DNA of 52,456 nt from Gemmatimonadota bacterium. GTDB taxonomy: Bacteria > Gemmatimonadota > Gemmatimonadetes > Gemmatimonadales > Gemmatimonadaceae. The DNA is taken from the NCBI GenBank assembly GCA_016194585.1, contig JACQBG010000048.1, positions 1 to 52,456 of the forward strand, read 5' to 3'. A program made the position numbers and the translations under genes. The first letter of the stretch is position 1. The number at the start of each line of letters is the position of its first letter. Positions 1 to 52,456 of the stretch are shown here, in pieces. The notes below the pieces were generated by a model that was given only the letters and a program-made list of their open reading frames with translations, searched no databases and had not been told where the DNA came from.

Positions 1-54
1 AAGCCGAGTCCCGCCGCGGCACTGCTCGACGCGTTCACGGGCCCGCGGCGATGA
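1..54 (+). CDS. 3' end of an unidentified gene (partial)
   Basis: Frame 1 is open from the first base and closes with TGA at 52-54, giving 17 C-terminal residues ending in GPRR. The stop overlaps the ATG of the next gene (ATGA at 51-54), the usual sign of translational coupling, so this is probably the upstream member of the squalene/phytoene synthase operon. Too little is present to name it. A short open frame at a window edge can also arise by chance; the ATGA overlap is the main support. Confidence 0.55.
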   Translation, partial: KPSPAAALLDAFTGPRR

Positions 55-1106
55 GCGTCGACTCGCCGCAACGGGTGCGCGACGCCGTCCGCTTCGGCCA
101 TGAGGTGCTCCCCGGCGTCTCACGCACGTTCGCGATCTCGATCCGCTTCCTCCCCGGGATGCTGGGCCGCTCGGTGCTCACGGCCTATCTCCTCTGCCGC
201 ATCGCCGACACGATCGAGGACGACGGCACGGCGTCGCCGGCGCGCAAGCAGGAACTGCTCGACGCGTTCGTGCGCTGCCTCGGCGATCGTGACGCCGCCG
301 AGGCCTTTCCCGCGCTCGCGCACGACATCGCCGGCGATGCCGCGCACGTGGCACTGCTGCGCCACACCGACCTCGTGGGCGTACTCCTCCGTTCGCTGTC
401 CACGGCATCGCGCGACCGCGTCGTGCACTGGGTGACCGAGATGGCGCGCGGGATGCGGAAGTTCGTCGGCCTGTACCCCGAGGGCATCCGCATCCAGACG
501 GTGGCCGAGTACCGAGAGTACTGCTATTACGTGGCCGGCACCGTGGGGTGCATGCTCACCGAGCTGTGGCCGCTGCACGCGCCGAGCGTGGGGCCGGCGG
601 AGTTCGCAAGACTCTGGCCGAAGTGCCAGCAGTTCGGCGAGGCTTTGCAGACGGTGAACATCCTCAAGGACATCGCGCACGATGCCGAGGAGGAGAACGC
701 GATCTACATCCCCGCGGCGACGCTTGCCGAGCATGGCAGCGGGCATGCGACGCTGCTCGCCGAGTCGCACCGTGACCGCAACCAGGCCGCGGTCGCGGAT
801 TTCGTGCGGCTCGCGTGGGCCGACCTCGACGAGGCGCTCGAGTACCTGCTGCTCGTGCCGCGCCGCGCGCTGGCGATCCGCGCGTTCTGCGTGCTCCCGC
901 TGCTCTTCGCGTACGCGACGCTGCGCGACCTGACGGCGTCGCGCGAGATGCTGCGCGCGGGGGGCGCGGTGAAGATCTCGCGGCGCGAGGTGCGTTCACT
1001 CACGGTGGTCGGGCTCGCGTCGCTCGCCAGCGACCGCGCCCTGCGTGCGCTCGTGGCGCGCGTGCGCGAGCGGGCGTTCACGCCGTTCGCGCTCTCCTCG
1101 ACGTAA
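51..1106 (+). CDS. Squalene/phytoene synthase family protein, probably squalene synthase
   Basis: A 351-residue trans-isoprenyl diphosphate synthase that joins two prenyl diphosphates head to head. The first Asp-rich site is ADTIEDD at about residues 52-58; the second is ILKDIAHDAEEE at about 204-215, followed by AIYIP. The DTxEDD form and the AGTVGCMLTELW stretch near 162 look more like farnesyl-diphosphate farnesyltransferase (squalene synthase) than phytoene synthase. The product would feed hopanoids, other triterpenoids or C30 carotenoids; the sequence alone does not decide which. The start overlaps the preceding stop (ATGA). No cyclase or desaturase gene lies downstream in this window. 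Confidence 0.9.
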   Translation: MSVDSPQRVRDAVRFGHEVLPGVSRTFAISIRFLPGMLGRSVLTAYLLCRIADTIEDDGTASPARKQELLDAFVRCLGDRDAAEAFPALAHDIAGDAAHVALLRHTDLVGVLLRSLSTASRDRVVHWVTEMARGMRKFVGLYPEGIRIQTVAEYREYCYYVAGTVGCMLTELWPLHAPSVGPAEFARLWPKCQQFGEALQTVNILKDIAHDAEEENAIYIPAATLAEHGSGHATLLAESHRDRNQAAVADFVRLAWADLDEALEYLLLVPRRALAIRAFCVLPLLFAYATLRDLTASREMLRAGGAVKISRREVRSLTVVGLASLASDRALRALVARVRERAFTPFALSST

Positions 1107-1298
1107 CCCGGTTAGAGGCCCGTCAGGGTTCGCCGCACCGCGCACTGCCCGGAATCGCCCTGTCGCGCGCGGGCGTCCGCAACAATGGTATGCAGCAGTC
1201 GACCGGCCGCATCGGCGATGGATGTCCGGGCGGTCGCCGAGTCCGACCGGCCGCTCGCCCCGCGTACGAATGCGCGGATGTCCCCGTGTGGAGGTCGT

Positions 1299-1796
1299 AT
1301 GTACAATCCCGCCCTGAACACCGTCCTCGACCGGATGCTCACGCTGAGCCGGGCGATGGACGACGCGGTCGTGGACCGCATCTTCCCAGCCATCTCCGAC
1401 GTACCGACGCGCAGCCAGCTCTGGCTCCCCCCGGTCGACACGTATCAGACGGAGAAGGCGTTCGTCATCGAAGCCGACGTGCCGGGCGTGCATCCGGAGA
1501 ACGTCGAGATCAACTTCGCGAATGGCGCGTTGACGATCTCCGGCATGCGCGGCCCGACGCTCCCGGCGCAGGACAAGGAGCGGGAGCAGCTGCAGGTCTT
1601 CACCGCCGAGCGCGTCGCCGGGCAATTCTCGCGCTCCATCCGCCTGCCGGACTCGGTGGACGCGGAGAAGATCGAGGCGACGTTCGCGTTCGGCGTGCTG
1701 ACGGTGACGGTGCCGAAGCTCCCGAGCGCGATGGCCCGGAAGATCACCGTGCAGGTGAAAGACGCGAAGGGCGCGCCGAAGGTCGTGAAGGGCTGA
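1299..1796 (+). CDS. Hsp20/alpha-crystallin small heat-shock protein
   Basis: A 165-residue ATP-independent holdase chaperone. The alpha-crystallin domain spans about residues 45-150, from PPVDTYQTEKAFVIEADVPG to the signature FAFGVLTVTVPK; the short N-terminal arm LDRMLTLSRAMDD is typical. The frame stays open upstream to 1185, but ATG 1299 has GGAGG at 1290-1294 and gives a normal family length, so it is preferred. It stands alone, 192 bases after the squalene synthase gene. No CIRCE or sigma-32 site was recognised upstream. Confidence 0.93.
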   Translation: MYNPALNTVLDRMLTLSRAMDDAVVDRIFPAISDVPTRSQLWLPPVDTYQTEKAFVIEADVPGVHPENVEINFANGALTISGMRGPTLPAQDKEREQLQVFTAERVAGQFSRSIRLPDSVDAEKIEATFAFGVLTVTVPKLPSAMARKITVQVKDAKGAPKVVKG

Positions 1797-1912
1797 GGCG
1801 CGGCGGTGCCGGCGCATGGCTGCGTGAGGGTGGTGCGCGACGGCATGATGACGGGCGGCGGCGTCCTCTACGGATGCCGCCGCTTGTCCGTTCGCACCCC
1901 GCCTGACATCGT

Positions 1913-3553
1913 GTGAGCGTGCGACCTGACGGATTCCGCGGCACCTATCGAGACGACGCATCGGCCCGTGCCGTGTACAGCGAGACGGCGGGGATCGCGC
2001 GCATCCTGCCGCGCGCCGTGGCCGTGCCGGCCGATGGCGACGACGTGGTGGCGCTGGTGCGGTGGGCGGCGCTGGCCGGCGTGCCGCTCATCGCCCGCGG
2101 CAGCGGCAGCTCGATGGCCAATGGCGCGACGGGCGACGGCGTCATCGTCGACCTCTCGCGGCTGTCGGCCATCGCGCCGGCGGACCGGCGGACCGGCACG
2201 ATCACCTGCGGCCCCGGCGCACTGCGCGATGCGGCGGACGCGGCCGCGCGCCGGGCGGGACTCGCGTTCCCTGTGGACCCCTCGAGCGGCCGTTTCTGCA
2301 CCGTCGGCGGGATGGCGTCGACGAACGCGGCGGGCGCGCGCAGCCTGAAGTACGGTGCGATGCGGCGATGGGTGAACGGCCTCGAATGCGTCTTCGCCGA
2401 CGGCACCCGCGCGTGGATCCGCCGCGGCCAGGCGCCGCCACCGGGCATCCGCGCGCTCGAGCGCTTCGCGGTGCAGGTGGCGCCGCGACTCGGCGATGCC
2501 CTCTTCGCGCTCACCCATGATGGCGTCCGCAAGGAGTCGAGCGGGTACGCGCTCGCGGCGTACGCGGCGAGCCACGACGTCGTGGACCTGCTCGTGGGGA
2601 GCGAGGGGACGCTCGCGCTGATCACGGCCGTGGAACTGACGCTCGTGCCGGCGGGGCACGAGACGGCGAGCGTGCTGGCGGCCTTCGAGTCGCTCGACGA
2701 CGCGGTCGCGGCGGCGGCGTTGTGCGCCGGACTCGGTGCGGCGGCGGTCGAGCTGCTCGACCGCACGTTCCTCGACGTCGTGCGCGCCGGCACGGCGCTC
2801 GACGTCCCCGAGCGCAGCGAGGCGGTGTTGCTCATCGAGGCCGAGGCGCCGCGGGCCGACCTCGCGCGCGAACGGATGGCGGCGCTCGCCGCGTGCTGCC
2901 GCGAGCGGGGCGCCGCGCACGTCGTCGAGGCGCCCGACGACGCGCAGCAGAGCGCGATCTGGTCCATCCGGCACGCGGCGAGCCCGATCCTCGCGCGGCT
3001 CGACCCGAACCTGTCGTCGATGCAGATCGTCGAGGACGGCGCGGTGCCCCCGTCGCGATTCCCCGATTACGTGCGCGGCGTGCGCGCCGTCTTCGCGCGC
3101 CATGGCCTGCGCTGCGTGATCTTCGGGCACGCCGGCGACGCGCACGCGCACGTGAACGCGCTGGTGGACGTCCGCGAGAGCGCGTGGCGCCCGCGACTCG
3201 GCGCCGTGCTGACCGAGGTCACGGCGCTCGTCGCCTCGCTCGGCGGCACGATCGCCGCCGAGCACGGCGACGGCCGCCTGCGCGCGCCGCTCCTCCAGCG
3301 CGTGTGGAGCCCGCTCGCGATCGAACTGTTCCGCGCCACGAAGACCGCGTTCGACCCCGAAGGGATCCTCAATCCCGGGGTGAAGGTGGCGGCGATCGGC
3401 CAGCGTCCGTTCGAGGACGTGAAATACGATCCCGCGCTGCCGGCGCTGCCGGCCGACGCGCGCCGGGCGCTCGACGCCGTCACGCGCGAACGCGGCTGGG
3501 CGCAGTTCCGGTTGGGCTTGCTCGACGCGTTCGCCGCGGAACGGCCCGCGTAG
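1913..3553 (+). CDS. FAD-binding oxidase of the GlcD / D-lactate dehydrogenase type
   Basis: A 546-residue flavoprotein. The PCMH-type FAD-binding domain covers roughly residues 35-235 (IARGSGSSMANG, DPSSGRFCTVGGMASTNAAG). The C-terminal FAD-oxidase domain shows the metal/substrate loop GHAGDAHAHVNALVD near residue 404, then AAEHGDGR and the end motif FDPEGILNPGVK. The family oxidises 2-hydroxy acids such as glycolate or lactate, or alkylglycerone phosphates, and passes electrons to quinone or another carrier. It lacks the C-terminal CxxCxxC iron-sulphur domain of longer fusions. The start is GTG at 1913, with no strong ribosome site. The substrate cannot be told from sequence. Confidence 0.88.
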   Translation: MSVRPDGFRGTYRDDASARAVYSETAGIARILPRAVAVPADGDDVVALVRWAALAGVPLIARGSGSSMANGATGDGVIVDLSRLSAIAPADRRTGTITCGPGALRDAADAAARRAGLAFPVDPSSGRFCTVGGMASTNAAGARSLKYGAMRRWVNGLECVFADGTRAWIRRGQAPPPGIRALERFAVQVAPRLGDALFALTHDGVRKESSGYALAAYAASHDVVDLLVGSEGTLALITAVELTLVPAGHETASVLAAFESLDDAVAAAALCAGLGAAAVELLDRTFLDVVRAGTALDVPERSEAVLLIEAEAPRADLARERMAALAACCRERGAAHVVEAPDDAQQSAIWSIRHAASPILARLDPNLSSMQIVEDGAVPPSRFPDYVRGVRAVFARHGLRCVIFGHAGDAHAHVNALVDVRESAWRPRLGAVLTEVTALVASLGGTIAAEHGDGRLRAPLLQRVWSPLAIELFRATKTAFDPEGILNPGVKVAAIGQRPFEDVKYDPALPALPADARRALDAVTRERGWAQFRLGLLDAFAAERPA

Positions 3554-3584
3554 GCCGCCGCTGCAGCGGCGGCGTCCCGTGCCA

Positions 3585-3590
3585 TAGATT
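3585..3590 (+). promoter_or_regulatory. TAGATT -10-like element upstream of thyX
   Basis: TAGATT followed by CAGG lies 25 nt before the thyX ATG in a short gene-free strip. The same hexamer precedes nadB, sucA, the MFS gene and the TPR gene starting at 15342. No convincing -35 element was found. Role as a promoter is inferred from recurrence and position. Confidence 0.5.
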
Positions 3591-3615
3591 CAGGGCGACC
3601 TCGACTCCCCGGACC

Positions 3616-4371
3616 ATGCCAGAGTTCTACACCGCTCCACGGATCTCCGTCCTCGCCAAGCCGACGTTCACCGAACCGGCGCACCTTCCCGTGCACTGGA
3701 TCGGCGAGAGCACCGACGGCGAGCGGCTCGCCGAGTTCGCCGGCCGGCTCTGCTACATGAGCCAGAAGAATCCGGCGAAGCGCGATACGCGCGAATACCT
3801 CGAGAACATCAAGAAGCAGGGCCATGGGAGCGTGCTCGAGCACGCGACGTACTCGCTGCTCATCGAAGGGGTGTCGCGGTCGCTGACGCACGAACTCGTG
3901 CGCCATCGCGCCGGCTTCGCCTATTCGCAGCTGTCGCAGCGGTACGTGGACGAGAGCCAGGCGGCGTTCGTGGTGCCGCCGGCCATCATCGGCGACGACG
4001 CGCTCGTGGCGCAGTGGCAGGCCCAGGTGGAGGGCGCGCAAGCGACGTACGTGGCGCTCGTCGAGAAGCTGATGGAGCGCTACAAGTGGGTGGAGGACAA
4101 GGTCCACCGCCGCAAGATGGCGCGTGAAGCGGCCCGCGGCGTGCTGCCGAATTCCACGGAGACCAAGATCGTCGTGACGGCGAACGCCCGCGGCTGGCGC
4201 ACGATGCTCGAGCTGCGCTCGAGCGAGGGCGCCGAGTTCGAGATCCGTCGCATGGCCGTCGCGGTGCTGCGCGTGCTGCAGCGCGAGGCCCCGGGCTTCT
4301 TCGCCGACTTCGAGGTGTACACGGCCCCCGATCGAGTGGAAGCGGCCAGGATCGCGTACCACAAGGTGTGA
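3616..4371 (+). CDS. thyX: Flavin-dependent thymidylate synthase ThyX
   Basis: A 251-residue FAD/NADPH-dependent enzyme that methylates dUMP to dTMP with methylenetetrahydrofolate. Supporting segments are KKQGHGSVLEHATYSL (about 66-81), the ThyX-type motif RHRAGFAYSQLSQRYV (96-111) and the tail domain VLPNSTETKIVVTANARGW, ending with RRMAVAVLRVLQREAPGFFADF. The motif is one residue longer than the textbook RHRxxSxNxxSxR and has Ala102 where the first serine would fall; S104, S107 and R109 are kept. ATG 3616 is chosen because the long upstream extension of the frame is antisense-type Arg-rich noise over the FAD oxidase gene. Confidence 0.95.
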   Translation: MPEFYTAPRISVLAKPTFTEPAHLPVHWIGESTDGERLAEFAGRLCYMSQKNPAKRDTREYLENIKKQGHGSVLEHATYSLLIEGVSRSLTHELVRHRAGFAYSQLSQRYVDESQAAFVVPPAIIGDDALVAQWQAQVEGAQATYVALVEKLMERYKWVEDKVHRRKMAREAARGVLPNSTETKIVVTANARGWRTMLELRSSEGAEFEIRRMAVAVLRVLQREAPGFFADFEVYTAPDRVEAARIAYHKV

Positions 4372-4429
4372 ACGGCGACCGCTGTCGACGGTCGACGGTC
4401 AACCGTTTCGCGTGAACGATCGACGACGA

Positions 4430-4456
4430 GCGGCCCGGAGCGATGCTCCGGGCCGC
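4430..4456. terminator. Bidirectional hairpin between thyX and the EF-G-like gene
   Basis: A perfect 12-bp stem (GCGGCCCGGAGC and its complement) with a 3-nt loop lies between two convergent genes. Neither side has a clean T run, so the shape rather than the tail supports the call. It could end transcription in both directions. Confidence 0.65.
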
Positions 4457-4493
4457 TGTCGTTCGTCGTGCGCGGTTCCCGCCGTCGTCTCGG

Positions 4494-6605
4494 CTATTCC
4501 TCCTTCTCCTCCTTCCTGTTCTTCGCCGCCGCCTCGATCACCTTCTGCGCGTGCTCCATCGGCATCTGTTCGTAGCCGTGGAACTTGTGCACGAACGATC
4601 CGCGGCCGTGCGTGAGACTCGAGAGCTTGGTGCCGTAGAGGTGCAGGTCGGCCTGCGGCACGATCGCCTTCAGGCGCGTCACGCCGGGCACGGCCTCGTC
4701 GCTCTCGGTGCCGAGGATGTGGCCGCGCCGTGAGCTCATGTCGCCCATCACGTCGCCCAGATACGCGTCGGGGGTGAACACCTCGACCAGGTCGAGCGGC
4801 TCGAGCAGGGCCGGACGGCATTTCGGCGCGATCGTCTTGAAGGCGAGGATCCCCGCCATCTTGAACGAGGCTTCGTTCGAGTCCACCGAGTGGTACGACC
4901 CGTCGAAGCACTCGACGACGAAGTCGACGACCGGGTACCCGGCGAGCACGCCGCGCGCCGCCGCCTCCTGCACCCCCTTGTCGACCGCCGGGATGTAGTT
5001 GCGGGGGATCGCGCCGCCGACGATCTGGTCGACGAACCGGTAGCCGGCCCCGCGCGGCGCCGGCGCGATGCGCACCCAGCAGTCGCCGAACTGTCCCTTG
5101 CCCCCGGTCTGCTTCTTGTGCCGCCCCTGCCCCTCGCCCTTGCCGAGCAGCGTCTCTCGATACGGGATGCGAGGCGTCGACAACTCCGGTTTCACGCCGA
5201 ACTGCCGCACCACGCGCGCCAGCGCGACCTCGATGTGCCGCTCGCCGAGTCCGCCGACGATCGTCTCGTGCGTCTCGCTGTTGAAGTGCGTCTGGAACGT
5301 CGGATCCTCGTCGTGCACACGGTGCAGCCCCTGCTGCAGCTTCTCCTCGTCGTTGTGCGAGAGGGCCCGCACCGCGAACTGCACGAGCGGGTCGGGGAAC
5401 GCGATCTGCGGCAACCGCACCGGATGCTCGCGCGTCGAGAGCGTGTCGTTGGTGTGCGTGTTGCGCAGCTTGGCCACGCAGCCGATGTCGCCTGGGAAGA
5501 GCCGCGCCACCTCCACCCGATCCTTGCCGAGCGGCACCGCGAGGTGCATCAGCTTCTCCGACGTGTCGCGCGTGGCGTTGTACACTTCCTGCCCGCTGGC
5601 CACGACCCCGGCGAAGGTGCGGAAGAAGGAGACGTCGCCCACGTGCGGCTCGGCGGTCGTCTTGAACACGAGGGCGCAGAACGGGGCGTCGTCCTTCGGG
5701 TGGATCTCCACCGTGCGCGTCCCTTCGGCGCCCTTGAAGGCGTGCAGTTCCTCCATCTCGTACGCGTTCGGCATGAGCGCCACGAGGAAGTCGAGGACGG
5801 TGCGCGTGCCCCACGTGTTCTGGCTCGAGCAGCAGAGGAGCGGGAAGAGGTCCTGCCGCTTCATCGCCTCCTTCATCGCCACCATCTCGTCGTCGCCCGG
5901 GATCTCCTCGCCGCCGAAGAAACGCTCGAGCAGCGCGTCGTCGGTCGACGCGATCGCCTCGACCATCTCCGCGTGGTACCGCTCGAAGCGCGCCTGCTCC
6001 GACGCCGGGATCTCCGCCTCCTCGTACTCGCCCGCCTTGGTGCCCGGCTTGAAGAGGTGCGCCTTCTTCGTGAAGAGGTTGATGATCCCCTTGAATCCGG
6101 GGCCGGCCCCGATGGGGATCTCGACGGGCACCACCTTGCCCGTCAGGCGCTCCTTGATGGAGGCGTAGGCCGCGTCGAAGTCGGCGTGCTCCTTGTCCAT
6201 CATCGCGACGACGAAGAGGACGGGATCCTTCCGCGAGAGCGCCTCGCGGAACATGCGTTCCGTGCCGGCCTCGACGCCCGTCCCCGCCCCGATCGTGATG
6301 AGCGCCCCGTCGGCGGCGGCGATGGCGGCGACGGCGTCCCCCTGGAAGTCGAGGAAGCCGGGCGTGTCGAGCAGGTTGATCTTGGTGTCCTTCCACTCCG
6401 CGAAGGCGCAGCCGAGGGAGATGGAGTAGCCGCGTTCGATCTCTTCGGGGGAGGTGTCGGTGAGGGTACTGCCGTCCTTTATCGACCCATGCCGCTTGCT
6501 GGCGCCGGACACGAAGGCGAGCGCGTCGACCAGTGTGGTCTTTCCGCTCGCCCCGTGTCCCACTACCGCGACATTTCGGATCGCCTCGCTCCGATACTCC
6601 CTCAT
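4494..6605 (-). CDS. Elongation factor G-like GTPase (EF-G-2 / FusA2 type)
   Basis: A 703-residue translational GTPase paralogue. P-loop GHGASGKT at 16-23, switch region EIERGYSISLG, DTPG at 80-83. Domains II-V follow: domain IV carries PRNYIPAVDKGVQEA and the C-terminus has the EF-G-like DVMGDMSSRRGHILG, then a Lys/Glu-rich tail. The guanine-specificity motif normally NKxD reads AMMD (134-137), and the switch I text is ERGYSI rather than ERGITI; both set it apart from canonical EF-G. Start ATG 6605 has GAGGAGGG just upstream; the 11 residues before it are discarded. Exact role is unknown; related EF-G-2 proteins are not the main translocase. Confidence 0.88.
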   Translation of the reverse strand: MREYRSEAIRNVAVVGHGASGKTTLVDALAFVSGASKRHGSIKDGSTLTDTSPEEIERGYSISLGCAFAEWKDTKINLLDTPGFLDFQGDAVAAIAAADGALITIGAGTGVEAGTERMFREALSRKDPVLFVVAMMDKEHADFDAAYASIKERLTGKVVPVEIPIGAGPGFKGIINLFTKKAHLFKPGTKAGEYEEAEIPASEQARFERYHAEMVEAIASTDDALLERFFGGEEIPGDDEMVAMKEAMKRQDLFPLLCCSSQNTWGTRTVLDFLVALMPNAYEMEELHAFKGAEGTRTVEIHPKDDAPFCALVFKTTAEPHVGDVSFFRTFAGVVASGQEVYNATRDTSEKLMHLAVPLGKDRVEVARLFPGDIGCVAKLRNTHTNDTLSTREHPVRLPQIAFPDPLVQFAVRALSHNDEEKLQQGLHRVHDEDPTFQTHFNSETHETIVGGLGERHIEVALARVVRQFGVKPELSTPRIPYRETLLGKGEGQGRHKKQTGGKGQFGDCWVRIAPAPRGAGYRFVDQIVGGAIPRNYIPAVDKGVQEAAARGVLAGYPVVDFVVECFDGSYHSVDSNEASFKMAGILAFKTIAPKCRPALLEPLDLVEVFTPDAYLGDVMGDMSSRRGHILGTESDEAVPGVTRLKAIVPQADLHLYGTKLSSLTHGRGSFVHKFHGYEQMPMEHAQKVIEAAAKNRKEEKEE

Positions 6606-6719
6606 ACACCCTCCTCGACGGGGTCTTCCGGCGACCAAAGGGTAACCGGAGCTTGAGCGTGCGTCCCGGGCGAGAGCCCGTCAAGGGATGAAAACCCGAC
6701 ACCACGGAGCGAAAACGAA

Positions 6720-6745
6720 GAGGCGCGCCCTCGCGGGCGCGCCTC
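6720..6745 (-). terminator. Intrinsic terminator after the 178-residue unknown gene
   Basis: A perfect 11-bp stem with a TCGC loop is followed on the minus strand by CTTCGTTTTCGC, a T-rich tail. It lies 44 bases past the stop of the gene ending at 6790 and upstream of the EF-G-like gene, so the two minus-strand genes are probably separate units. Confidence 0.8.
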
Positions 6746-6789
6746 CCTGACCCTCTTCGGGTCCGTGCGTCTGACAAGGCAGTGTTCCG

Positions 6790-7326
6790 CTAGTCGTCCT
6801 CGCCGGCGAAGGTGAACCCGTCCGCCTCGCGCAACCGCGCCATCATCGCCTCGGTGGGCACGAGGACGGCGGCGCTGCTCGACGCGAACGAGAAGGTGAG
6901 GGCCCGCGACGTCCCCTCGGGCCAGTCGGGCATGAGCAGTCCGGCGAGCAGACGGCCGATGGCCTGGCCGCAATCGCGCAGGATCGCCCCCGAAGTCTCC
7001 ACCAGCACCGCCAGCGGGATCTCCAGGTTGTTCGTGACCAGCTGCCCCGTCGACTGGTCGCGCCACTCGGTGTTCCCGACCGCGCCGCGCCCGGCGAACA
7101 CGCCGAGGCATCGCGCCGCATCGGGATGACCGCTCCCCGGAGCGATCGCACGCCGCGACTCCAGCGACGCCGCCAACGCCAACGCCAGCGACTCCGGGCT
7201 GGGGATGCCGAACAGCGTCACCACGTCTCGCGACGTCCGGTCGCTGAACCGCAACCCCCGCACGGAGTTCACCCGCGCGAACGCGGCCGACTCCGAGGCT
7301 TCCTCCAACTGCACCAACACGTCCAT
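6790..7326 (-). CDS. Hypothetical protein, 178 residues
   Basis: Not recognised. The protein is soluble, with no signal peptide or membrane segment, starting MDVLVQLEEASESAAFARVN and ending in an acidic GEDD tail. Its middle (WRDQSTGQLVTNNLEIPLAV) and the alternation of hydrophobic strands look like a small globular alpha/beta domain. ATG 7326 is preferred over the longer frame to 7449 because GGGGAGG sits 6-10 nt upstream. It is monocistronic by position: a terminator follows, and a divergent gene begins about 260 bases away across an intergenic region that must hold both promoters. Confidence 0.75.
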   Translation of the reverse strand: MDVLVQLEEASESAAFARVNSVRGLRFSDRTSRDVVTLFGIPSPESLALALAASLESRRAIAPGSGHPDAARCLGVFAGRGAVGNTEWRDQSTGQLVTNNLEIPLAVLVETSGAILRDCGQAIGRLLAGLLMPDWPEGTSRALTFSFASSSAAVLVPTEAMMARLREADGFTFAGEDD

Positions 7327-7583
7327 CACATCCTCCCCTGAAACGATCCTGCCCGGCGAAGTTGCAAGTTCCATTCCGGGCGCGGATACTCGTAACGAAC
7401 GGCCACGCCCGATCGAGGACTCACGCGTTCCTCCGGTTCGGCCGCTCAACTGTATTACCTCGCAGGACGCGTGGAGGTCACCGCACGACGCGACGTTGCG
7501 AAAGCGTGACGTGGATCACGGGCCCTTAACAGGTGTATCGGCTGCTTCGTCTGTCCTCTGCACACGCATCGACCGAGGAACGC

Positions 7584-9458
7584 ATGCACCGCACCGACCG
7601 ACGCACACAGACGATCGTCCTCACGGTACTGCTCCTCGCCGGCTGCAGCCGCGCCGCGGCACCGTCCCTGACAAGCACCCCGGCGAGCGCGCCCGCCGAC
7701 GCGGCCTTCCGCGAGCTGACGGCCGACCAGCAGGTCGCGCAGGCGCTCAGCCGCCTCACCTTCGGCGCGCGCCCAGGCGAGGCGCAGCGGGTGCGCGCGA
7801 TGGGCGTCGACCAGTGGATCGACCTCCAGCTCCATCCTGAGCGCATCGCCGACCCGTCCGCCGAGTCGTTCTTCGCGGCGTACGAGGTGTACCACAGCAC
7901 ACCGGCCGAGCTCGACGAGCGGCACCCGCGCCCGCAGACCGTGCTGAACCAGCTCGGCAAGGCGGGCAACCGCGCGAACCGCTCGGCCGCCGACAGCGCC
8001 CGCCTCCGCGAACTGGCGCAGGGGCAGCGCCGCATGATCAGCGAACTGCAAGGGGGACGGGTCGCCCGCGCGCTCGTCTCGGAGCGCGAGCTGCAGGAGG
8101 TCATGACGGACTTCTGGCTCAACCACTTCAACGTCTATCTGCAGAAGGGGCCGCCCGAGCACTATCTGCTCGCCCAGTACGAGAACGACGTCATCCGTCC
8201 GAACGCGCTCGGCAAGTTCCGCACGCTGCTGGGCGCGGTGGCGAAGAGTCCCGCGATGCTCTTCTATCTCGACAACTGGGAGAGCCAGGCCGACAGCAAC
8301 CGGCCGCGGCTGAACGCCCAGGGGCGCGTCGCCGGGAACATGACGCCGCAGCAGGCCCAGCGCGCGCTCGAACGACGACTCCGGGAGGGGCAGCCGCTCC
8401 CGCCCGGCGTGACCCCGCAGAACGTGCAGCAGCTCGTGGCGAACCAGCGCCGCCGCGGCCTCAACGAGAACTACGGGCGTGAGCTGCTCGAGCTGCACAC
8501 CCTCGGCGTGGATGGCGGCTACACGCAGGCCGACGTCATCGCGGCGGCGCGTGCGCTCACCGGGTGGACGATCAAGCGCCCCCCCGTCGGCGCCTTCACC
8601 TTCAACCCGCAGATGCACGACGCGGGCGAGAAGGTGCTGCTCGGCCACACGCTCAGGGCCGGGCGCGGCATCGAGGATGGCGAGGAGGTGCTCGACATCG
8701 TGGCGCGCCATCCGTCGACGGCGCGCTACATCGCCACCAAACTCGCCCGCCGGTTCGTGAGCGACACGCCCCCGGGCGCCCTCGTCGAGCGCGCCGCGGC
8801 GACGTTCACGCGCACCGACGGCGACATCCGCGAGGTGGTGCGCACGATCGTGACGAGCCCCGAGTTCTTCGCGCGGGCGGCGTACCGGGCCAAGGTGAAG
8901 TCGCCGTTCGAGGTCGTGGTGAGCGCGCTGCGCGCCCTCGGCGCAAGCCCCGACACGTCGCCGCGCACGGCCGCGCTCGTCGCCCTCCTCGGACAGCCGA
9001 TCTACGGGCACATGGCGCCGAACGGCTGGCCCGAGACCGGCGACCAGTGGATGAACACCGGCGCGATCCTCAACCGCATCAACTTCGGGATCGCCGTCGC
9101 GGCGAACCGCGTGCCGGGCGCCTCGGCGCTCACCTGGCCGGGAGCCGAAGCGCTGCGCGACGCGCCGCTCGACCAGCAGGTGGACGGCGTCGTGCGCGCA
9201 CTGCTCGGCGGCGAGGCGTCGCCCGAGACGCGCGCCATCCTGACGAGCGGCGAGAACCCGTTCGCGCAGACGGCGCGCGACACCAACGTCGAACCGAGTG
9301 CGGCGATGACGCCCCCGCCGCCGCCGGGACTCCCCGGCGGCACGCCCCCCGACCCGGCCGCCGCCGCGCAGCGACTGCTGCAACGGCTGCCGCTGCTGAA
9401 GGGACTTCCGCAGATCGTGGGGCTGGCCATCGGCTCCCCCGAGTTCCAGAGGAGATGA
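7584..9458 (+). CDS. DUF1800 family lipoprotein
   Basis: A 624-residue exported protein. The N-terminus MHRTDRRTQTIVLTVLLLAGC ends in a lipobox (LLAGC), so the mature protein should be lipid-anchored. DUF1800 landmarks are ALSRLTFGARPGEAQRV, MTDFWLNHFNVYL, RGLNENYGRELLELHTLGVD and YTQADVIAAARALTGWT. A proline-rich linker (PPPPPGLPGGTPPDPA) precedes the C-terminal helix. ATG 7584 is chosen over 7533 because GAGGA precedes it and it gives a clean signal peptide. The function is unknown; the family is almost always encoded next to DUF1501, as here (4 bases apart). Confidence 0.93.
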   Translation: MHRTDRRTQTIVLTVLLLAGCSRAAAPSLTSTPASAPADAAFRELTADQQVAQALSRLTFGARPGEAQRVRAMGVDQWIDLQLHPERIADPSAESFFAAYEVYHSTPAELDERHPRPQTVLNQLGKAGNRANRSAADSARLRELAQGQRRMISELQGGRVARALVSERELQEVMTDFWLNHFNVYLQKGPPEHYLLAQYENDVIRPNALGKFRTLLGAVAKSPAMLFYLDNWESQADSNRPRLNAQGRVAGNMTPQQAQRALERRLREGQPLPPGVTPQNVQQLVANQRRRGLNENYGRELLELHTLGVDGGYTQADVIAAARALTGWTIKRPPVGAFTFNPQMHDAGEKVLLGHTLRAGRGIEDGEEVLDIVARHPSTARYIATKLARRFVSDTPPGALVERAAATFTRTDGDIREVVRTIVTSPEFFARAAYRAKVKSPFEVVVSALRALGASPDTSPRTAALVALLGQPIYGHMAPNGWPETGDQWMNTGAILNRINFGIAVAANRVPGASALTWPGAEALRDAPLDQQVDGVVRALLGGEASPETRAILTSGENPFAQTARDTNVEPSAAMTPPPPPGLPGGTPPDPAAAAQRLLQRLPLLKGLPQIVGLAIGSPEFQRR

Positions 9459-9462
9459 TCGC

Positions 9463-10722
9463 ATGACGATGCCTCGCCGCTACTTCCTCAAGTCGGGCGC
9501 GATCGCGCTCGCGACGATGGGGCTCAGTCCGTCGTTCCTGCGCCGCACCGTGTTCGCCATGGAACTCCCCGCCGCCGCCAAGGGGAAGGTGCTGATCTGC
9601 CTGTTCCAGCGCGGCGCCGCCGACGCGCTCAACATCGTCGTGCCGTTCGGCGACCGCTGGTACCGGCAGCTCCGCCCGAGCATCGCGATCCCCGAGCCGC
9701 TGCGCGGCCAGGGGACGGCCGCCGCGCTCGACCTCGACGGCTTCTTCGGGCTGCACCCGTCGCTCGCGCCGCTCAAGCCGCTGTGGGACCGCGGGCTGCT
9801 CGCGCCCATCCACGCGGTCGGGAGCCCGAGCAGCACGCGGTCGCACTTCGACGCGCAGGACTACATGGAGAGCGGCACCCCCGACGTGAAGTCCACCGCG
9901 GACGGGTGGCTCAACCGGTACCTCGCGACCAGCGGCACGTGCGAGGCGAACTGCGCGCCGACCCCGTTCCGCGCCGTGGCCATGACGCAGCAGACGCCGC
10001 GCATGCTCGAGGGCGCCGCGCCGACCGTGGCCATGAACTCGCTCGAGGAGTTCTCGGTGCGCGGCGGCGGCGACCAGGTGACGCGGCTCGAGGCGCTCTA
10101 CCGCACGGGGTCGGCCGACGTCGTCCACGGCGCCGGCAAGGACATGTTCGAGGCGGTGAAGATGCTCAAGTCGGCGAACCCGCTGCAGTACCAGCCGCAG
10201 AACGGGGCGACGTATCCCCGCACGCCGTTCGGCAACCATCTCCGGCAGATCGCCCAGCTCATCAAGAGCAACGTCGGTCTCGAGGTCGCCTTCGCCGACG
10301 TCGGGGGGTGGGATACGCACGTGAACCAGGGCGCCGTGCAGGGGCAGCTCGCCCAGCGCCTCGACGACTTCGCGAGCTCCATCGCGGCGCTCACGGCGGA
10401 CCTCGGCGACCGGATGGAGGACGTGGTGATCCTCACGATGAGCGAGTTCGGGCGCATGGCGAAGCAGAACGGCAACGGCGGCACCGACCACGGCCACGCC
10501 GGCGCGATGTTCGCGATCGGCGGCGCGGTGAAGGGGCGCAAGGTGTACGGCCGCTGGCCCGGCCTCGCGCCGGAGCAGTTGTACGAGGGGCGCGACCTCG
10601 CGCTGACGACGGACTTCCGGACCGTGTTCGCCGAAGTGACACGCGCCCACCTCGGCGCCACGCGCCTCGACGCGATGTTCCCGGGGTTCACGCCGACCGA
10701 CCGGCTCGGCCTGCTCGGGTAG
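9463..10722 (+). CDS. DUF1501 family protein, Tat-exported
   Basis: A 419-residue protein with a twin-arginine leader (RRYFLKSGAIALATMGLS). The fold expected for DUF1501 is alkaline-phosphatase/sulfatase-like; visible conserved pieces are LFQRGAADALN, FADVGGWDTHVNQG and TMSEFGRMAKQNGNGGTDHGHAG, the last rich in likely metal ligands. GGAG at 9451-9454 overlaps the end of the DUF1800 gene, so the two are coupled and probably act together at the cell envelope. The substrate is unknown. A second ATG at 9469 directly before the RR pair is an alternative start. Confidence 0.93.
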   Translation: MTMPRRYFLKSGAIALATMGLSPSFLRRTVFAMELPAAAKGKVLICLFQRGAADALNIVVPFGDRWYRQLRPSIAIPEPLRGQGTAAALDLDGFFGLHPSLAPLKPLWDRGLLAPIHAVGSPSSTRSHFDAQDYMESGTPDVKSTADGWLNRYLATSGTCEANCAPTPFRAVAMTQQTPRMLEGAAPTVAMNSLEEFSVRGGGDQVTRLEALYRTGSADVVHGAGKDMFEAVKMLKSANPLQYQPQNGATYPRTPFGNHLRQIAQLIKSNVGLEVAFADVGGWDTHVNQGAVQGQLAQRLDDFASSIAALTADLGDRMEDVVILTMSEFGRMAKQNGNGGTDHGHAGAMFAIGGAVKGRKVYGRWPGLAPEQLYEGRDLALTTDFRTVFAEVTRAHLGATRLDAMFPGFTPTDRLGLLG

Positions 10723-10744
10723 CGCGCGTCGTTGCCGGACGACC

Positions 10745-10772
10745 CCCGCGCCGCCTCCCCGTGCGGCGCGGG
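10745..10772 (+). terminator. Hairpin after the DUF1501 gene
   Basis: A 10-bp perfect GC stem (CCCGCGCCGC and complement) with an 8-nt loop begins 22 bases after the DUF1501 stop. The following bases, CGTCTGTGCTTCGTCG, are only mildly T-rich, so efficiency is uncertain. Confidence 0.55.
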
Positions 10773-10813
10773 CGTCTGTGCTTCGTCGCGTCACTCGTCG
10801 CGATGCGCCCCGT

Positions 10814-10819
10814 TATTTT
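10814..10819 (+). promoter_or_regulatory. TATTTT -10-like element, start codon 5 nt downstream
   Basis: TATTTT in an otherwise GC-rich stretch ends 5 nt before the GTG of the deacetylase gene, with no room for a leader or an upstream ribosome site. If it is a promoter the mRNA would be leaderless or nearly so. Confidence 0.45.
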
Positions 10820-10824
10820 GCGGG

Positions 10825-11748
10825 GTGACCACACATCGACTCTTCCCGCTCGCCGCGCTCCTGCTCGCCGCGGCACCACTCGTGGCGCAGCCCGCGCCCG
10901 CGCGTGCGCCGAATCCTCACGGCCGCATCCCCATCCTCGAATACCACCTCATCGCCGACAAGGACAGCCGGTGGGGGCGCGCCGCGGAGCACTTCCGGCG
11001 CGATCTGGAACTGCTCTACGCGCGCGGCTACCGGCCGATCACCGTCGCACAGCTCGTCGACGGCAAGTTCGACATCCCCGCCGGCACGTCGCCGGTGGTG
11101 TTCACGTTCGACGATTCGTCGCCCGGGCAATTCCGCTACATCGAGAAGGACGGCAAGCTCGAGATCGACCCCAACAGCGCGGTCGGGATCTGGCTCGCCT
11201 TCAACAAGATGCACCCCGACTGGGGGAAGCGCGCGACGTTCTGCCTGCTGCCGGGCGCCGCGGCCGGGCACGCGTTCTTCGGCGACAGGAACATCGACGG
11301 CCAGAAGACCGCCTGGCGGATGCAGAAGGTGAAGTTCCTCGCCGAGCAGGGGTTCGAGCTGTGCAACCACACGCTGTGGCACGCGAACCTCGCCAAGTAC
11401 AGCGACGCGGTGGTGCAGGAGCAGATCGCGCGCGGCGTGATGGCGATCGACTCGGCGGTCGCGGGCTACAAGGTGCGGACGTTCGCGCTGCCACTCGGCA
11501 TCTGGCCGAAGGACCGTGCGTTGGCGAAGCGCGGGGTGTGGCGCGACAAGAAGAGCGGGCGCGAGGTGCAGTACGACTTCGACGCCATCCTCGAGGTCTC
11601 GGGGCCGCCGTCGCACGCGCCGTCGGACCCGAAGTTCAATGCGCTCTCGCTGCCGAGAATACAGGTAGTGGGGATGGAGCTCGAGAAGACGCTGGACGAG
11701 CTGGAGAAGAAGGGGGAGCGGTACGTCGCCGGTCCCGCGTCGAAGTAG
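10825..11748 (+). CDS. Secreted polysaccharide deacetylase (NodB-like)
   Basis: A 307-residue exported protein with a signal peptide (HRLFPLAALLLAAAPLVAQ). The NodB fold shows motif 1 as FTFDDSS, where a canonical enzyme has TFDDG, and motif 2 as CNHTLWHANL with the His-x3-His metal pair. It should remove acetyl groups from an N- or O-acetylated polysaccharide in the periplasm or wall; the substrate is unknown. GTG 10825 is chosen because the frame upstream of it is Arg/Cys-rich and reaches back into the terminator. It lies downstream of the DUF1800/DUF1501 pair but has its own likely promoter. Confidence 0.88.
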   Translation: MTTHRLFPLAALLLAAAPLVAQPAPARAPNPHGRIPILEYHLIADKDSRWGRAAEHFRRDLELLYARGYRPITVAQLVDGKFDIPAGTSPVVFTFDDSSPGQFRYIEKDGKLEIDPNSAVGIWLAFNKMHPDWGKRATFCLLPGAAAGHAFFGDRNIDGQKTAWRMQKVKFLAEQGFELCNHTLWHANLAKYSDAVVQEQIARGVMAIDSAVAGYKVRTFALPLGIWPKDRALAKRGVWRDKKSGREVQYDFDAILEVSGPPSHAPSDPKFNALSLPRIQVVGMELEKTLDELEKKGERYVAGPASK

Positions 11749-11886
11749 GGGAGTGGCAGCGGTTTGGGAGTCTTGTGGGGAGGGCCGGCGCCGTGCGTCA
11801 CGTGTCGCAATTATGTCGCCTAAGTTGCGTAACGGCGCGGGGTTGGTCAGGTTGTTCGAAACGCCTGCCTTGAGGGACAGACGCTC

Positions 11887-13140
11887 TTGAACCGTCCGCG
11901 ACGCGCTGCACCGACGCTGCGACATCTCCCGTTCTTCGAGGAGCTCGCGCGTCATGAGGAAGGGTCGACCGACGCGCGCTACGCGACGGCCGGCCTCCTG
12001 ATCATGCGGTTGCTCGACCACTGGGAGCTCGCCGGCTCGCAGATGGTGGCGCCCGAATCGGTGAGCGTGCGCGCCGTGCGCGAGGCGATCATGGCGCTGC
12101 CGGCGGGCGATGCGGTGCGCGAGTGCCTGCTGGGCACGGTGAACACGCTGCAGACGTTGCACGAAGTGGATGTGCACCCGGTGCTGCCGCGGTTGTTCGC
12201 GTACGCGAAGCTGCTGGAGCGTCGCGGCGAGCACGCGATGGGGGCGGATGTCTACGAGTCGATCACGCAGCGGGCGAGCGAGGCGTTCGACGGGGATCTG
12301 CTGATCGACGCGTATCTTCGCTTCGCATTCTGCCGCCGTATCATCGGCGCTTTCGAGGTTGCCGAAGAGGCCTATGCGATGGCCGGACGCATCGCAAAGC
12401 GAGGCGGACAAACCGAGCGTGTGCTTCGCGCGCGCTCTGGTCTCGCCAACGTAGCGATCGCGCGCGGCAACCTGCCGAAGGCCGAGACGATGTATCTGGA
12501 GATTGCCGAGGAGTCCGCCGCAGCGGGACTTCTTGAACTCCGAGCCAGCTCGCTACACACGCTCGGCTCCATTACGTACAAGCGCGGATTCCCTGCCAAG
12601 GCCCTTCGGATGGTGCGCGAGGCACTGAGCATCACGAACGATCCGCTCGAGCGCGAGCGCGTGCTGCAGACCATGGGCGCACTGTTGATTCCACTCGAAA
12701 GATTCGACGCTGCCCGCGATGCGCTCAAGTTGGTGGACGCCATCGCGCTTTCCGAGGAAGTTCGAAGCGCCGCTCGCATCGGCCTCGTCTGCGTCGCCGG
12801 GCGAAGCGGCGATCGCAAGGAGTTCGTCGACGCGCTAGCGCGCGTAGAAGGGCGGTCGATGAACGTCGAGGATCGCGCCAACCTCTTCATCGAGAGCGCT
12901 CGTGGCTATCAGCGTTTCGGGGAATTCGAACATGCGAACGCCCTCTTGGAGAGCGCTCGCATGTTCGCCGAAGCCAACGGTCTGAACCGATCGGTGTTCG
13001 AAGTAGAGGCGATGGCGACCGATCTGGCGGCGCAGATCGCGCACGCGCGGGCGGAAGCCGCAGCAGATTCGGAAGTGGAGACCACGTTTACGGAGGTCGA
13101 GCACGACCTACGCAAGCTCACCGCCGAATTCGCCCTCTGA
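11887..13140 (+). CDS. TPR-repeat protein, 417 residues
   Basis: An all-helical protein built from tandem tetratricopeptide-like repeats from about residue 100 to 385 (for example RRGEHAMGADVYESI, ARGNLPKAETMYLEI, FGEFEHANALLESA). No signal peptide or enzymatic domain was seen, so a scaffold or regulatory role is likely. Start is TTG 11887, with GAGGGA upstream; no better start exists in frame. Base composition changes inside the gene: the first 400 bases are as GC-rich as the neighbours, whereas 12300-13100 is visibly lower. It runs convergently towards the small lipoprotein gene. Confidence 0.8.
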   Translation: MNRPRRAAPTLRHLPFFEELARHEEGSTDARYATAGLLIMRLLDHWELAGSQMVAPESVSVRAVREAIMALPAGDAVRECLLGTVNTLQTLHEVDVHPVLPRLFAYAKLLERRGEHAMGADVYESITQRASEAFDGDLLIDAYLRFAFCRRIIGAFEVAEEAYAMAGRIAKRGGQTERVLRARSGLANVAIARGNLPKAETMYLEIAEESAAAGLLELRASSLHTLGSITYKRGFPAKALRMVREALSITNDPLERERVLQTMGALLIPLERFDAARDALKLVDAIALSEEVRSAARIGLVCVAGRSGDRKEFVDALARVEGRSMNVEDRANLFIESARGYQRFGEFEHANALLESARMFAEANGLNRSVFEVEAMATDLAAQIAHARAEAAADSEVETTFTEVEHDLRKLTAEFAL

Positions 13141-13161
13141 GCTTCAGTTCGAAGTACCTGG

Positions 13162-13296
13162 TCAGCAGATGTTGTTGCTTCCCGACACCGGCACGTCCGG
13201 CGAGCAAGCCTTGGCCGGCGCGGTCGGCGACGAGCAGGCGGCGACGAGAAGGGCAGCGGTGGACACCAGGAGCGTGATCGAGCGGCGGATCGACAT
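13162..13296 (-). CDS. Small Cys-containing lipoprotein, 44 residues
   Basis: A short open frame with ATG at 13296 and TGA at 13164-13162. It encodes a positively charged start (MSIRRS), a hydrophobic core and a lipobox LVAAC (Cys21), then a 23-residue mature part with Cys31 and a C-terminal Cys44 (ending SGSNNIC). GAGG lies 8-11 nt before the ATG. Signal-peptide structure this complete is unlikely by chance in a 68% GC non-coding strip. It sits between the TPR gene (convergent) and the AraC-like regulator (divergent). The function is unknown: a tiny lipoprotein, or the precursor of a secreted peptide. Confidence 0.7.
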   Translation of the reverse strand: MSIRRSITLLVSTAALLVAACSSPTAPAKACSPDVPVSGSNNIC

Positions 13297-13463
13297 TGTG
13301 TTAGCCTCGCGTGGTTGACCGGACGGGGTGTGAGGTGCAAGCTACGTGAGCCGGACGTGGACCATTACCGGCCTTTTGTGCCAAAAAACCCCCACTTCGT
13401 GCCACACCCAGTCTCATTCTGACCCCTTTCGTCCCCCGTTCGGTGGTTCGCTGACCAGCCCTG

Positions 13464-14318
13464 ATGCACGTCGCCGCCTGCCTCCAACCCGCTAAGCTCG
13501 CACGCCTCCAAGGCGCGGCGGGGGACCGGCATCGACTGTTCGTCGCCCTCGACTGGGCGCACGCCGACATCATCATCCGGCGCCAACCGGTCGACGTTCT
13601 CGTCGTCGACCCGCAGTTCGCCAGTGCCGGCGAGCCCCGCACCGAGAGCATCCGGCGGGTGCGCGACCGCTATCGCGCCCTCCCGATGATCGTCTACTCC
13701 GTGCTCGCGGCGCAGACGCTCCTGCCCCTCGTCGAGTTGGGGCGCGAAGGGCTGGAACAGCTCATCCTCTACGGCCTCGACGACGACCCGCAGCACATCC
13801 GGGAGGCGCTCGAGCGGCAGCCGGGGATCGTCCTCTCGGAGCGCCTCGTCGCACGGCTGCGCACCCCGCTCGGACGGGTCACGCCGGCCATCGGTGACGC
13901 CGTCGAGCGTCTCATCCGCAACCCGGCCGCGTTCCGCGGCGTGCCCGACATCGTCGACGCGGCGGGGGTGCCGCGCCGCTCGCTCTACCGGCACCTCGAG
14001 CGCGCCGGCTTCGTGTCGCCGCGCGAGTTGCTCGCCGGCGCGCGCCTGCTCCGCGCCTACGCCTTCCTGCGTCAGCCGACGTATTCGCTGGACCTTGTAG
14101 CGTCGCACCTTCGGTTCACCGACGCCGAGGCGATGACCTACGCGATGAAGAGCGCGGTCGGGATCACGCCGGCCCGGGCCCGCGACCGGCTGGCCCCGGA
14201 CGAGTTCGTGGCGCGACTCGCCGCGCACCTCTGTCCGCCCGGGGAGCTGGACGACGGATCGCTCGAACACGAGGCGCCGGCCGCGCGCGCCGACACCGGT
14301 GGGTCGTTCGATGCCTGA
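13464..14318 (+). CDS. AraC-family regulator with a receiver-like N-terminal domain
   Basis: A 284-residue DNA-binding protein. Residues 1-120 look like a degenerate receiver fold (VDVLVVDPQF at 43-52, then LPMIVYS) without the usual acidic pair and lysine. Residues about 155-250 form the double helix-turn-helix of AraC proteins: VPDIVDAAGVPRRSLYRHLE and YSLDLVASHLRFTDAEAMTY, followed by GITPARAR. The last 8 bases overlap the start of the receiver gene downstream, so they are co-expressed. It starts 167 bases from, and divergent to, the small lipoprotein gene, a plausible target. It may act without phosphorylation. Confidence 0.82.
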   Translation: MHVAACLQPAKLARLQGAAGDRHRLFVALDWAHADIIIRRQPVDVLVVDPQFASAGEPRTESIRRVRDRYRALPMIVYSVLAAQTLLPLVELGREGLEQLILYGLDDDPQHIREALERQPGIVLSERLVARLRTPLGRVTPAIGDAVERLIRNPAAFRGVPDIVDAAGVPRRSLYRHLERAGFVSPRELLAGARLLRAYAFLRQPTYSLDLVASHLRFTDAEAMTYAMKSAVGITPARARDRLAPDEFVARLAAHLCPPGELDDGSLEHEAPAARADTGGSFDA

Positions 14319-14721
14319 TTCGCTCGGCACGGTGCCGGCGGCGCGCGTGCTCATCGTCGACGACGAGCCGGCGATCTGCAGCGCGCTCTCGCACCTCCTG
14401 CGACGCGCCGGCTTCGACCCCGTGATCGCGCTGGGTCCGCCCGAAGCGGAGCTGCTGCTCTCGGCGGGCATCGACGCGATGGTGCTCGACTTGCGCATGC
14501 CGCACATGCGCGGCGACGTGTTCTTCTACCTGGCGACGGCGCGCTTCCCGCATCTCCGGCGCCGCACGCTGTTCATCACCGGCGACATCACGAGCGACGC
14601 CGAGCGGATGATCACGCACACGGGGTGCGCCTATCTGGAGAAGCCGTTCCAGAACGCGGAGCTGATCGCGGCATTGCGGCGGTTCTTCCCGCAACCCGAG
14701 GCGCGCGAGGTGGCGCGCTGA
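14311..14721 (+). CDS. Single-domain response regulator
   Basis: A 136-residue stand-alone receiver. Acidic pair D17/D18 (LIVDDEP), phospho-acceptor D60 (MVLDLRMP), conserved Thr in FITGD and lysine in LEKPF (K111) are all present. There is no output domain, so it would signal through a partner such as a kinase or the neighbouring DHp-only protein. ATG 14311 lies inside the last codons of the AraC-like gene; a GTG 12 bases earlier in frame is an alternative. Confidence 0.9.
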   Translation: MPDSLGTVPAARVLIVDDEPAICSALSHLLRRAGFDPVIALGPPEAELLLSAGIDAMVLDLRMPHMRGDVFFYLATARFPHLRRRTLFITGDITSDAERMITHTGCAYLEKPFQNAELIAALRRFFPQPEAREVAR

Positions 14722-14736
14722 GGCGCCGCGCCGCGA

Positions 14737-15342
14737 TCAGCCGCGCGCGGCGCGGAGCGCGTCGAGCGCCTGCTCGAGCGCGATGCGCTGGGCGGGCTGC
14801 GTCGCGACGGCGAGCAGCGCCTCGTACGTGCCGATGGCCGTCTTGAGCGCCACCGGGTCATCCTCGGCGCCGGCGAGCGCGGCCGCATTGTCGGCGAGGT
14901 TGACCTTCGCCAGGAGGTCGTCGGGAAAGCGCTGCACGACCTGCTGCCACCGTGTGACGCGCCCGCGCGGGGTCGGTTCGGTGAGCGCCCAGAGGTGCCA
15001 GCCGGCGCGGTTCGTGGGATCGGCGGCGATGGCGCGCGACGCGAGGGCACCGACGACGTCGGGGCCGCGCCCGGTGAGCCAGTACGCGTTGGCGAGGCCG
15101 ATGAGGGCGCGCACATGGTCGGGCTCGCGCTCGACGACGACCTCGAAGATGGGACCCGCGACCTCGTGAAGCTCGCGGTATTCCTCGGCAGCCGCGACGA
15201 GCTCGCCGGTGGGCGACTCCTGCGCCAAGCGCGTCACGCGCTCGAGCAGTCGCGGCACGTCGCCCCGTTGCCGATATTCCTTCACGATCGCGTCGAGGGC
15301 GGCGCGCACGCTCTGTCCGCCGGCCGGTGGTGGGATGGTCAT
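14737..15342 (-). CDS. TPR-like helical protein, 201 residues
   Basis: A soluble, Ala-rich helical protein with TPR-like repeats between about residues 65 and 165 (EREPDHVRALIGLANAYWLT, AADPTNRAGWHLWAL, FPDDLLAKVNLADNAAAL). No catalytic motif or export signal. It is convergent with the receiver gene (stops 15 bases apart) and divergent from the DHp protein at 15387. The ATG is 8 nt downstream of a TAGATT element and has no Shine-Dalgarno sequence. Probably an assembly or interaction protein; the specific role is not visible. Confidence 0.75.
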   Translation of the reverse strand: MTIPPPAGGQSVRAALDAIVKEYRQRGDVPRLLERVTRLAQESPTGELVAAAEEYRELHEVAGPIFEVVVEREPDHVRALIGLANAYWLTGRGPDVVGALASRAIAADPTNRAGWHLWALTEPTPRGRVTRWQQVVQRFPDDLLAKVNLADNAAALAGAEDDPVALKTAIGTYEALLAVATQPAQRIALEQALDALRAARG

Positions 15343-15350
15343 CGACGTGG

Positions 15351-15356
15351 AATCTA
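15351..15356 (-). promoter_or_regulatory. TAGATT -10-like element 8 nt before a start codon
   Basis: On the minus strand TAGATTCC stands 8 nt before the ATG of the TPR-like gene. The octamer is identical to that before nadB. The spacing leaves at most one or two leader bases if transcription starts at the usual distance. Confidence 0.55.
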
Positions 15357-15386
15357 GAGGGGCCGCGCGGCGGCGGGAGCGGTGCC

Positions 15387-15989
15387 ATGAACACGAACGG
15401 GCGGGTGCTGGTCCTGAGCGACGACGCCGCGTTCGCGGCGTCCGCGTGCGGCATCCTTCTGGCGCAGCTCCCGGCGGCCTCGTGCGAGGCGCTCACGCCC
15501 GACAGGATCCGGGCCAATCCTGATTCGGCGGCGGTCGTGCTCGACGGCCGCGGCGACACCCCGACGGCGCTCGAGCGCGCCCGGCTCTATCGGGCGATGG
15601 GGTACGGCGGGGCCCTCGTCATCATCGGCGTGGCGGACGACGATCAGCGCGCGACGGCGGCGCAGCTCGGCAACGCGTTCGTCGCGGTCGAGGCGATGGC
15701 GAGCGAGCTGGTGCCGCGGCTCGCCGAGGGCGTGCAGGACGCCGCGTCGCCGTTCGGCGAGCAACTGCGCCGCGCGCGGCGTCTCGTCGCGGCGGGGGAG
15801 CTCGCGCTCAAGCTGCAGCATGCGCTGAACAACCCGTTGGCCGCGATCCTCGCCGAATCGCAGCTCCTGCAACTCGACGCGACCGACGCGGAGCAGCGGG
15901 CGGCGCTCGACCGGATCGTGGCGATGTGCCGCCGGATGGTGGAGTTGTTGCGCGGACTCGACGGCGTGGGGGAGCGGAAGCCGGCGTAG
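15387..15989 (+). CDS. Receiver-like protein with histidine-kinase DHp box but no ATPase domain
   Basis: A 200-residue protein. The N-terminal ~115 residues resemble a degenerate receiver (VLVLSDDAAFA, VVLDGRGD). Residues 135-190 are a HisKA-type dimerisation helix pair with the phospho-histidine box LQHALNNPLAAI (His145), close to the HExxNPLA box of sensor kinases. The gene stops where the catalytic HATPase domain would begin; no N, G1 or G2 box follows in any frame before rho. It could be a phosphotransfer or phosphatase partner for the receiver protein at 14311, or a degraded kinase. ATG 15387 has GGGAG upstream. Confidence 0.72.
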   Translation: MNTNGRVLVLSDDAAFAASACGILLAQLPAASCEALTPDRIRANPDSAAVVLDGRGDTPTALERARLYRAMGYGGALVIIGVADDDQRATAAQLGNAFVAVEAMASELVPRLAEGVQDAASPFGEQLRRARRLVAAGELALKLQHALNNPLAAILAESQLLQLDATDAEQRAALDRIVAMCRRMVELLRGLDGVGERKPA

Positions 15990-16127
15990 CCGGATCCCAC
16001 CGGTGGGGTGGGAAGGGTTGCGCGAACGGCGGGATGGCGACATACTCAAGCCGTCGCCCCGCCCACCGCAGCACGGGCCGAGGGGAAGCTAGGTCGCCGG
16101 ATCGCGCGTGAGTTTGCCGCGAGAGTC

Positions 16128-16154
16128 CCCGCGACACGCCCGCATTGTCGCGGG
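16128..16154 (+). promoter_or_regulatory. rho: Hairpin in the rho leader region
   Basis: A perfect 9-bp stem (CCCGCGACA and complement) with a 9-nt loop lies about 130 bases before the rho start, within a 297-base gene-free region. Rho genes are commonly autoregulated by premature termination in their leader; whether this hairpin takes part is inference. Nothing else clear was found in this gap apart from a short palindrome just after the preceding stop. Confidence 0.4.
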
Positions 16155-16286
16155 CAGCCACAGTTCGAGCAGGCCGCATCCATTTCCAGTGTCGTACCGC
16201 GCTTCGAGCGCACCCGGGACGCCGACGAGTGGCATCGTCCGTCCATTTTCCGTTCCAGCAGCCCCACAGTCGAGCCACACACCGTA

Positions 16287-17837
16287 ATGAACGAACGTCG
16301 ACGCCCCAATCGTCGCGGCCGCGGCACACGCGGCCGCGGAAGCGCAGCTCCTGCGAATCCCGAAACGCCGGGTGAAGCGGATCCGTACCGCGATCCTTCC
16401 GAGGACGGCGGCGGTCCGCCGCCGGATGCCGGTGGGGACGACGGAGGGGACCGGCCGGCGGAATCCGCCGCGTCGGACGCCGGGGATGGCGGGGACGCGG
16501 CGACGCGCCAGGATCAGGGGATGACGGCGCCGGCACCAGGCGGGAATGGCGCACCGATGGAATACCGCCAGCATGGGAACAACAACGACCGGCAGGGCGA
16601 GCGGCAGGGTGGACGACGTGGGCGCCGGAATCGTCGTGGACGGAACCGGGGTGGTGTGGGCGGGGGCGGCGCGGCACCGCAGCACGAGCAGCCGTCGGGA
16701 CCGCCGATCCCGATCGTCGCGGACGGCGTGTCGGAGGGGTGGTTCGATCCGTCGCGGGACGCCGGGTTCATCCGGCGAGCGCAGTTCAGCTATCTCGCCG
16801 ACCCGGGCGATGCCTACGTCGGCCCGCAGCTGGTGCGGCAGTACGGACTGCGCCGTGGCGACAAGCTGGTGGCGTCGACGGGGCGGGACCATCGCGGCCG
16901 GCTGACGGTCGCCGAGATCACGGCGATCAACGACAACGATCCGGCCGAGGCCGTACGCCGGCCCGACTTCCAGACCCTGACGGCGAGCTATCCGGAGCGC
17001 AAGCTGACGCTCGAGACGGGGCGCCCGGCGAAGGGTGGACCGGAGGTGACGCGGCGCGCGATCGACCTCATCGCGCCGATCGGCTACGGCCAGCGCGCCC
17101 TGATCGTTGCGCCGGCGCGCGCCGGCAAGACGATGCTGATGCAGGCGATCACGGAGGGGATCGCGATCAACCATCCGAACGCGACGCTGCTCATCCTGCT
17201 GGTGGACGAGCGCCCGGAGGAAGTGAGCGAAGCGATCTCGTGGGGCGTCGGGGAGGTGATCGCGAGCAGTTTCGACCAGCCGGCGAAGCGGCACGTCGAG
17301 GTGGTGGAGATGGTGATGGAGCGGGCGCGCCGCCTCGTCGAGACGGGGAAGGACGTGGTGATCGTGCTCGACTCGCTGACGCGCATGGCGCGCGCCTTCA
17401 ACACGGCGGAGCGCGGCACGGGACGCACGCTGTCGGGCGGTCTCGACAGCTCGGCGATGGCGCGGCCGAAGGCGTTCTTCGGCTCGGCGCGCAACATCCT
17501 GCCGGAGCATGGCGGCGGCTCGCTGACGATCATCGCGACGGCGCTCGTCGAGACGGGATCGCGGATGGACGACGTGATCTTCGAGGAGTTCAAGGGCACG
17601 GGCAACTGCGAGATCAAGCTCGACCGGTCGCTGGCCGAGAAGCGGATCTTCCCGGCGTTCGACATCGGCACGAGCGGCACGCGTCGCGAGGAGAAGCTGT
17701 ACAACGCGAGCCAGATCGACGCGATCTACACGTTGCGGCGCGGGCTGCAGCAGATGCCGCCGCAGAGCGCGATGGAGTGGCTCATCAAGCGCATCGCGGC
17801 GACGACGAGCAACGACGCGCTGCTGGCCGGACTCTAG
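16287..17837 (+). CDS. rho: Transcription termination factor Rho
   Basis: A 516-residue hexameric RNA helicase that ends transcription. Residues 1-135 are a disordered extension rich in Gly, Asp and Arg with RG repeats (GRRGRRNRRGRNRGG near 109-123) in place of a recognisable Rho_N helical domain. The cold-shock RNA-binding domain is at about 140-215 (ADGVSEGWFDPSRDAGFIR), the P-loop APARAGKT at 275-282, Walker B at IVLDSLTRMARA, and the Q/R-loop segment at FFGSARNILPEHGGGSLTI, ending EFKGTGNCEIKLDR. ATG 16287 is chosen because the earlier frame is antisense-like. The stop overlaps the stop of the convergent cassette by 4 bases. Confidence 0.95.
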   Translation: MNERRRPNRRGRGTRGRGSAAPANPETPGEADPYRDPSEDGGGPPPDAGGDDGGDRPAESAASDAGDGGDAATRQDQGMTAPAPGGNGAPMEYRQHGNNNDRQGERQGGRRGRRNRRGRNRGGVGGGGAAPQHEQPSGPPIPIVADGVSEGWFDPSRDAGFIRRAQFSYLADPGDAYVGPQLVRQYGLRRGDKLVASTGRDHRGRLTVAEITAINDNDPAEAVRRPDFQTLTASYPERKLTLETGRPAKGGPEVTRRAIDLIAPIGYGQRALIVAPARAGKTMLMQAITEGIAINHPNATLLILLVDERPEEVSEAISWGVGEVIASSFDQPAKRHVEVVEMVMERARRLVETGKDVVIVLDSLTRMARAFNTAERGTGRTLSGGLDSSAMARPKAFFGSARNILPEHGGGSLTIIATALVETGSRMDDVIFEEFKGTGNCEIKLDRSLAEKRIFPAFDIGTSGTRREEKLYNASQIDAIYTLRRGLQQMPPQSAMEWLIKRIAATTSNDALLAGL

Positions 17838-18817
17838 TTCGGGACCGACGACTTCTCGTCGAACCAATCCGCGAGAGTACGGAAAAGCTCGGCGCACGCG
17901 TCCCACGAGAGTCGTGCGCCGTAGGCGGTCGGTTCCCGTGTGACATTGATGGCAGCGAAGAACGAGCTGTGCTCCCGCCACAGCTCCCGCGTGCGCGAGA
18001 TAGCCTGATATCCGTCCATCCCAGACGTCCCGGTGGCCCCGCGCGATGGCCACGTGGCATTCCACTTCGCGAGGAACGCGAACGCGTCGTAGTAACGGCG
18101 CCATGTGAGATGTTCTTCCGCGTCGATCCGAAGAAGCTCACGCCACTTCGAAGGTCTCGCCGTGAAGATCGCCGGGCGATCGCCAGTCGACTCGATCCAC
18201 CATGCTTCCGTCAGATCGTTCAGCGCCTCACGAACGGCCGGGACGGAATAGCCCGTTAGTTCCGCGAGTTCCCGAGTGGTCAGCCACTCGGGGGCACTAC
18301 CGAGCAACACGGCGAGCACGTCGGGCTTGACGCCGAGTCCGAGGCCCAGCCGAAGCTGAAGCAGAGTTGTTGCGCCCGACCTCCATCGCCCGACGCGGAC
18401 CGCTTTGCGAGACGATTCACGTTTCTGACGGTCTTCTGGCACGTCGATGCGATGCGGCTTGCTGACGACCGCGCGCCAACTGGCGCTTCCCGTGCGCGCC
18501 CGCACGCGCGCCGCTAGGCCGCTGAGTTCTCGATCGGTGTCGGTGCCTGTCAGCATAGGTCGCAGTGCGCGCAATCGACTAATGCTCACCAAGTCTGAGT
18601 TCTCGGCGAGCCACTCTTCGGCGATGTCGGCAAGCCTGCGCTCGCGATATGCTAGAGCGAGACTACCGAGGATCAACGACTCGGGATCGACCATGACGTC
18701 GGACGAGCCGGGGGAACCGGAAGTAGCGACACCTATGCGCCCCCACTGTCGCCACGCATTGGCGACTGCGGCCTCGTTGAGCGTCTCGCTGCTAGCGGCG
18801 ATGCTGTTCTGCGACAT
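17834..18817 (-). CDS. Winged-helix protein of the nucleotidyltransferase cassette (putative antitoxin)
   Basis: A 327-residue protein with a winged helix-turn-helix at about 177-215 (WLTTRELAELTGYSVPAVRE, then WWIES), preceded by a basic linker and followed by a Trp/Arg-rich region (EEHLTWRRYYDAFAFLAKW). No signal peptide. It overlaps the upstream nucleotidyltransferase gene by 26 bases, so the two are one unit. A transcription regulator or AbiEi-like antitoxin role is inferred from this pairing. The gene is visibly lower in GC than rho and the peptidase gene on either side, and its stop shares CTAG with the rho stop, suggesting a transferred cassette. Confidence 0.72.
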   Translation of the reverse strand: MSQNSIAASSETLNEAAVANAWRQWGRIGVATSGSPGSSDVMVDPESLILGSLALAYRERRLADIAEEWLAENSDLVSISRLRALRPMLTGTDTDRELSGLAARVRARTGSASWRAVVSKPHRIDVPEDRQKRESSRKAVRVGRWRSGATTLLQLRLGLGLGVKPDVLAVLLGSAPEWLTTRELAELTGYSVPAVREALNDLTEAWWIESTGDRPAIFTARPSKWRELLRIDAEEHLTWRRYYDAFAFLAKWNATWPSRGATGTSGMDGYQAISRTRELWREHSSFFAAINVTREPTAYGARLSWDACAELFRTLADWFDEKSSVPN

Positions 18818-19409
18818 GTCGAATCACCCAGTCGATGCGGTCGTCGAGATCCCTCGCGACATTGGCTGACCGGACCCACGTCGCTGCCGAATTGAGTTCT
18901 TCGGTCGTCGCGCGAAGCGCGACCAAGTCATCAAGATGGCGGCGTTCCGTGGGTACGATGCTCCACGTCTCCCCGCGCTGAACGTGGTCGGCTGCCGCCT
19001 CGAGCTTGAGTGCGATCAGATCCGTGCGATGCAGCACGCCGATCTCCAAGCTCCCGTAGCGACGCCACTGGATGCGATCACCGTAGCCAATGGGCAGACC
19101 TGCGGAGTAGCCGGACGACATCTCTGAGTTGAGCCAATCGCTCGGCAGTCCGAAGTCCGTCGCGACTTCTTCGACCCATCGCAGAAGATCGCGAGGCAGG
19201 GGATTCGGCGCCGGGACCAACTCCGTTCGTTCGTTCCGAATGCACAGGACGTCGACGTCAGCGGTCGTGCGCGCCAATCGATCGAGGAGGGCGAGCGCCG
19301 CGCCGCCAGCGACCACGAACGCGTATGAAATTCCGCGTGCGTCGAGCAACCTGCCGAGCGCGCCGAGCGCATCGTCGATCGGCGCCGCAGAGCCGAAGGG
19401 TTTCTCCAT
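18792..19409 (-). CDS. AbiEii/DUF6036-like nucleotidyltransferase (putative toxin)
   Basis: A 205-residue DNA polymerase beta-superfamily protein. Motif I is GGAALALL (35-42) with the metal-binding pair D51/D53 in TTADVDVL. Motif III is DLIALKLEAAADH with Lys135, and motif IV is RRHLDDLVAL (D160/D161). These four match the layout of AbiEii-type toxins, which transfer nucleotides to RNA or protein targets. The first motif is GGA, not the GGS of most active enzymes. ATG 19409 follows a long AT-rich leader. A household role for an orphan nucleotidyltransferase is possible; the partner gene and composition favour a defence or toxin-antitoxin module. Confidence 0.72.
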   Translation of the reverse strand: MEKPFGSAAPIDDALGALGRLLDARGISYAFVVAGGAALALLDRLARTTADVDVLCIRNERTELVPAPNPLPRDLLRWVEEVATDFGLPSDWLNSEMSSGYSAGLPIGYGDRIQWRRYGSLEIGVLHRTDLIALKLEAAADHVQRGETWSIVPTERRHLDDLVALRATTEELNSAATWVRSANVARDLDDRIDWVIRHVAEQHRR

Positions 19410-19562
19410 TGTCAGTCGCTAGGTTGAAAGCAGTATTATTCTTCATTGTAAGAAGGATAAGCTTTCTCTATTAGAAATACAATCCTACATTCGCAGCAAG
19501 AATGAATGATGTAACTCATTTATTTACAACCACTTACATATGTTCGTCGATTGAAAGTGGAA
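19410..19562. promoter_or_regulatory. AT-rich region upstream of the nucleotidyltransferase cassette
   Basis: About 150 bases with far lower GC than the rest of the window (runs such as ATTTATTTACAACC). On the minus strand it holds TACAAT and TAATAC hexamers, the latter 16 nt after TTATCC, as possible promoter elements before the ATG at 19409. No repeat, att-like duplication or transposase remnant was identified at its edges. It most likely came with the cassette. Confidence 0.5.
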
Positions 19563-19598
19563 AATGGCACCGCACACCAGTCGGCGCGCGGTGCCATT
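19563..19598 (-). terminator. Intrinsic terminator after the M20 peptidase gene
   Basis: An 11-bp perfect stem (AATGGCACCGC and complement) with a 14-nt loop is followed on the minus strand by TTCC and further T-rich sequence; the AT ends of the stem extend the T tract to TTTT. It lies 20 bases past the peptidase stop and separates that operon from the cassette. Confidence 0.8.
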
Positions 19599-19617
19599 CT
19601 CACTCTGAACCCGGCCG

Positions 19618-21000
19618 CTACTTCGTGTATTCGTCCCAGAGCGTCGCGATGGCGCGGAGGCCGCGGCGGAAGTTGTCGACGAGGATCCATTCGTCGGGGG
19701 CGTGCGCATTCTCGCCGGGGAGACCGAAGCCGACGAGGAGCACCGGCACCTTGAGGATCTTCTGGAAGTCGACGACGACGGGGATGGAGCCGCCCTCGCC
19801 CTGGATGATCGGCGCGCGGCCGAAGGCGGCGTGCAGGGCGCGGCTCGCCGCGTCGAAGATCTTGCCGGCGAGGTCGGCGCGCCACGGATGGCCGCCGTGC
19901 AGCGCCTCGACGGTGACGGTGACGCCGGCGGGGGCGACCTTCTTGACGTGCGCCTTCAGCAGGCGCTCGATGACCTTCGGGTCCTGGTCGGGGACGAGGC
20001 GGCAGCTGACCTTCGCCATGGCCTTGGCGGGGAGGACGGTCTTGGCGCCCTCGCCCGTGTAGCCGGAGAGCATGCCGTTCACTTCGAGAGTGGGGCGGGT
20101 CCAGAGCTTCTCGAGGGTGGTCTTCCCTGCCTCGCCGCCGAGGGTCTTCACGCCGACGTCCTTCTTGAACCGCGTGTCGCTGAAGGGGAGCTTCTTCATG
20201 CCGGCGAGCACGGCCTTTGGGAACGGCAGCACCTTGTCGTAGAAGCCCTTGATGGCGATGCGCCCCTTCTTGTCGTGGAAGGTCGAGAGGATGTGCGCGA
20301 GCGCCATGGCGGGGTTCACGACGGCGCCGCCGTACATGCCGGAGTGCAGGTCGCTCGAGGGTCCGACGACGTTGATCTCGAAGTAGGCGAGGCCGCGGAG
20401 CGAGCTGAGGATGCTCGGGATGCCGGGGGCGAACATCGACGAATCGGAGATGACGACGGCATCGCAGGCGAGCCGCTCGGCGTGTCCCTTGATGAACGCG
20501 GCGAGGTGTTCGCTGCCGACCTCCTCCTCGCCCTCGGCGAGCAGGATCACGTTGCAGGGGAGCGTGCCGCGGGTGGCGAGGTGCGCCTCGAGCGCCTTGA
20601 CGTGGATCCAGAGCTGGCCCTTGTCGTCGACCGAGCCGCGGGCGAAGAGCTTGCCGTCGCGGATCGTGGGTTCGAAGGCCGGCGTGGTCCAGAGCTCGAG
20701 GGGTTCGGGGGGCTGCACGTCGTAGTGGCCGTACACGAGCACCGTGGGTGCGCCGGCGGGCGCGCGGCGCCACTCGCCGAGCACGACGGGGTGTCCGGGG
20801 GTCGGGATCGTCTCTGCCGTGAAGCCGATGGCGGCGAGCTTGCGTTCGAGCCAGTGCGCGGCGGCGAGCGTGTCGGGGTTGTGCTCGGTGCGCGCGCTGA
20901 CGCTGGGGATGCGGAGGAACTCGAAGAGTTCGTCGTGGATGCGCTGGTCGTTGGACGCGAGCCAGCGTTCGAGGTCGGTCGGTACCGTGGGAGCAGGCAT
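19618..21000 (-). CDS. M20 family dipeptidase/metallopeptidase
   Basis: A 460-residue di-zinc peptidase of the carnosinase/CNDP-like group. Metal and catalytic residues are visible in TVLVYGHYDVQPPEP (His and catalytic Asp), RGSVDDKGQL (bridging Asp) and LLAEGEEEVGSEH (catalytic Glu-Glu). A dimerisation lid follows (PSSDLHSGMYGGAVVNPAMAL), and the last zinc ligand is in ENAHAPDEWI. There is no signal peptide, so it should cleave small peptides in the cytoplasm. The longer upstream frame is rejected: ATG 21000 sits just past the glycosyltransferase stop (gap 5 bases), implying one operon. Confidence 0.93.
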   Translation of the reverse strand: MPAPTVPTDLERWLASNDQRIHDELFEFLRIPSVSARTEHNPDTLAAAHWLERKLAAIGFTAETIPTPGHPVVLGEWRRAPAGAPTVLVYGHYDVQPPEPLELWTTPAFEPTIRDGKLFARGSVDDKGQLWIHVKALEAHLATRGTLPCNVILLAEGEEEVGSEHLAAFIKGHAERLACDAVVISDSSMFAPGIPSILSSLRGLAYFEINVVGPSSDLHSGMYGGAVVNPAMALAHILSTFHDKKGRIAIKGFYDKVLPFPKAVLAGMKKLPFSDTRFKKDVGVKTLGGEAGKTTLEKLWTRPTLEVNGMLSGYTGEGAKTVLPAKAMAKVSCRLVPDQDPKVIERLLKAHVKKVAPAGVTVTVEALHGGHPWRADLAGKIFDAASRALHAAFGRAPIIQGEGGSIPVVVDFQKILKVPVLLVGFGLPGENAHAPDEWILVDNFRRGLRAIATLWDEYTK

Positions 21001-21005
21001 GGGAG

Positions 21006-22568
21006 TCAGTCGGTCCAGGGGAATGGTTGCGCACGCGGGGGCCAGTCGCCGTTCCAGTGGCCCAGGAACCAGAGCCGCTTGCGGGCGACGAGCTCGCCGT
21101 CGCGGAGCAGCGCCACGCTCTCCTTCATGTCGCTGCTCGCGAAGCAGCAGGAGAGTTTCTTGATGATCTTCGGTTCGCCGATCTCGTCGTCGAGCACGAG
21201 GAGGAGGCTCGCGCCGATGTGCGCCGAGTCGGGGAACGTCTGCCAGAGATCGTATTGGTTGGGGCGTCCCTGCAGGTTGAGCGAGAAGACGCGCGGCCGG
21301 CCGCGAACATGGTACGCGAGCTCGCTCGCGTCCTGGTAGCGTTCGGCGCCGAGGAAGAGGTCGGAGACGCCGAACGACGCCCTCTGCATGTAGAAGGCGC
21401 GCGTGCGGTCGATGGCCTGCGCCACCTGTTCCCATCCGTAGGCCTTCGCCACCTGGTCACGGTCGGCGCGAAGGGGGAGGATGGGGGTGAGCACGTGCAC
21501 GTAGATCACGAGCGAGAGGAGCGCGCCGAGCGCGAGACCGCCGCGCAGCCACTTCACGCCGCGCCACGTCTCGGGCGGCTCGACGGCGACGAGCACCATC
21601 GCGGGGATCCACGCGATGGCGGGCCAGTTGGCTTCGACGGAGCGCCGGGTGGCGCTGAAGAGGAAGAACGCGATGCAGGTGACGGCGACGGTGCCGAGCA
21701 CGACGCGCAGACCGCTCGGCGTGGGGTCGAAGGCACGGCGGATGCCGCGGACGACGAAGTAGAAGAGGATGGGGGAGAGCAGTCCGATCTGTCCGCCGAC
21801 GAGCTCGAGCTCGCGATTGAGCGCGCCGAGCGCGCCCCCCTTCGGCGCGCCGAGTCCGTGGCCAAGCTGGAACTTGAAGGAGACCCAGCCGTGCATCCCG
21901 TTCCAGACGAGCACGGGGGAGAGCGCGAGCGAGGCGACGGCGACGGCGACGTACGGGCCCGGTTCGCCGAACCGGTTCTGCAGCCGCGGATGGAGCAGGC
22001 AGGCGAGGGCGATGCCCACCGGGACGAAGACGCTGGAGAATTTCGACGCCATCGCGAGGCCGATGCAGAGGCCGGCGAGCGCCCACCAGCGCGTGGCGTG
22101 CGCCGTGGACGCCGGTCCGTCGGGGGAATCGGGGCCGGTGTCGAGGGCGCGGATGACGGCGTAGAGCGTCCAGGCGACGAAGCAGAGCATCGGCGCGTCG
22201 GGGGTCGCGAGGACCGAACCGGCCGCGGCGAGCGGGACGCAGGTGAAGACGAGCGCGGCGAGGCGCCCGGCCTCGTCGCCGTCGATGCGTCGCGCGGTGA
22301 GCGCGATGGCGAGGGCCGTGGCCCCGCTCGCGAGGATGGAGAAGAGGCGGATGGCGAGCGGCGTGTTGCCGAGCAGGATCGTGCCGGCACGCACGAAGAG
22401 CGCGATCATCGGCGGATGATCGAAGTAGCCGGCGGCGAGCGTCCGCGACCAGTCCCAGTAGTAGGTCTCGTCGGGGAACAGCGGGATGACGGCGCCGAGC
22501 ACGAGCCGGAGGGCCGTGGTCCCCGCGATGAGCGCGAGCGTGTGGCGCCAAGCGCGCGAAGAGTTCAC
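21006..22568 (-). CDS. GT39/ArnT-like membrane glycosyltransferase
   Basis: A 520-residue polytopic membrane protein of the dolichyl/undecaprenyl-phosphate sugar transferase family. The first periplasmic loop carries the catalytic acidic pair in [10 protein letters not shown], followed by [18 protein letters not shown], both hallmarks of the family. About 10-12 hydrophobic segments follow, then a C-terminal soluble part (about 370-520) with no known motif. It should add a lipid-linked sugar to lipid A, protein or another envelope target. GTG 22568 is chosen since GGAGA precedes it and the frame upstream is polar. Divergent from the DUF255 gene (53 bases). Confidence 0.87.
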
Positions 22569-22621
22569 TCGGTAAACTTCTCCGTCGCGCACGCCGCGCG
22601 CCACTGAGCGACCACTCCGCC

Positions 22622-24694
22622 ATGGCCAACCGCCTCGCCCGAGCGAGCAGTCCGTACCTGCTGCAGCACGCGGACAACCCCGTGGACTGGTATCCCTGGG
22701 GCCCCGAGGCGCTTGCGGCTGCCCGCACCGCCGACAAGCCCATCCTGCTGTCGATCGGCTACGCGGCGTGCCACTGGTGCCATGTGATGGCGCGCGAGTC
22801 GTTCGAGGACGCGACGACCGCGGCGCTCATGAACGAGCTGTTCGTGAGCGTGAAGGTCGACCGCGAGGAGCGGCCCGACCTCGACGCGGTGTACATGCAG
22901 GCCGTGCAGGCGATGACCGGGCACGGCGGCTGGCCGATGACGGTGTTCCTCACGCCGGCGGGGGAGCCGTTCTACGGGGGGACGTACTTCCCGCCGGAGG
23001 ACCGGCACGGGTTGCCGAGCTTCCGGCGGATCCTGCGGACCATCGCCGACGCCTGGCGCACGCGGCGCGAGGAGGTCGGCCGGGCGGTGCTCTCGGTGGC
23101 GGAGGTGTACGCGGCGGCGGCCGATACGGTGCAGCCGGGGCCGGCACTCGACGCCAGTGTGCTCGACGGGGGATGGCGCGGGATCGCGCGCCGCTTCGAG
23201 CCGATCGCCGGCGGGTTCGGCGGGGCGCCGAAGTTCCCGCACGCGATGGCGCTCGACGTGGCGCTGCGACGGTGGGCGCGCCGCGGGGAGGCACAGGCGC
23301 TGCACATCGCGACGCACTCGTTCCTGCAGATGGCGCGGGGCGGGATCTTCGACCAGGTGGGCGGCGGGTTCCACCGGTACACCGTGGACGCGGCGTGGCT
23401 GGTGCCGCACTTCGAGAAGATGCTGTACGACAACGCGCTGCTCGCGCGGCTCGGCGTGCACCTGTGGCAGGCGACCGGCGACGACGAGGTGCGGCGTGCG
23501 ACCGAGCGCACGCTCGCCTGGGTGCGGCGCGAGATGACGGATGCGAACGGCGGTTGGTATTCGTCGCTCGACGCCGACAGCGAGCATGAGGAGGGGAAGT
23601 TCTACGTCTGGTCGGCGGACGAGTTCGCCGCGGTGGCGGGTGCCGACGCGTCGTGGGCGGGGCCGTGGTTCGGCGTGACCGCCGCGGGCAACTGGGAGGG
23701 GCACAACATCCTCACCGCGCGGGGCGCGGCGGGCGGCGCGAACGCGGCGGGCGCCGCGTTCGGCGACGGCTCGGAATCGGCGTTCACTCCATCGCCGGCG
23801 GCGCTGGAGCGCGTGCTGCAGCGACTCTACGCGGCGCGCGCGCGGCGCGTCTGGCCAGGACGCGACGAGAAGATCATCGCGTCATGGAACGGGCTGATGC
23901 TGCGCGCGATGGCGGAGGCGGCGCGCGTGTTCGACGACGCGGAGGCGCGCGCCGCGGCGCTGGCGAATGGCGAGTTCCTCTGGCATGCGATGGTGCGCGA
24001 GGGGCGCGTGTTCCGCATCCACGCCAAGGGCGCCCCGCACATCCCGGGCTTCCTCGAGGATCATGCCGCGGTGGCGCTCGGCTTCATCGCGCTGTATCAG
24101 CTCACGTTCGACCGGGCATGGCTCGACCGGGCCGTGGCGCTGGCCGACCGCTGCGTGACTCACTTCTGGGACGAAGCGGAAGGCGCGTTCTACGACACGG
24201 CGGACGACCACGAACGGCTCGTCGTGCGGCCGCGCGACGTGATGGACAACGCGACGCCGGCAGGCGGCTCGCTGGCGGCGGAGCTGCTGCTGATGGTCGC
24301 CGAGTACACGGGGGCCGACGCGCCGCGCGCGACGGCGGTCCGGGCCTTGTCGTCGCTCGCGCGGCCGATGCAGGAGTACGGGGTGATGTTCGGGCACGCG
24401 CTTGGCGCGGCGGAGATGGCGGTGCACGGCGCGATCGAGGTGGCGATCGCCGGAGAGGTGGGCTCGGCGCCGTTCACGGCGCTGTCACGCGCGGTCGCCA
24501 GCCAGTACGTGCCGTCGCTCGTGCTGGCTGGAGGCGAGGGTGACGGCGCGCACGACATCGCGCTGCTGGCCGGGCGGACGGCGGCGAGCGGCGCGGCGAC
24601 GGCGTACGTCTGCCACGATTACCGCTGCGCAGCGCCGACGCAGGATGCGATGGCGGTCGTGACGCAGCTCGGCGCGGCGGCACGCATCGCCTAG
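22622..24694 (+). CDS. DUF255 thioredoxin-fold / six-hairpin protein (SPATA20, YyaL family)
   Basis: A 690-residue cytoplasmic protein. The N-terminal thioredoxin-like DUF255 domain (about 1-170) has the family-defining [15 protein letters not shown], the redox pair C50-x-x-C53 (ACHWCHVM) and [21 protein letters not shown]. The C-terminal two thirds resemble an (alpha/alpha)6 barrel like that of glycosidases or epimerases ([33 protein letters not shown]). The family is widespread but its biochemical role is unsettled. Its TAG stop overlaps the stop of the convergent zinc-ribbon gene through CTAG. Confidence 0.92.
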
Positions 24695-24888
24695 AGGTCG
24701 GCGCAACTCTTGTTGATGTTGCCGCACGCCGTGCAGACGAGCTTGCACTTGCGCCACACGAGCGCCGTCTCGCCGCAGTGGTCGCAATGCTCGGCCGGGG
24801 CGGGTCCGTCGGCTGGCGTCGCGGTGGCCGAACCGTCACGACGCCGGTCCGCGGGGCCGGCCGGATCGTCGGGCGGGGGCCGCGTCAC
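24691..24888 (-). CDS. Small zinc-ribbon protein, 65 residues
   Basis: The first half is disordered and Pro/Ala/Asp-rich. The second half is a Cys cluster: C35-x2-C38, C48, C52-x2-C55 and C62, reading [18 protein letters not shown] in part, which fits a zinc ribbon or paired knuckles. It starts at GTG 24888, four bases after the nadC stop, and is the third gene of the nadA-nadC unit. The function is unknown. A longer open frame upstream overlaps nadC and is discarded. Confidence 0.75.
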
Positions 24889-24892
24889 GTCG

Positions 24893-25803
24893 TCACTCGA
24901 AATCGAGCCCGAGGTCGAGCGCGCGCGGGGAGTGCGTGAGCGCGCCGACGCTGATACGGTCGACGCCGGTCTCGGCGATGGCCCGCACGGTCGAGAGGGT
25001 GACGCCGCCGCTCGCCTCGGTGACGCACCGGCCGGCGGCGATCGCGACCGAGTCGCGAAGCTGGTCGAGCGACATGTTGTCGAGGAGCACGCTGTCGGCG
25101 CCGGCTTCGACGGCGGCGCGCACCTGCGCCGGCGTGTCGCACTCGACCTGCACGGCGAGGCGGCGCGTGGCGTACTCGCGCACGCGGCGCACCGCGGCGG
25201 CGACGTCGCCGTCGACGGCGGCGAGATGGTTGTCCTTGATGAGCACCGCCGACGCGAGATCCATGCGGTGGTTGACGCCGCCGCCGCAGTGGACGGCGTA
25301 CTTCTCGAGGCGGCGCCAGCCGGGCGTCGTCTTGCGGGTGTCGAGGATGGCGGCGCGCGTGCCGCGCACCGCATCGACGTATCGGCGCGTGAGGGTGGCG
25401 ATGCCGCTCAGGCGCTGGAGGAAGTTCAGCGCGACGCGTTCGGCGGAGAGGATGCCGCGCGCGTGCCCCGAGATGAAGAGCACGGTGGCGCCGCGCGCGA
25501 CGGCGGTGCCATCCTCGGCGTCGACGCGAATCTCGACGCGTTCGTCGAGCAGACGGAAGGCGGCGAGGGCGAGCGGCACGCCGGCGACCACCCCGGGCTC
25601 GCGCGCGACGAGAAGCGCGCGCTGGTGCCTGCCGGAGTGGATCGTCGCGATGGTGGTGACGTCGTCGAACGCGCGATCCTCGTCGAGGGCGTCGTGCACG
25701 CGGGCGACGATCGCCGCGTCGTCGAGCGGGAAGCGGGCGCCGCCCGCGAAGCTCGGCGGCTCGAACGGGGTGATGCGGCGCGGGGGCGGCGGGTCGCCGG
25801 CCA

Positions 25804-25804
<1 letters not shown>
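24893..25804 (-). CDS. nadC: Nicotinate-nucleotide pyrophosphorylase (quinolinate phosphoribosyltransferase)
   Basis: A 303-residue enzyme converting quinolinate and PRPP to nicotinate mononucleotide, CO2 and pyrophosphate. Typical segments are ERVALNFLQRLSGIATLT, ILDTRKTTPGWRRLEKYAV, CGGGVNHRMDL, VLIKDNHL and EASGGVTLSTVRAIAETGVD, ending ISVGALTHSP. The ATG overlaps the nadA stop by one base (TGATG), so the genes are translationally coupled. Confidence 0.97.
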
Positions 25805-26820
<1,016 letters not shown>

Positions 26821-26825
26821 GTCGT

Positions 26826-26831
26826 ATGATA
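26826..26831 (-). promoter_or_regulatory. TATCAT -10-like element 5 nt before nadA
   Basis: On the minus strand TATCAT stands 5 nt before the nadA ATG, in a 166-base divergent intergenic region shared with copC. This is another candidate leaderless start. No NadR/NrtR-type operator was recognised. Confidence 0.45.
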
Positions 26832-26986
26832 GCCACCGCCCCGGGTGGCTGACAGCTCGGCTGCGGTGTACGAAGGGATGGCGTCGGGCGCGTCCTGCGG
26901 CGAAATTCGCCTGCGAACGACGAGGCGTGATGTCGCGACGTCGCCGCACGTTCCACTCCCCCCAGGCACCGATGAGGATCGTTCCG

Positions 26987-27373
26987 ATGGCGCTCGCCCG
27001 GCTCGTGTTCCGCACGCTCGCCACCAGTGCCGTCGCCATCGCGTTCACGACCGGCGCGGCGCGCGCGCCGTGGCACACCAGGCTGCTGAAGAGTTCCCCG
27101 GCCGCGAACGAGACGGTGGCCTCGCCGCCGCCGGCGATCACCCTCGTCTTTTCCGAGCGCGTGGACCTCGCCGTGAGCCGGTTCCGGCTCGCCGACGCGA
27201 AGGGCACCGCGGTCGCGCTGGGCAAGGCGAAGTTCGACGATCCGCAGAAGGGCACGACGGTGGTGGTGCCCGTGTCGGGCGCGATCGCGCACGGCGCGTA
27301 CACCGTCACGTGGAGCGTCGCCGCGGACGACGGGCATCCCGTGAAGGGGACGTTCGGGTTCGTCGTGCGGTGA
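26987..27373 (+). CDS. copC: CopC-domain periplasmic copper-binding protein
   Basis: A 128-residue exported protein. A signal peptide (about 1-25, ATSAVAIAFTTGAARA) precedes the CopC beta-barrel, with the N-terminal copper-ligand region around APWHTRLLKSSPA (His30) and the C-terminal signature YTVTWSVAADDGHPVKGTF (Asp115, His117). It would carry copper in the periplasm for CopD or a cuproenzyme. ATG 26987 has GAGG 9 nt upstream; ATG 26972 is a possible alternative. It overlaps copD by 4 bases. Confidence 0.88.
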   Translation: MALARLVFRTLATSAVAIAFTTGAARAPWHTRLLKSSPAANETVASPPPAITLVFSERVDLAVSRFRLADAKGTAVALGKAKFDDPQKGTTVVVPVSGAIAHGAYTVTWSVAADDGHPVKGTFGFVVR

Positions 27374-28272
27374 GCGGCGCGCTCGCCCTCCTCGACGCGG
27401 CCGGTGGATCGAGCGTCGTGAGCGGACGGCTGCTCGCGCTCGCCGCCACGGTAGTGGCCGCGGGCGCGGTGACTTTCCGGCTCACGGTGGCGCGGACGAC
27501 CGGCGAGGGCGAAGCGACCGCGGTGCGATGGGGGATGTGGGCGTCGGCGCTGTTGCTCGTCTGCGCCGTGCCACGACTCTGGCTGCAGGCGAGGGGACTC
27601 GTCGACCCGGGCGATCCCGTGCTCCCGATGGCGGCGAACGTCCTCGGCACGCGATGGGGCGAGGGATGGCTGCTGCAGCTCGCCGGCGCGATCGTGACCG
27701 GCGCGGGATTCATCGTCGCCGCGCGACGACCGACTGCCGGGCGATGGCTGTGTGTCGCGGGCACCGCCGCGCTGGTCGTCGCACCCGCGTTCATGGGGCA
27801 CGCCATCGCCGTGCGGCGGTTGCGCTGGCTCGCCGTGACGGCCGACGTCGCGCACACGCTCGCCGCCGCGTCGTGGACGGGCGCGCTGACGATGCTCGCC
27901 GCGTGCGCGGCGCGGTTGCGCGGGTCGGCCGCGCGCGGCGAGACGCTGGCGCGCATGATCGCCGCGTTCCACCCGGTCGCGCTGATCAGCGCGGCGGTGG
28001 TCGTCGCGACCGGCGCGGCGGGGGTCTGGCTGCGAGTCGACCCGCTCTCGTCGCTCCTGCGGAGTGGCTACGGCGCCATCCTGGCGGCCAAGGTCGCGCT
28101 CGCGATCGGCGTCGCGGCGTTCGGCGCCCGCCATGCGCGCCGTGGACAGGAGGATGCGCGGCGCGGTGCGACGACACTCGAGCGCTCGCTGCGCGCCGAA
28201 GTGCTGCTCGCGTTGCTGACGATCGTCGCGACGGCGCTGCTCACCGGGAGCCCGCCGGAACCCGACGCCTGA
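27370..28272 (+). CDS. copD: CopD-like copper-resistance/uptake membrane protein
   Basis: A 300-residue protein with about eight hydrophobic segments. CopD features are the His-bearing helices: GHAIAVRRLRWLAVTADVAH and FHPVALISAAVVVATGAAG, typical of the family. GTG 27370 overlaps the copC stop (GTGA), so the two are coupled and form the usual CopC-CopD pair for moving copper across or into the inner membrane. It sits as an island of plus-strand genes between nadA-nadC and nadB. Confidence 0.83.
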   Translation: MSGALALLDAAGGSSVVSGRLLALAATVVAAGAVTFRLTVARTTGEGEATAVRWGMWASALLLVCAVPRLWLQARGLVDPGDPVLPMAANVLGTRWGEGWLLQLAGAIVTGAGFIVAARRPTAGRWLCVAGTAALVVAPAFMGHAIAVRRLRWLAVTADVAHTLAAASWTGALTMLAACAARLRGSAARGETLARMIAAFHPVALISAAVVVATGAAGVWLRVDPLSSLLRSGYGAILAAKVALAIGVAAFGARHARRGQEDARRGATTLERSLRAEVLLALLTIVATALLTGSPPEPDA

Positions 28273-28275
28273 GCG

Positions 28276-28866
28276 CTACGGCCGGCGGCGACTCGCCTGC
28301 GCATGCTCGGCGCTGTCGGCCGGCAAGCGGTAGTTCGGATCGGTGATGACGCGGCCGCGGATGGCGACGACCCCCGGCGAGGCGTACTGGGCGCGGGTCG
28401 AGACGCGGCGAGGAGCGTACGACGGCGCCGGCGCGTCCGTCGGCGAGGTGGTGACGTTCGCGGACCACTGCGCGCCGTACGTCGAGAGCTGCGTCTCCTG
28501 CGTCAGCATCGCATTCGGCGACGACCATTGGGCGCCCGACGACGAGGGGAGCTCGGACGCCGCGAATCCTTGCATGTCGTCGTGGCGCGTGGGACGAGCG
28601 GGCGGAGAACCGCCCCAGTTGCTGATGGCGATGCGTCCGTAGCTGCCGCCGCCCGTCGCCGGCTGGCGTGCGCTCGGCGCCGGGATCGGTCCCGCCTGCA
28701 GCCCCGGAACGATCGGGTCGAACGGAGCGCGCCGGTCGGCCGCCGACGGCGCGATCGTCGCCTTGCGGGCGGCGGACGGCGCGCCGCCCCCGCCCCATTG
28801 CTGGGCCGACAGTGGTGCCGCGAGCGCACAGAGCGCGGCGGCGAACGCAACACGGGACGCGGTCAT
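28276..28866 (-). CDS. Secreted hypothetical protein, 196 residues
   Basis: Not recognised. A clear signal peptide (ASRVAFAAALCALAAPLSAQ) is followed by a low-complexity, Pro/Ser/Ala/Gln-rich mature part without cysteines or known motifs; it is likely disordered and exported. ATG 28866 is preceded by GGAGGG and, further up, a TATCAG/GATATC AT-rich patch that may be its promoter. It is convergent with copD (stops 3 bases apart) and lies downstream of nadB on the same strand, but with its own ribosome site and likely promoter. Confidence 0.72.
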   Translation of the reverse strand: MTASRVAFAAALCALAAPLSAQQWGGGGAPSAARKATIAPSAADRRAPFDPIVPGLQAGPIPAPSARQPATGGGSYGRIAISNWGGSPPARPTRHDDMQGFAASELPSSSGAQWSSPNAMLTQETQLSTYGAQWSANVTTSPTDAPAPSYAPRRVSTRAQYASPGVVAIRGRVITDPNYRLPADSAEHAQASRRRP

Positions 28867-28926
28867 GAACCCTCCTCGAGTCACGATATCTGATACCCGG
28901 TGCGGCGGGTAGGGTTCACCACCCCG

Positions 28927-30438
28927 TCACCATTCGATGTGCTTGCCGCGCCATTTCCGCTTCTCCCGGGGGAAGTCGCTCCGGAAGTGGCCGCCGCGCG
29001 ATTCCTTGCGCAGGAGCGCCGCGTCGGCGATGAGGTGCGCCGTGTCGGCGAGGTTCCGCTCCTCGGTGGCCCCCTCGGGGAGGCGGGCGATGATCCCATT
29101 GAGCCGTTCGAGACAGAGGCGGAGCCCCTTCGCCGTGCGGTCGATGCCGGCGTGGTCCCACATCAGCCCGCGGATGGCGTCGGCGGCGACCTGGGCGGCG
29201 CCGCGGTCGACGAGCGGCGGCACGCTCCACGTCTCGACCCGTGGCACGCGGGCGAGTCGCGGGGCGGCGACCATGTCGCGGGCGACGCGCTCGGCGAAGA
29301 CCAGCCCCTCGAGCAGCGAGTTGGAGGCGAGCCGGTTGGCGCCGTGCACGCCGGTGCAACTCACTTCGCCGCAGGCGTAGAGCCGTTCGAGCGACGAGCG
29401 GCCGGCGAGGTCGGTGACGACGCCGCCCATCATGTAGTGCGCCGCCGGCGTCACGGGGATGCGGTCCTTGCGCGGGTCGATGCCACGGGCGAGGCAGATC
29501 TGCATGATCCCCGGAAAGCGACGCGCGAAGGTGCGGCCGATCTTGCGGGCGTCGAGCCAGACGCGCGAGCCCGCGCGCTGTTCGCGGAAGATCTCGCGCG
29601 CGACGATGTCGCGCGGCGCGAGTTCGGCGAGGCGGTGGCGGCGCGTCATGAAGCGCTGGCCGCGGTCGTTCACGAGCACGGCGCCCTCGCCGCGCACCGC
29701 CTCGGAGATGAGCGAGAGCGGGTTCTCGCGCGTGTCGAGCGCGGTGGGGTGGAACTGCACGAACTCCATGTCGGCGAGCCGCGCGCCGGCGCGGTGGGCG
29801 ATGGCGAAGCCATCGCCGGTGGCGACCTGCGGGTTGGTGGTGTAGCGGTACACCTGTCCGCAGCCGCCGGTCGCGAGCACGGTCGCGTCGGCGATGATCT
29901 CGACGGCGCGTCCCGACACGCTCGCCCGCACACCGACGCAGCGGCCGTTCGCGACGATGAGGTCGAGGGCGCGGGCGGTCTCGAGCACGGTGATGTTGCG
30001 GCTCTCGCCGACGCGCTGCACGAGGGTGCGCGCGACCTCGGCGCCCGTCTGGTCGCCCTGGGCGTGCACGATGCGCTTGCGCGAGTGCGCGGCCTCCTTG
30101 CCGAGGGCGAGGCGGCCGCTCTCGTCGCGGTCGAAGCGCGCGCCCATGGTGGCGAGGTCGCGCACCCGCTGCGGTCCCTCGGCGACGAGCACCTCGACGG
30201 CGGCGGCATCGCAGAGCGCGGCGCCGGCGGCGAGCGTGTCCTGACGGTGGAGTTCGGGGGAATCGCCGGCGCCGAGGGCCGCGGCGATGCCGCCCTGCGC
30301 GTACGCGGTGGCGCTGTCGAAGAGCGAGCGCTTGGTGAGGACGAACACGTCGCCCTGCTCGGAGGCGCGCCACGCGGTGTGCAGGCCGGCGACGCCCGAG
30401 CCGATGACGAGGAAGCGCGTGCGGACGCGGTCGGCCAT
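28927..30438 (-). CDS. nadB: L-aspartate oxidase
   Basis: A 503-residue FAD enzyme oxidising L-aspartate to iminoaspartate, the first step of NAD synthesis, feeding NadA. Visible are the dinucleotide fold VIGSGVAGLHTAW, TAYAQGGIAAALG, KEAAHSRKRIVHAQGDQTG, the substrate region FVQFHPTALD, PAAHYMMGGV and CTGVHGANRLASNSLLEGLV, all hallmarks that separate NadB from succinate dehydrogenase. The ATG stands 6 nt after TAGATT with no Shine-Dalgarno. Divergent from the BMP transporter operon. Confidence 0.97.
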   Translation of the reverse strand: MADRVRTRFLVIGSGVAGLHTAWRASEQGDVFVLTKRSLFDSATAYAQGGIAAALGAGDSPELHRQDTLAAGAALCDAAAVEVLVAEGPQRVRDLATMGARFDRDESGRLALGKEAAHSRKRIVHAQGDQTGAEVARTLVQRVGESRNITVLETARALDLIVANGRCVGVRASVSGRAVEIIADATVLATGGCGQVYRYTTNPQVATGDGFAIAHRAGARLADMEFVQFHPTALDTRENPLSLISEAVRGEGAVLVNDRGQRFMTRRHRLAELAPRDIVAREIFREQRAGSRVWLDARKIGRTFARRFPGIMQICLARGIDPRKDRIPVTPAAHYMMGGVVTDLAGRSSLERLYACGEVSCTGVHGANRLASNSLLEGLVFAERVARDMVAAPRLARVPRVETWSVPPLVDRGAAQVAADAIRGLMWDHAGIDRTAKGLRLCLERLNGIIARLPEGATEERNLADTAHLIADAALLRKESRGGHFRSDFPREKRKWRGKHIEW

Positions 30439-30444
30439 GCCCGG

Positions 30445-30450
30445 AATCTA
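30445..30450 (-). promoter_or_regulatory. TAGATT -10-like element 6 nt before nadB
   Basis: TAGATTCC on the minus strand ends only 6 nt before the nadB ATG. The spacing equals a normal -10 to +1 distance, so transcription would begin on or beside the start codon. No recognisable -35 element 16-18 nt upstream. Confidence 0.55.
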
Positions 30451-30503
30451 CCGTGTGGCGACTGCTTGCGAGGCCTCGCCCCGGGCGCGATTCTACACGC
30501 TTC

Positions 30504-31541
30504 ATGCGCAAGATCCTCGCCTTCGTCGGCGTGCTCCTCGCCGCGCACGTGGCCATGCAGTGGATCCACCCCGCCGGCGCGGCGGTGGCGCCCACCGGCA
30601 ACGCGCTCGACGTGGGGATCGTGTTCGACCTCGGCGGCCGCGGCGACAAGTCGTTCAACGACGGCGCCTACATCGGCGCGATGCGCGCCGCGAAGGAACT
30701 GGGCGCCCGGGTGCGGTTCGTCGAGCCCGGCGAGGGTTCCGACCGCGAGGCCGGACTCCGGCTGCTCGCGGCGGAGAAGATGGATCTCGTCATCGGCGTC
30801 GGCTTCATCTTCACCGACGACCTGACGGAACTCGCGAAGGAGTATCCGAACGTCGCGTTCGCCGGCGTCGATTACGCCGTGACGATCGACAAGGACGGCA
30901 ATCCCGTCGCGCCGCCGAAGAACCTCGCGGCGCTCAAGTTCCGCGAGGAGCAGGGCTCGTTCCTGGTGGGCGCGCTGGCGGCGCTCGTCGGGAAGTCGAA
31001 GAAGGTGGGGTTCATCGGCGGGATGGACTCGCCGCTCATCCACAAGTTCGAAGCGGGGTACCGCGCCGGGGTGAAGCAGGTGTGCCCCGACTGCGAAGTG
31101 ATCGCGCAGTACGCGGGGGTCACCCCTGAAGCGTTCCGGAATCCGGGACGCGGCAAGGAACTCGCGCTGAGCCAGTACCAGCAGGGCGTGAACGTGATCT
31201 ACCACGCGTCGGGGTCGACGGGGCTCGGCGTGTTCGAGGCCGCGCGCACGCTGGACAAGTACGGCATCGGCGTCGACGCCGACCAGTACAAGGAAGCGCC
31301 CGGGCACGTGCTCTCGTCGATGGTGAAGCGCGTCGACAACGCGGTGTTCGACGTCATCAAGCGGGTGGCCGAGAAGAAGTTCACGGGCGGCATCTACTCG
31401 TTCGGCCTCGCCGAGGACGGCGTCGGCTACGTGTATGACGAGCACAACAGGGCGCTCATCCCCGATTCCGTGCGGCAGCGCCTCGAGGCGCTCAAGGCCG
31501 AGATCGTCGCGGGACGCATCATCGTGCCCTCGACGAAATGA
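30504..31541 (+). CDS. BMP-family substrate-binding protein of a nucleoside-type ABC importer
   Basis: A 345-residue exported binding protein (N-terminal hydrophobic anchor LAFVGVLLAAHVAMQWI). BMP landmarks are VGIVFDLGGRGDKSFNDGAY, FREEQGSFLVGALAALV, VGFIGGMDSPLIHKFEAGY and GVDADQY. Proteins of this family bind purine nucleosides, other nucleosides or related ligands. There is no cysteine lipobox, unlike most homologues, so it may be tethered by an uncleaved N-terminal helix or released. Its TGA overlaps the ATG of the ATPase gene (ATGA). ATG 30504 is preferred to the upstream GTG. Confidence 0.9.
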   Translation: MRKILAFVGVLLAAHVAMQWIHPAGAAVAPTGNALDVGIVFDLGGRGDKSFNDGAYIGAMRAAKELGARVRFVEPGEGSDREAGLRLLAAEKMDLVIGVGFIFTDDLTELAKEYPNVAFAGVDYAVTIDKDGNPVAPPKNLAALKFREEQGSFLVGALAALVGKSKKVGFIGGMDSPLIHKFEAGYRAGVKQVCPDCEVIAQYAGVTPEAFRNPGRGKELALSQYQQGVNVIYHASGSTGLGVFEAARTLDKYGIGVDADQYKEAPGHVLSSMVKRVDNAVFDVIKRVAEKKFTGGIYSFGLAEDGVGYVYDEHNRALIPDSVRQRLEALKAEIVAGRIIVPSTK

Positions 31542-33082
31542 CGACGAGCCCCTCACCCACCCCCGCCGTGCGGCTGACGGCGATCGAGAAGCGGTTCGGC
31601 GCCGTGCGCGCCAACCGCGGCGCGAGCCTCGAGGTGCGGCCGGGGGAGATCCACGCGCTGGTCGGCGAGAACGGCGCCGGCAAGAGCACGCTCATGAAGA
31701 TCCTGAGCGGCGCGATGCCGTGCGACGGCGGGACGATCGAGGTCGGCGGGCGCGACGTCACGGGGTGGACGACGGCGGAGGCGATCGCGAGCGGCGTGGG
31801 GATGGTGCACCAGCACTTCATGCTCGTGCCGACGCTCACCGTGGCCGAGAACGTGGTGCTCGGCCGCGAGCCGGTGAGCGTGGGGACGTTCGACCGCGCG
31901 CGCGCGGTGCGCGAGGTCGAGCAGCTGAGCGAGCAGAGCGGTCTGATCGTGCCGGCCGACCGGCTCGTCGCGGACCTCTCGGTGGGCGAGGCGCAGCGCG
32001 TGGAGATCCTGAAGACGCTCTACCGCGGCGCCCGCATCCTGCTGCTCGACGAACCGACGGCGGTACTCTCGCCGCCCGAAGTGGCCGAGCTGTGGAAGGT
32101 GCTGCGCCGCGTGCGCGACGGCGGGGCGACGATCGTACTGATCACGCACAAGCTCGACGAGGTGATGAGCGTCACCGAGCAGGTGACGGTGATGCGGCAG
32201 GGGGAGACGGTCGCGCGTTTCGCGACGCGCGATACGACGCCGGAGGGGATCGCGCACGCGATGGTCGGGCGGGCGGTCGACCTGTCGGTGCGCGAAGGAC
32301 GGAGCGTGGGGCGTGAGGCGGGCGGCGCGCCCGCGCTCGAAGTGCGCGACCTCGTGGTGCGGGGGGCGCGTGTTGACCGCGCAGTCAATGGCGTCTCGTT
32401 CACCGTCGCGCCGGGGGAGATCCTCGGCATCGCGGGGGTCGAGGGGAACGGACAGACGGAGCTGCTCGAGGCGATCGCGGGGCTGCGGCCGGTGGCGGGC
32501 GGGCGCGTGCTGCTCGGCGGCGCCGACGTCACCACGCTCGACGTGCGCGCGCGGGGCGACGCGGGACTCTCGCACATCCCCGAGGACCGGCACCGGCGCG
32601 GGCTGATCCTCGAGTACTCGATCGCCGACAACCTGATCCTCGGCCAGCAGCATCACTTCCAGCGGCGCGGGGTGCTCGACGGCGCCGCGATCGCGGCGAA
32701 CGCGGCGACGCAGATCGCGGCGTACGACATCCGCCCCACGGACGCGGCGCTCCCGGCGCAGGCGCTCTCGGGGGGCAACCAGCAGAAGATCGTGATCGCC
32801 CGCGAGATGGCGCGGCCGTTCACCGCCCTGCTCGCCGCGCAGCCGACGCGCGGCGTGGACGTGGGCGCGATCGAGTTCATCCACGAGGAACTCCGCAAGG
32901 CGCGCGACGCGGGCAAGGCGATCCTCCTCGTGAGCGCCGAGCTGCGCGAGGTGCTCACGCTCGCCGACCGCGTGGCGGTGATGTACGGTGGGCGGTTCGT
33001 GACCGTGCTGCCGCGCCGCGAGGCGAACGAGGAGGTGCTCGGGCCCTACATGACCGGCGCCAAGCGGGAGGACGCGGCATGA
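31538..33082 (+). CDS. ABC transporter ATPase with two nucleotide-binding domains (YufO/NupO-like)
   Basis: A 514-residue ATPase with tandem ABC domains. Domain 1: Walker A GENGAGKST, Q-loop region HQHFMLVPTLT, signature LSVGEAQRVEIL, Walker B ILLLDEPTA. Domain 2: a degenerate Walker A GVEGNGQTE, signature LSGGNQQKIVIAREM and LLAAQPTRGVD in the Walker B position, the normal asymmetry of the sugar/nucleoside group. It energises the two permeases that follow. It overlaps both neighbours by 4 bases (ATGA). Confidence 0.94.
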   Translation: MTTSPSPTPAVRLTAIEKRFGAVRANRGASLEVRPGEIHALVGENGAGKSTLMKILSGAMPCDGGTIEVGGRDVTGWTTAEAIASGVGMVHQHFMLVPTLTVAENVVLGREPVSVGTFDRARAVREVEQLSEQSGLIVPADRLVADLSVGEAQRVEILKTLYRGARILLLDEPTAVLSPPEVAELWKVLRRVRDGGATIVLITHKLDEVMSVTEQVTVMRQGETVARFATRDTTPEGIAHAMVGRAVDLSVREGRSVGREAGGAPALEVRDLVVRGARVDRAVNGVSFTVAPGEILGIAGVEGNGQTELLEAIAGLRPVAGGRVLLGGADVTTLDVRARGDAGLSHIPEDRHRRGLILEYSIADNLILGQQHHFQRRGVLDGAAIAANAATQIAAYDIRPTDAALPAQALSGGNQQKIVIAREMARPFTALLAAQPTRGVDVGAIEFIHEELRKARDAGKAILLVSAELREVLTLADRVAVMYGGRFVTVLPRREANEEVLGPYMTGAKREDAA

Positions 33083-34152
33083 ACGCGCGCCTGCGGGTGG
33101 TGCTCGAGGAAGCGGTGCTCCCGCCGCTCGTGGCGCTGGCCGTGGCGTTCGTCGCCGGCGACCTGCTCATCCTCATCTATGGGCAGGCACCGGGCGCCGT
33201 GTGGCGCGCGCTGCTCGAGGGGACGTGGGGCAACGCGTACGGATTCGGGCAAGTGCTGTACAAGGCGACGACGCTCACCTGCACCGGACTCGCCGTGGCG
33301 ATGAGCTTGCGGGCGGGGCTCTTCAACATCGGCGCCGAAGGACAGCTCGCGGCCGGAGGGTTCGGCGCGGCGGTGGCGGGACTCGCGCTCCCTGCGGGCA
33401 CGCCGTGGGTGATCGCGGTGCCGCTCTGCACGCTCGCCGCGTGCGTCGCCGGCGGCGCGGTGGGCGCGGTGCCGGGGGTGCTGCGCGCCCGGTTCGGCGC
33501 GCACGAGGTGATCGTCACGATCATGTCCAATTTCATCGTGCTCGCGCTGCTCAACTACATCGTTAGCGCGAAGCTGCACGTGCCCGAGACGCTGCACACG
33601 CCGGAGATGCACGCCGGCCAGGTGGCGCGGCTCTCCGGCGTCATCGCGGGCTTCCACGGCTCGGCGGCGAACTGGACGCTGCTGATCGTCGCCGCGGCGT
33701 GCGCGCTCGCGTGGTGGTACCTGTTCCGCACGCGGGCCGGCTACGAGCTGCGCGCCGTGGGATTGCAGCCCGACGCGGCCGAGTACGCGGGGGTGCGCGT
33801 GGGACGCACGTGGCGCAACGCGCTCACGCTCTCCGGCGCGCTCGCCGGACTCGGCGGCATCAATTTCGTGCTCGGCTACAAGGGCTACTACGAGGACGGC
33901 TTCGCCGGAGGCGCCGGCTTCCTCGGCATCGCGGTGGCGCTCGTCGGGCGCAACCATCCGCTGGGCGTGCTGCTCGCCGCGCTCTTCTTCGCGACGCTGA
34001 GCCAGGGTGGGCTCGCGATCAACGCGATGGTGCCGAAGCAGATCGTCGAGGTGCTGCAGGGGATCGTGATCATCGCCGTGGCGACGTCGGTGCCGGAGGT
34101 GCGGCGCGTGCTGCGCAACGCGGCGGGCAAGCTCGCGGGCGGGCGCGCATGA
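33079..34152 (+). CDS. ABC transporter permease, nucleoside/BMP type (YufP-like)
   Basis: A 357-residue inner-membrane permease with about 9-10 hydrophobic segments. The family segments RAGLFNIGAEGQLAAGG, VLRARFGAHEVIVTIMSNFI and NHPLGVLLAALFFATLSQGG are present. It pairs with the next gene to form the membrane channel of the importer. It begins at an ATGA overlap with the ATPase gene and ends at an ATGA overlap with the second permease. Confidence 0.93.
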   Translation: MNARLRVVLEEAVLPPLVALAVAFVAGDLLILIYGQAPGAVWRALLEGTWGNAYGFGQVLYKATTLTCTGLAVAMSLRAGLFNIGAEGQLAAGGFGAAVAGLALPAGTPWVIAVPLCTLAACVAGGAVGAVPGVLRARFGAHEVIVTIMSNFIVLALLNYIVSAKLHVPETLHTPEMHAGQVARLSGVIAGFHGSAANWTLLIVAAACALAWWYLFRTRAGYELRAVGLQPDAAEYAGVRVGRTWRNALTLSGALAGLGGINFVLGYKGYYEDGFAGGAGFLGIAVALVGRNHPLGVLLAALFFATLSQGGLAINAMVPKQIVEVLQGIVIIAVATSVPEVRRVLRNAAGKLAGGRA

Positions 34153-35027
34153 GTCTCCTCCTCTTCCTCGCGCAGACGCTGCGCATCGCCATCCCGTACC
34201 TGTTCGCGGCGGCGGGGGGTGCGCTCGCCGAGCGGGCCGGCGTGGTGAGCCTCACGCTGGAGGGGTTCATGCTCGGCGGCGCGTTCGGCGCGGTGCTCGG
34301 GTCGCACTACACCGGGAGCGCGTGGATCGGGCTGGTGACCGGCGTGGCGTGGGGGCTGATGCTGGCGCTCATCCATGCCGTGTGCTCGATCCGCTACAAG
34401 GCCGACCAGATCGTCGTGGGCGTGGCGATCAACCTGTTCACGGTCGGCATCACGCGGTTCTTCCTGCAGCTGGCGTTCGAGTCGAGCTCGAACTCGCCGC
34501 GCGTGGCCGGCTTCGGCGGCGACGCGGGGAGCAGCGCGGCGGCGTTCCTCACGAATCCGCTCGTGTGGATGGGGATCGTGGTGATGCCCGCCCTCTGGTG
34601 GGTGGTGCAGAAGACGACGTTCGGGCTGCGCGTGCGGGCGGTGGGCGAGCATCCGCAGGCGGCGGCGAGCGTGGGGGTGCCGGTGAACCGCGTGCGTTAC
34701 GTCGCGGTGCTGGGCTCCGGGGCGCTGGCGGCGCTCGGCGGCGTGTATCTCGCGCTCGACCAGCACCAGTTCACCGACTCGATGACGGCGGGGCGCGGCT
34801 TCATCGCGTTGGCGGCGGTGATCTTCGGGCGGTGGGACCCGCTGCGCGCGGGGCTCGCCTGCCTGCTGTTCGCGGCGGCGGAGACGTTGCAGATCCAGTT
34901 GCAGGCGGCGCAACTGATCCCGAGCCAGTTCGTGGCGATGATCCCGTACGTGCTGACGATCGTGGCGGTGGCGGGAGTGGTGGGGCGGAGCACGCCGCCG
35001 GCGGCGCTGGGACGGACGACGGACTGA
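34149..35027 (+). CDS. ABC transporter permease, nucleoside/BMP type (YufQ-like)
   Basis: A 292-residue second permease with about eight hydrophobic helices. Family text includes ERAGVVSLTLEGFMLGGAFG, YKADQIVVGVAINLFTVGIT, VGEHPQAAASVGV and AVIFGRWDPLRAGLACLLF. It is the last gene of the four-gene operon (binding protein, ATPase, permease, permease). A longer frame in the same phase upstream overlaps the first permease and is noise; the ATG at 34149 has the ATGA overlap. Confidence 0.93.
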   Translation: MSLLLFLAQTLRIAIPYLFAAAGGALAERAGVVSLTLEGFMLGGAFGAVLGSHYTGSAWIGLVTGVAWGLMLALIHAVCSIRYKADQIVVGVAINLFTVGITRFFLQLAFESSSNSPRVAGFGGDAGSSAAAFLTNPLVWMGIVVMPALWWVVQKTTFGLRVRAVGEHPQAAASVGVPVNRVRYVAVLGSGALAALGGVYLALDQHQFTDSMTAGRGFIALAAVIFGRWDPLRAGLACLLFAAAETLQIQLQAAQLIPSQFVAMIPYVLTIVAVAGVVGRSTPPAALGRTTD

Positions 35028-35071
35028 GCGCTGACCCCGGCCGACCGGTGGCGCTCGGCCGGGATCAGCGC
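35028..35071. terminator. Bidirectional hairpin between the ABC operon and the acyltransferase gene
   Basis: A 17-position stem with one mismatch and a 10-nt loop begins on the base after the second permease stop. The stop codon of the convergent acyltransferase gene (35065-35067) lies within the right arm. There is no T run on either side. Its strength and place between convergent stops support termination in both directions. Confidence 0.65.
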
Positions 35072-36099
35072 GAGAGCCGTCGACCGATCTTGATGAGTGG
35101 CTCCTCCACGAATCGATAGCTGGCCAGGGGCAGCGCGACGAGGACGGCGAGGCAGACGAGCAGTCGGAGCGCCAGCGGAGCGCGCGGCAACGCGAAGAAG
35201 CCCGCCCAGATGGCGATGCAGTGAGTGAGATAGACGCCGTACGAATAGCGTGCGAGTTGGTTGGAAGCTCGAGCCAGCCAGCCCGGCCCTATTCCGCGGC
35301 AGAGGGGGATGGCGAGCGCGACGGCGAGACTCGCACCCCACGCGAGCGCCGGAGGGTGGAGCCGGTCCGTGCCATGCTGCAAACCGACATACGCCGCGGC
35401 GAGAGCGACGAGCCCCGCCGGCCATGCCATCGAGGGCACGACGGGCGACGTCGTTCGCGAGAGAGCGTACGCGAGCACGCCGGCCATGAAGCAGGGCCCG
35501 AACTGCAGGAGAAAGACCCGATGCCACACTTCCGACTGGGCCAGGCCGAGCAGGATCGACGCCACCCAGAGCAGCGATGCGACGAGGATGCCACGTGGTC
35601 CCCGCACCGCCAGGAACGCGAGCGGTAGTATCACGTACATCTGCACTTCGAGAGGAAGCGACCAGAGCGGCAGGAGCACCGGTGCGCTGTGCGACAGGTT
35701 CATCGTCAATGCGAGGTTCGACACGACGTCGCGCAGCCCAGGCTCGCGGTACGCGTTCCACGGCATGTCGGGCACGCGCGCGAGGAGCACGAAGAGCACC
35801 GTCGCGACGCTGAGGGGATAGATGCGAAACGCCCGCCGCACGTAGAACCGGAGGAGCAGGTGCCGACGGTGCACGTGGAGGCGCTCGAGCGAGCGCATGA
35901 GCACGAAGCTGGTGTGCACGAAGAAGAGCACGACGCCGAGACGTCCGAGTGCGAACACCTCGGCGGCGACCTGACGCCCCGTCTTCACCGCGACCAGTTC
36001 GATCGCGTGGTCAAGAACCACGAGCAGCACCGCGAGGGAGCGGAGCACGTCGAGGTTCGGGAGATCGTCGGCAACGGCGTCGGTCGCGGGCACTCTCAC
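35065..36099 (-). CDS. Acyltransferase 3 family membrane protein (OafA/YrhL-like)
   Basis: An approximately 344-residue integral membrane O-acyltransferase with about ten hydrophobic segments. The conserved N-terminal block LDVLRSLAVLLVVLDHAIEL holds the catalytic-type His; RFYVRRAFRIYP, PLWSLPLEVQMYVILPLAFL and FVEEPLIKIGRR are family landmarks. It would acetylate or acylate a surface glycan or lipid; the substrate is unknown. The start is uncertain: GTG 36099 is chosen since the residues upstream (to 36213) are Arg/Ser-rich and unlike the family, but no ribosome site is convincing. Confidence 0.82.
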   Translation of the reverse strand: MRVPATDAVADDLPNLDVLRSLAVLLVVLDHAIELVAVKTGRQVAAEVFALGRLGVVLFFVHTSFVLMRSLERLHVHRRHLLLRFYVRRAFRIYPLSVATVLFVLLARVPDMPWNAYREPGLRDVVSNLALTMNLSHSAPVLLPLWSLPLEVQMYVILPLAFLAVRGPRGILVASLLWVASILLGLAQSEVWHRVFLLQFGPCFMAGVLAYALSRTTSPVVPSMAWPAGLVALAAAYVGLQHGTDRLHPPALAWGASLAVALAIPLCRGIGPGWLARASNQLARYSYGVYLTHCIAIWAGFFALPRAPLALRLLVCLAVLVALPLASYRFVEEPLIKIGRRLSR

Positions 36100-36345
36100 G
36101 AAGGGTCGGGACGGCGTGGGCTCGTCGTGCCAGCACGCGGCGCACCCGCGTCGGCGACCCGTCGACACGCCGCCGCTGGTGCGCACCGTAGCTGATCGGG
36201 CCGCCGCAAGCAAGCGCCGCCGCCGCCCCGCCCGACGCGTCGGCCCGGAACGGAAGGCGCTGGCGGGGCGTATGTCTTGACGCGAAGGCCGTCCAGGTCC
36301 GGCGATGTGCCCGCCGCGCAGATACTGTCGACCGGCCCTTGGCGA

Positions 36346-36351
36346 TAGATT
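36346..36351 (+). promoter_or_regulatory. TAGATT -10-like element in the 353-base gap before the MFS gene
   Basis: TAGATTTA lies 101 nt upstream of the transporter start, so here a real leader would exist, unlike at nadB and sucA. The rest of the gap (36100-36452) holds no open frame with coding character and no obvious operator. Confidence 0.5.
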
Positions 36352-36452
36352 TACTCGGCTTGCGACCGAGCGGTGCTCGACGAAGACGCGTCGCTCTCGC
36401 GATAGGTTGAGACGAGAGACTCCTTTGGCCCCCCGCGGGGCGGAGTGATGGC

Positions 36453-37685
36453 TTGGGCAAACTCGTAGTCCTGATGGTCACGGCGTTCGTGGACATGATG
36501 GGCGGCCTCATCGTGTTCCCGCTCATCCCGTTCTACGCGAAGCGGATGATCGGGCACGGGCCGCTCTGGTCAGCGTTCAACGCGATGGGGATCGGCGGAG
36601 AGGGCGCCGTCGTCTCGATGATGGTGATGACGTTCGCCATCGCGCAGCTCGTGAGCGCGCCCGCGTGGGGACGCTTCTCCGACAAGTACGGCCGGCGTCC
36701 CGCGCTGATGGTCGGCCTCGGCTCGTCGGCGATGGCATATCTCATCTTCGCCTACGCGAATTCCCTCGAGCTGCTCTTCCTGTGCCGGCTGGTGCAGGGG
36801 GCGGGGGGCGGCACGGTCGGCGTGGTGCAGGCGTACGTGGCCGACGCGACCAAGCCCGAGGACCGCGTGAAGGCGCTCGGCTGGCTGTCGGCGGCGACGA
36901 ACGCCGGCGTCGCGATCGGCCCCGCGCTCGGCTCGGCCGCGATGTCGTTCGGCACCTCGGGCCCCGGACTGGCGGCGGCGCTGCTCGCGATCGTGAACAT
37001 GATCTTCGCGTGGTTCTACCTGACGGAGTCGTACGACTCGCACGCGGCGAAGGCCGCGGGCCGAGTGGTGCGGCGCAGCAGGGACGCGATCACGCGCGTG
37101 CTCACGCACGCCGGCGAGCCGGCGTCGCGGCTCATCCTCATCTATGCGATCACGATGGGCGCGTTCCAGGTGATGAGCACCGTGCTCGCGCTCTTCCTCG
37201 CCAACCGCCACGGCGTCACGGCGAAGACGATCGGCTGGTTCTTCGCCTACGTGGGCACGATCTCGTTCGTCACGCGGGCGCTGCTGCTGGGGCGCATGGT
37301 GGACTGGCTCGGCGAACCCAAGCTCTCGCGGCTCGGCATGGTGCTGCTCGCGCTCGGCCTCGGCACGATGCCGCTCGCCCCGAACATCCCCGTGCTCGCG
37401 ATCAGCGTGGCGCTCGTGCCGCTCGGCACGGCGTTCACGTTCCCGTGCGTGACCGGCCTGCTCTCGCGCGTCGTGCCGCAGCACGAGCGCGGGCTCTACA
37501 TGGGGATGCAGCAGACGTTCGGCGGGGTGGCCCGCGTCATCGGCCCGCTCTATGCCGGTTGGGCGTTCGACCATCTCGGCAACGGCGTGCCGTTCTTCAC
37601 GGCGGCCGGCGTGGTGCTCGCGACGATCTTCCTCGGGCTCGACATGGACCGGTACGTGGCGCACGCGCGGGCCACCACGGGCTGA
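36453..37685 (+). CDS. MFS transporter, TetA/DHA1-like exporter
   Basis: A 410-residue secondary transporter with about 12 hydrophobic segments. Motif A between helices 2 and 3 is GRFSDKYGRRPALMVGL, and LVQGAGGGTVGVVQAYVAD follows. Motif C-like glycines are in SAATNAGVAIGPALGSA, and the second-half loop is GRMVDWLGEPKLSRLG. This points to a proton-driven drug or metabolite exporter; the substrate cannot be told. TTG 36453 is used, with GGAG 7 nt upstream; the nearby ATG at 36448 is out of frame and hits a stop after six codons. Confidence 0.85.
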   Translation: MGKLVVLMVTAFVDMMGGLIVFPLIPFYAKRMIGHGPLWSAFNAMGIGGEGAVVSMMVMTFAIAQLVSAPAWGRFSDKYGRRPALMVGLGSSAMAYLIFAYANSLELLFLCRLVQGAGGGTVGVVQAYVADATKPEDRVKALGWLSAATNAGVAIGPALGSAAMSFGTSGPGLAAALLAIVNMIFAWFYLTESYDSHAAKAAGRVVRRSRDAITRVLTHAGEPASRLILIYAITMGAFQVMSTVLALFLANRHGVTAKTIGWFFAYVGTISFVTRALLLGRMVDWLGEPKLSRLGMVLLALGLGTMPLAPNIPVLAISVALVPLGTAFTFPCVTGLLSRVVPQHERGLYMGMQQTFGGVARVIGPLYAGWAFDHLGNGVPFFTAAGVVLATIFLGLDMDRYVAHARATTG

Positions 37686-37707
37686 CGATCCCCGGAGCCG
37701 GAACGAC

Positions 37708-37741
37708 CGCGGGGCGCCTTCTCGAGAGAAGGCGCCCCGCG
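37708..37741. terminator. Bidirectional hairpin between the MFS and ANTAR genes
   Basis: A very strong GC stem of about 14 perfect base pairs (CGCGGGGCGCCTTC and complement), extendable by two more, with a small TCGAGA loop. It lies 22 bases after the MFS stop and 20 bases after the ANTAR-gene stop on the other strand, as expected for a shared terminator, although T runs are lacking. Confidence 0.7.
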
Positions 37742-37761
37742 TCACCTCGAGCCCGGCGTGC

Positions 37762-38397
37762 TCAGCTCGGCGACGCGCCCGGCTCCGAATCGAGCACCGC
37801 CTTGGCGATCTCGACCATCGGCTTCGACCGGTCCTGGCTCGAACGCTGGAGGATCTTGTACGCCTCCGGCTCGGAGCAGCCGGTGCGGCGCATGAGGATG
37901 CCCTTGGCGCGTTCGATGATCTTGCGCGCCTCGAGCGCGGCCTTGGCCTCCGTGGCGTCACGGCGCGCGTTGCGGAACTGCGCGGCGCGTGTGACGGCGA
38001 GCCGGATGGTCGAGTCGAGCATCTTCGGCGGCACGGGCTTCGGGAGGAACGCCACCGCGCCCGTCGTGACCGCTTCCTTGTCGGAGAGGGTCACGTTCTC
38101 GTCGCCGCTGTAGAGGATCACGGCGATGCCTGGGAAGGTGCGCGTGATGACCTCGGCGGCCTCGATGCCCGAACCGTCGGGCATGTGGACGTCGAGGAGC
38201 ACCGCGTCGGGGTGCAGCTCGCGCGCCTGGTTGGCGGCTTCGATGCCGCCGGAGACCGCCGCGACCACGTCGTGGCCGAGGGCGAGGAGCGCTTCGCTGA
38301 GCATCTCGCGCGCGTCGAGGTCGTCCTCGGCGAGGAGGATGCGGAGTTTCGTGCTGAGGTCGTGCGTCGACGTGGGCTTCATCGCAATCGTCGTCAT
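37762..38397 (-). CDS. ANTAR-domain response regulator (AmiR/NasR type)
   Basis: A 211-residue protein with an N-terminal receiver and a C-terminal RNA-binding ANTAR domain. The receiver has EDD at 24-26, phospho-acceptor D69 (VLLDVHMPDG) and K120 (FLPKPV). ANTAR covers about 146-203: ALEARKIIERAKGILMRRTG then SEPEAYKILQRSSQDRSKPM, matching the three-helix family. Such proteins bind paired hairpins in leader RNAs and block terminators when phosphorylated. Its ATG overlaps the stop of the DHp-only gene (ATGA), naming that protein as its likely partner. No target hairpin pair was identified by eye. Confidence 0.93.
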   Translation of the reverse strand: MTTIAMKPTSTHDLSTKLRILLAEDDLDAREMLSEALLALGHDVVAAVSGGIEAANQARELHPDAVLLDVHMPDGSGIEAAEVITRTFPGIAVILYSGDENVTLSDKEAVTTGAVAFLPKPVPPKMLDSTIRLAVTRAAQFRNARRDATEAKAALEARKIIERAKGILMRRTGCSEPEAYKILQRSSQDRSKPMVEIAKAVLDSEPGASPS

Positions 38398-38699
38398 TTT
38401 GGGGGGACTGTGGAGGATGGGGCCGAAGGGGCGGGCGCGCCAGTGGGAGACACCGCGGACGCAGTATCGCCGAGCCGTTCCCGGTCGAGGACTGCCCGCA
38501 TCTTCGCGACCAATCGTTCTTCGGCCTTCGCGAACACTTCGATCTTCTTCGCCAGCTCCCGGACCTTCGCCGGGTCGTCGGCATGCGTGTCGAGCAGGAA
38601 CGCGGCGGACGTGATCGGTGTCAGCACGTTGCGCGCTTCGTGGATGATCGCGCGGCCGACCCGTTCCGCCGCGGCGAGTTCACGATCGAGTTCGTTCAT
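38394..38699 (-). CDS. Short protein with a histidine-kinase DHp box only
   Basis: A 101-residue protein. Residues 1-75 are two helices with an H-box, AIIHEARNVLTPITSAAFLL (His20), like HisKA domains; residues 76-101 are a Pro/Ala/Ser tail. There is no sensor or ATPase domain. It overlaps NDH-2 upstream and the ANTAR regulator downstream by ATGA at both ends, so the three are made together. It may shuttle phosphate to, or remove it from, the regulator, or may recruit a kinase ATPase in trans. A decayed kinase is less likely given the intact tight couplings. Confidence 0.72.
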   Translation of the reverse strand: MNELDRELAAAERVGRAIIHEARNVLTPITSAAFLLDTHADDPAKVRELAKKIEVFAKAEERLVAKMRAVLDRERLGDTASAVSPTGAPAPSAPSSTVPPK

Positions 38700-39964
38700 G
38701 CACGCACCGCGCCGCTCGGCGTGCCACCCGTGATGAGGCGTACGCCGCGCTGGAAGGTCAACCACGCCCATGCCCATTCGAACAGCACGATGGCGCGGTT
38801 GCGGAAGCCGACGAGGTACATGATATGCACGAACACCCAGAGCAGCCACGCGAGGATGCCATCGACGCGGAGCCGACCGAAGACGGCTACCGCACGGTTC
38901 CGGCCGATCGTCGCGAGATCGCCCTTGTTGAGGTATGCGAATGGGCGCGTCGGCGCACCTTGGACCAGGCGGATCAGGTTGCGCGCCGCGTGCGTGCCTT
39001 CCTGATTCGCCGCGGGAGCAACTCCTGCTACCCAAGAATGGCTGTTTCGTTTCACGGCCGCGAGGTCCCCGACCACAAAGACCTCCTGGTGCCCTGGGAT
39101 GGACAGGTCGGGCTCGACCAGCACCCGTCCGGCGCGGTCGAGCGGGACCCCCAGGGAGGCGCCCAGTGGGGACGCCTGATTCCCCGCCGCCCAGAAGACG
39201 GCGTGGCTCGCGATGCGCGTGTCCCCGACGGTCACGACGCCGGGGGCGATGTCCGTAACCGATGCCCCGGTGCGCACCTCGACGCCGAGCCGCTCGAGGT
39301 CGCGTCGGGCGCGGTCGCTGCTCCCCTCCGGGAAGGTCGGGAGCAGACGCGGGCCGCCTTCGAGGAGCACGACACGGGAGCGCCGCGTGTCGATGCGGCG
39401 GAAGTCGCGCGGCATCGCCCGGTGGGCGATCTCGACCATCGTGCCGGCCAGCTCGACGCCGGTCGGACCGCCGCCGACGATCACGAACGTCATCAGCGCC
39501 TCGCGCTCGGCGTCGGACGTCGCGTGCTCGGCGCGCTCGAAGGCGAGGAGGAAGCGGCGGCGGATCTCGAGCGCGTCGTCGAGGCTCTTGAGCCCGGGCG
39601 CGAGCGGTTCCCACGCATCGTGGCCGAAGTAGGCATGGCGGGAACCGGGGGCGGCGATGAGGTAGTCGTACGTCAGCGGTTCGGGCTCGCCGGCGAAGTG
39701 GAGCGCGCGCGCGGCGACGTCGATGCGGGTCACGTCGCCGAGGCGCACGGTGACGTTGCGCTGGGCGCGGAGCGCCCACCGGATGGGCACGGAGATGTCG
39801 CTCGGCGAGAGCCCCGCGGTCGCCACCTGGTAAAGCAGCGGCTGGAACAGATGGTGGTTGGTGCGGTCGACGAGGGTGACGCGCACGGGCGCGCGCCGCA
39901 GCGCCTTCGCGGCGGAGAGTCCGCCGAAGCCGCCGCCGATGACGACGACGTGCGGCGTCGTCAC
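38696..39964 (-). CDS. Type II NADH:quinone oxidoreductase
   Basis: A 422-residue single-subunit, non-proton-pumping NADH dehydrogenase. FAD fold VVVIGGGFGGLSAAKAL at 6-22, then DRTNHHLFQPLLYQVATAGL (quinone/FAD region), second dinucleotide fold VIVGGGPTGVELAGTM, and GHQEVFVVGDLA near the C-terminal FAD site. The end has amphipathic and hydrophobic helices (ILAWLLWVFVHIMYLVGF) for membrane attachment. GTG 39964 overlaps the symporter stop (GTGA). The company of a symporter and an ANTAR system suggests respiratory adjustment to a transported nutrient, which is inference. Confidence 0.93.
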   Translation of the reverse strand: MTTPHVVVIGGGFGGLSAAKALRRAPVRVTLVDRTNHHLFQPLLYQVATAGLSPSDISVPIRWALRAQRNVTVRLGDVTRIDVAARALHFAGEPEPLTYDYLIAAPGSRHAYFGHDAWEPLAPGLKSLDDALEIRRRFLLAFERAEHATSDAEREALMTFVIVGGGPTGVELAGTMVEIAHRAMPRDFRRIDTRRSRVVLLEGGPRLLPTFPEGSSDRARRDLERLGVEVRTGASVTDIAPGVVTVGDTRIASHAVFWAAGNQASPLGASLGVPLDRAGRVLVEPDLSIPGHQEVFVVGDLAAVKRNSHSWVAGVAPAANQEGTHAARNLIRLVQGAPTRPFAYLNKGDLATIGRNRAVAVFGRLRVDGILAWLLWVFVHIMYLVGFRNRAIVLFEWAWAWLTFQRGVRLITGGTPSGAVRA

Positions 39965-41637
39965 GCGCCCACGGCCGCCGGCGCCGGCCGCAGCGCGCTG
40001 ATGGCGAGACCGACCACCATCACCGCGACGACGCCGACGACGTTGTGCCAGAGGAAGCTCACCTCGGGCGCGCCGAAGCTCACCGCGGCGACGGCCGCCA
40101 TGCCGGCGAGCATGCCGAAGAAAGCGCCGGCCGCGGTCGCGCGGCGGAGCATGGCGAGGAAGAAGACGCCGAGGATGGAGCCGTAGAAGAACGACCCGAA
40201 CCGGTTGACGACCTCGATGAGCGAACCGAGCGAGACGGCGAACGTCGCGACGACGCAGGCGAACGTCCCCCACCCCGCCGTGGCGACGCGGGAGACGCGC
40301 AGGTAGTGGGTGTCGGTCGCCTCGGCGCGGACCCAGCGCTTGTAGAAGTCGATGACGGTCGCGCTCGAGAGCGACGCGAGCTCGCCGGCGACGGCGCTCA
40401 TCGCGGCGGCGATCACGGCGGCGATGAAGACCCCGGTGAGCCCGATGGGGAGTTCGTGGAGGACGAAGTACGGGATGATGTAGTTGACGTCCTTGGTCGG
40501 CTGCCCGGTCGCCTTCCCCGCCGCGGCGAGGGCGTCGGCGTGGATGCGGTCGTCCTCCTGCTGGGCGGCCTGCAGGCGGTGCAGCGGCCCGGTGGCGCGG
40601 TCAGCGGGCGCCGCCCGGAAACTCTCCATCGCCTGGGCGCGGTAGATCCACGACGCGGACTGCCGCTGTTCGAGCTGCACATAGGCGTCGGGTGCGGCGG
40701 CGCGCACGGCGCGATCCTGCGCGGGGTTCCAGTAGAGCGGCGGCGCGACGAACAGGTAGTACACGAACACGAGCACGCCGACGAGCAGCACGAGCGCCTG
40801 AAGCGGGATCTTCCAGTAGGCGCTGATGAGATGCGACGACCGCGCCTCGTCGACGCTCTTCGCGGTGAGATAGCGTTGCACCTGGCTCTGATCCGTGCCG
40901 AAGTACGACAGCATGAGGAACGTGCCGCCGATGACGCCGCTCCAGAACGTGTAGGTGTTGGTGAGGCTGAAGTGGAAGTCGAACACCTGCAGGCGTCCGC
41001 TCGCGCCGGCGATGCGGAGGGCGTCGACCGGGCTCACCGGGAGGCGCGTCAGCAGCACGACGACGACGGCGACGAGCGCGCTCACGACGAGCACCATCTG
41101 CTTCACGTCGGCCCAGGCCACCGCCTGCACGCCGCCGATCATCGTGTAGACCACCGTCGGCACGCCGATGAACGCGACGCTCGCCCACATGCTCCAGCCG
41201 AACAGCGTCGAGAAGACCACGGCGGGCGCGGCGATGATGGTGCCGCACGAGAGCCCGCGCGAGAGCAGGAAGAGGAAGGCGGCGAGGGAGCGCGTCTTCG
41301 CGTCGAAGCGGCGCTCGAGGAATTCATACGCCGTGTACACCTTCGCGCGCATCAGGAAGGGGACGATCGTGACGCCGAGGATGAGCATCGCGACCGGAAG
41401 GCCGAAGTAGAACTGGACGAAGCGCATCCCGTCGGTGGCGCCCTGCCCCGTGGTGCCGATCATCGTCACGGCGGAGAGCTGGGTGGCCATCACCGAGAGC
41501 CCGACGGCCCACCACGGCAGCGAGCGGTTGCCGAGGAAGTAGCCGTCGAGCTTCGTCGTGCCGTGCGACCGGCGCAGGCCGTCGACGAACACGAACACCA
41601 GCCAGCCGATGACGATCGCCCAGTTGATCCAGTGCAC
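39961..41637 (-). CDS. Sodium:solute symporter (SSS family)
   Basis: A 558-residue membrane protein with about 13-14 hydrophobic segments. Family text: GWLVFVFVDG, DGYFLGNRSLPWWAVGLSVM, ATQLSAVTMIGTTGQG and MIGGVQAVAWADVKQMVLVV. A soluble insert of roughly 90 residues (about 310-395) interrupts the helices. SSS proteins co-import sugars, amino acids, sialic acid or vitamins with sodium; the neighbouring PIG-L deacetylase relic hints at an amino-sugar derivative. The start is GTG 41637, 9 bases after the stop of the small membrane protein. Confidence 0.92.
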   Translation of the reverse strand: MHWINWAIVIGWLVFVFVDGLRRSHGTTKLDGYFLGNRSLPWWAVGLSVMATQLSAVTMIGTTGQGATDGMRFVQFYFGLPVAMLILGVTIVPFLMRAKVYTAYEFLERRFDAKTRSLAAFLFLLSRGLSCGTIIAAPAVVFSTLFGWSMWASVAFIGVPTVVYTMIGGVQAVAWADVKQMVLVVSALVAVVVVLLTRLPVSPVDALRIAGASGRLQVFDFHFSLTNTYTFWSGVIGGTFLMLSYFGTDQSQVQRYLTAKSVDEARSSHLISAYWKIPLQALVLLVGVLVFVYYLFVAPPLYWNPAQDRAVRAAAPDAYVQLEQRQSASWIYRAQAMESFRAAPADRATGPLHRLQAAQQEDDRIHADALAAAGKATGQPTKDVNYIIPYFVLHELPIGLTGVFIAAVIAAAMSAVAGELASLSSATVIDFYKRWVRAEATDTHYLRVSRVATAGWGTFACVVATFAVSLGSLIEVVNRFGSFFYGSILGVFFLAMLRRATAAGAFFGMLAGMAAVAAVSFGAPEVSFLWHNVVGVVAVMVVGLAISALRPAPAAVGA

Positions 41638-41646
41638 GAGGGCGCC

Positions 41647-41835
41647 TCAGGAGGCGAAGGAGTGCTGCAACCACCAGAGCAGGAGGAGCGCGAGCAGCTC
41701 GACGCCGAGCACCTTGAGCGCGAGCACGCGGAACGACGGGAAGCGCGTGCCGTCGGCGGGCGCGTCGCCCGTCGGCCGGAAGACGACGGGCGGTTCGGCG
41801 GTGCCGTCGGGATCGATGATGGGGATCTCGGTCAC
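41647..41835 (-). CDS. Small single-pass membrane protein, 62 residues
   Basis: A polar N-terminal half (TEIPIIDPDGTAEPPVVF) is followed by one hydrophobic helix near the C-terminus (VLALKVLGVELLALLLLWWL). GTG 41835 overlaps the stop of the PIG-L relic (GTGA), and the symporter starts just downstream, so it may be an accessory subunit of the symporter. No known family recognised. Confidence 0.7.
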   Translation of the reverse strand: MTEIPIIDPDGTAEPPVVFRPTGDAPADGTRFPSFRVLALKVLGVELLALLLLWWLQHSFAS

Positions 41836-44494
41836 GGCGTCACCTTCTTCGGCTGGTCGAGCCCCACACTGAGCAGGTTCACGAACAGCCGCGGCCCGCC
41901 GGGGATGCCGCCGGGGATCTGGCGGAGCAGCGACAGCGTGGTGTAGACGTACATCCCCTTGCCGAGCGGAGTCACGAGCACGGCGCCCTTGTTCTCGGGC
42001 TCGCCCGGGTCGTGCATCTCGAGGGGAGTCGCGTAGTGCGGGTCGATCGTGGTGGGCATGTAGAGCGCGCGGTCCTGCACCCAGTCGGCCCAGTCGGCGT
42101 CGCCGATCTTGTTCGGGCCGCTGACGACGCGTGACCGCGCGTCGAGCACGGTGACGGGGACGTCCTAGACCGTCACGCGCGCGGCGGGCTGCGTGAGGCC
42201 GATCGGGTACGGCATGATGCCGGGACGCGTCATCTCGCCCTGTCCGTACTGCACGACGACGGTGCCGCCCTTGCGCGCGAAGTCGAGGATCCGGCTGTTG
42301 TACGTCACCAGTTCGCGGTGCGCTTCGTAGGCGCGCGGACCGATGACGAGCGTGCTGAACCGGGCGAGGTCGGCGACGGCGAGTTCCTCGGGGCTGAGCA
42401 TCATCACCGGGATGCCGAGCTGGCGCAGGTAGGGCGCGACGACGTCGCCCACGCCCTGCACGTACGCGACGCTCAGCGTCGCGGGGATCGCGATGTCGAC
42501 GGCCTGGATGTAGAACGCCGACGAGTGGTACAGGTTGATCGGGCGGATGTGCGGGTAGTCGATGGTGGTGATACCCTCGTACGACTTGCCCGTCTCCGTC
42601 TCGGCGATGATGCCGAACTCGTAGCGTCCTTTCGAAAGCGTGCCACGCAGGCGCAGGAAGAGTTCCTTCTCCTCCATCGCCGCGAGCGTGATGGACGGCG
42701 GCAGCGAGTCGACTCGCACGCCCGGCGGCGACACGAGTCTGAACGAAAGAGTGCGCGGGCCCTGCGCGTACGACTTGAGCGAGAGCCGGATACGCCGGTC
42801 GATCGGCTTCCCTGCCTGCACCCACTCGAGCCCGTCGTCGAAGGCCATCGTGACCGGCGGCACGCCGCCGGCGGGGTGGCGCTCCTCGCCGAGCACGCGA
42901 TCGACGAATTTGTATACGATCGGGCCGAGGGCGATGTCGACCGTCGCGCCGGCGATGCCGAGCGTGAGCGCGGCGTCGGTCTCGCGCCGGCTGTCCTCGG
43001 GGAGCGACACGGCGGGGACGAGCGGCGGATAGCCGGCCGTGGAGAGGCGCGCGAGTCCGTCCTCCGGCGCCTGGTGCGGCGGGAACATGTCGCCAACGCG
43101 TCCGCCGATAACCACGGCCGCTTGTCGACGAGGCCGATGACGTTCACCTGGGTGCGGGCGGTGCTGTCGGCCTCGACGGTGATCGGCATCGCCACGCGCG
43201 GATGCGTTCCCGACAGGCGGATGTTCGAGATCGAGACCGGCCCGTGGCTGCGGTTGTAGACGCTCACCGTCACCGGCATCGAGTCGCCGAAGGCCAGCAG
43301 CTCGCGCTCGGCGGTGGCCTCGAGCGCGACGCCCGAGGCTGCGAGCACCGCCCGCTCGAAGCGGCGCTCCATGATGGCGAGCGATGCATCGAGGTCGATC
43401 GCCGCCGCGTCGCAGGGCACGGCGGCCGGCGTGCGGCGGAAACCCTCCGACGGGAAGCCGCAGTGACGCACCTTCACGGCGCGCTGGAGGAGTTCGGTCG
43501 CGCGGGCAAGCTGCGGCAGGGCCCGCTCGGGGTGGCGCAGGTCGGCCGCCGCCAGCGCCGAGTCGGCCATCGCGCCGACGGCGCGCAGCGCGGCACGCAC
43601 GCTGTCGGGGGCCTCGGCGACGAGGCGCGCGAACGTCGTGTCGACGCCGTCGAACAGCGACTGTTCGGCGGTCGCCGGCGTCGACTCGTTCACGCGCGTC
43701 TCGACACGCGACACGCCGGTGACCGACACGCCCTTCGGCTGCGGCGTCCCCTGCCCCTGCGAGCGGTGCTGCGACCGGCTCTCGCCGGCGATCTCGGCGT
43801 CGCTGCGCCCCATCACCGGGTCGTACGCTCCGACGTCGAACGTGAGCGTGCGCGGCCCGCGTCCGAAGCGCGCGTTGCGGTAGAACTTCGACGGCACCCA
43901 AGGCTGGCCGTACTTCGCCGCCGGGAAGCGCACCGTGTCGCCGGCGAGGTCGAAGGCCTCCTTGGCGAGCAGTCCCGACACCTGATGGTGGCCGTGTCCG
44001 TCGGCCGGCGTGCCGGAGAAGATCGCGACGACGACCTGCGGCCGGAACGCGCGGACCACCGTCACGACGTCGCCGAGCAGCGAGTCGTGATCCCAGTGCT
44101 TGTAGGTCTCCTCGGCGTTCTTGGAGAAGCCGAAGTCGTAGGCGCGACTGAAGTACTGGTGCGCACCGTCGAGCCGCCGCGCCGCGAGGAGCTCCTCGGT
44201 GCGGAGGGCGCCGAGCGCCTCGCCGAGCTCGTTGCCGATGATGTTCTGGCCGCCGTCGCCGCGGGTGAGGGCGAGGTACGCGGTCTCGACCTGCCGGCCG
44301 CGCGCGAGCCACGCGATGAGGAAGGTGTCCTCGTCGTCGGGATGGGCGCCGATCACGAGCACGCGTCCGGTCGTCGTGAGGCCGCGCACGGCCTGATCGA
44401 ACGCGACGGCGCCGCGCTCCTGGGCCCTGGTGGCACACGGCGCGACGACGCCGAGGACGAGCGCGGCCGCGATCAGGCGGCGAGGAACGCGCAT
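41832..44494 (-). pseudogene. PIG-L (LmbE-like) deacetylase gene with a frameshift and an in-frame amber codon
   Basis: An exported protein of about 887 codons if restored. The signal peptide RRLIAAALVLGVVAPC is followed by the PIG-L zinc-amidase domain (VLVIGAHPDDEDTFLIAW, AHPDDE at 50-55; HGHHQVSG), then beta-rich and flavodoxin-like C-terminal regions. The first frame runs from 44494 to about 43110, where homology-like text jumps to the -1 frame after DKRPWLS; one missing base around 43101-43110 would join it to GGRVGDMFPPHQAP. The second frame meets TAG at 42167-42165, but coherent protein continues in the same frame (DVPVTVLDARSRVV) to the true stop at 41832. A G-to-T change of a GAG codon would explain the TAG. 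Family members deacetylate N-acetylated sugars. Confidence 0.82.
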
Positions 44495-44519
44495 CGGGAC
44501 TCCGTTCGGGTGGGGGGAA

Positions 44520-47264
44520 CTAGATGGCGCGCATCACGCCCGAGGCGCGCTTGGGTCCGGAACGCGACGGCGACGCGAGCGCCTCCTCGACGATGCGCGC
44601 CTGTTCCTCGGTGTGGTGTGCCTGGTAGCCTTCGGCGGGACTCGCCCGTTCCGGGCGCCCGACGTAGCGGATCACGAGCGCGTTGCCGACGGAGCCGCGC
44701 AGGCGCGGCGCGACGTAGGTCCACGCGCCCATGTTCTTCGGCTCTTCCTGCGCCCAGACGATCTCGTTCGCCTGCGGGTACAGGTCGAGCGCGCGCGACA
44801 CGTCCCCGTGCGGCCAGGGGTAGAGCTCCTCGACGCGCACGACGGCGACATCGTCGGGCACCGCCTTGGCGACGAGGTCGTAGTACACTTTCCCCGTGCA
44901 GAAGACGATGCGGCGCACCTCGTTGCGCTTCGCGGCGCCCTTCGGGTCGTCGATCACCGTCTGGAAGCCGCCGTGGGCGAGGTCGTGCAGCGTGCTCGAC
45001 GCGTCGGCGAGGCGCAGCAGCGACTTGGGCTGCATGAGCACGAGCGGACGGCGCGGACGCAACCGCGCCTGGAGCCGCAGCACGTGGAAGTACTGCGCCG
45101 GCGTCGACGGATACGCGACGCGGAAATTCCCTTCCGCACAGAGTTGGAGGAACCGCTCGAGTCGCGCGCTCGAGTGCTCGGGCCCCTGCCCCTCGTAGCC
45201 GTGCGGCAGCAAGAGCACGAGCCCCGAGTCCTGTCCCCACTTCGCGCGGTCGGCGCTGAGGAACTGGTCGATGATCGGCTGGGCGACGTTGGCGAAGTCG
45301 CCGAACTGCGCCTCCCACAGCGTGAGCGTGTCCTCGGCGGCGCAGCTGTAGCCGTACTCGAAGCCCATCACCGCCGTCTCGCTCAGCGCCGAGTTGTAGA
45401 TCTCGAATCGCGCCGCCACGCCGTCGAGGTGCTGCAGCGGGGTGTAGGTGCCGCCGTTGGCGACGTCGTGGAGCACCGCGTGGCGGTGCGAGAAGGTGCC
45501 GCGCTCCGCGTCCTGCCCCGACATGCGCACGGCCGTGCCCTCACCGAGGATCGACGCGAAGGCGAGCGCCTCGGCGTGCCCCCAGTCGATGCCGCCCGCG
45601 TCGCCGACGGCGTCGCGCCGCCGGAGCAGCTGCTTGGCGAGGCGCGGGTGCGGCGTGAACGACGCGGGCCATTCGAGCAGCGCGTCGTTGAACGCGACGA
45701 GCTTCTCCGTCGAGACCGCCGTCGCCGGGAGCACGACGGGCGTCTGGGCGCCCTCGTAGTCGCTCTCGGAGGTGCCGTGGTCGGCCTTCGACTGGTCGAA
45801 GAGTTCGGCGAACCGCGTCGCGACCTTCTGCTCGGCCGCGTCAACGTCGGCCTGCGTGCAGACGCCCTCGTGCACGAGCCGCGAGCCCCACACCTGACGG
45901 GGGGTCGGATGGGCTTTCACCTTGTCGTACAGCTGCGGCTGCGTGTACGCCGGTTCGTCGGCCTCGTTGTGGCCGTGGCGTCGGTAGCCCACGAGGTCGA
46001 CGAGGAAGTCCTTGCCGAACTGGTTGCGGTACGCGACGGCGATGCGCATGGCGATGACGCACGCCTCGGCGTCGTCGGCGTTGACGTGGATGATCGGGCA
46101 CTCGAAGCCCTTGGCCACGTCGCTCGCGTAGCGCGTCGACCGCGAGTCGATGGGGTCGGTGGTGAAGCCGACCTGGTTGTTGACGATGATGTGCAGCGTG
46201 CCGCCGACGCCGTAGGCGCGGAGCCGCGCGAGGTTGAACGTCTCGGCGACGATCCCTTCGCCCGGGAAGGCGGCGTCGCCGTGGATGCACACGGGTACCA
46301 CGGCGCGGGTGTCCAGTCCGTCCTCGGTGCGCTGGTGCGCGCGGGCGTAGCCCTGCAGCACCGGGTTCACGATCTCGAGATGGCTCGGGTTCGGCAGCAG
46401 CGAGACGTGCACCACGTGGCCGTTGGCGGTGTGGCGCGCGCCCTCGTAGCCGAGGTGGTACTTCACGTCACCAGTCGAGATGTCCTCGAGGTGGTCGTGG
46501 CGCCCCTGGAACTCGCCGAAGATCTGGACGACGGGCTTGCCGAGCACGTGCGCGAGCACGTTGATGCGGCCGCGGTGCGCCATCGAGATGGCGACGTGGT
46601 GCGAACCGGAGGCCGCCGCCTCGTCGATGGCCGCGTCGAGCATCGGCACGAGCGCGTCGGTGCCTTCGATGGAGAAGCGCTTGTAGTTCGGGAAGGCGCG
46701 GCCGATGAAGCGCTCGAGCCCGTCCACTTCGCTGATGCGGACGAGCAGCGCCTTCTTCTCGTCGACGGTGAGCGGGCGCGTCAGCTGTTCGGCGGTGAAC
46801 AGGGCGCGGAACCAGGCGCGCTCCTCCTCGTGGCCGAGGTGCGTGTACTCGACGCCGAGGTTGCGGCAGTAGCGGAAGCGCAGCCGCTCGGCGACGTCGC
46901 GCCCGGTGGCGAGGTGCGGCCAGCCGAGGGCGGCACCCGTGACGACGTCGAGGTCGGCGTCGGTGATGCCGTGGAATTCCGGGGTGAGCTCCGCGGCGCC
47001 CGGCGGCGGCGCCCCGAGCGGGTCGAGCTGCACGGCGAGATGGCCGTACTGCCGGATGGCGTTGGTGTAGCGGGCCACCCCGGCGACCTTGCGGGCGAAC
47101 TCCTGCTCGTCGCCGCCCGCGGTCGCGGGCGCGCCGCCGAGGCGCTCGGCGAGCCGGAAGAACTGCCGCCACGACTCGTCGACCGACGCCGGATCGCGAC
47201 GATACGACTCGAACAACTCTTCGATATACGCGTCGTTGAACGCGCTGGAGACCGGTTCTGACAT
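44520..47264 (-). CDS. sucA: 2-oxoglutarate dehydrogenase E1 component
   Basis: A 914-residue thiamine-diphosphate enzyme that decarboxylates 2-oxoglutarate in the TCA cycle. The N-terminal E2-binding arm is AYIEELFESYRRDPASVDES. ThDP/metal region: SMAHRGRINVLAHVLGKP, HGDAAFPGEGIVAETFN, VNNQVGFTT and VDLVGYRRHGHNEADEP. C-terminal segments are EAQFGDFANVAQPIIDQF, LLLPHGYEGQGPEHSSAR and WAQEEPKNMGAW. Length is close to the E. coli protein. sucB is not in the window. The start stands 6 nt after TAGATT with no ribosome site; the PIG-L relic follows 25 bases downstream. Confidence 0.97.
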   Translation of the reverse strand: MSEPVSSAFNDAYIEELFESYRRDPASVDESWRQFFRLAERLGGAPATAGGDEQEFARKVAGVARYTNAIRQYGHLAVQLDPLGAPPPGAAELTPEFHGITDADLDVVTGAALGWPHLATGRDVAERLRFRYCRNLGVEYTHLGHEEERAWFRALFTAEQLTRPLTVDEKKALLVRISEVDGLERFIGRAFPNYKRFSIEGTDALVPMLDAAIDEAAASGSHHVAISMAHRGRINVLAHVLGKPVVQIFGEFQGRHDHLEDISTGDVKYHLGYEGARHTANGHVVHVSLLPNPSHLEIVNPVLQGYARAHQRTEDGLDTRAVVPVCIHGDAAFPGEGIVAETFNLARLRAYGVGGTLHIIVNNQVGFTTDPIDSRSTRYASDVAKGFECPIIHVNADDAEACVIAMRIAVAYRNQFGKDFLVDLVGYRRHGHNEADEPAYTQPQLYDKVKAHPTPRQVWGSRLVHEGVCTQADVDAAEQKVATRFAELFDQSKADHGTSESDYEGAQTPVVLPATAVSTEKLVAFNDALLEWPASFTPHPRLAKQLLRRRDAVGDAGGIDWGHAEALAFASILGEGTAVRMSGQDAERGTFSHRHAVLHDVANGGTYTPLQHLDGVAARFEIYNSALSETAVMGFEYGYSCAAEDTLTLWEAQFGDFANVAQPIIDQFLSADRAKWGQDSGLVLLLPHGYEGQGPEHSSARLERFLQLCAEGNFRVAYPSTPAQYFHVLRLQARLRPRRPLVLMQPKSLLRLADASSTLHDLAHGGFQTVIDDPKGAAKRNEVRRIVFCTGKVYYDLVAKAVPDDVAVVRVEELYPWPHGDVSRALDLYPQANEIVWAQEEPKNMGAWTYVAPRLRGSVGNALVIRYVGRPERASPAEGYQAHHTEEQARIVEEALASPSRSGPKRASGVMRAI

Positions 47265-47270
47265 GGCTGA

Positions 47271-47276
47271 AATCTA
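47271..47276 (-). promoter_or_regulatory. TAGATT -10-like element 6 nt before sucA
   Basis: TAGATTTC on the minus strand ends 6 nt before the sucA ATG. Immediately upstream, 47278-47294, a CCCCC/GGGGG inverted repeat with a 7-nt loop may act as a weak terminator for the preceding minus-strand gene. Positions imply a leaderless sucA mRNA. Confidence 0.55.
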
Positions 47277-47303
47277 ACCCCCATTCCAAGGGGGGCGGCC
47301 GTG

Positions 47304-49400
47304 CTAATCCGAGGCCGGGAGGGAGGCGGGTTTCGCCCCGGCTCCGAAGGACGCGCGGCGGTCGCGGCGGTGCAGGAGCCACACGGCGAGTGCATACAGC
47401 GCGAGCGCCATCCAGCTCAGGGCCTCGAGTCCGAACGCCATCGAGGCGTACTCGAGCACACCCCCCGCGACGGCCCCGAGGATGTTGTAGGCGAGCCCCG
47501 CCGTCGGGTGCCGCTGTGCCGCATAGGCCCGCGAGAAGAGGTACGATGCGGCGAGGATCGGGAAGCCGACGTACCCGCCCGCGACGAGCCAGCGCATCCA
47601 CGGCGCGACCGACGTGAGCGCGGCCGGCCGCACGATCGTCGAGGCCGCGAGCAGCACGGCGAGCGTGCCGAGGGCGAGCGCCGGGGGCGGCATGACGCCG
47701 CGATCGGTGGAGATTGCGGCCAACAGCGCGACGGCCAGGATCGCGGCGATGACGGCGGCGTTCACCGTCCACGTGGAACCGAACAGCAGGGAGAGCGTGG
47801 TGATGCTCTTCGTCTCGAGCAGCAGGAACCCGGCGCCGATGAGGAAGAGCGGCCAGTCCGGGGCGGCGAGAGCGCGGCGTCCGCCGCCGGCGGCGACGAA
47901 GCCGAGCGCGAGCACGAGCACCATGGCGATGATCGCGGCGTAGTGCGTCGGCAGGCGGCGGCCCCGCAGGTACGGGAAGGGCCAGTCGTCGGTCGAGAGC
48001 CGGAGCTGCATGCGCAGCGGATCGCCTGGCGCGACGGCCGGCGCTCCCTGGGCGCCGGCGCCGGCGACGAACGTGTACGAGAACAGCCAGTCGGTGTCGG
48101 CCGTGAGCACGCGCGGCGGTTTTCCGAACGCTTGTTCGAGATTCTGGAAGAGGCGCGCGGCGATGAACCAGAGACCGGAGAGATGGTACATCACGACCGA
48201 GCCGTCGGGGTGCAGCGCGGCGCGCGCGGCGCGGAACGACTCCTGCGTGTAGACGTAGTTGTCGAGTCGCACCGAGTTCATGCCGCCGAGCAGCGTTTGG
48301 CTGTCGAGCGTGCCGAAGGTGATCACGTCGTAGTGACGCGGCGGCGCGCGGAGGAACGCGCGCGCGTCGGTCACCACGAGGTGCACGCGCGGATCGTCGT
48401 ACGGGTGCATCGGGTGCGACGCCTTGCCGATGCGCGCGATGACAGGGTCGATCTCGACGGCGTCGATGTACTTCGCGCCGAGGCCGAGCAGGATCGCGAG
48501 ATCGTTGCCCGTCCCCGCGCCGACGACGAGGACCGTGTCGAGGCGGCTCACGAAGCGGTACGGACGCTCGTAGCCCACCTTCTGGTCGGCGATCCGCGGC
48601 GATTCGGCGCCGCGCGAGAAGTCGAGCATCACCTGGTGGAGCGCGCCGTTCACGTTGAGCGTGGTCGCGCCGGGCAGTCCCTGCGGCTCCGTCGTGATGC
48701 GGTAGTAGGGCGACCAGATCTCGTCGTGCGTCGACCCGAGCCGGGCGGTGATGCCGATGGCCACGGCGAAGCCGGCCGCCGACAGCGCGACGAGCGCGCG
48801 CCGCGGCCACACGAGCGCGAGCCAAACCACCGCCGCCGTCGCGAACCACGCCACGGGGGGCGTCGACCACGCGCTCATCATCGTGAACGAGAGCACACCG
48901 ACGAGGCTGCCCCCGAGGTCGGCCGCGTATGCCGGCAGCGCGCGCCACGGCGCCATCGCGGCGCCGAGCAGCGCGCCCAGCGGCACGAAGCAGGCGGCGG
49001 TGAGCGCGAACAGTCCGACGACCGTGAGCGAGAGCGGCACGTGGCGTCCCGCCGCCGGACCCGTGTCGACGCCCCAGAGCCACTCGAGGCCGTCGGTGCG
49101 CACGTCGATGGCCGCGCCGGCCAGGTACGCCGTGAACCCGAACAGCAGCACGAGCAGCACGGGCATCGTCCATCGGAGCCGCCCGGCGTGCCGCGACCGC
49201 AGCAGCCCCGTGCCCATGCCGAGGAACGCCGCGATGATGACGAAGTTCGTGTAGAACGCGAACACGCGCACGTAGCCCGCGAGGAAGCGGATGAGCGCGA
49301 GTTCGAGGAAGAGGATCAGCCACGACGTCGCGGCGATGCGCGCGACGACGTGCGCCGGAGGGCCGCGACGCGATCCCGCCGCGGTCGTGTCTTCGATCAA
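47304..49400 (-). CDS. Membrane protein with an internal spermidine-synthase-like methyltransferase fold
   Basis: An approximately 698-residue fusion. About seven hydrophobic helices come first (ATSWLILFLELALIRFLAGY onward). A soluble SpeE-like domain (about 270-500) has the nucleotide-binding motif VLVVGAGTGNDLAILL, acidic DAVEIDPVIARIG and the gate-loop-like FGTLDSQTLLGGMNSVRL. A further set of hydrophobic helices ends the protein. The family is broadly distributed and mostly uncharacterised; polyamine synthesis is not assured because the gate residues differ from soluble SpeE. TTG 49400 overlaps the kinase stop (TTGA); an internal GTG is possible. Confidence 0.82.
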   Translation of the reverse strand: MIEDTTAAGSRRGPPAHVVARIAATSWLILFLELALIRFLAGYVRVFAFYTNFVIIAAFLGMGTGLLRSRHAGRLRWTMPVLLVLLFGFTAYLAGAAIDVRTDGLEWLWGVDTGPAAGRHVPLSLTVVGLFALTAACFVPLGALLGAAMAPWRALPAYAADLGGSLVGVLSFTMMSAWSTPPVAWFATAAVVWLALVWPRRALVALSAAGFAVAIGITARLGSTHDEIWSPYYRITTEPQGLPGATTLNVNGALHQVMLDFSRGAESPRIADQKVGYERPYRFVSRLDTVLVVGAGTGNDLAILLGLGAKYIDAVEIDPVIARIGKASHPMHPYDDPRVHLVVTDARAFLRAPPRHYDVITFGTLDSQTLLGGMNSVRLDNYVYTQESFRAARAALHPDGSVVMYHLSGLWFIAARLFQNLEQAFGKPPRVLTADTDWLFSYTFVAGAGAQGAPAVAPGDPLRMQLRLSTDDWPFPYLRGRRLPTHYAAIIAMVLVLALGFVAAGGGRRALAAPDWPLFLIGAGFLLLETKSITTLSLLFGSTWTVNAAVIAAILAVALLAAISTDRGVMPPPALALGTLAVLLAASTIVRPAALTSVAPWMRWLVAGGYVGFPILAASYLFSRAYAAQRHPTAGLAYNILGAVAGGVLEYASMAFGLEALSWMALALYALAVWLLHRRDRRASFGAGAKPASLPASD

Positions 49401-51436
49401 CCGAGGGCTGCCAGCAGGTCGTGGAGCTCGGTCGCCGACTGCGGACGCTCCTCGGGTTTCTTGGCCAACGTGCGCATGACGAGGTCGGACAGCGCCTGCG
49501 GCACCTCGGGGTTCACGGTCGACGGGGGCACCGGCGTCTCCTCGAGGAGCTTGGCGATGAGCGCGTACTGGTTCTCCGCCGAGAGCGGGGTCGCCCCCGT
49601 GAGGCATTCGTAGATCACGCAACCGGCCGAGTAGATGTCGGCGCGGGCGTCGATCTCACCGCCCATCAACTGCTCCGGAGCCATGTACTCGGGCGTGCCG
49701 ACGACCATGCCGGCCTGCGTCATCCCCTCGGTGCGCGTCGCGAGGCGGGCGATGCCGAAGTCCATGACCTTCAGCACGCCGTCGGGCTCGACGACCATGT
49801 TGTGCGGCTTCACGTCGCGATGGATGACCCCCTGTTCGTGGGCCACCTCGAGCGCGCGGCACAGCTGCTTCGCCACCGAGAGCGTGACCGGCACGGGAAG
49901 GCGCCCGCGCTCCCGGATGAGCTGCTTGAGCGACTTCCCCTCGACGTACTCCATCGTGATGAAGTACACGCCGCCGTACTCGCCGAGGTCGTGGGTGCGG
50001 ACGACGTTGCGGTGCGAGATGCGACGCGCGAGGCGGATCTCGCTCTTGAACCGGTCGAGCGCGAGGGGATCGCGCGAAAGGACCTCGTCCTTGAGCGTCT
50101 TGATGGCGACGACGTCGCCGAGTTCGGTGTCGACCGCCTTGAACACGGACCCCATCCCGCCGACGCCGAGGAGTTCCTTCACGTCGTAGCGGATGGCGAA
50201 CCGCGACCCCGGCGTCACGCCGGCCTCGCGGGCGGCGAGCTGCATGCTGCGTCGCGCCGCCTCGATCTGCACCGTGCGCGCCTCGGCGGGATCCGACGGA
50301 CCGCTGAGGAACTCCACGAGCGACTGCTTCTCGCGGAGGTCGGCGAGCATCGCGCGGAAGGCGTCGGCGAGCGTGCCGATCTCGCCCGTGGCGCGCACCG
50401 TGATGTCGGCCGAGTAGTCGCCGTCGGCGGCGCGGCGCGTGGCTTCGACGAGCTGGTCGACGGGACGGGTCACCTGCCGCGCGATGCCGAACGAGAGCGC
50501 GCCCGCGATGACGAGGCCCGCCACGAACCCGAACAGGATGATCGTGCGTAACTGATTGAACGCCGCGAACTCCCGGTCGCGGCTCCGCAGCACCGCCACG
50601 CCACCGACCGGCCCGCCCGACGCGTTCAGGAGCCGGGAGCCGAGCGCGACGAACCGCTGCCCGGCGATCACCGGCTCGACGCGCATCGACGCCGAGTCGC
50701 CTTTCACCGGCGTCGCGGCGAGGTCGGCCACCAGCTTGGCGACCTCGGCGCCGCGCCCCACGGTGCTCGCCGCGACGTGCGGCTTGCCCTGCAGGTCGAG
50801 GGCGAAGAACACCACGTCGACGTCGCCGTTCCCCTTGATGGACGCGGCGAACGCGTTGTCGAGTGCCTTCGCCGCCATGAGCGTGCCGATCACCTGGTTC
50901 CCCGCGCCCGGGATGGGCACGGCGACGGCCTGGATGAGCGTGGTGTCGGTGACGTTCCCGTAGCCGGTGGCGAACTTCCCCTCGAGCGCCGTCCCGATGA
51001 GCGCCGAGCCGGAGAGGGTGTCGGCCGGTGCGCCCGGCTCATCGCTCTTCGCGAGGCGCACGCCCGCGGCGTCGGTGATCTGCACCCAATCGGCCCCCGT
51101 GCGATCGACCGCCTCCTGCGCCTGGTCGAGGACGTCGTTGGTGCGCTTCGATTCGACGAGGGAGCGGAATCCCGACCCGATGACGAACGTCTCGGCGTTG
51201 CGCCGCAGCGCCACGCCGCGCTCGGACAGCTTCGTGCCGACGATCTCGCGCGTGTTGCGGAGCGCCCGGTCCACCGCCTGGTCGGCGGTGCGATTGGCCG
51301 AGCGCCAGGTCAGCAGGAGGATGACGCCAAGCACCGCCGCGACGATCGCCGCGGTGCCGGCGAAGATCCTCGTGGAGAGGGTCAGTCCCCGGCTCGGCGT
51401 CGGAGCGCGCAGCGGTATGGTCTGGGTGTCAGTCAC
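49397..51436 (-). CDS. Receptor-type Ser/Thr protein kinase with extracytoplasmic sensor and HAMP domain
   Basis: A 679-residue transmembrane kinase. TM1 at about 22-43; a Cache-like periplasmic sensor of roughly 250 residues (WVQITDAAGVRLAKSDEPG inside); TM2 at about 299-319; HAMP at 320-372 (RQVTRPVDQLVEATRRAADG); kinase domain at 417-679. The catalytic set is complete: glycine loop GVGGMGSV, Lys446 (VAIKTL), HRDVKPHN (539-546), DFG (559-561) and the APE-like MAPEQ. The layout resembles a sensor histidine kinase with a Hanks-type output. GTG 51436 is 11 bases after the cupredoxin-like gene; the three minus-strand genes form a likely operon. Confidence 0.93.
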   Translation of the reverse strand: MTDTQTIPLRAPTPSRGLTLSTRIFAGTAAIVAAVLGVILLLTWRSANRTADQAVDRALRNTREIVGTKLSERGVALRRNAETFVIGSGFRSLVESKRTNDVLDQAQEAVDRTGADWVQITDAAGVRLAKSDEPGAPADTLSGSALIGTALEGKFATGYGNVTDTTLIQAVAVPIPGAGNQVIGTLMAAKALDNAFAASIKGNGDVDVVFFALDLQGKPHVAASTVGRGAEVAKLVADLAATPVKGDSASMRVEPVIAGQRFVALGSRLLNASGGPVGGVAVLRSRDREFAAFNQLRTIILFGFVAGLVIAGALSFGIARQVTRPVDQLVEATRRAADGDYSADITVRATGEIGTLADAFRAMLADLREKQSLVEFLSGPSDPAEARTVQIEAARRSMQLAAREAGVTPGSRFAIRYDVKELLGVGGMGSVFKAVDTELGDVVAIKTLKDEVLSRDPLALDRFKSEIRLARRISHRNVVRTHDLGEYGGVYFITMEYVEGKSLKQLIRERGRLPVPVTLSVAKQLCRALEVAHEQGVIHRDVKPHNMVVEPDGVLKVMDFGIARLATRTEGMTQAGMVVGTPEYMAPEQLMGGEIDARADIYSAGCVIYECLTGATPLSAENQYALIAKLLEETPVPPSTVNPEVPQALSDLVMRTLAKKPEERPQSATELHDLLAALG

Positions 51437-51447
51437 GTCTGGCGCGC

Positions 51448-52134
51448 TCAGTAGCGGATGGTGGCGTCGTAGTCCTTGCCGTTCTTGTTCTTGTGCGCGA
51501 GAAGGACGAACCCGCGTGCGTCGAGCGTGGTCTCGAGGTTCGTGACGCCGGACGCGGGCACCTCGAGCTCGCGGACGACTTCGGGCGTCCGCTCGTGCCA
51601 CGCGTGCATCTCATACCGGCCGGCCGGCACGCCGGCGACGGTCCAGCGGCCGTCGGCCGTCGCCTGCGCGTGCCAGGGCGTCGGCACCACCACCACGTAG
51701 CCGCTCATCTTCGCGTGGATGTTGCAGTAGATCGGGAAGACCCCCGCCTTCCGGAACTGCGTGCCCCGCGCGATGCCGCTGCCGTAGGTGCCGACGTCGA
51801 ACGCCCCGCCCGCCGCCGTCGAGAAGATGTTGTGGCTGAACGGATCCTGGTTCGGGAACTCGACCGTCGAACCGGGGGTGACGAGGCGGACGCGCGGCAC
51901 GAACGCCCGCCCGTTCATGGCGATCTGCGCCTTCGTCTCCGTGGTCCGCGCGGCGCCCGACTTGGGGATCAGGTAGACGATGGCGCTGGTGAAGTCGGTC
52001 GTCGTCTCCCCCGCCTTCTCCTGGATCGCGATGCGGCCGCTCACCGACCCTTGTGCAAGCAGGGGTGATGGGCGCACCGTGAGGACTGCGCACAGCAGCA
52101 CGACGTCGCGAAATACGCGGATGCGGACACTCAA
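51448..52134 (-). CDS. Secreted cupredoxin-like protein
   Basis: An approximately 228-residue exported protein (signal peptide RDVVLLCAVLTVRPSPLLAQ). The centre is a plastocyanin-like fold with candidate type 1 copper ligands His101 (PFSHNIFS), Cys137, His140 and Met143 (IYCNIHAKMSGY). A C-terminal carboxypeptidase-regulatory-like beta-sandwich follows (WTVAGVPAGRYEMHAWHERT). It may carry electrons or sense copper or redox state, and could be a partner of the kinase sensor. The start is uncertain: TTG 52134 gives a standard signal peptide and avoids overlap with the divergent porin start; GTG 52185 is the longer option. Confidence 0.82.
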   Translation of the reverse strand: MSVRIRVFRDVVLLCAVLTVRPSPLLAQGSVSGRIAIQEKAGETTTDFTSAIVYLIPKSGAARTTETKAQIAMNGRAFVPRVRLVTPGSTVEFPNQDPFSHNIFSTAAGGAFDVGTYGSGIARGTQFRKAGVFPIYCNIHAKMSGYVVVVPTPWHAQATADGRWTVAGVPAGRYEMHAWHERTPEVVRELEVPASGVTNLETTLDARGFVLLAHKNKNGKDYDATIRY

Positions 52135-52149
52135 CGCGCGGTGCCTCCG

Positions 52150-52456
52150 ATGAAACGCCTCTGGCGCAAGAACTGTAACCCACACGTTAGGTATCGGCGG
52201 ATACGCCGGTCAAGCTTGGGTGCCGCCGTCGTGCTCTGCATCGCGAGCGCGCCGCTCGCCGCGCAGGGCGGCCGCAAGACGGCCGCCGACAGCGCGAAGA
52301 GCGCCACCGACAGCGCGAAGGCCGCCGCCGACTCGCTGGCCGCACGCCTCGAGCGCGCCGAAGAGGCCATCCGGCTGCTGCAGCAGCAGGTCGCCGACCA
52401 GTCGGAGCACGCCGTCCAGACGCGCTCCCGGCTCTCGCTCGAGCTCAACGGCCTCG
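52150..52456 (+). CDS. Porin-like outer-membrane protein, N-terminal part (partial)
   Basis: An open frame from ATG 52150 that runs off the window. A basic start and hydrophobic core ending ASAPLAAQ form a signal peptide. It is followed by an Ala/Asp/Lys repeat (ADSAKS, TDSAKA) and a coiled coil (LAARLERAEEAIRLLQQQVA), then RSRLSLELNGL, where a beta-barrel would begin. This matches the layout of phosphate-selective-type porins (O/P family) with an N-terminal coiled coil. It diverges from the cupredoxin-like gene, with starts 15 bases apart, so their promoters must overlap coding sequence. Confidence 0.7.
   Translation, partial: MKRLWRKNCNPHVRYRRIRRSSLGAAVVLCIASAPLAAQGGRKTAADSAKSATDSAKAAADSLAARLERAEEAIRLLQQQVADQSEHAVQTRSRLSLELNGL

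Follow-up and report, generated by a model that had tools for sequence, protein, structure and literature searches.

The window analysed here is a stretch of 52,456 nucleotides from a Gemmatimonadota bacterium (assembly GCA_016194585.1, contig JACQBG010000048.1, positions 1 to 52,456), and the features of interest within it are the following, with the support for each given in brackets.

11887-13140, plus strand: TPR protein, its position often conserved ahead of the AraC gene (Pfam, synteny)
13464-14318, plus strand: AraC-type regulator with a degenerate receiver-like N-terminus (Pfam HTH_18)
14311-14721, plus strand: stand-alone receiver (REC) of 136 aa, the putative partner of the DHp protein (Response_reg, 47.1 bits)
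14737-15342, minus strand: TPR-like protein, the syntenic marker between the REC and DHp genes (Pfam, synteny)
15387-15989, plus strand: DHp-only protein of 200 aa (Pfam HisKA match, alignment of orthologues, structure model)
about residues 5-115 of the DHp-only protein: degenerate receiver-like domain
about residues 122-196 of the same protein: HisKA/DHp hairpin with His145, Ala146 (H+1) and Asn149 (H+4)
15819-15821, plus strand: codon of the phosphoacceptor-type His145, within LQHALNNPLAAI (His kept in 45/45 aligned orthologues)
16008-17837, plus strand: frame of rho, the transcription termination factor, as downstream syntenic marker (NCBIfam, 453.7 bits)
37762-38397, minus strand: REC-ANTAR response regulator (Pfam Response_reg and ANTAR)
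38394-38699, minus strand: second DHp-only protein, 101 aa, with a HEARN H-box and its His codon from 38642 (HMM, relatives)

The 15387-15989 gene encodes a DHp without an ATPase domain, fused to a receiver-like domain, as a preliminary description made from the sequence alone had proposed. The HisKA family (PF00512) matches residues 138-189 with 32.5 bits (cut-off 26.9; 35.0 bits in the genome-wide search) and is the only Pfam match above cut-off in the protein. HATPase is absent, the chain ends 55 residues after His145, and the frames of the window encode no HATPase_c directly downstream. The ATG at 15387 is consistent as a start with the closest orthologue, whose N-terminus reads MTTIGRVLVL. 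At E 0.1 the Pfam scan of the protein returned neither PAS or GAF nor HPt (PF01627), and zero matches to the CheZ, CheX, Spo0E and Rap families; any likeness to these phosphatases would be one of function only. As for the N-terminal part, Pfam gave no Response_reg match there, its hhalign comparison with a REC alignment was weak (probability 29.8, E 5.6e-4), and the columns that are invariant across 13 long forms include neither Asp nor Lys of the active site. We call this part receiver-like and degenerate.

An AlphaFold2 model from the single sequence was poor (mean pLDDT 55.3, with 39 residues at 70-90), and places helices at 122-162 and 167-196. Its top Foldseek match was LvrB (PDB 8vc9, E 2.0e-4), which likewise carries REC and then DHp in one chain but differs from the 15387 protein in having a working REC and a catalytic domain, as described in PMC13269768. 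With VIA-align, the model hairpin compared to HK853 with Z 8.8 (3.1 Å over 82 residues) and to ChpT with Z 6.5 (3.1 Å over 61 residues), and model residues 2-75 compared to receivers with Z 5-6. The whole model reached Z 9.4 over 152 residues against LvrB with an rmsd of 28.4 Å, so that the agreement with LvrB is piecewise only. Because the model is poor and unrelated helical proteins score almost equally, we take these fold matches as support only.

DHp-only proteins had been supposed to be a recurring design rather than the product of chance truncation, and the relatives of the 15387 protein bear this out. Eight of the 18 genomes of the genus, its own included, match over nearly the whole protein, and a search of 148 genomes of the family revealed additional long and short relatives. 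Beyond the window, we located orthologues at 44 loci of the family, which we take to be Gemmatimonadaceae, and almost all of them sit in one position, between the TPR gene and rho. Photosynthetic reaction-centre genes are present in two of the genomes compared (G063 and G110) and absent from three others (G038, G033 and that of the window), a distribution consistent with this family. Ten pairs of orthologous hairpins gave dN/dS values of 0.05-0.27, a sign of purifying selection, and these values together with the synteny lead us to reject chance truncation. Forty of the regions had been picked by their match to the 15387 protein, so that the presence of the hairpin gene in 40/40 (39 by pattern, L093 by reading) is by selection and the His count given below is not blind. 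Within these 40 regions the TPR gene occurs in 39, rho in 36, REC in 26 and AraC in 25; three of the four regions without rho lie at contig ends and the remaining one, L068, does not. The preliminary description had advised a look for an HATPase domain downstream in close relatives. All 45 orthologues (window plus 44) end past the hairpin and zero run on into such a domain, and among the orthologues read we found no relative with a catalytic domain.

Two forms of the gene can be distinguished. The long form, of about 200-245 aa, consists of the pseudo-receiver and the hairpin, and the short form comprises frames of about 63-116 aa that hold the hairpin and little more, or the hairpin behind some other short N-terminal extension. 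The His lies only about 5 residues from the start of the hairpin in L093 and L171. The fusion to a receiver-like domain, which had been seen as part of the design, is thus present but dispensable, many orthologues having little beyond the hairpin. Another search, for the TPR protein, covered 43 genomes selected because the 15387 protein matched them weakly or not at all; 39 had it, and 30 of the loci were read. The hairpin gene was intact in one of them (L106), decayed in another (L104) and not found in the other 28 (among which L109 is short), and the DHp gene is therefore accessory. The decayed copy in L104 has the TPR gene on one side and rho on the other. On a tree of 72 TPR proteins the presence of the DHp gene switches about 12 times, and the long and short forms interchange at least 4 times.

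Willett and Kirby assigned the two activities of HisKA kinases to different residues: kinase activity alone depends on the acid at H+1 and phosphatase activity alone on the Thr or Asn at H+4, and a mutant of the Asn retained near wild-type phosphotransfer (PMC3510030). Since the pattern used to find hairpin genes demands the His and Asn positions, we counted residues instead in a MAFFT alignment of the 45 orthologues (the window, the 40 regions and L169-L172). The His and the Asn at H+3 are present in all 45, H+4 is Asn in 44 and Ser in one, and H+5 is Pro in 42. The acidic H+1 is found in only 7 of the 45 and is lost in 38, the 15387 protein having Ala. As a control we took all 43 HATPase-partnered HisKA segments of the genome to which the window belongs, 41 of them with the His (L217 was not counted), and in these full-length kinases H+1 is acidic in 38/41 (D 20, E 18, Q 2, T 1). 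The difference between 7/45 and 38/41 has a Fisher p of 8e-14, uncorrected for kinship; the acid/other state of H+1 switches only about 3 times on the tree, and the 45 orthologues therefore represent few independent events. The sequence around His145 had been described as a good kinase H-box. The invariant His agrees with the expectation that the residue would be found in homologues, but with the acidic H+1 lost, what remains of the published signatures in this H-box is that for phosphatase activity and not that for kinase activity. A relaxed H+1 beside a retained H+4 is the pattern expected of a receiver-acting DHp that does not need phosphorylation by ATP.

The surroundings are the patch of orphan signalling parts that had been described, a stand-alone REC and an AraC-type protein adjoining one another. 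The REC has the active-site residues attributed to it, and they are kept in relatives: D8, D50, K101, P102 and F103 are invariant in 20 aligned stand-alone receivers, and D7 is nearly so. The AraC-type protein was likewise correctly read as carrying a degenerate receiver, its N-terminus having the beta-3 Asp in 26/26 rows and, by eye, neither the acidic pair nor the Lys. The rho frame at 16008-17837 (plus strand) has a long low-complexity N-terminal extension ahead of its RNA-binding domain.

Structure prediction of the DHp dimer with the receiver at 14311 had been proposed, and the tie between the two genes is suggestive. REC adjoins the DHp gene in 28/42 scorable loci, against 5/27 loci without a DHp gene (raw Fisher p 0.00016), but it is absent next door in 14/42, and on the tree of the neighbouring TPR proteins the linkage is not significant (7 independent pairs, median p 0.625), nor is it within the genus alone (p 0.29). 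Four of nine congeneric genomes without the DHp gene still have REC beside the TPR gene. Left out of this count were L056, L058 and L171 (contig ends), L104 (decayed) and L109 (short), and L106 and L172, which are the same locus, were counted once; the flank read was 1.5 kb at DHp-negative loci versus up to about 5 kb at positive ones, so that a REC lying farther off would be missed in the negatives.

Two DHp-only proteins had been reported in these 52 kb. PF00512 gives one match only in the contig, and an HMM built from the HisKA segments of the same genome recovered a second hairpin in the window (E 0.0034), at 38394-38699, which is backed by its relatives and is most likely the DHp-only protein that had been counted first. 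A motif pattern demanding Pro, Gln or Ala after the Asn does not detect it. The gene begins within the last codons of the 38699-40600 frame, which from its C-terminus we take to be NDH-2-like, and its end overlaps the start codon of the REC-ANTAR gene. Matches to this hairpin occur in 63/148 genomes of the family, and in 29/29 loci read (L226-L254) a REC-ANTAR relative lies near the match. Three congeners (L226-L228) have a hairpin-only protein beside REC-ANTAR 84-86% identical to the window's. At 19 loci of more distant genera the frame extends 222-380 residues past the start of the match, an extension that by eye appears to be a catalytic domain; tblastn did not re-find the hairpin at L244, L245, L249-L251, L253 and L254. 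Because distant relatives have a longer kinase there, an in-place domain loss seems visible at 38394, and loss of the catalytic domain with retention of the regulator is the simplest reading of these frames. The idea that both proteins of the window represent one design therefore holds as far as recurrence goes, but their histories differ, a longer kinase being found in relatives only at 38394.

The proposed count of HisKA proteins lacking HATPase gave 3/46 in the genome of the window, the other 43 matches having HATPase_c within 600 bp downstream on the same strand. Two of the three lie in frames of 737 and 864 residues, in which about 200 or more residues past the H-box look by eye like a degenerate catalytic domain, and since these two run long the 15387 protein is the only PF00512 match of this genome without room for one. 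In two other genomes the HisKA matches without an HATPase partner numbered 6/41 and 3/55; in one of the two (G019) at least the match on contig C198 lies at a contig edge. On a wider scale, the hairpin alignment has matches at E 1e-6 in 266/395 genomes of the phylum, many of which lie in long frames of full kinases. A scan of genome contigs for relatives of the 15387 protein gave one planctomycete protein only, which by eye seems to continue past the DHp into a catalytic domain, and a scan of viral contigs gave zero.

Small hairpin proteins were also present in 9/20 further regions, from other families of the order (L155-L162 and L168; stop-to-stop frames from 62 aa). Eight of the nine have a rho gene of 47-50% identity close to the hairpin, L162 being a short contig, and H+1 is Asp in 8/9. 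As these other-family hairpins are mostly acidic and the second gene of the window keeps Glu, the relaxed H+1 is not a general signature of such proteins. Where the upstream side of these nine regions was read, a conserved protein of about 97 aa (LW..VR.LR.HH.RDLYRSL) precedes the hairpin or overlaps with it. Other arrangements were observed in passing. In another family of the class (L164:4330-6068) a 214-aa pseudo-receiver-DHp protein is directly followed by a regulator of REC-HD-GYP type (HD-GYP by eye). The same genus has another receiver and DHp protein without a catalytic domain (ALQHEINNPLAA; L010-L018 and L020-L026), with a conserved tail around SVEYLG.ARMIDI; it occurs in most congeners by sequence, but the matches in the window's genome do not include it. 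Loci from other families within the phylum (L163, L165, L166, L173, L174) encode what by eye are membrane-, PAS- or GAF-like proteins that have a DHp and end too soon for a catalytic domain, and most have a similar tail (EY..G.KMIDL type), which suggests a second widespread design without a catalytic domain and with its own C-terminal motif.

We infer that the 15387 protein, a DHp without kinase function, takes phosphate off a receiver, the REC at 14311 being the probable one, or otherwise hands that receiver's phosphoryl group on. The first option, a phosphatase made solely of a DHp hairpin and acting on a receiver, most plausibly the stand-alone REC, is the one we prefer, although we would put it a little short of an even chance. 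The hairpin would assemble as a dimer with the usual four-helix bundle, to which the receiver would dock, but could not form phospho-His from ATP; it would then take the phosphoryl group off the phosphorylated receiver, most plausibly the REC at 14311, with Asn149 placing the attacking water and His145 assisting. Reverse phosphotransfer onto His145 may also occur, and the degenerate N-terminal receiver, found in some lineages only, may tune activity or dimerisation. For a phosphatase speaks the 38394 locus, where in the window and three congeners a hairpin stands with REC-ANTAR and without a catalytic domain. In a gel assay the DHp of HK853, on its own, acted as a phosphatase in a pH-dependent manner (PMC5727384), and a title cited in the same paper concerns EnvZ phosphatase activity without the catalytic domain; these, however, are laboratory fragments, whereas the 15387 protein is the product of a natural gene. 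Against a phosphatase stand the loss of the REC-DHp link in the tree-aware test and the His that never varies in 45 orthologues. The His contributes to HisKA phosphatase activity but is not essential to it (PMC12632262), and since the activity does not strictly need it, its invariance fits phosphotransfer at least equally well.

Phosphotransfer of the kind performed by Spo0B, ChpT and PhyT is the alternative to be taken most seriously, even if we consider it rather unlikely. An unlinked kinase would phosphorylate the stand-alone REC, from which the phosphoryl group would pass to His145 and on to another receiver. The 15387 protein resembles these three in being a DHp hairpin with a His and no autokinase, and the similarity of its model hairpin to HK853 and ChpT, given above, would agree with such a role. 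Spo0B keeps a degenerate catalytic-type domain. ChpT and PhyT retain one as well, whereas the 15387 protein, ending where it does, has none, which tells against the comparison. PhyT is described as relaying phosphate from a single-domain regulator, SdrG being a single-domain receiver partner of PhyT as we propose for the REC at 14311, and the layout of a single-domain REC, a DHp protein and a regulator would by analogy recall the SdrG-PhyT-PhyR relay (PMC5898713). However, the sole linked second receiver, that of the AraC protein, has neither acidic pair nor Lys, and the Asn at H+4 is nearly invariant though phosphotransfer does not need it (PMC3510030).

That the hairpin is a non-catalytic adaptor, which does no more than dimerise and bind a receiver, or joins full-length kinases in mixed dimers, titrating or anchoring them, we hold to be unlikely. 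A bare hairpin is indeed the portion of a kinase that dimerises and docks, its N-terminal part has been swapped or lost repeatedly on the tree, and the frequent switching of its presence is what one would see for a modulator, but a pure adaptor would need neither the His nor the Asn at H+4 that the family keeps. It is less probable again that the gene encodes half of a split kinase, phosphorylated in trans by an HATPase protein encoded elsewhere. Such kinases are known (PMC3591291) and the genome of the window does have HATPase_c matches without a HisKA partner, but most orthologues have lost the acid at H+1 on which kinase chemistry depends, and no HATPase gene was found downstream of 15387 in the window. 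Decay of a functionless kinase remnant, for which one could cite the copy in L104 and the many TPR-anchored loci without the gene, in genomes selected for matching poorly or not at all, is very improbable given the low dN/dS, the identical slot over many genera and the invariant active positions.

Returning to the preferred phosphatase, one may extend it to a dedicated family of response-regulator phosphatases, each a DHp hairpin of about 60-110 aa with or without a pseudo-receiver, that would have arisen through loss of the catalytic domain, the 38394 locus showing this loss in place. We offer this larger claim tentatively, as possible but on the doubtful side.

Proteins with HisKA and no HATPase are already known as an untested census class. 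P2CS places HisKA proteins without HATPase or receiver among the phosphotransfer proteins (PMC2716373), and in the archaeal census of PMC5847659 proteins labelled 'HisKA, no HATPase' or 'possible incomplete histidine kinase' have been suggested to act as phosphoacceptors or in phosphotransfer or phosphatase roles; REC proteins with HisKA and without HATPase are mentioned there too (AF_1472). The 15387 protein is like this archaeal class in its HisKA with a conserved His and no HATPase. Archaeal members carry PAS, GAF or other sensor domains (PMC5847659), whereas the 15387 family consists of the hairpin, alone or behind a pseudo-receiver. Unlike the archaeal class, too, the proteins described here are bacterial, occupy a fixed neighbourhood, have a relaxed H+1 with the Asn at H+4 kept and include one apparent case of in-place domain loss. 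Our searches of the open-access literature brought up no study of bare DHp proteins from this group. As far as these searches show, what is new is the syntenic hairpin family, the relaxed H+1 with a retained H+4, and the domain loss that seems to have happened in place next to REC-ANTAR.

DHp hairpins have mostly been studied within kinases, where mutagenesis has separated the residues for kinase and phosphatase activity. A natural family without the catalytic domain, in which the kinase residue is relaxed and the phosphatase residue kept, would, if the reading is true, be evolution's version of that mutagenesis. It would also provide a very small response-regulator phosphatase or relay protein, and some of the 'incomplete histidine kinases' of genome surveys would be working parts and not fragments.

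Elsewhere in the window, a nucleotidyltransferase with an AbiEii/DUF6036 match lies beside a protein with a winged-helix-type match (18792-19409 and 17834-18817, both on the minus strand), and the two look like an AbiE-type toxin-antitoxin pair. The frame at 49397-51601 (minus strand) combines a Ser/Thr-type protein kinase domain with HAMP and a weak Cache-like match, an unusual sensor layout.
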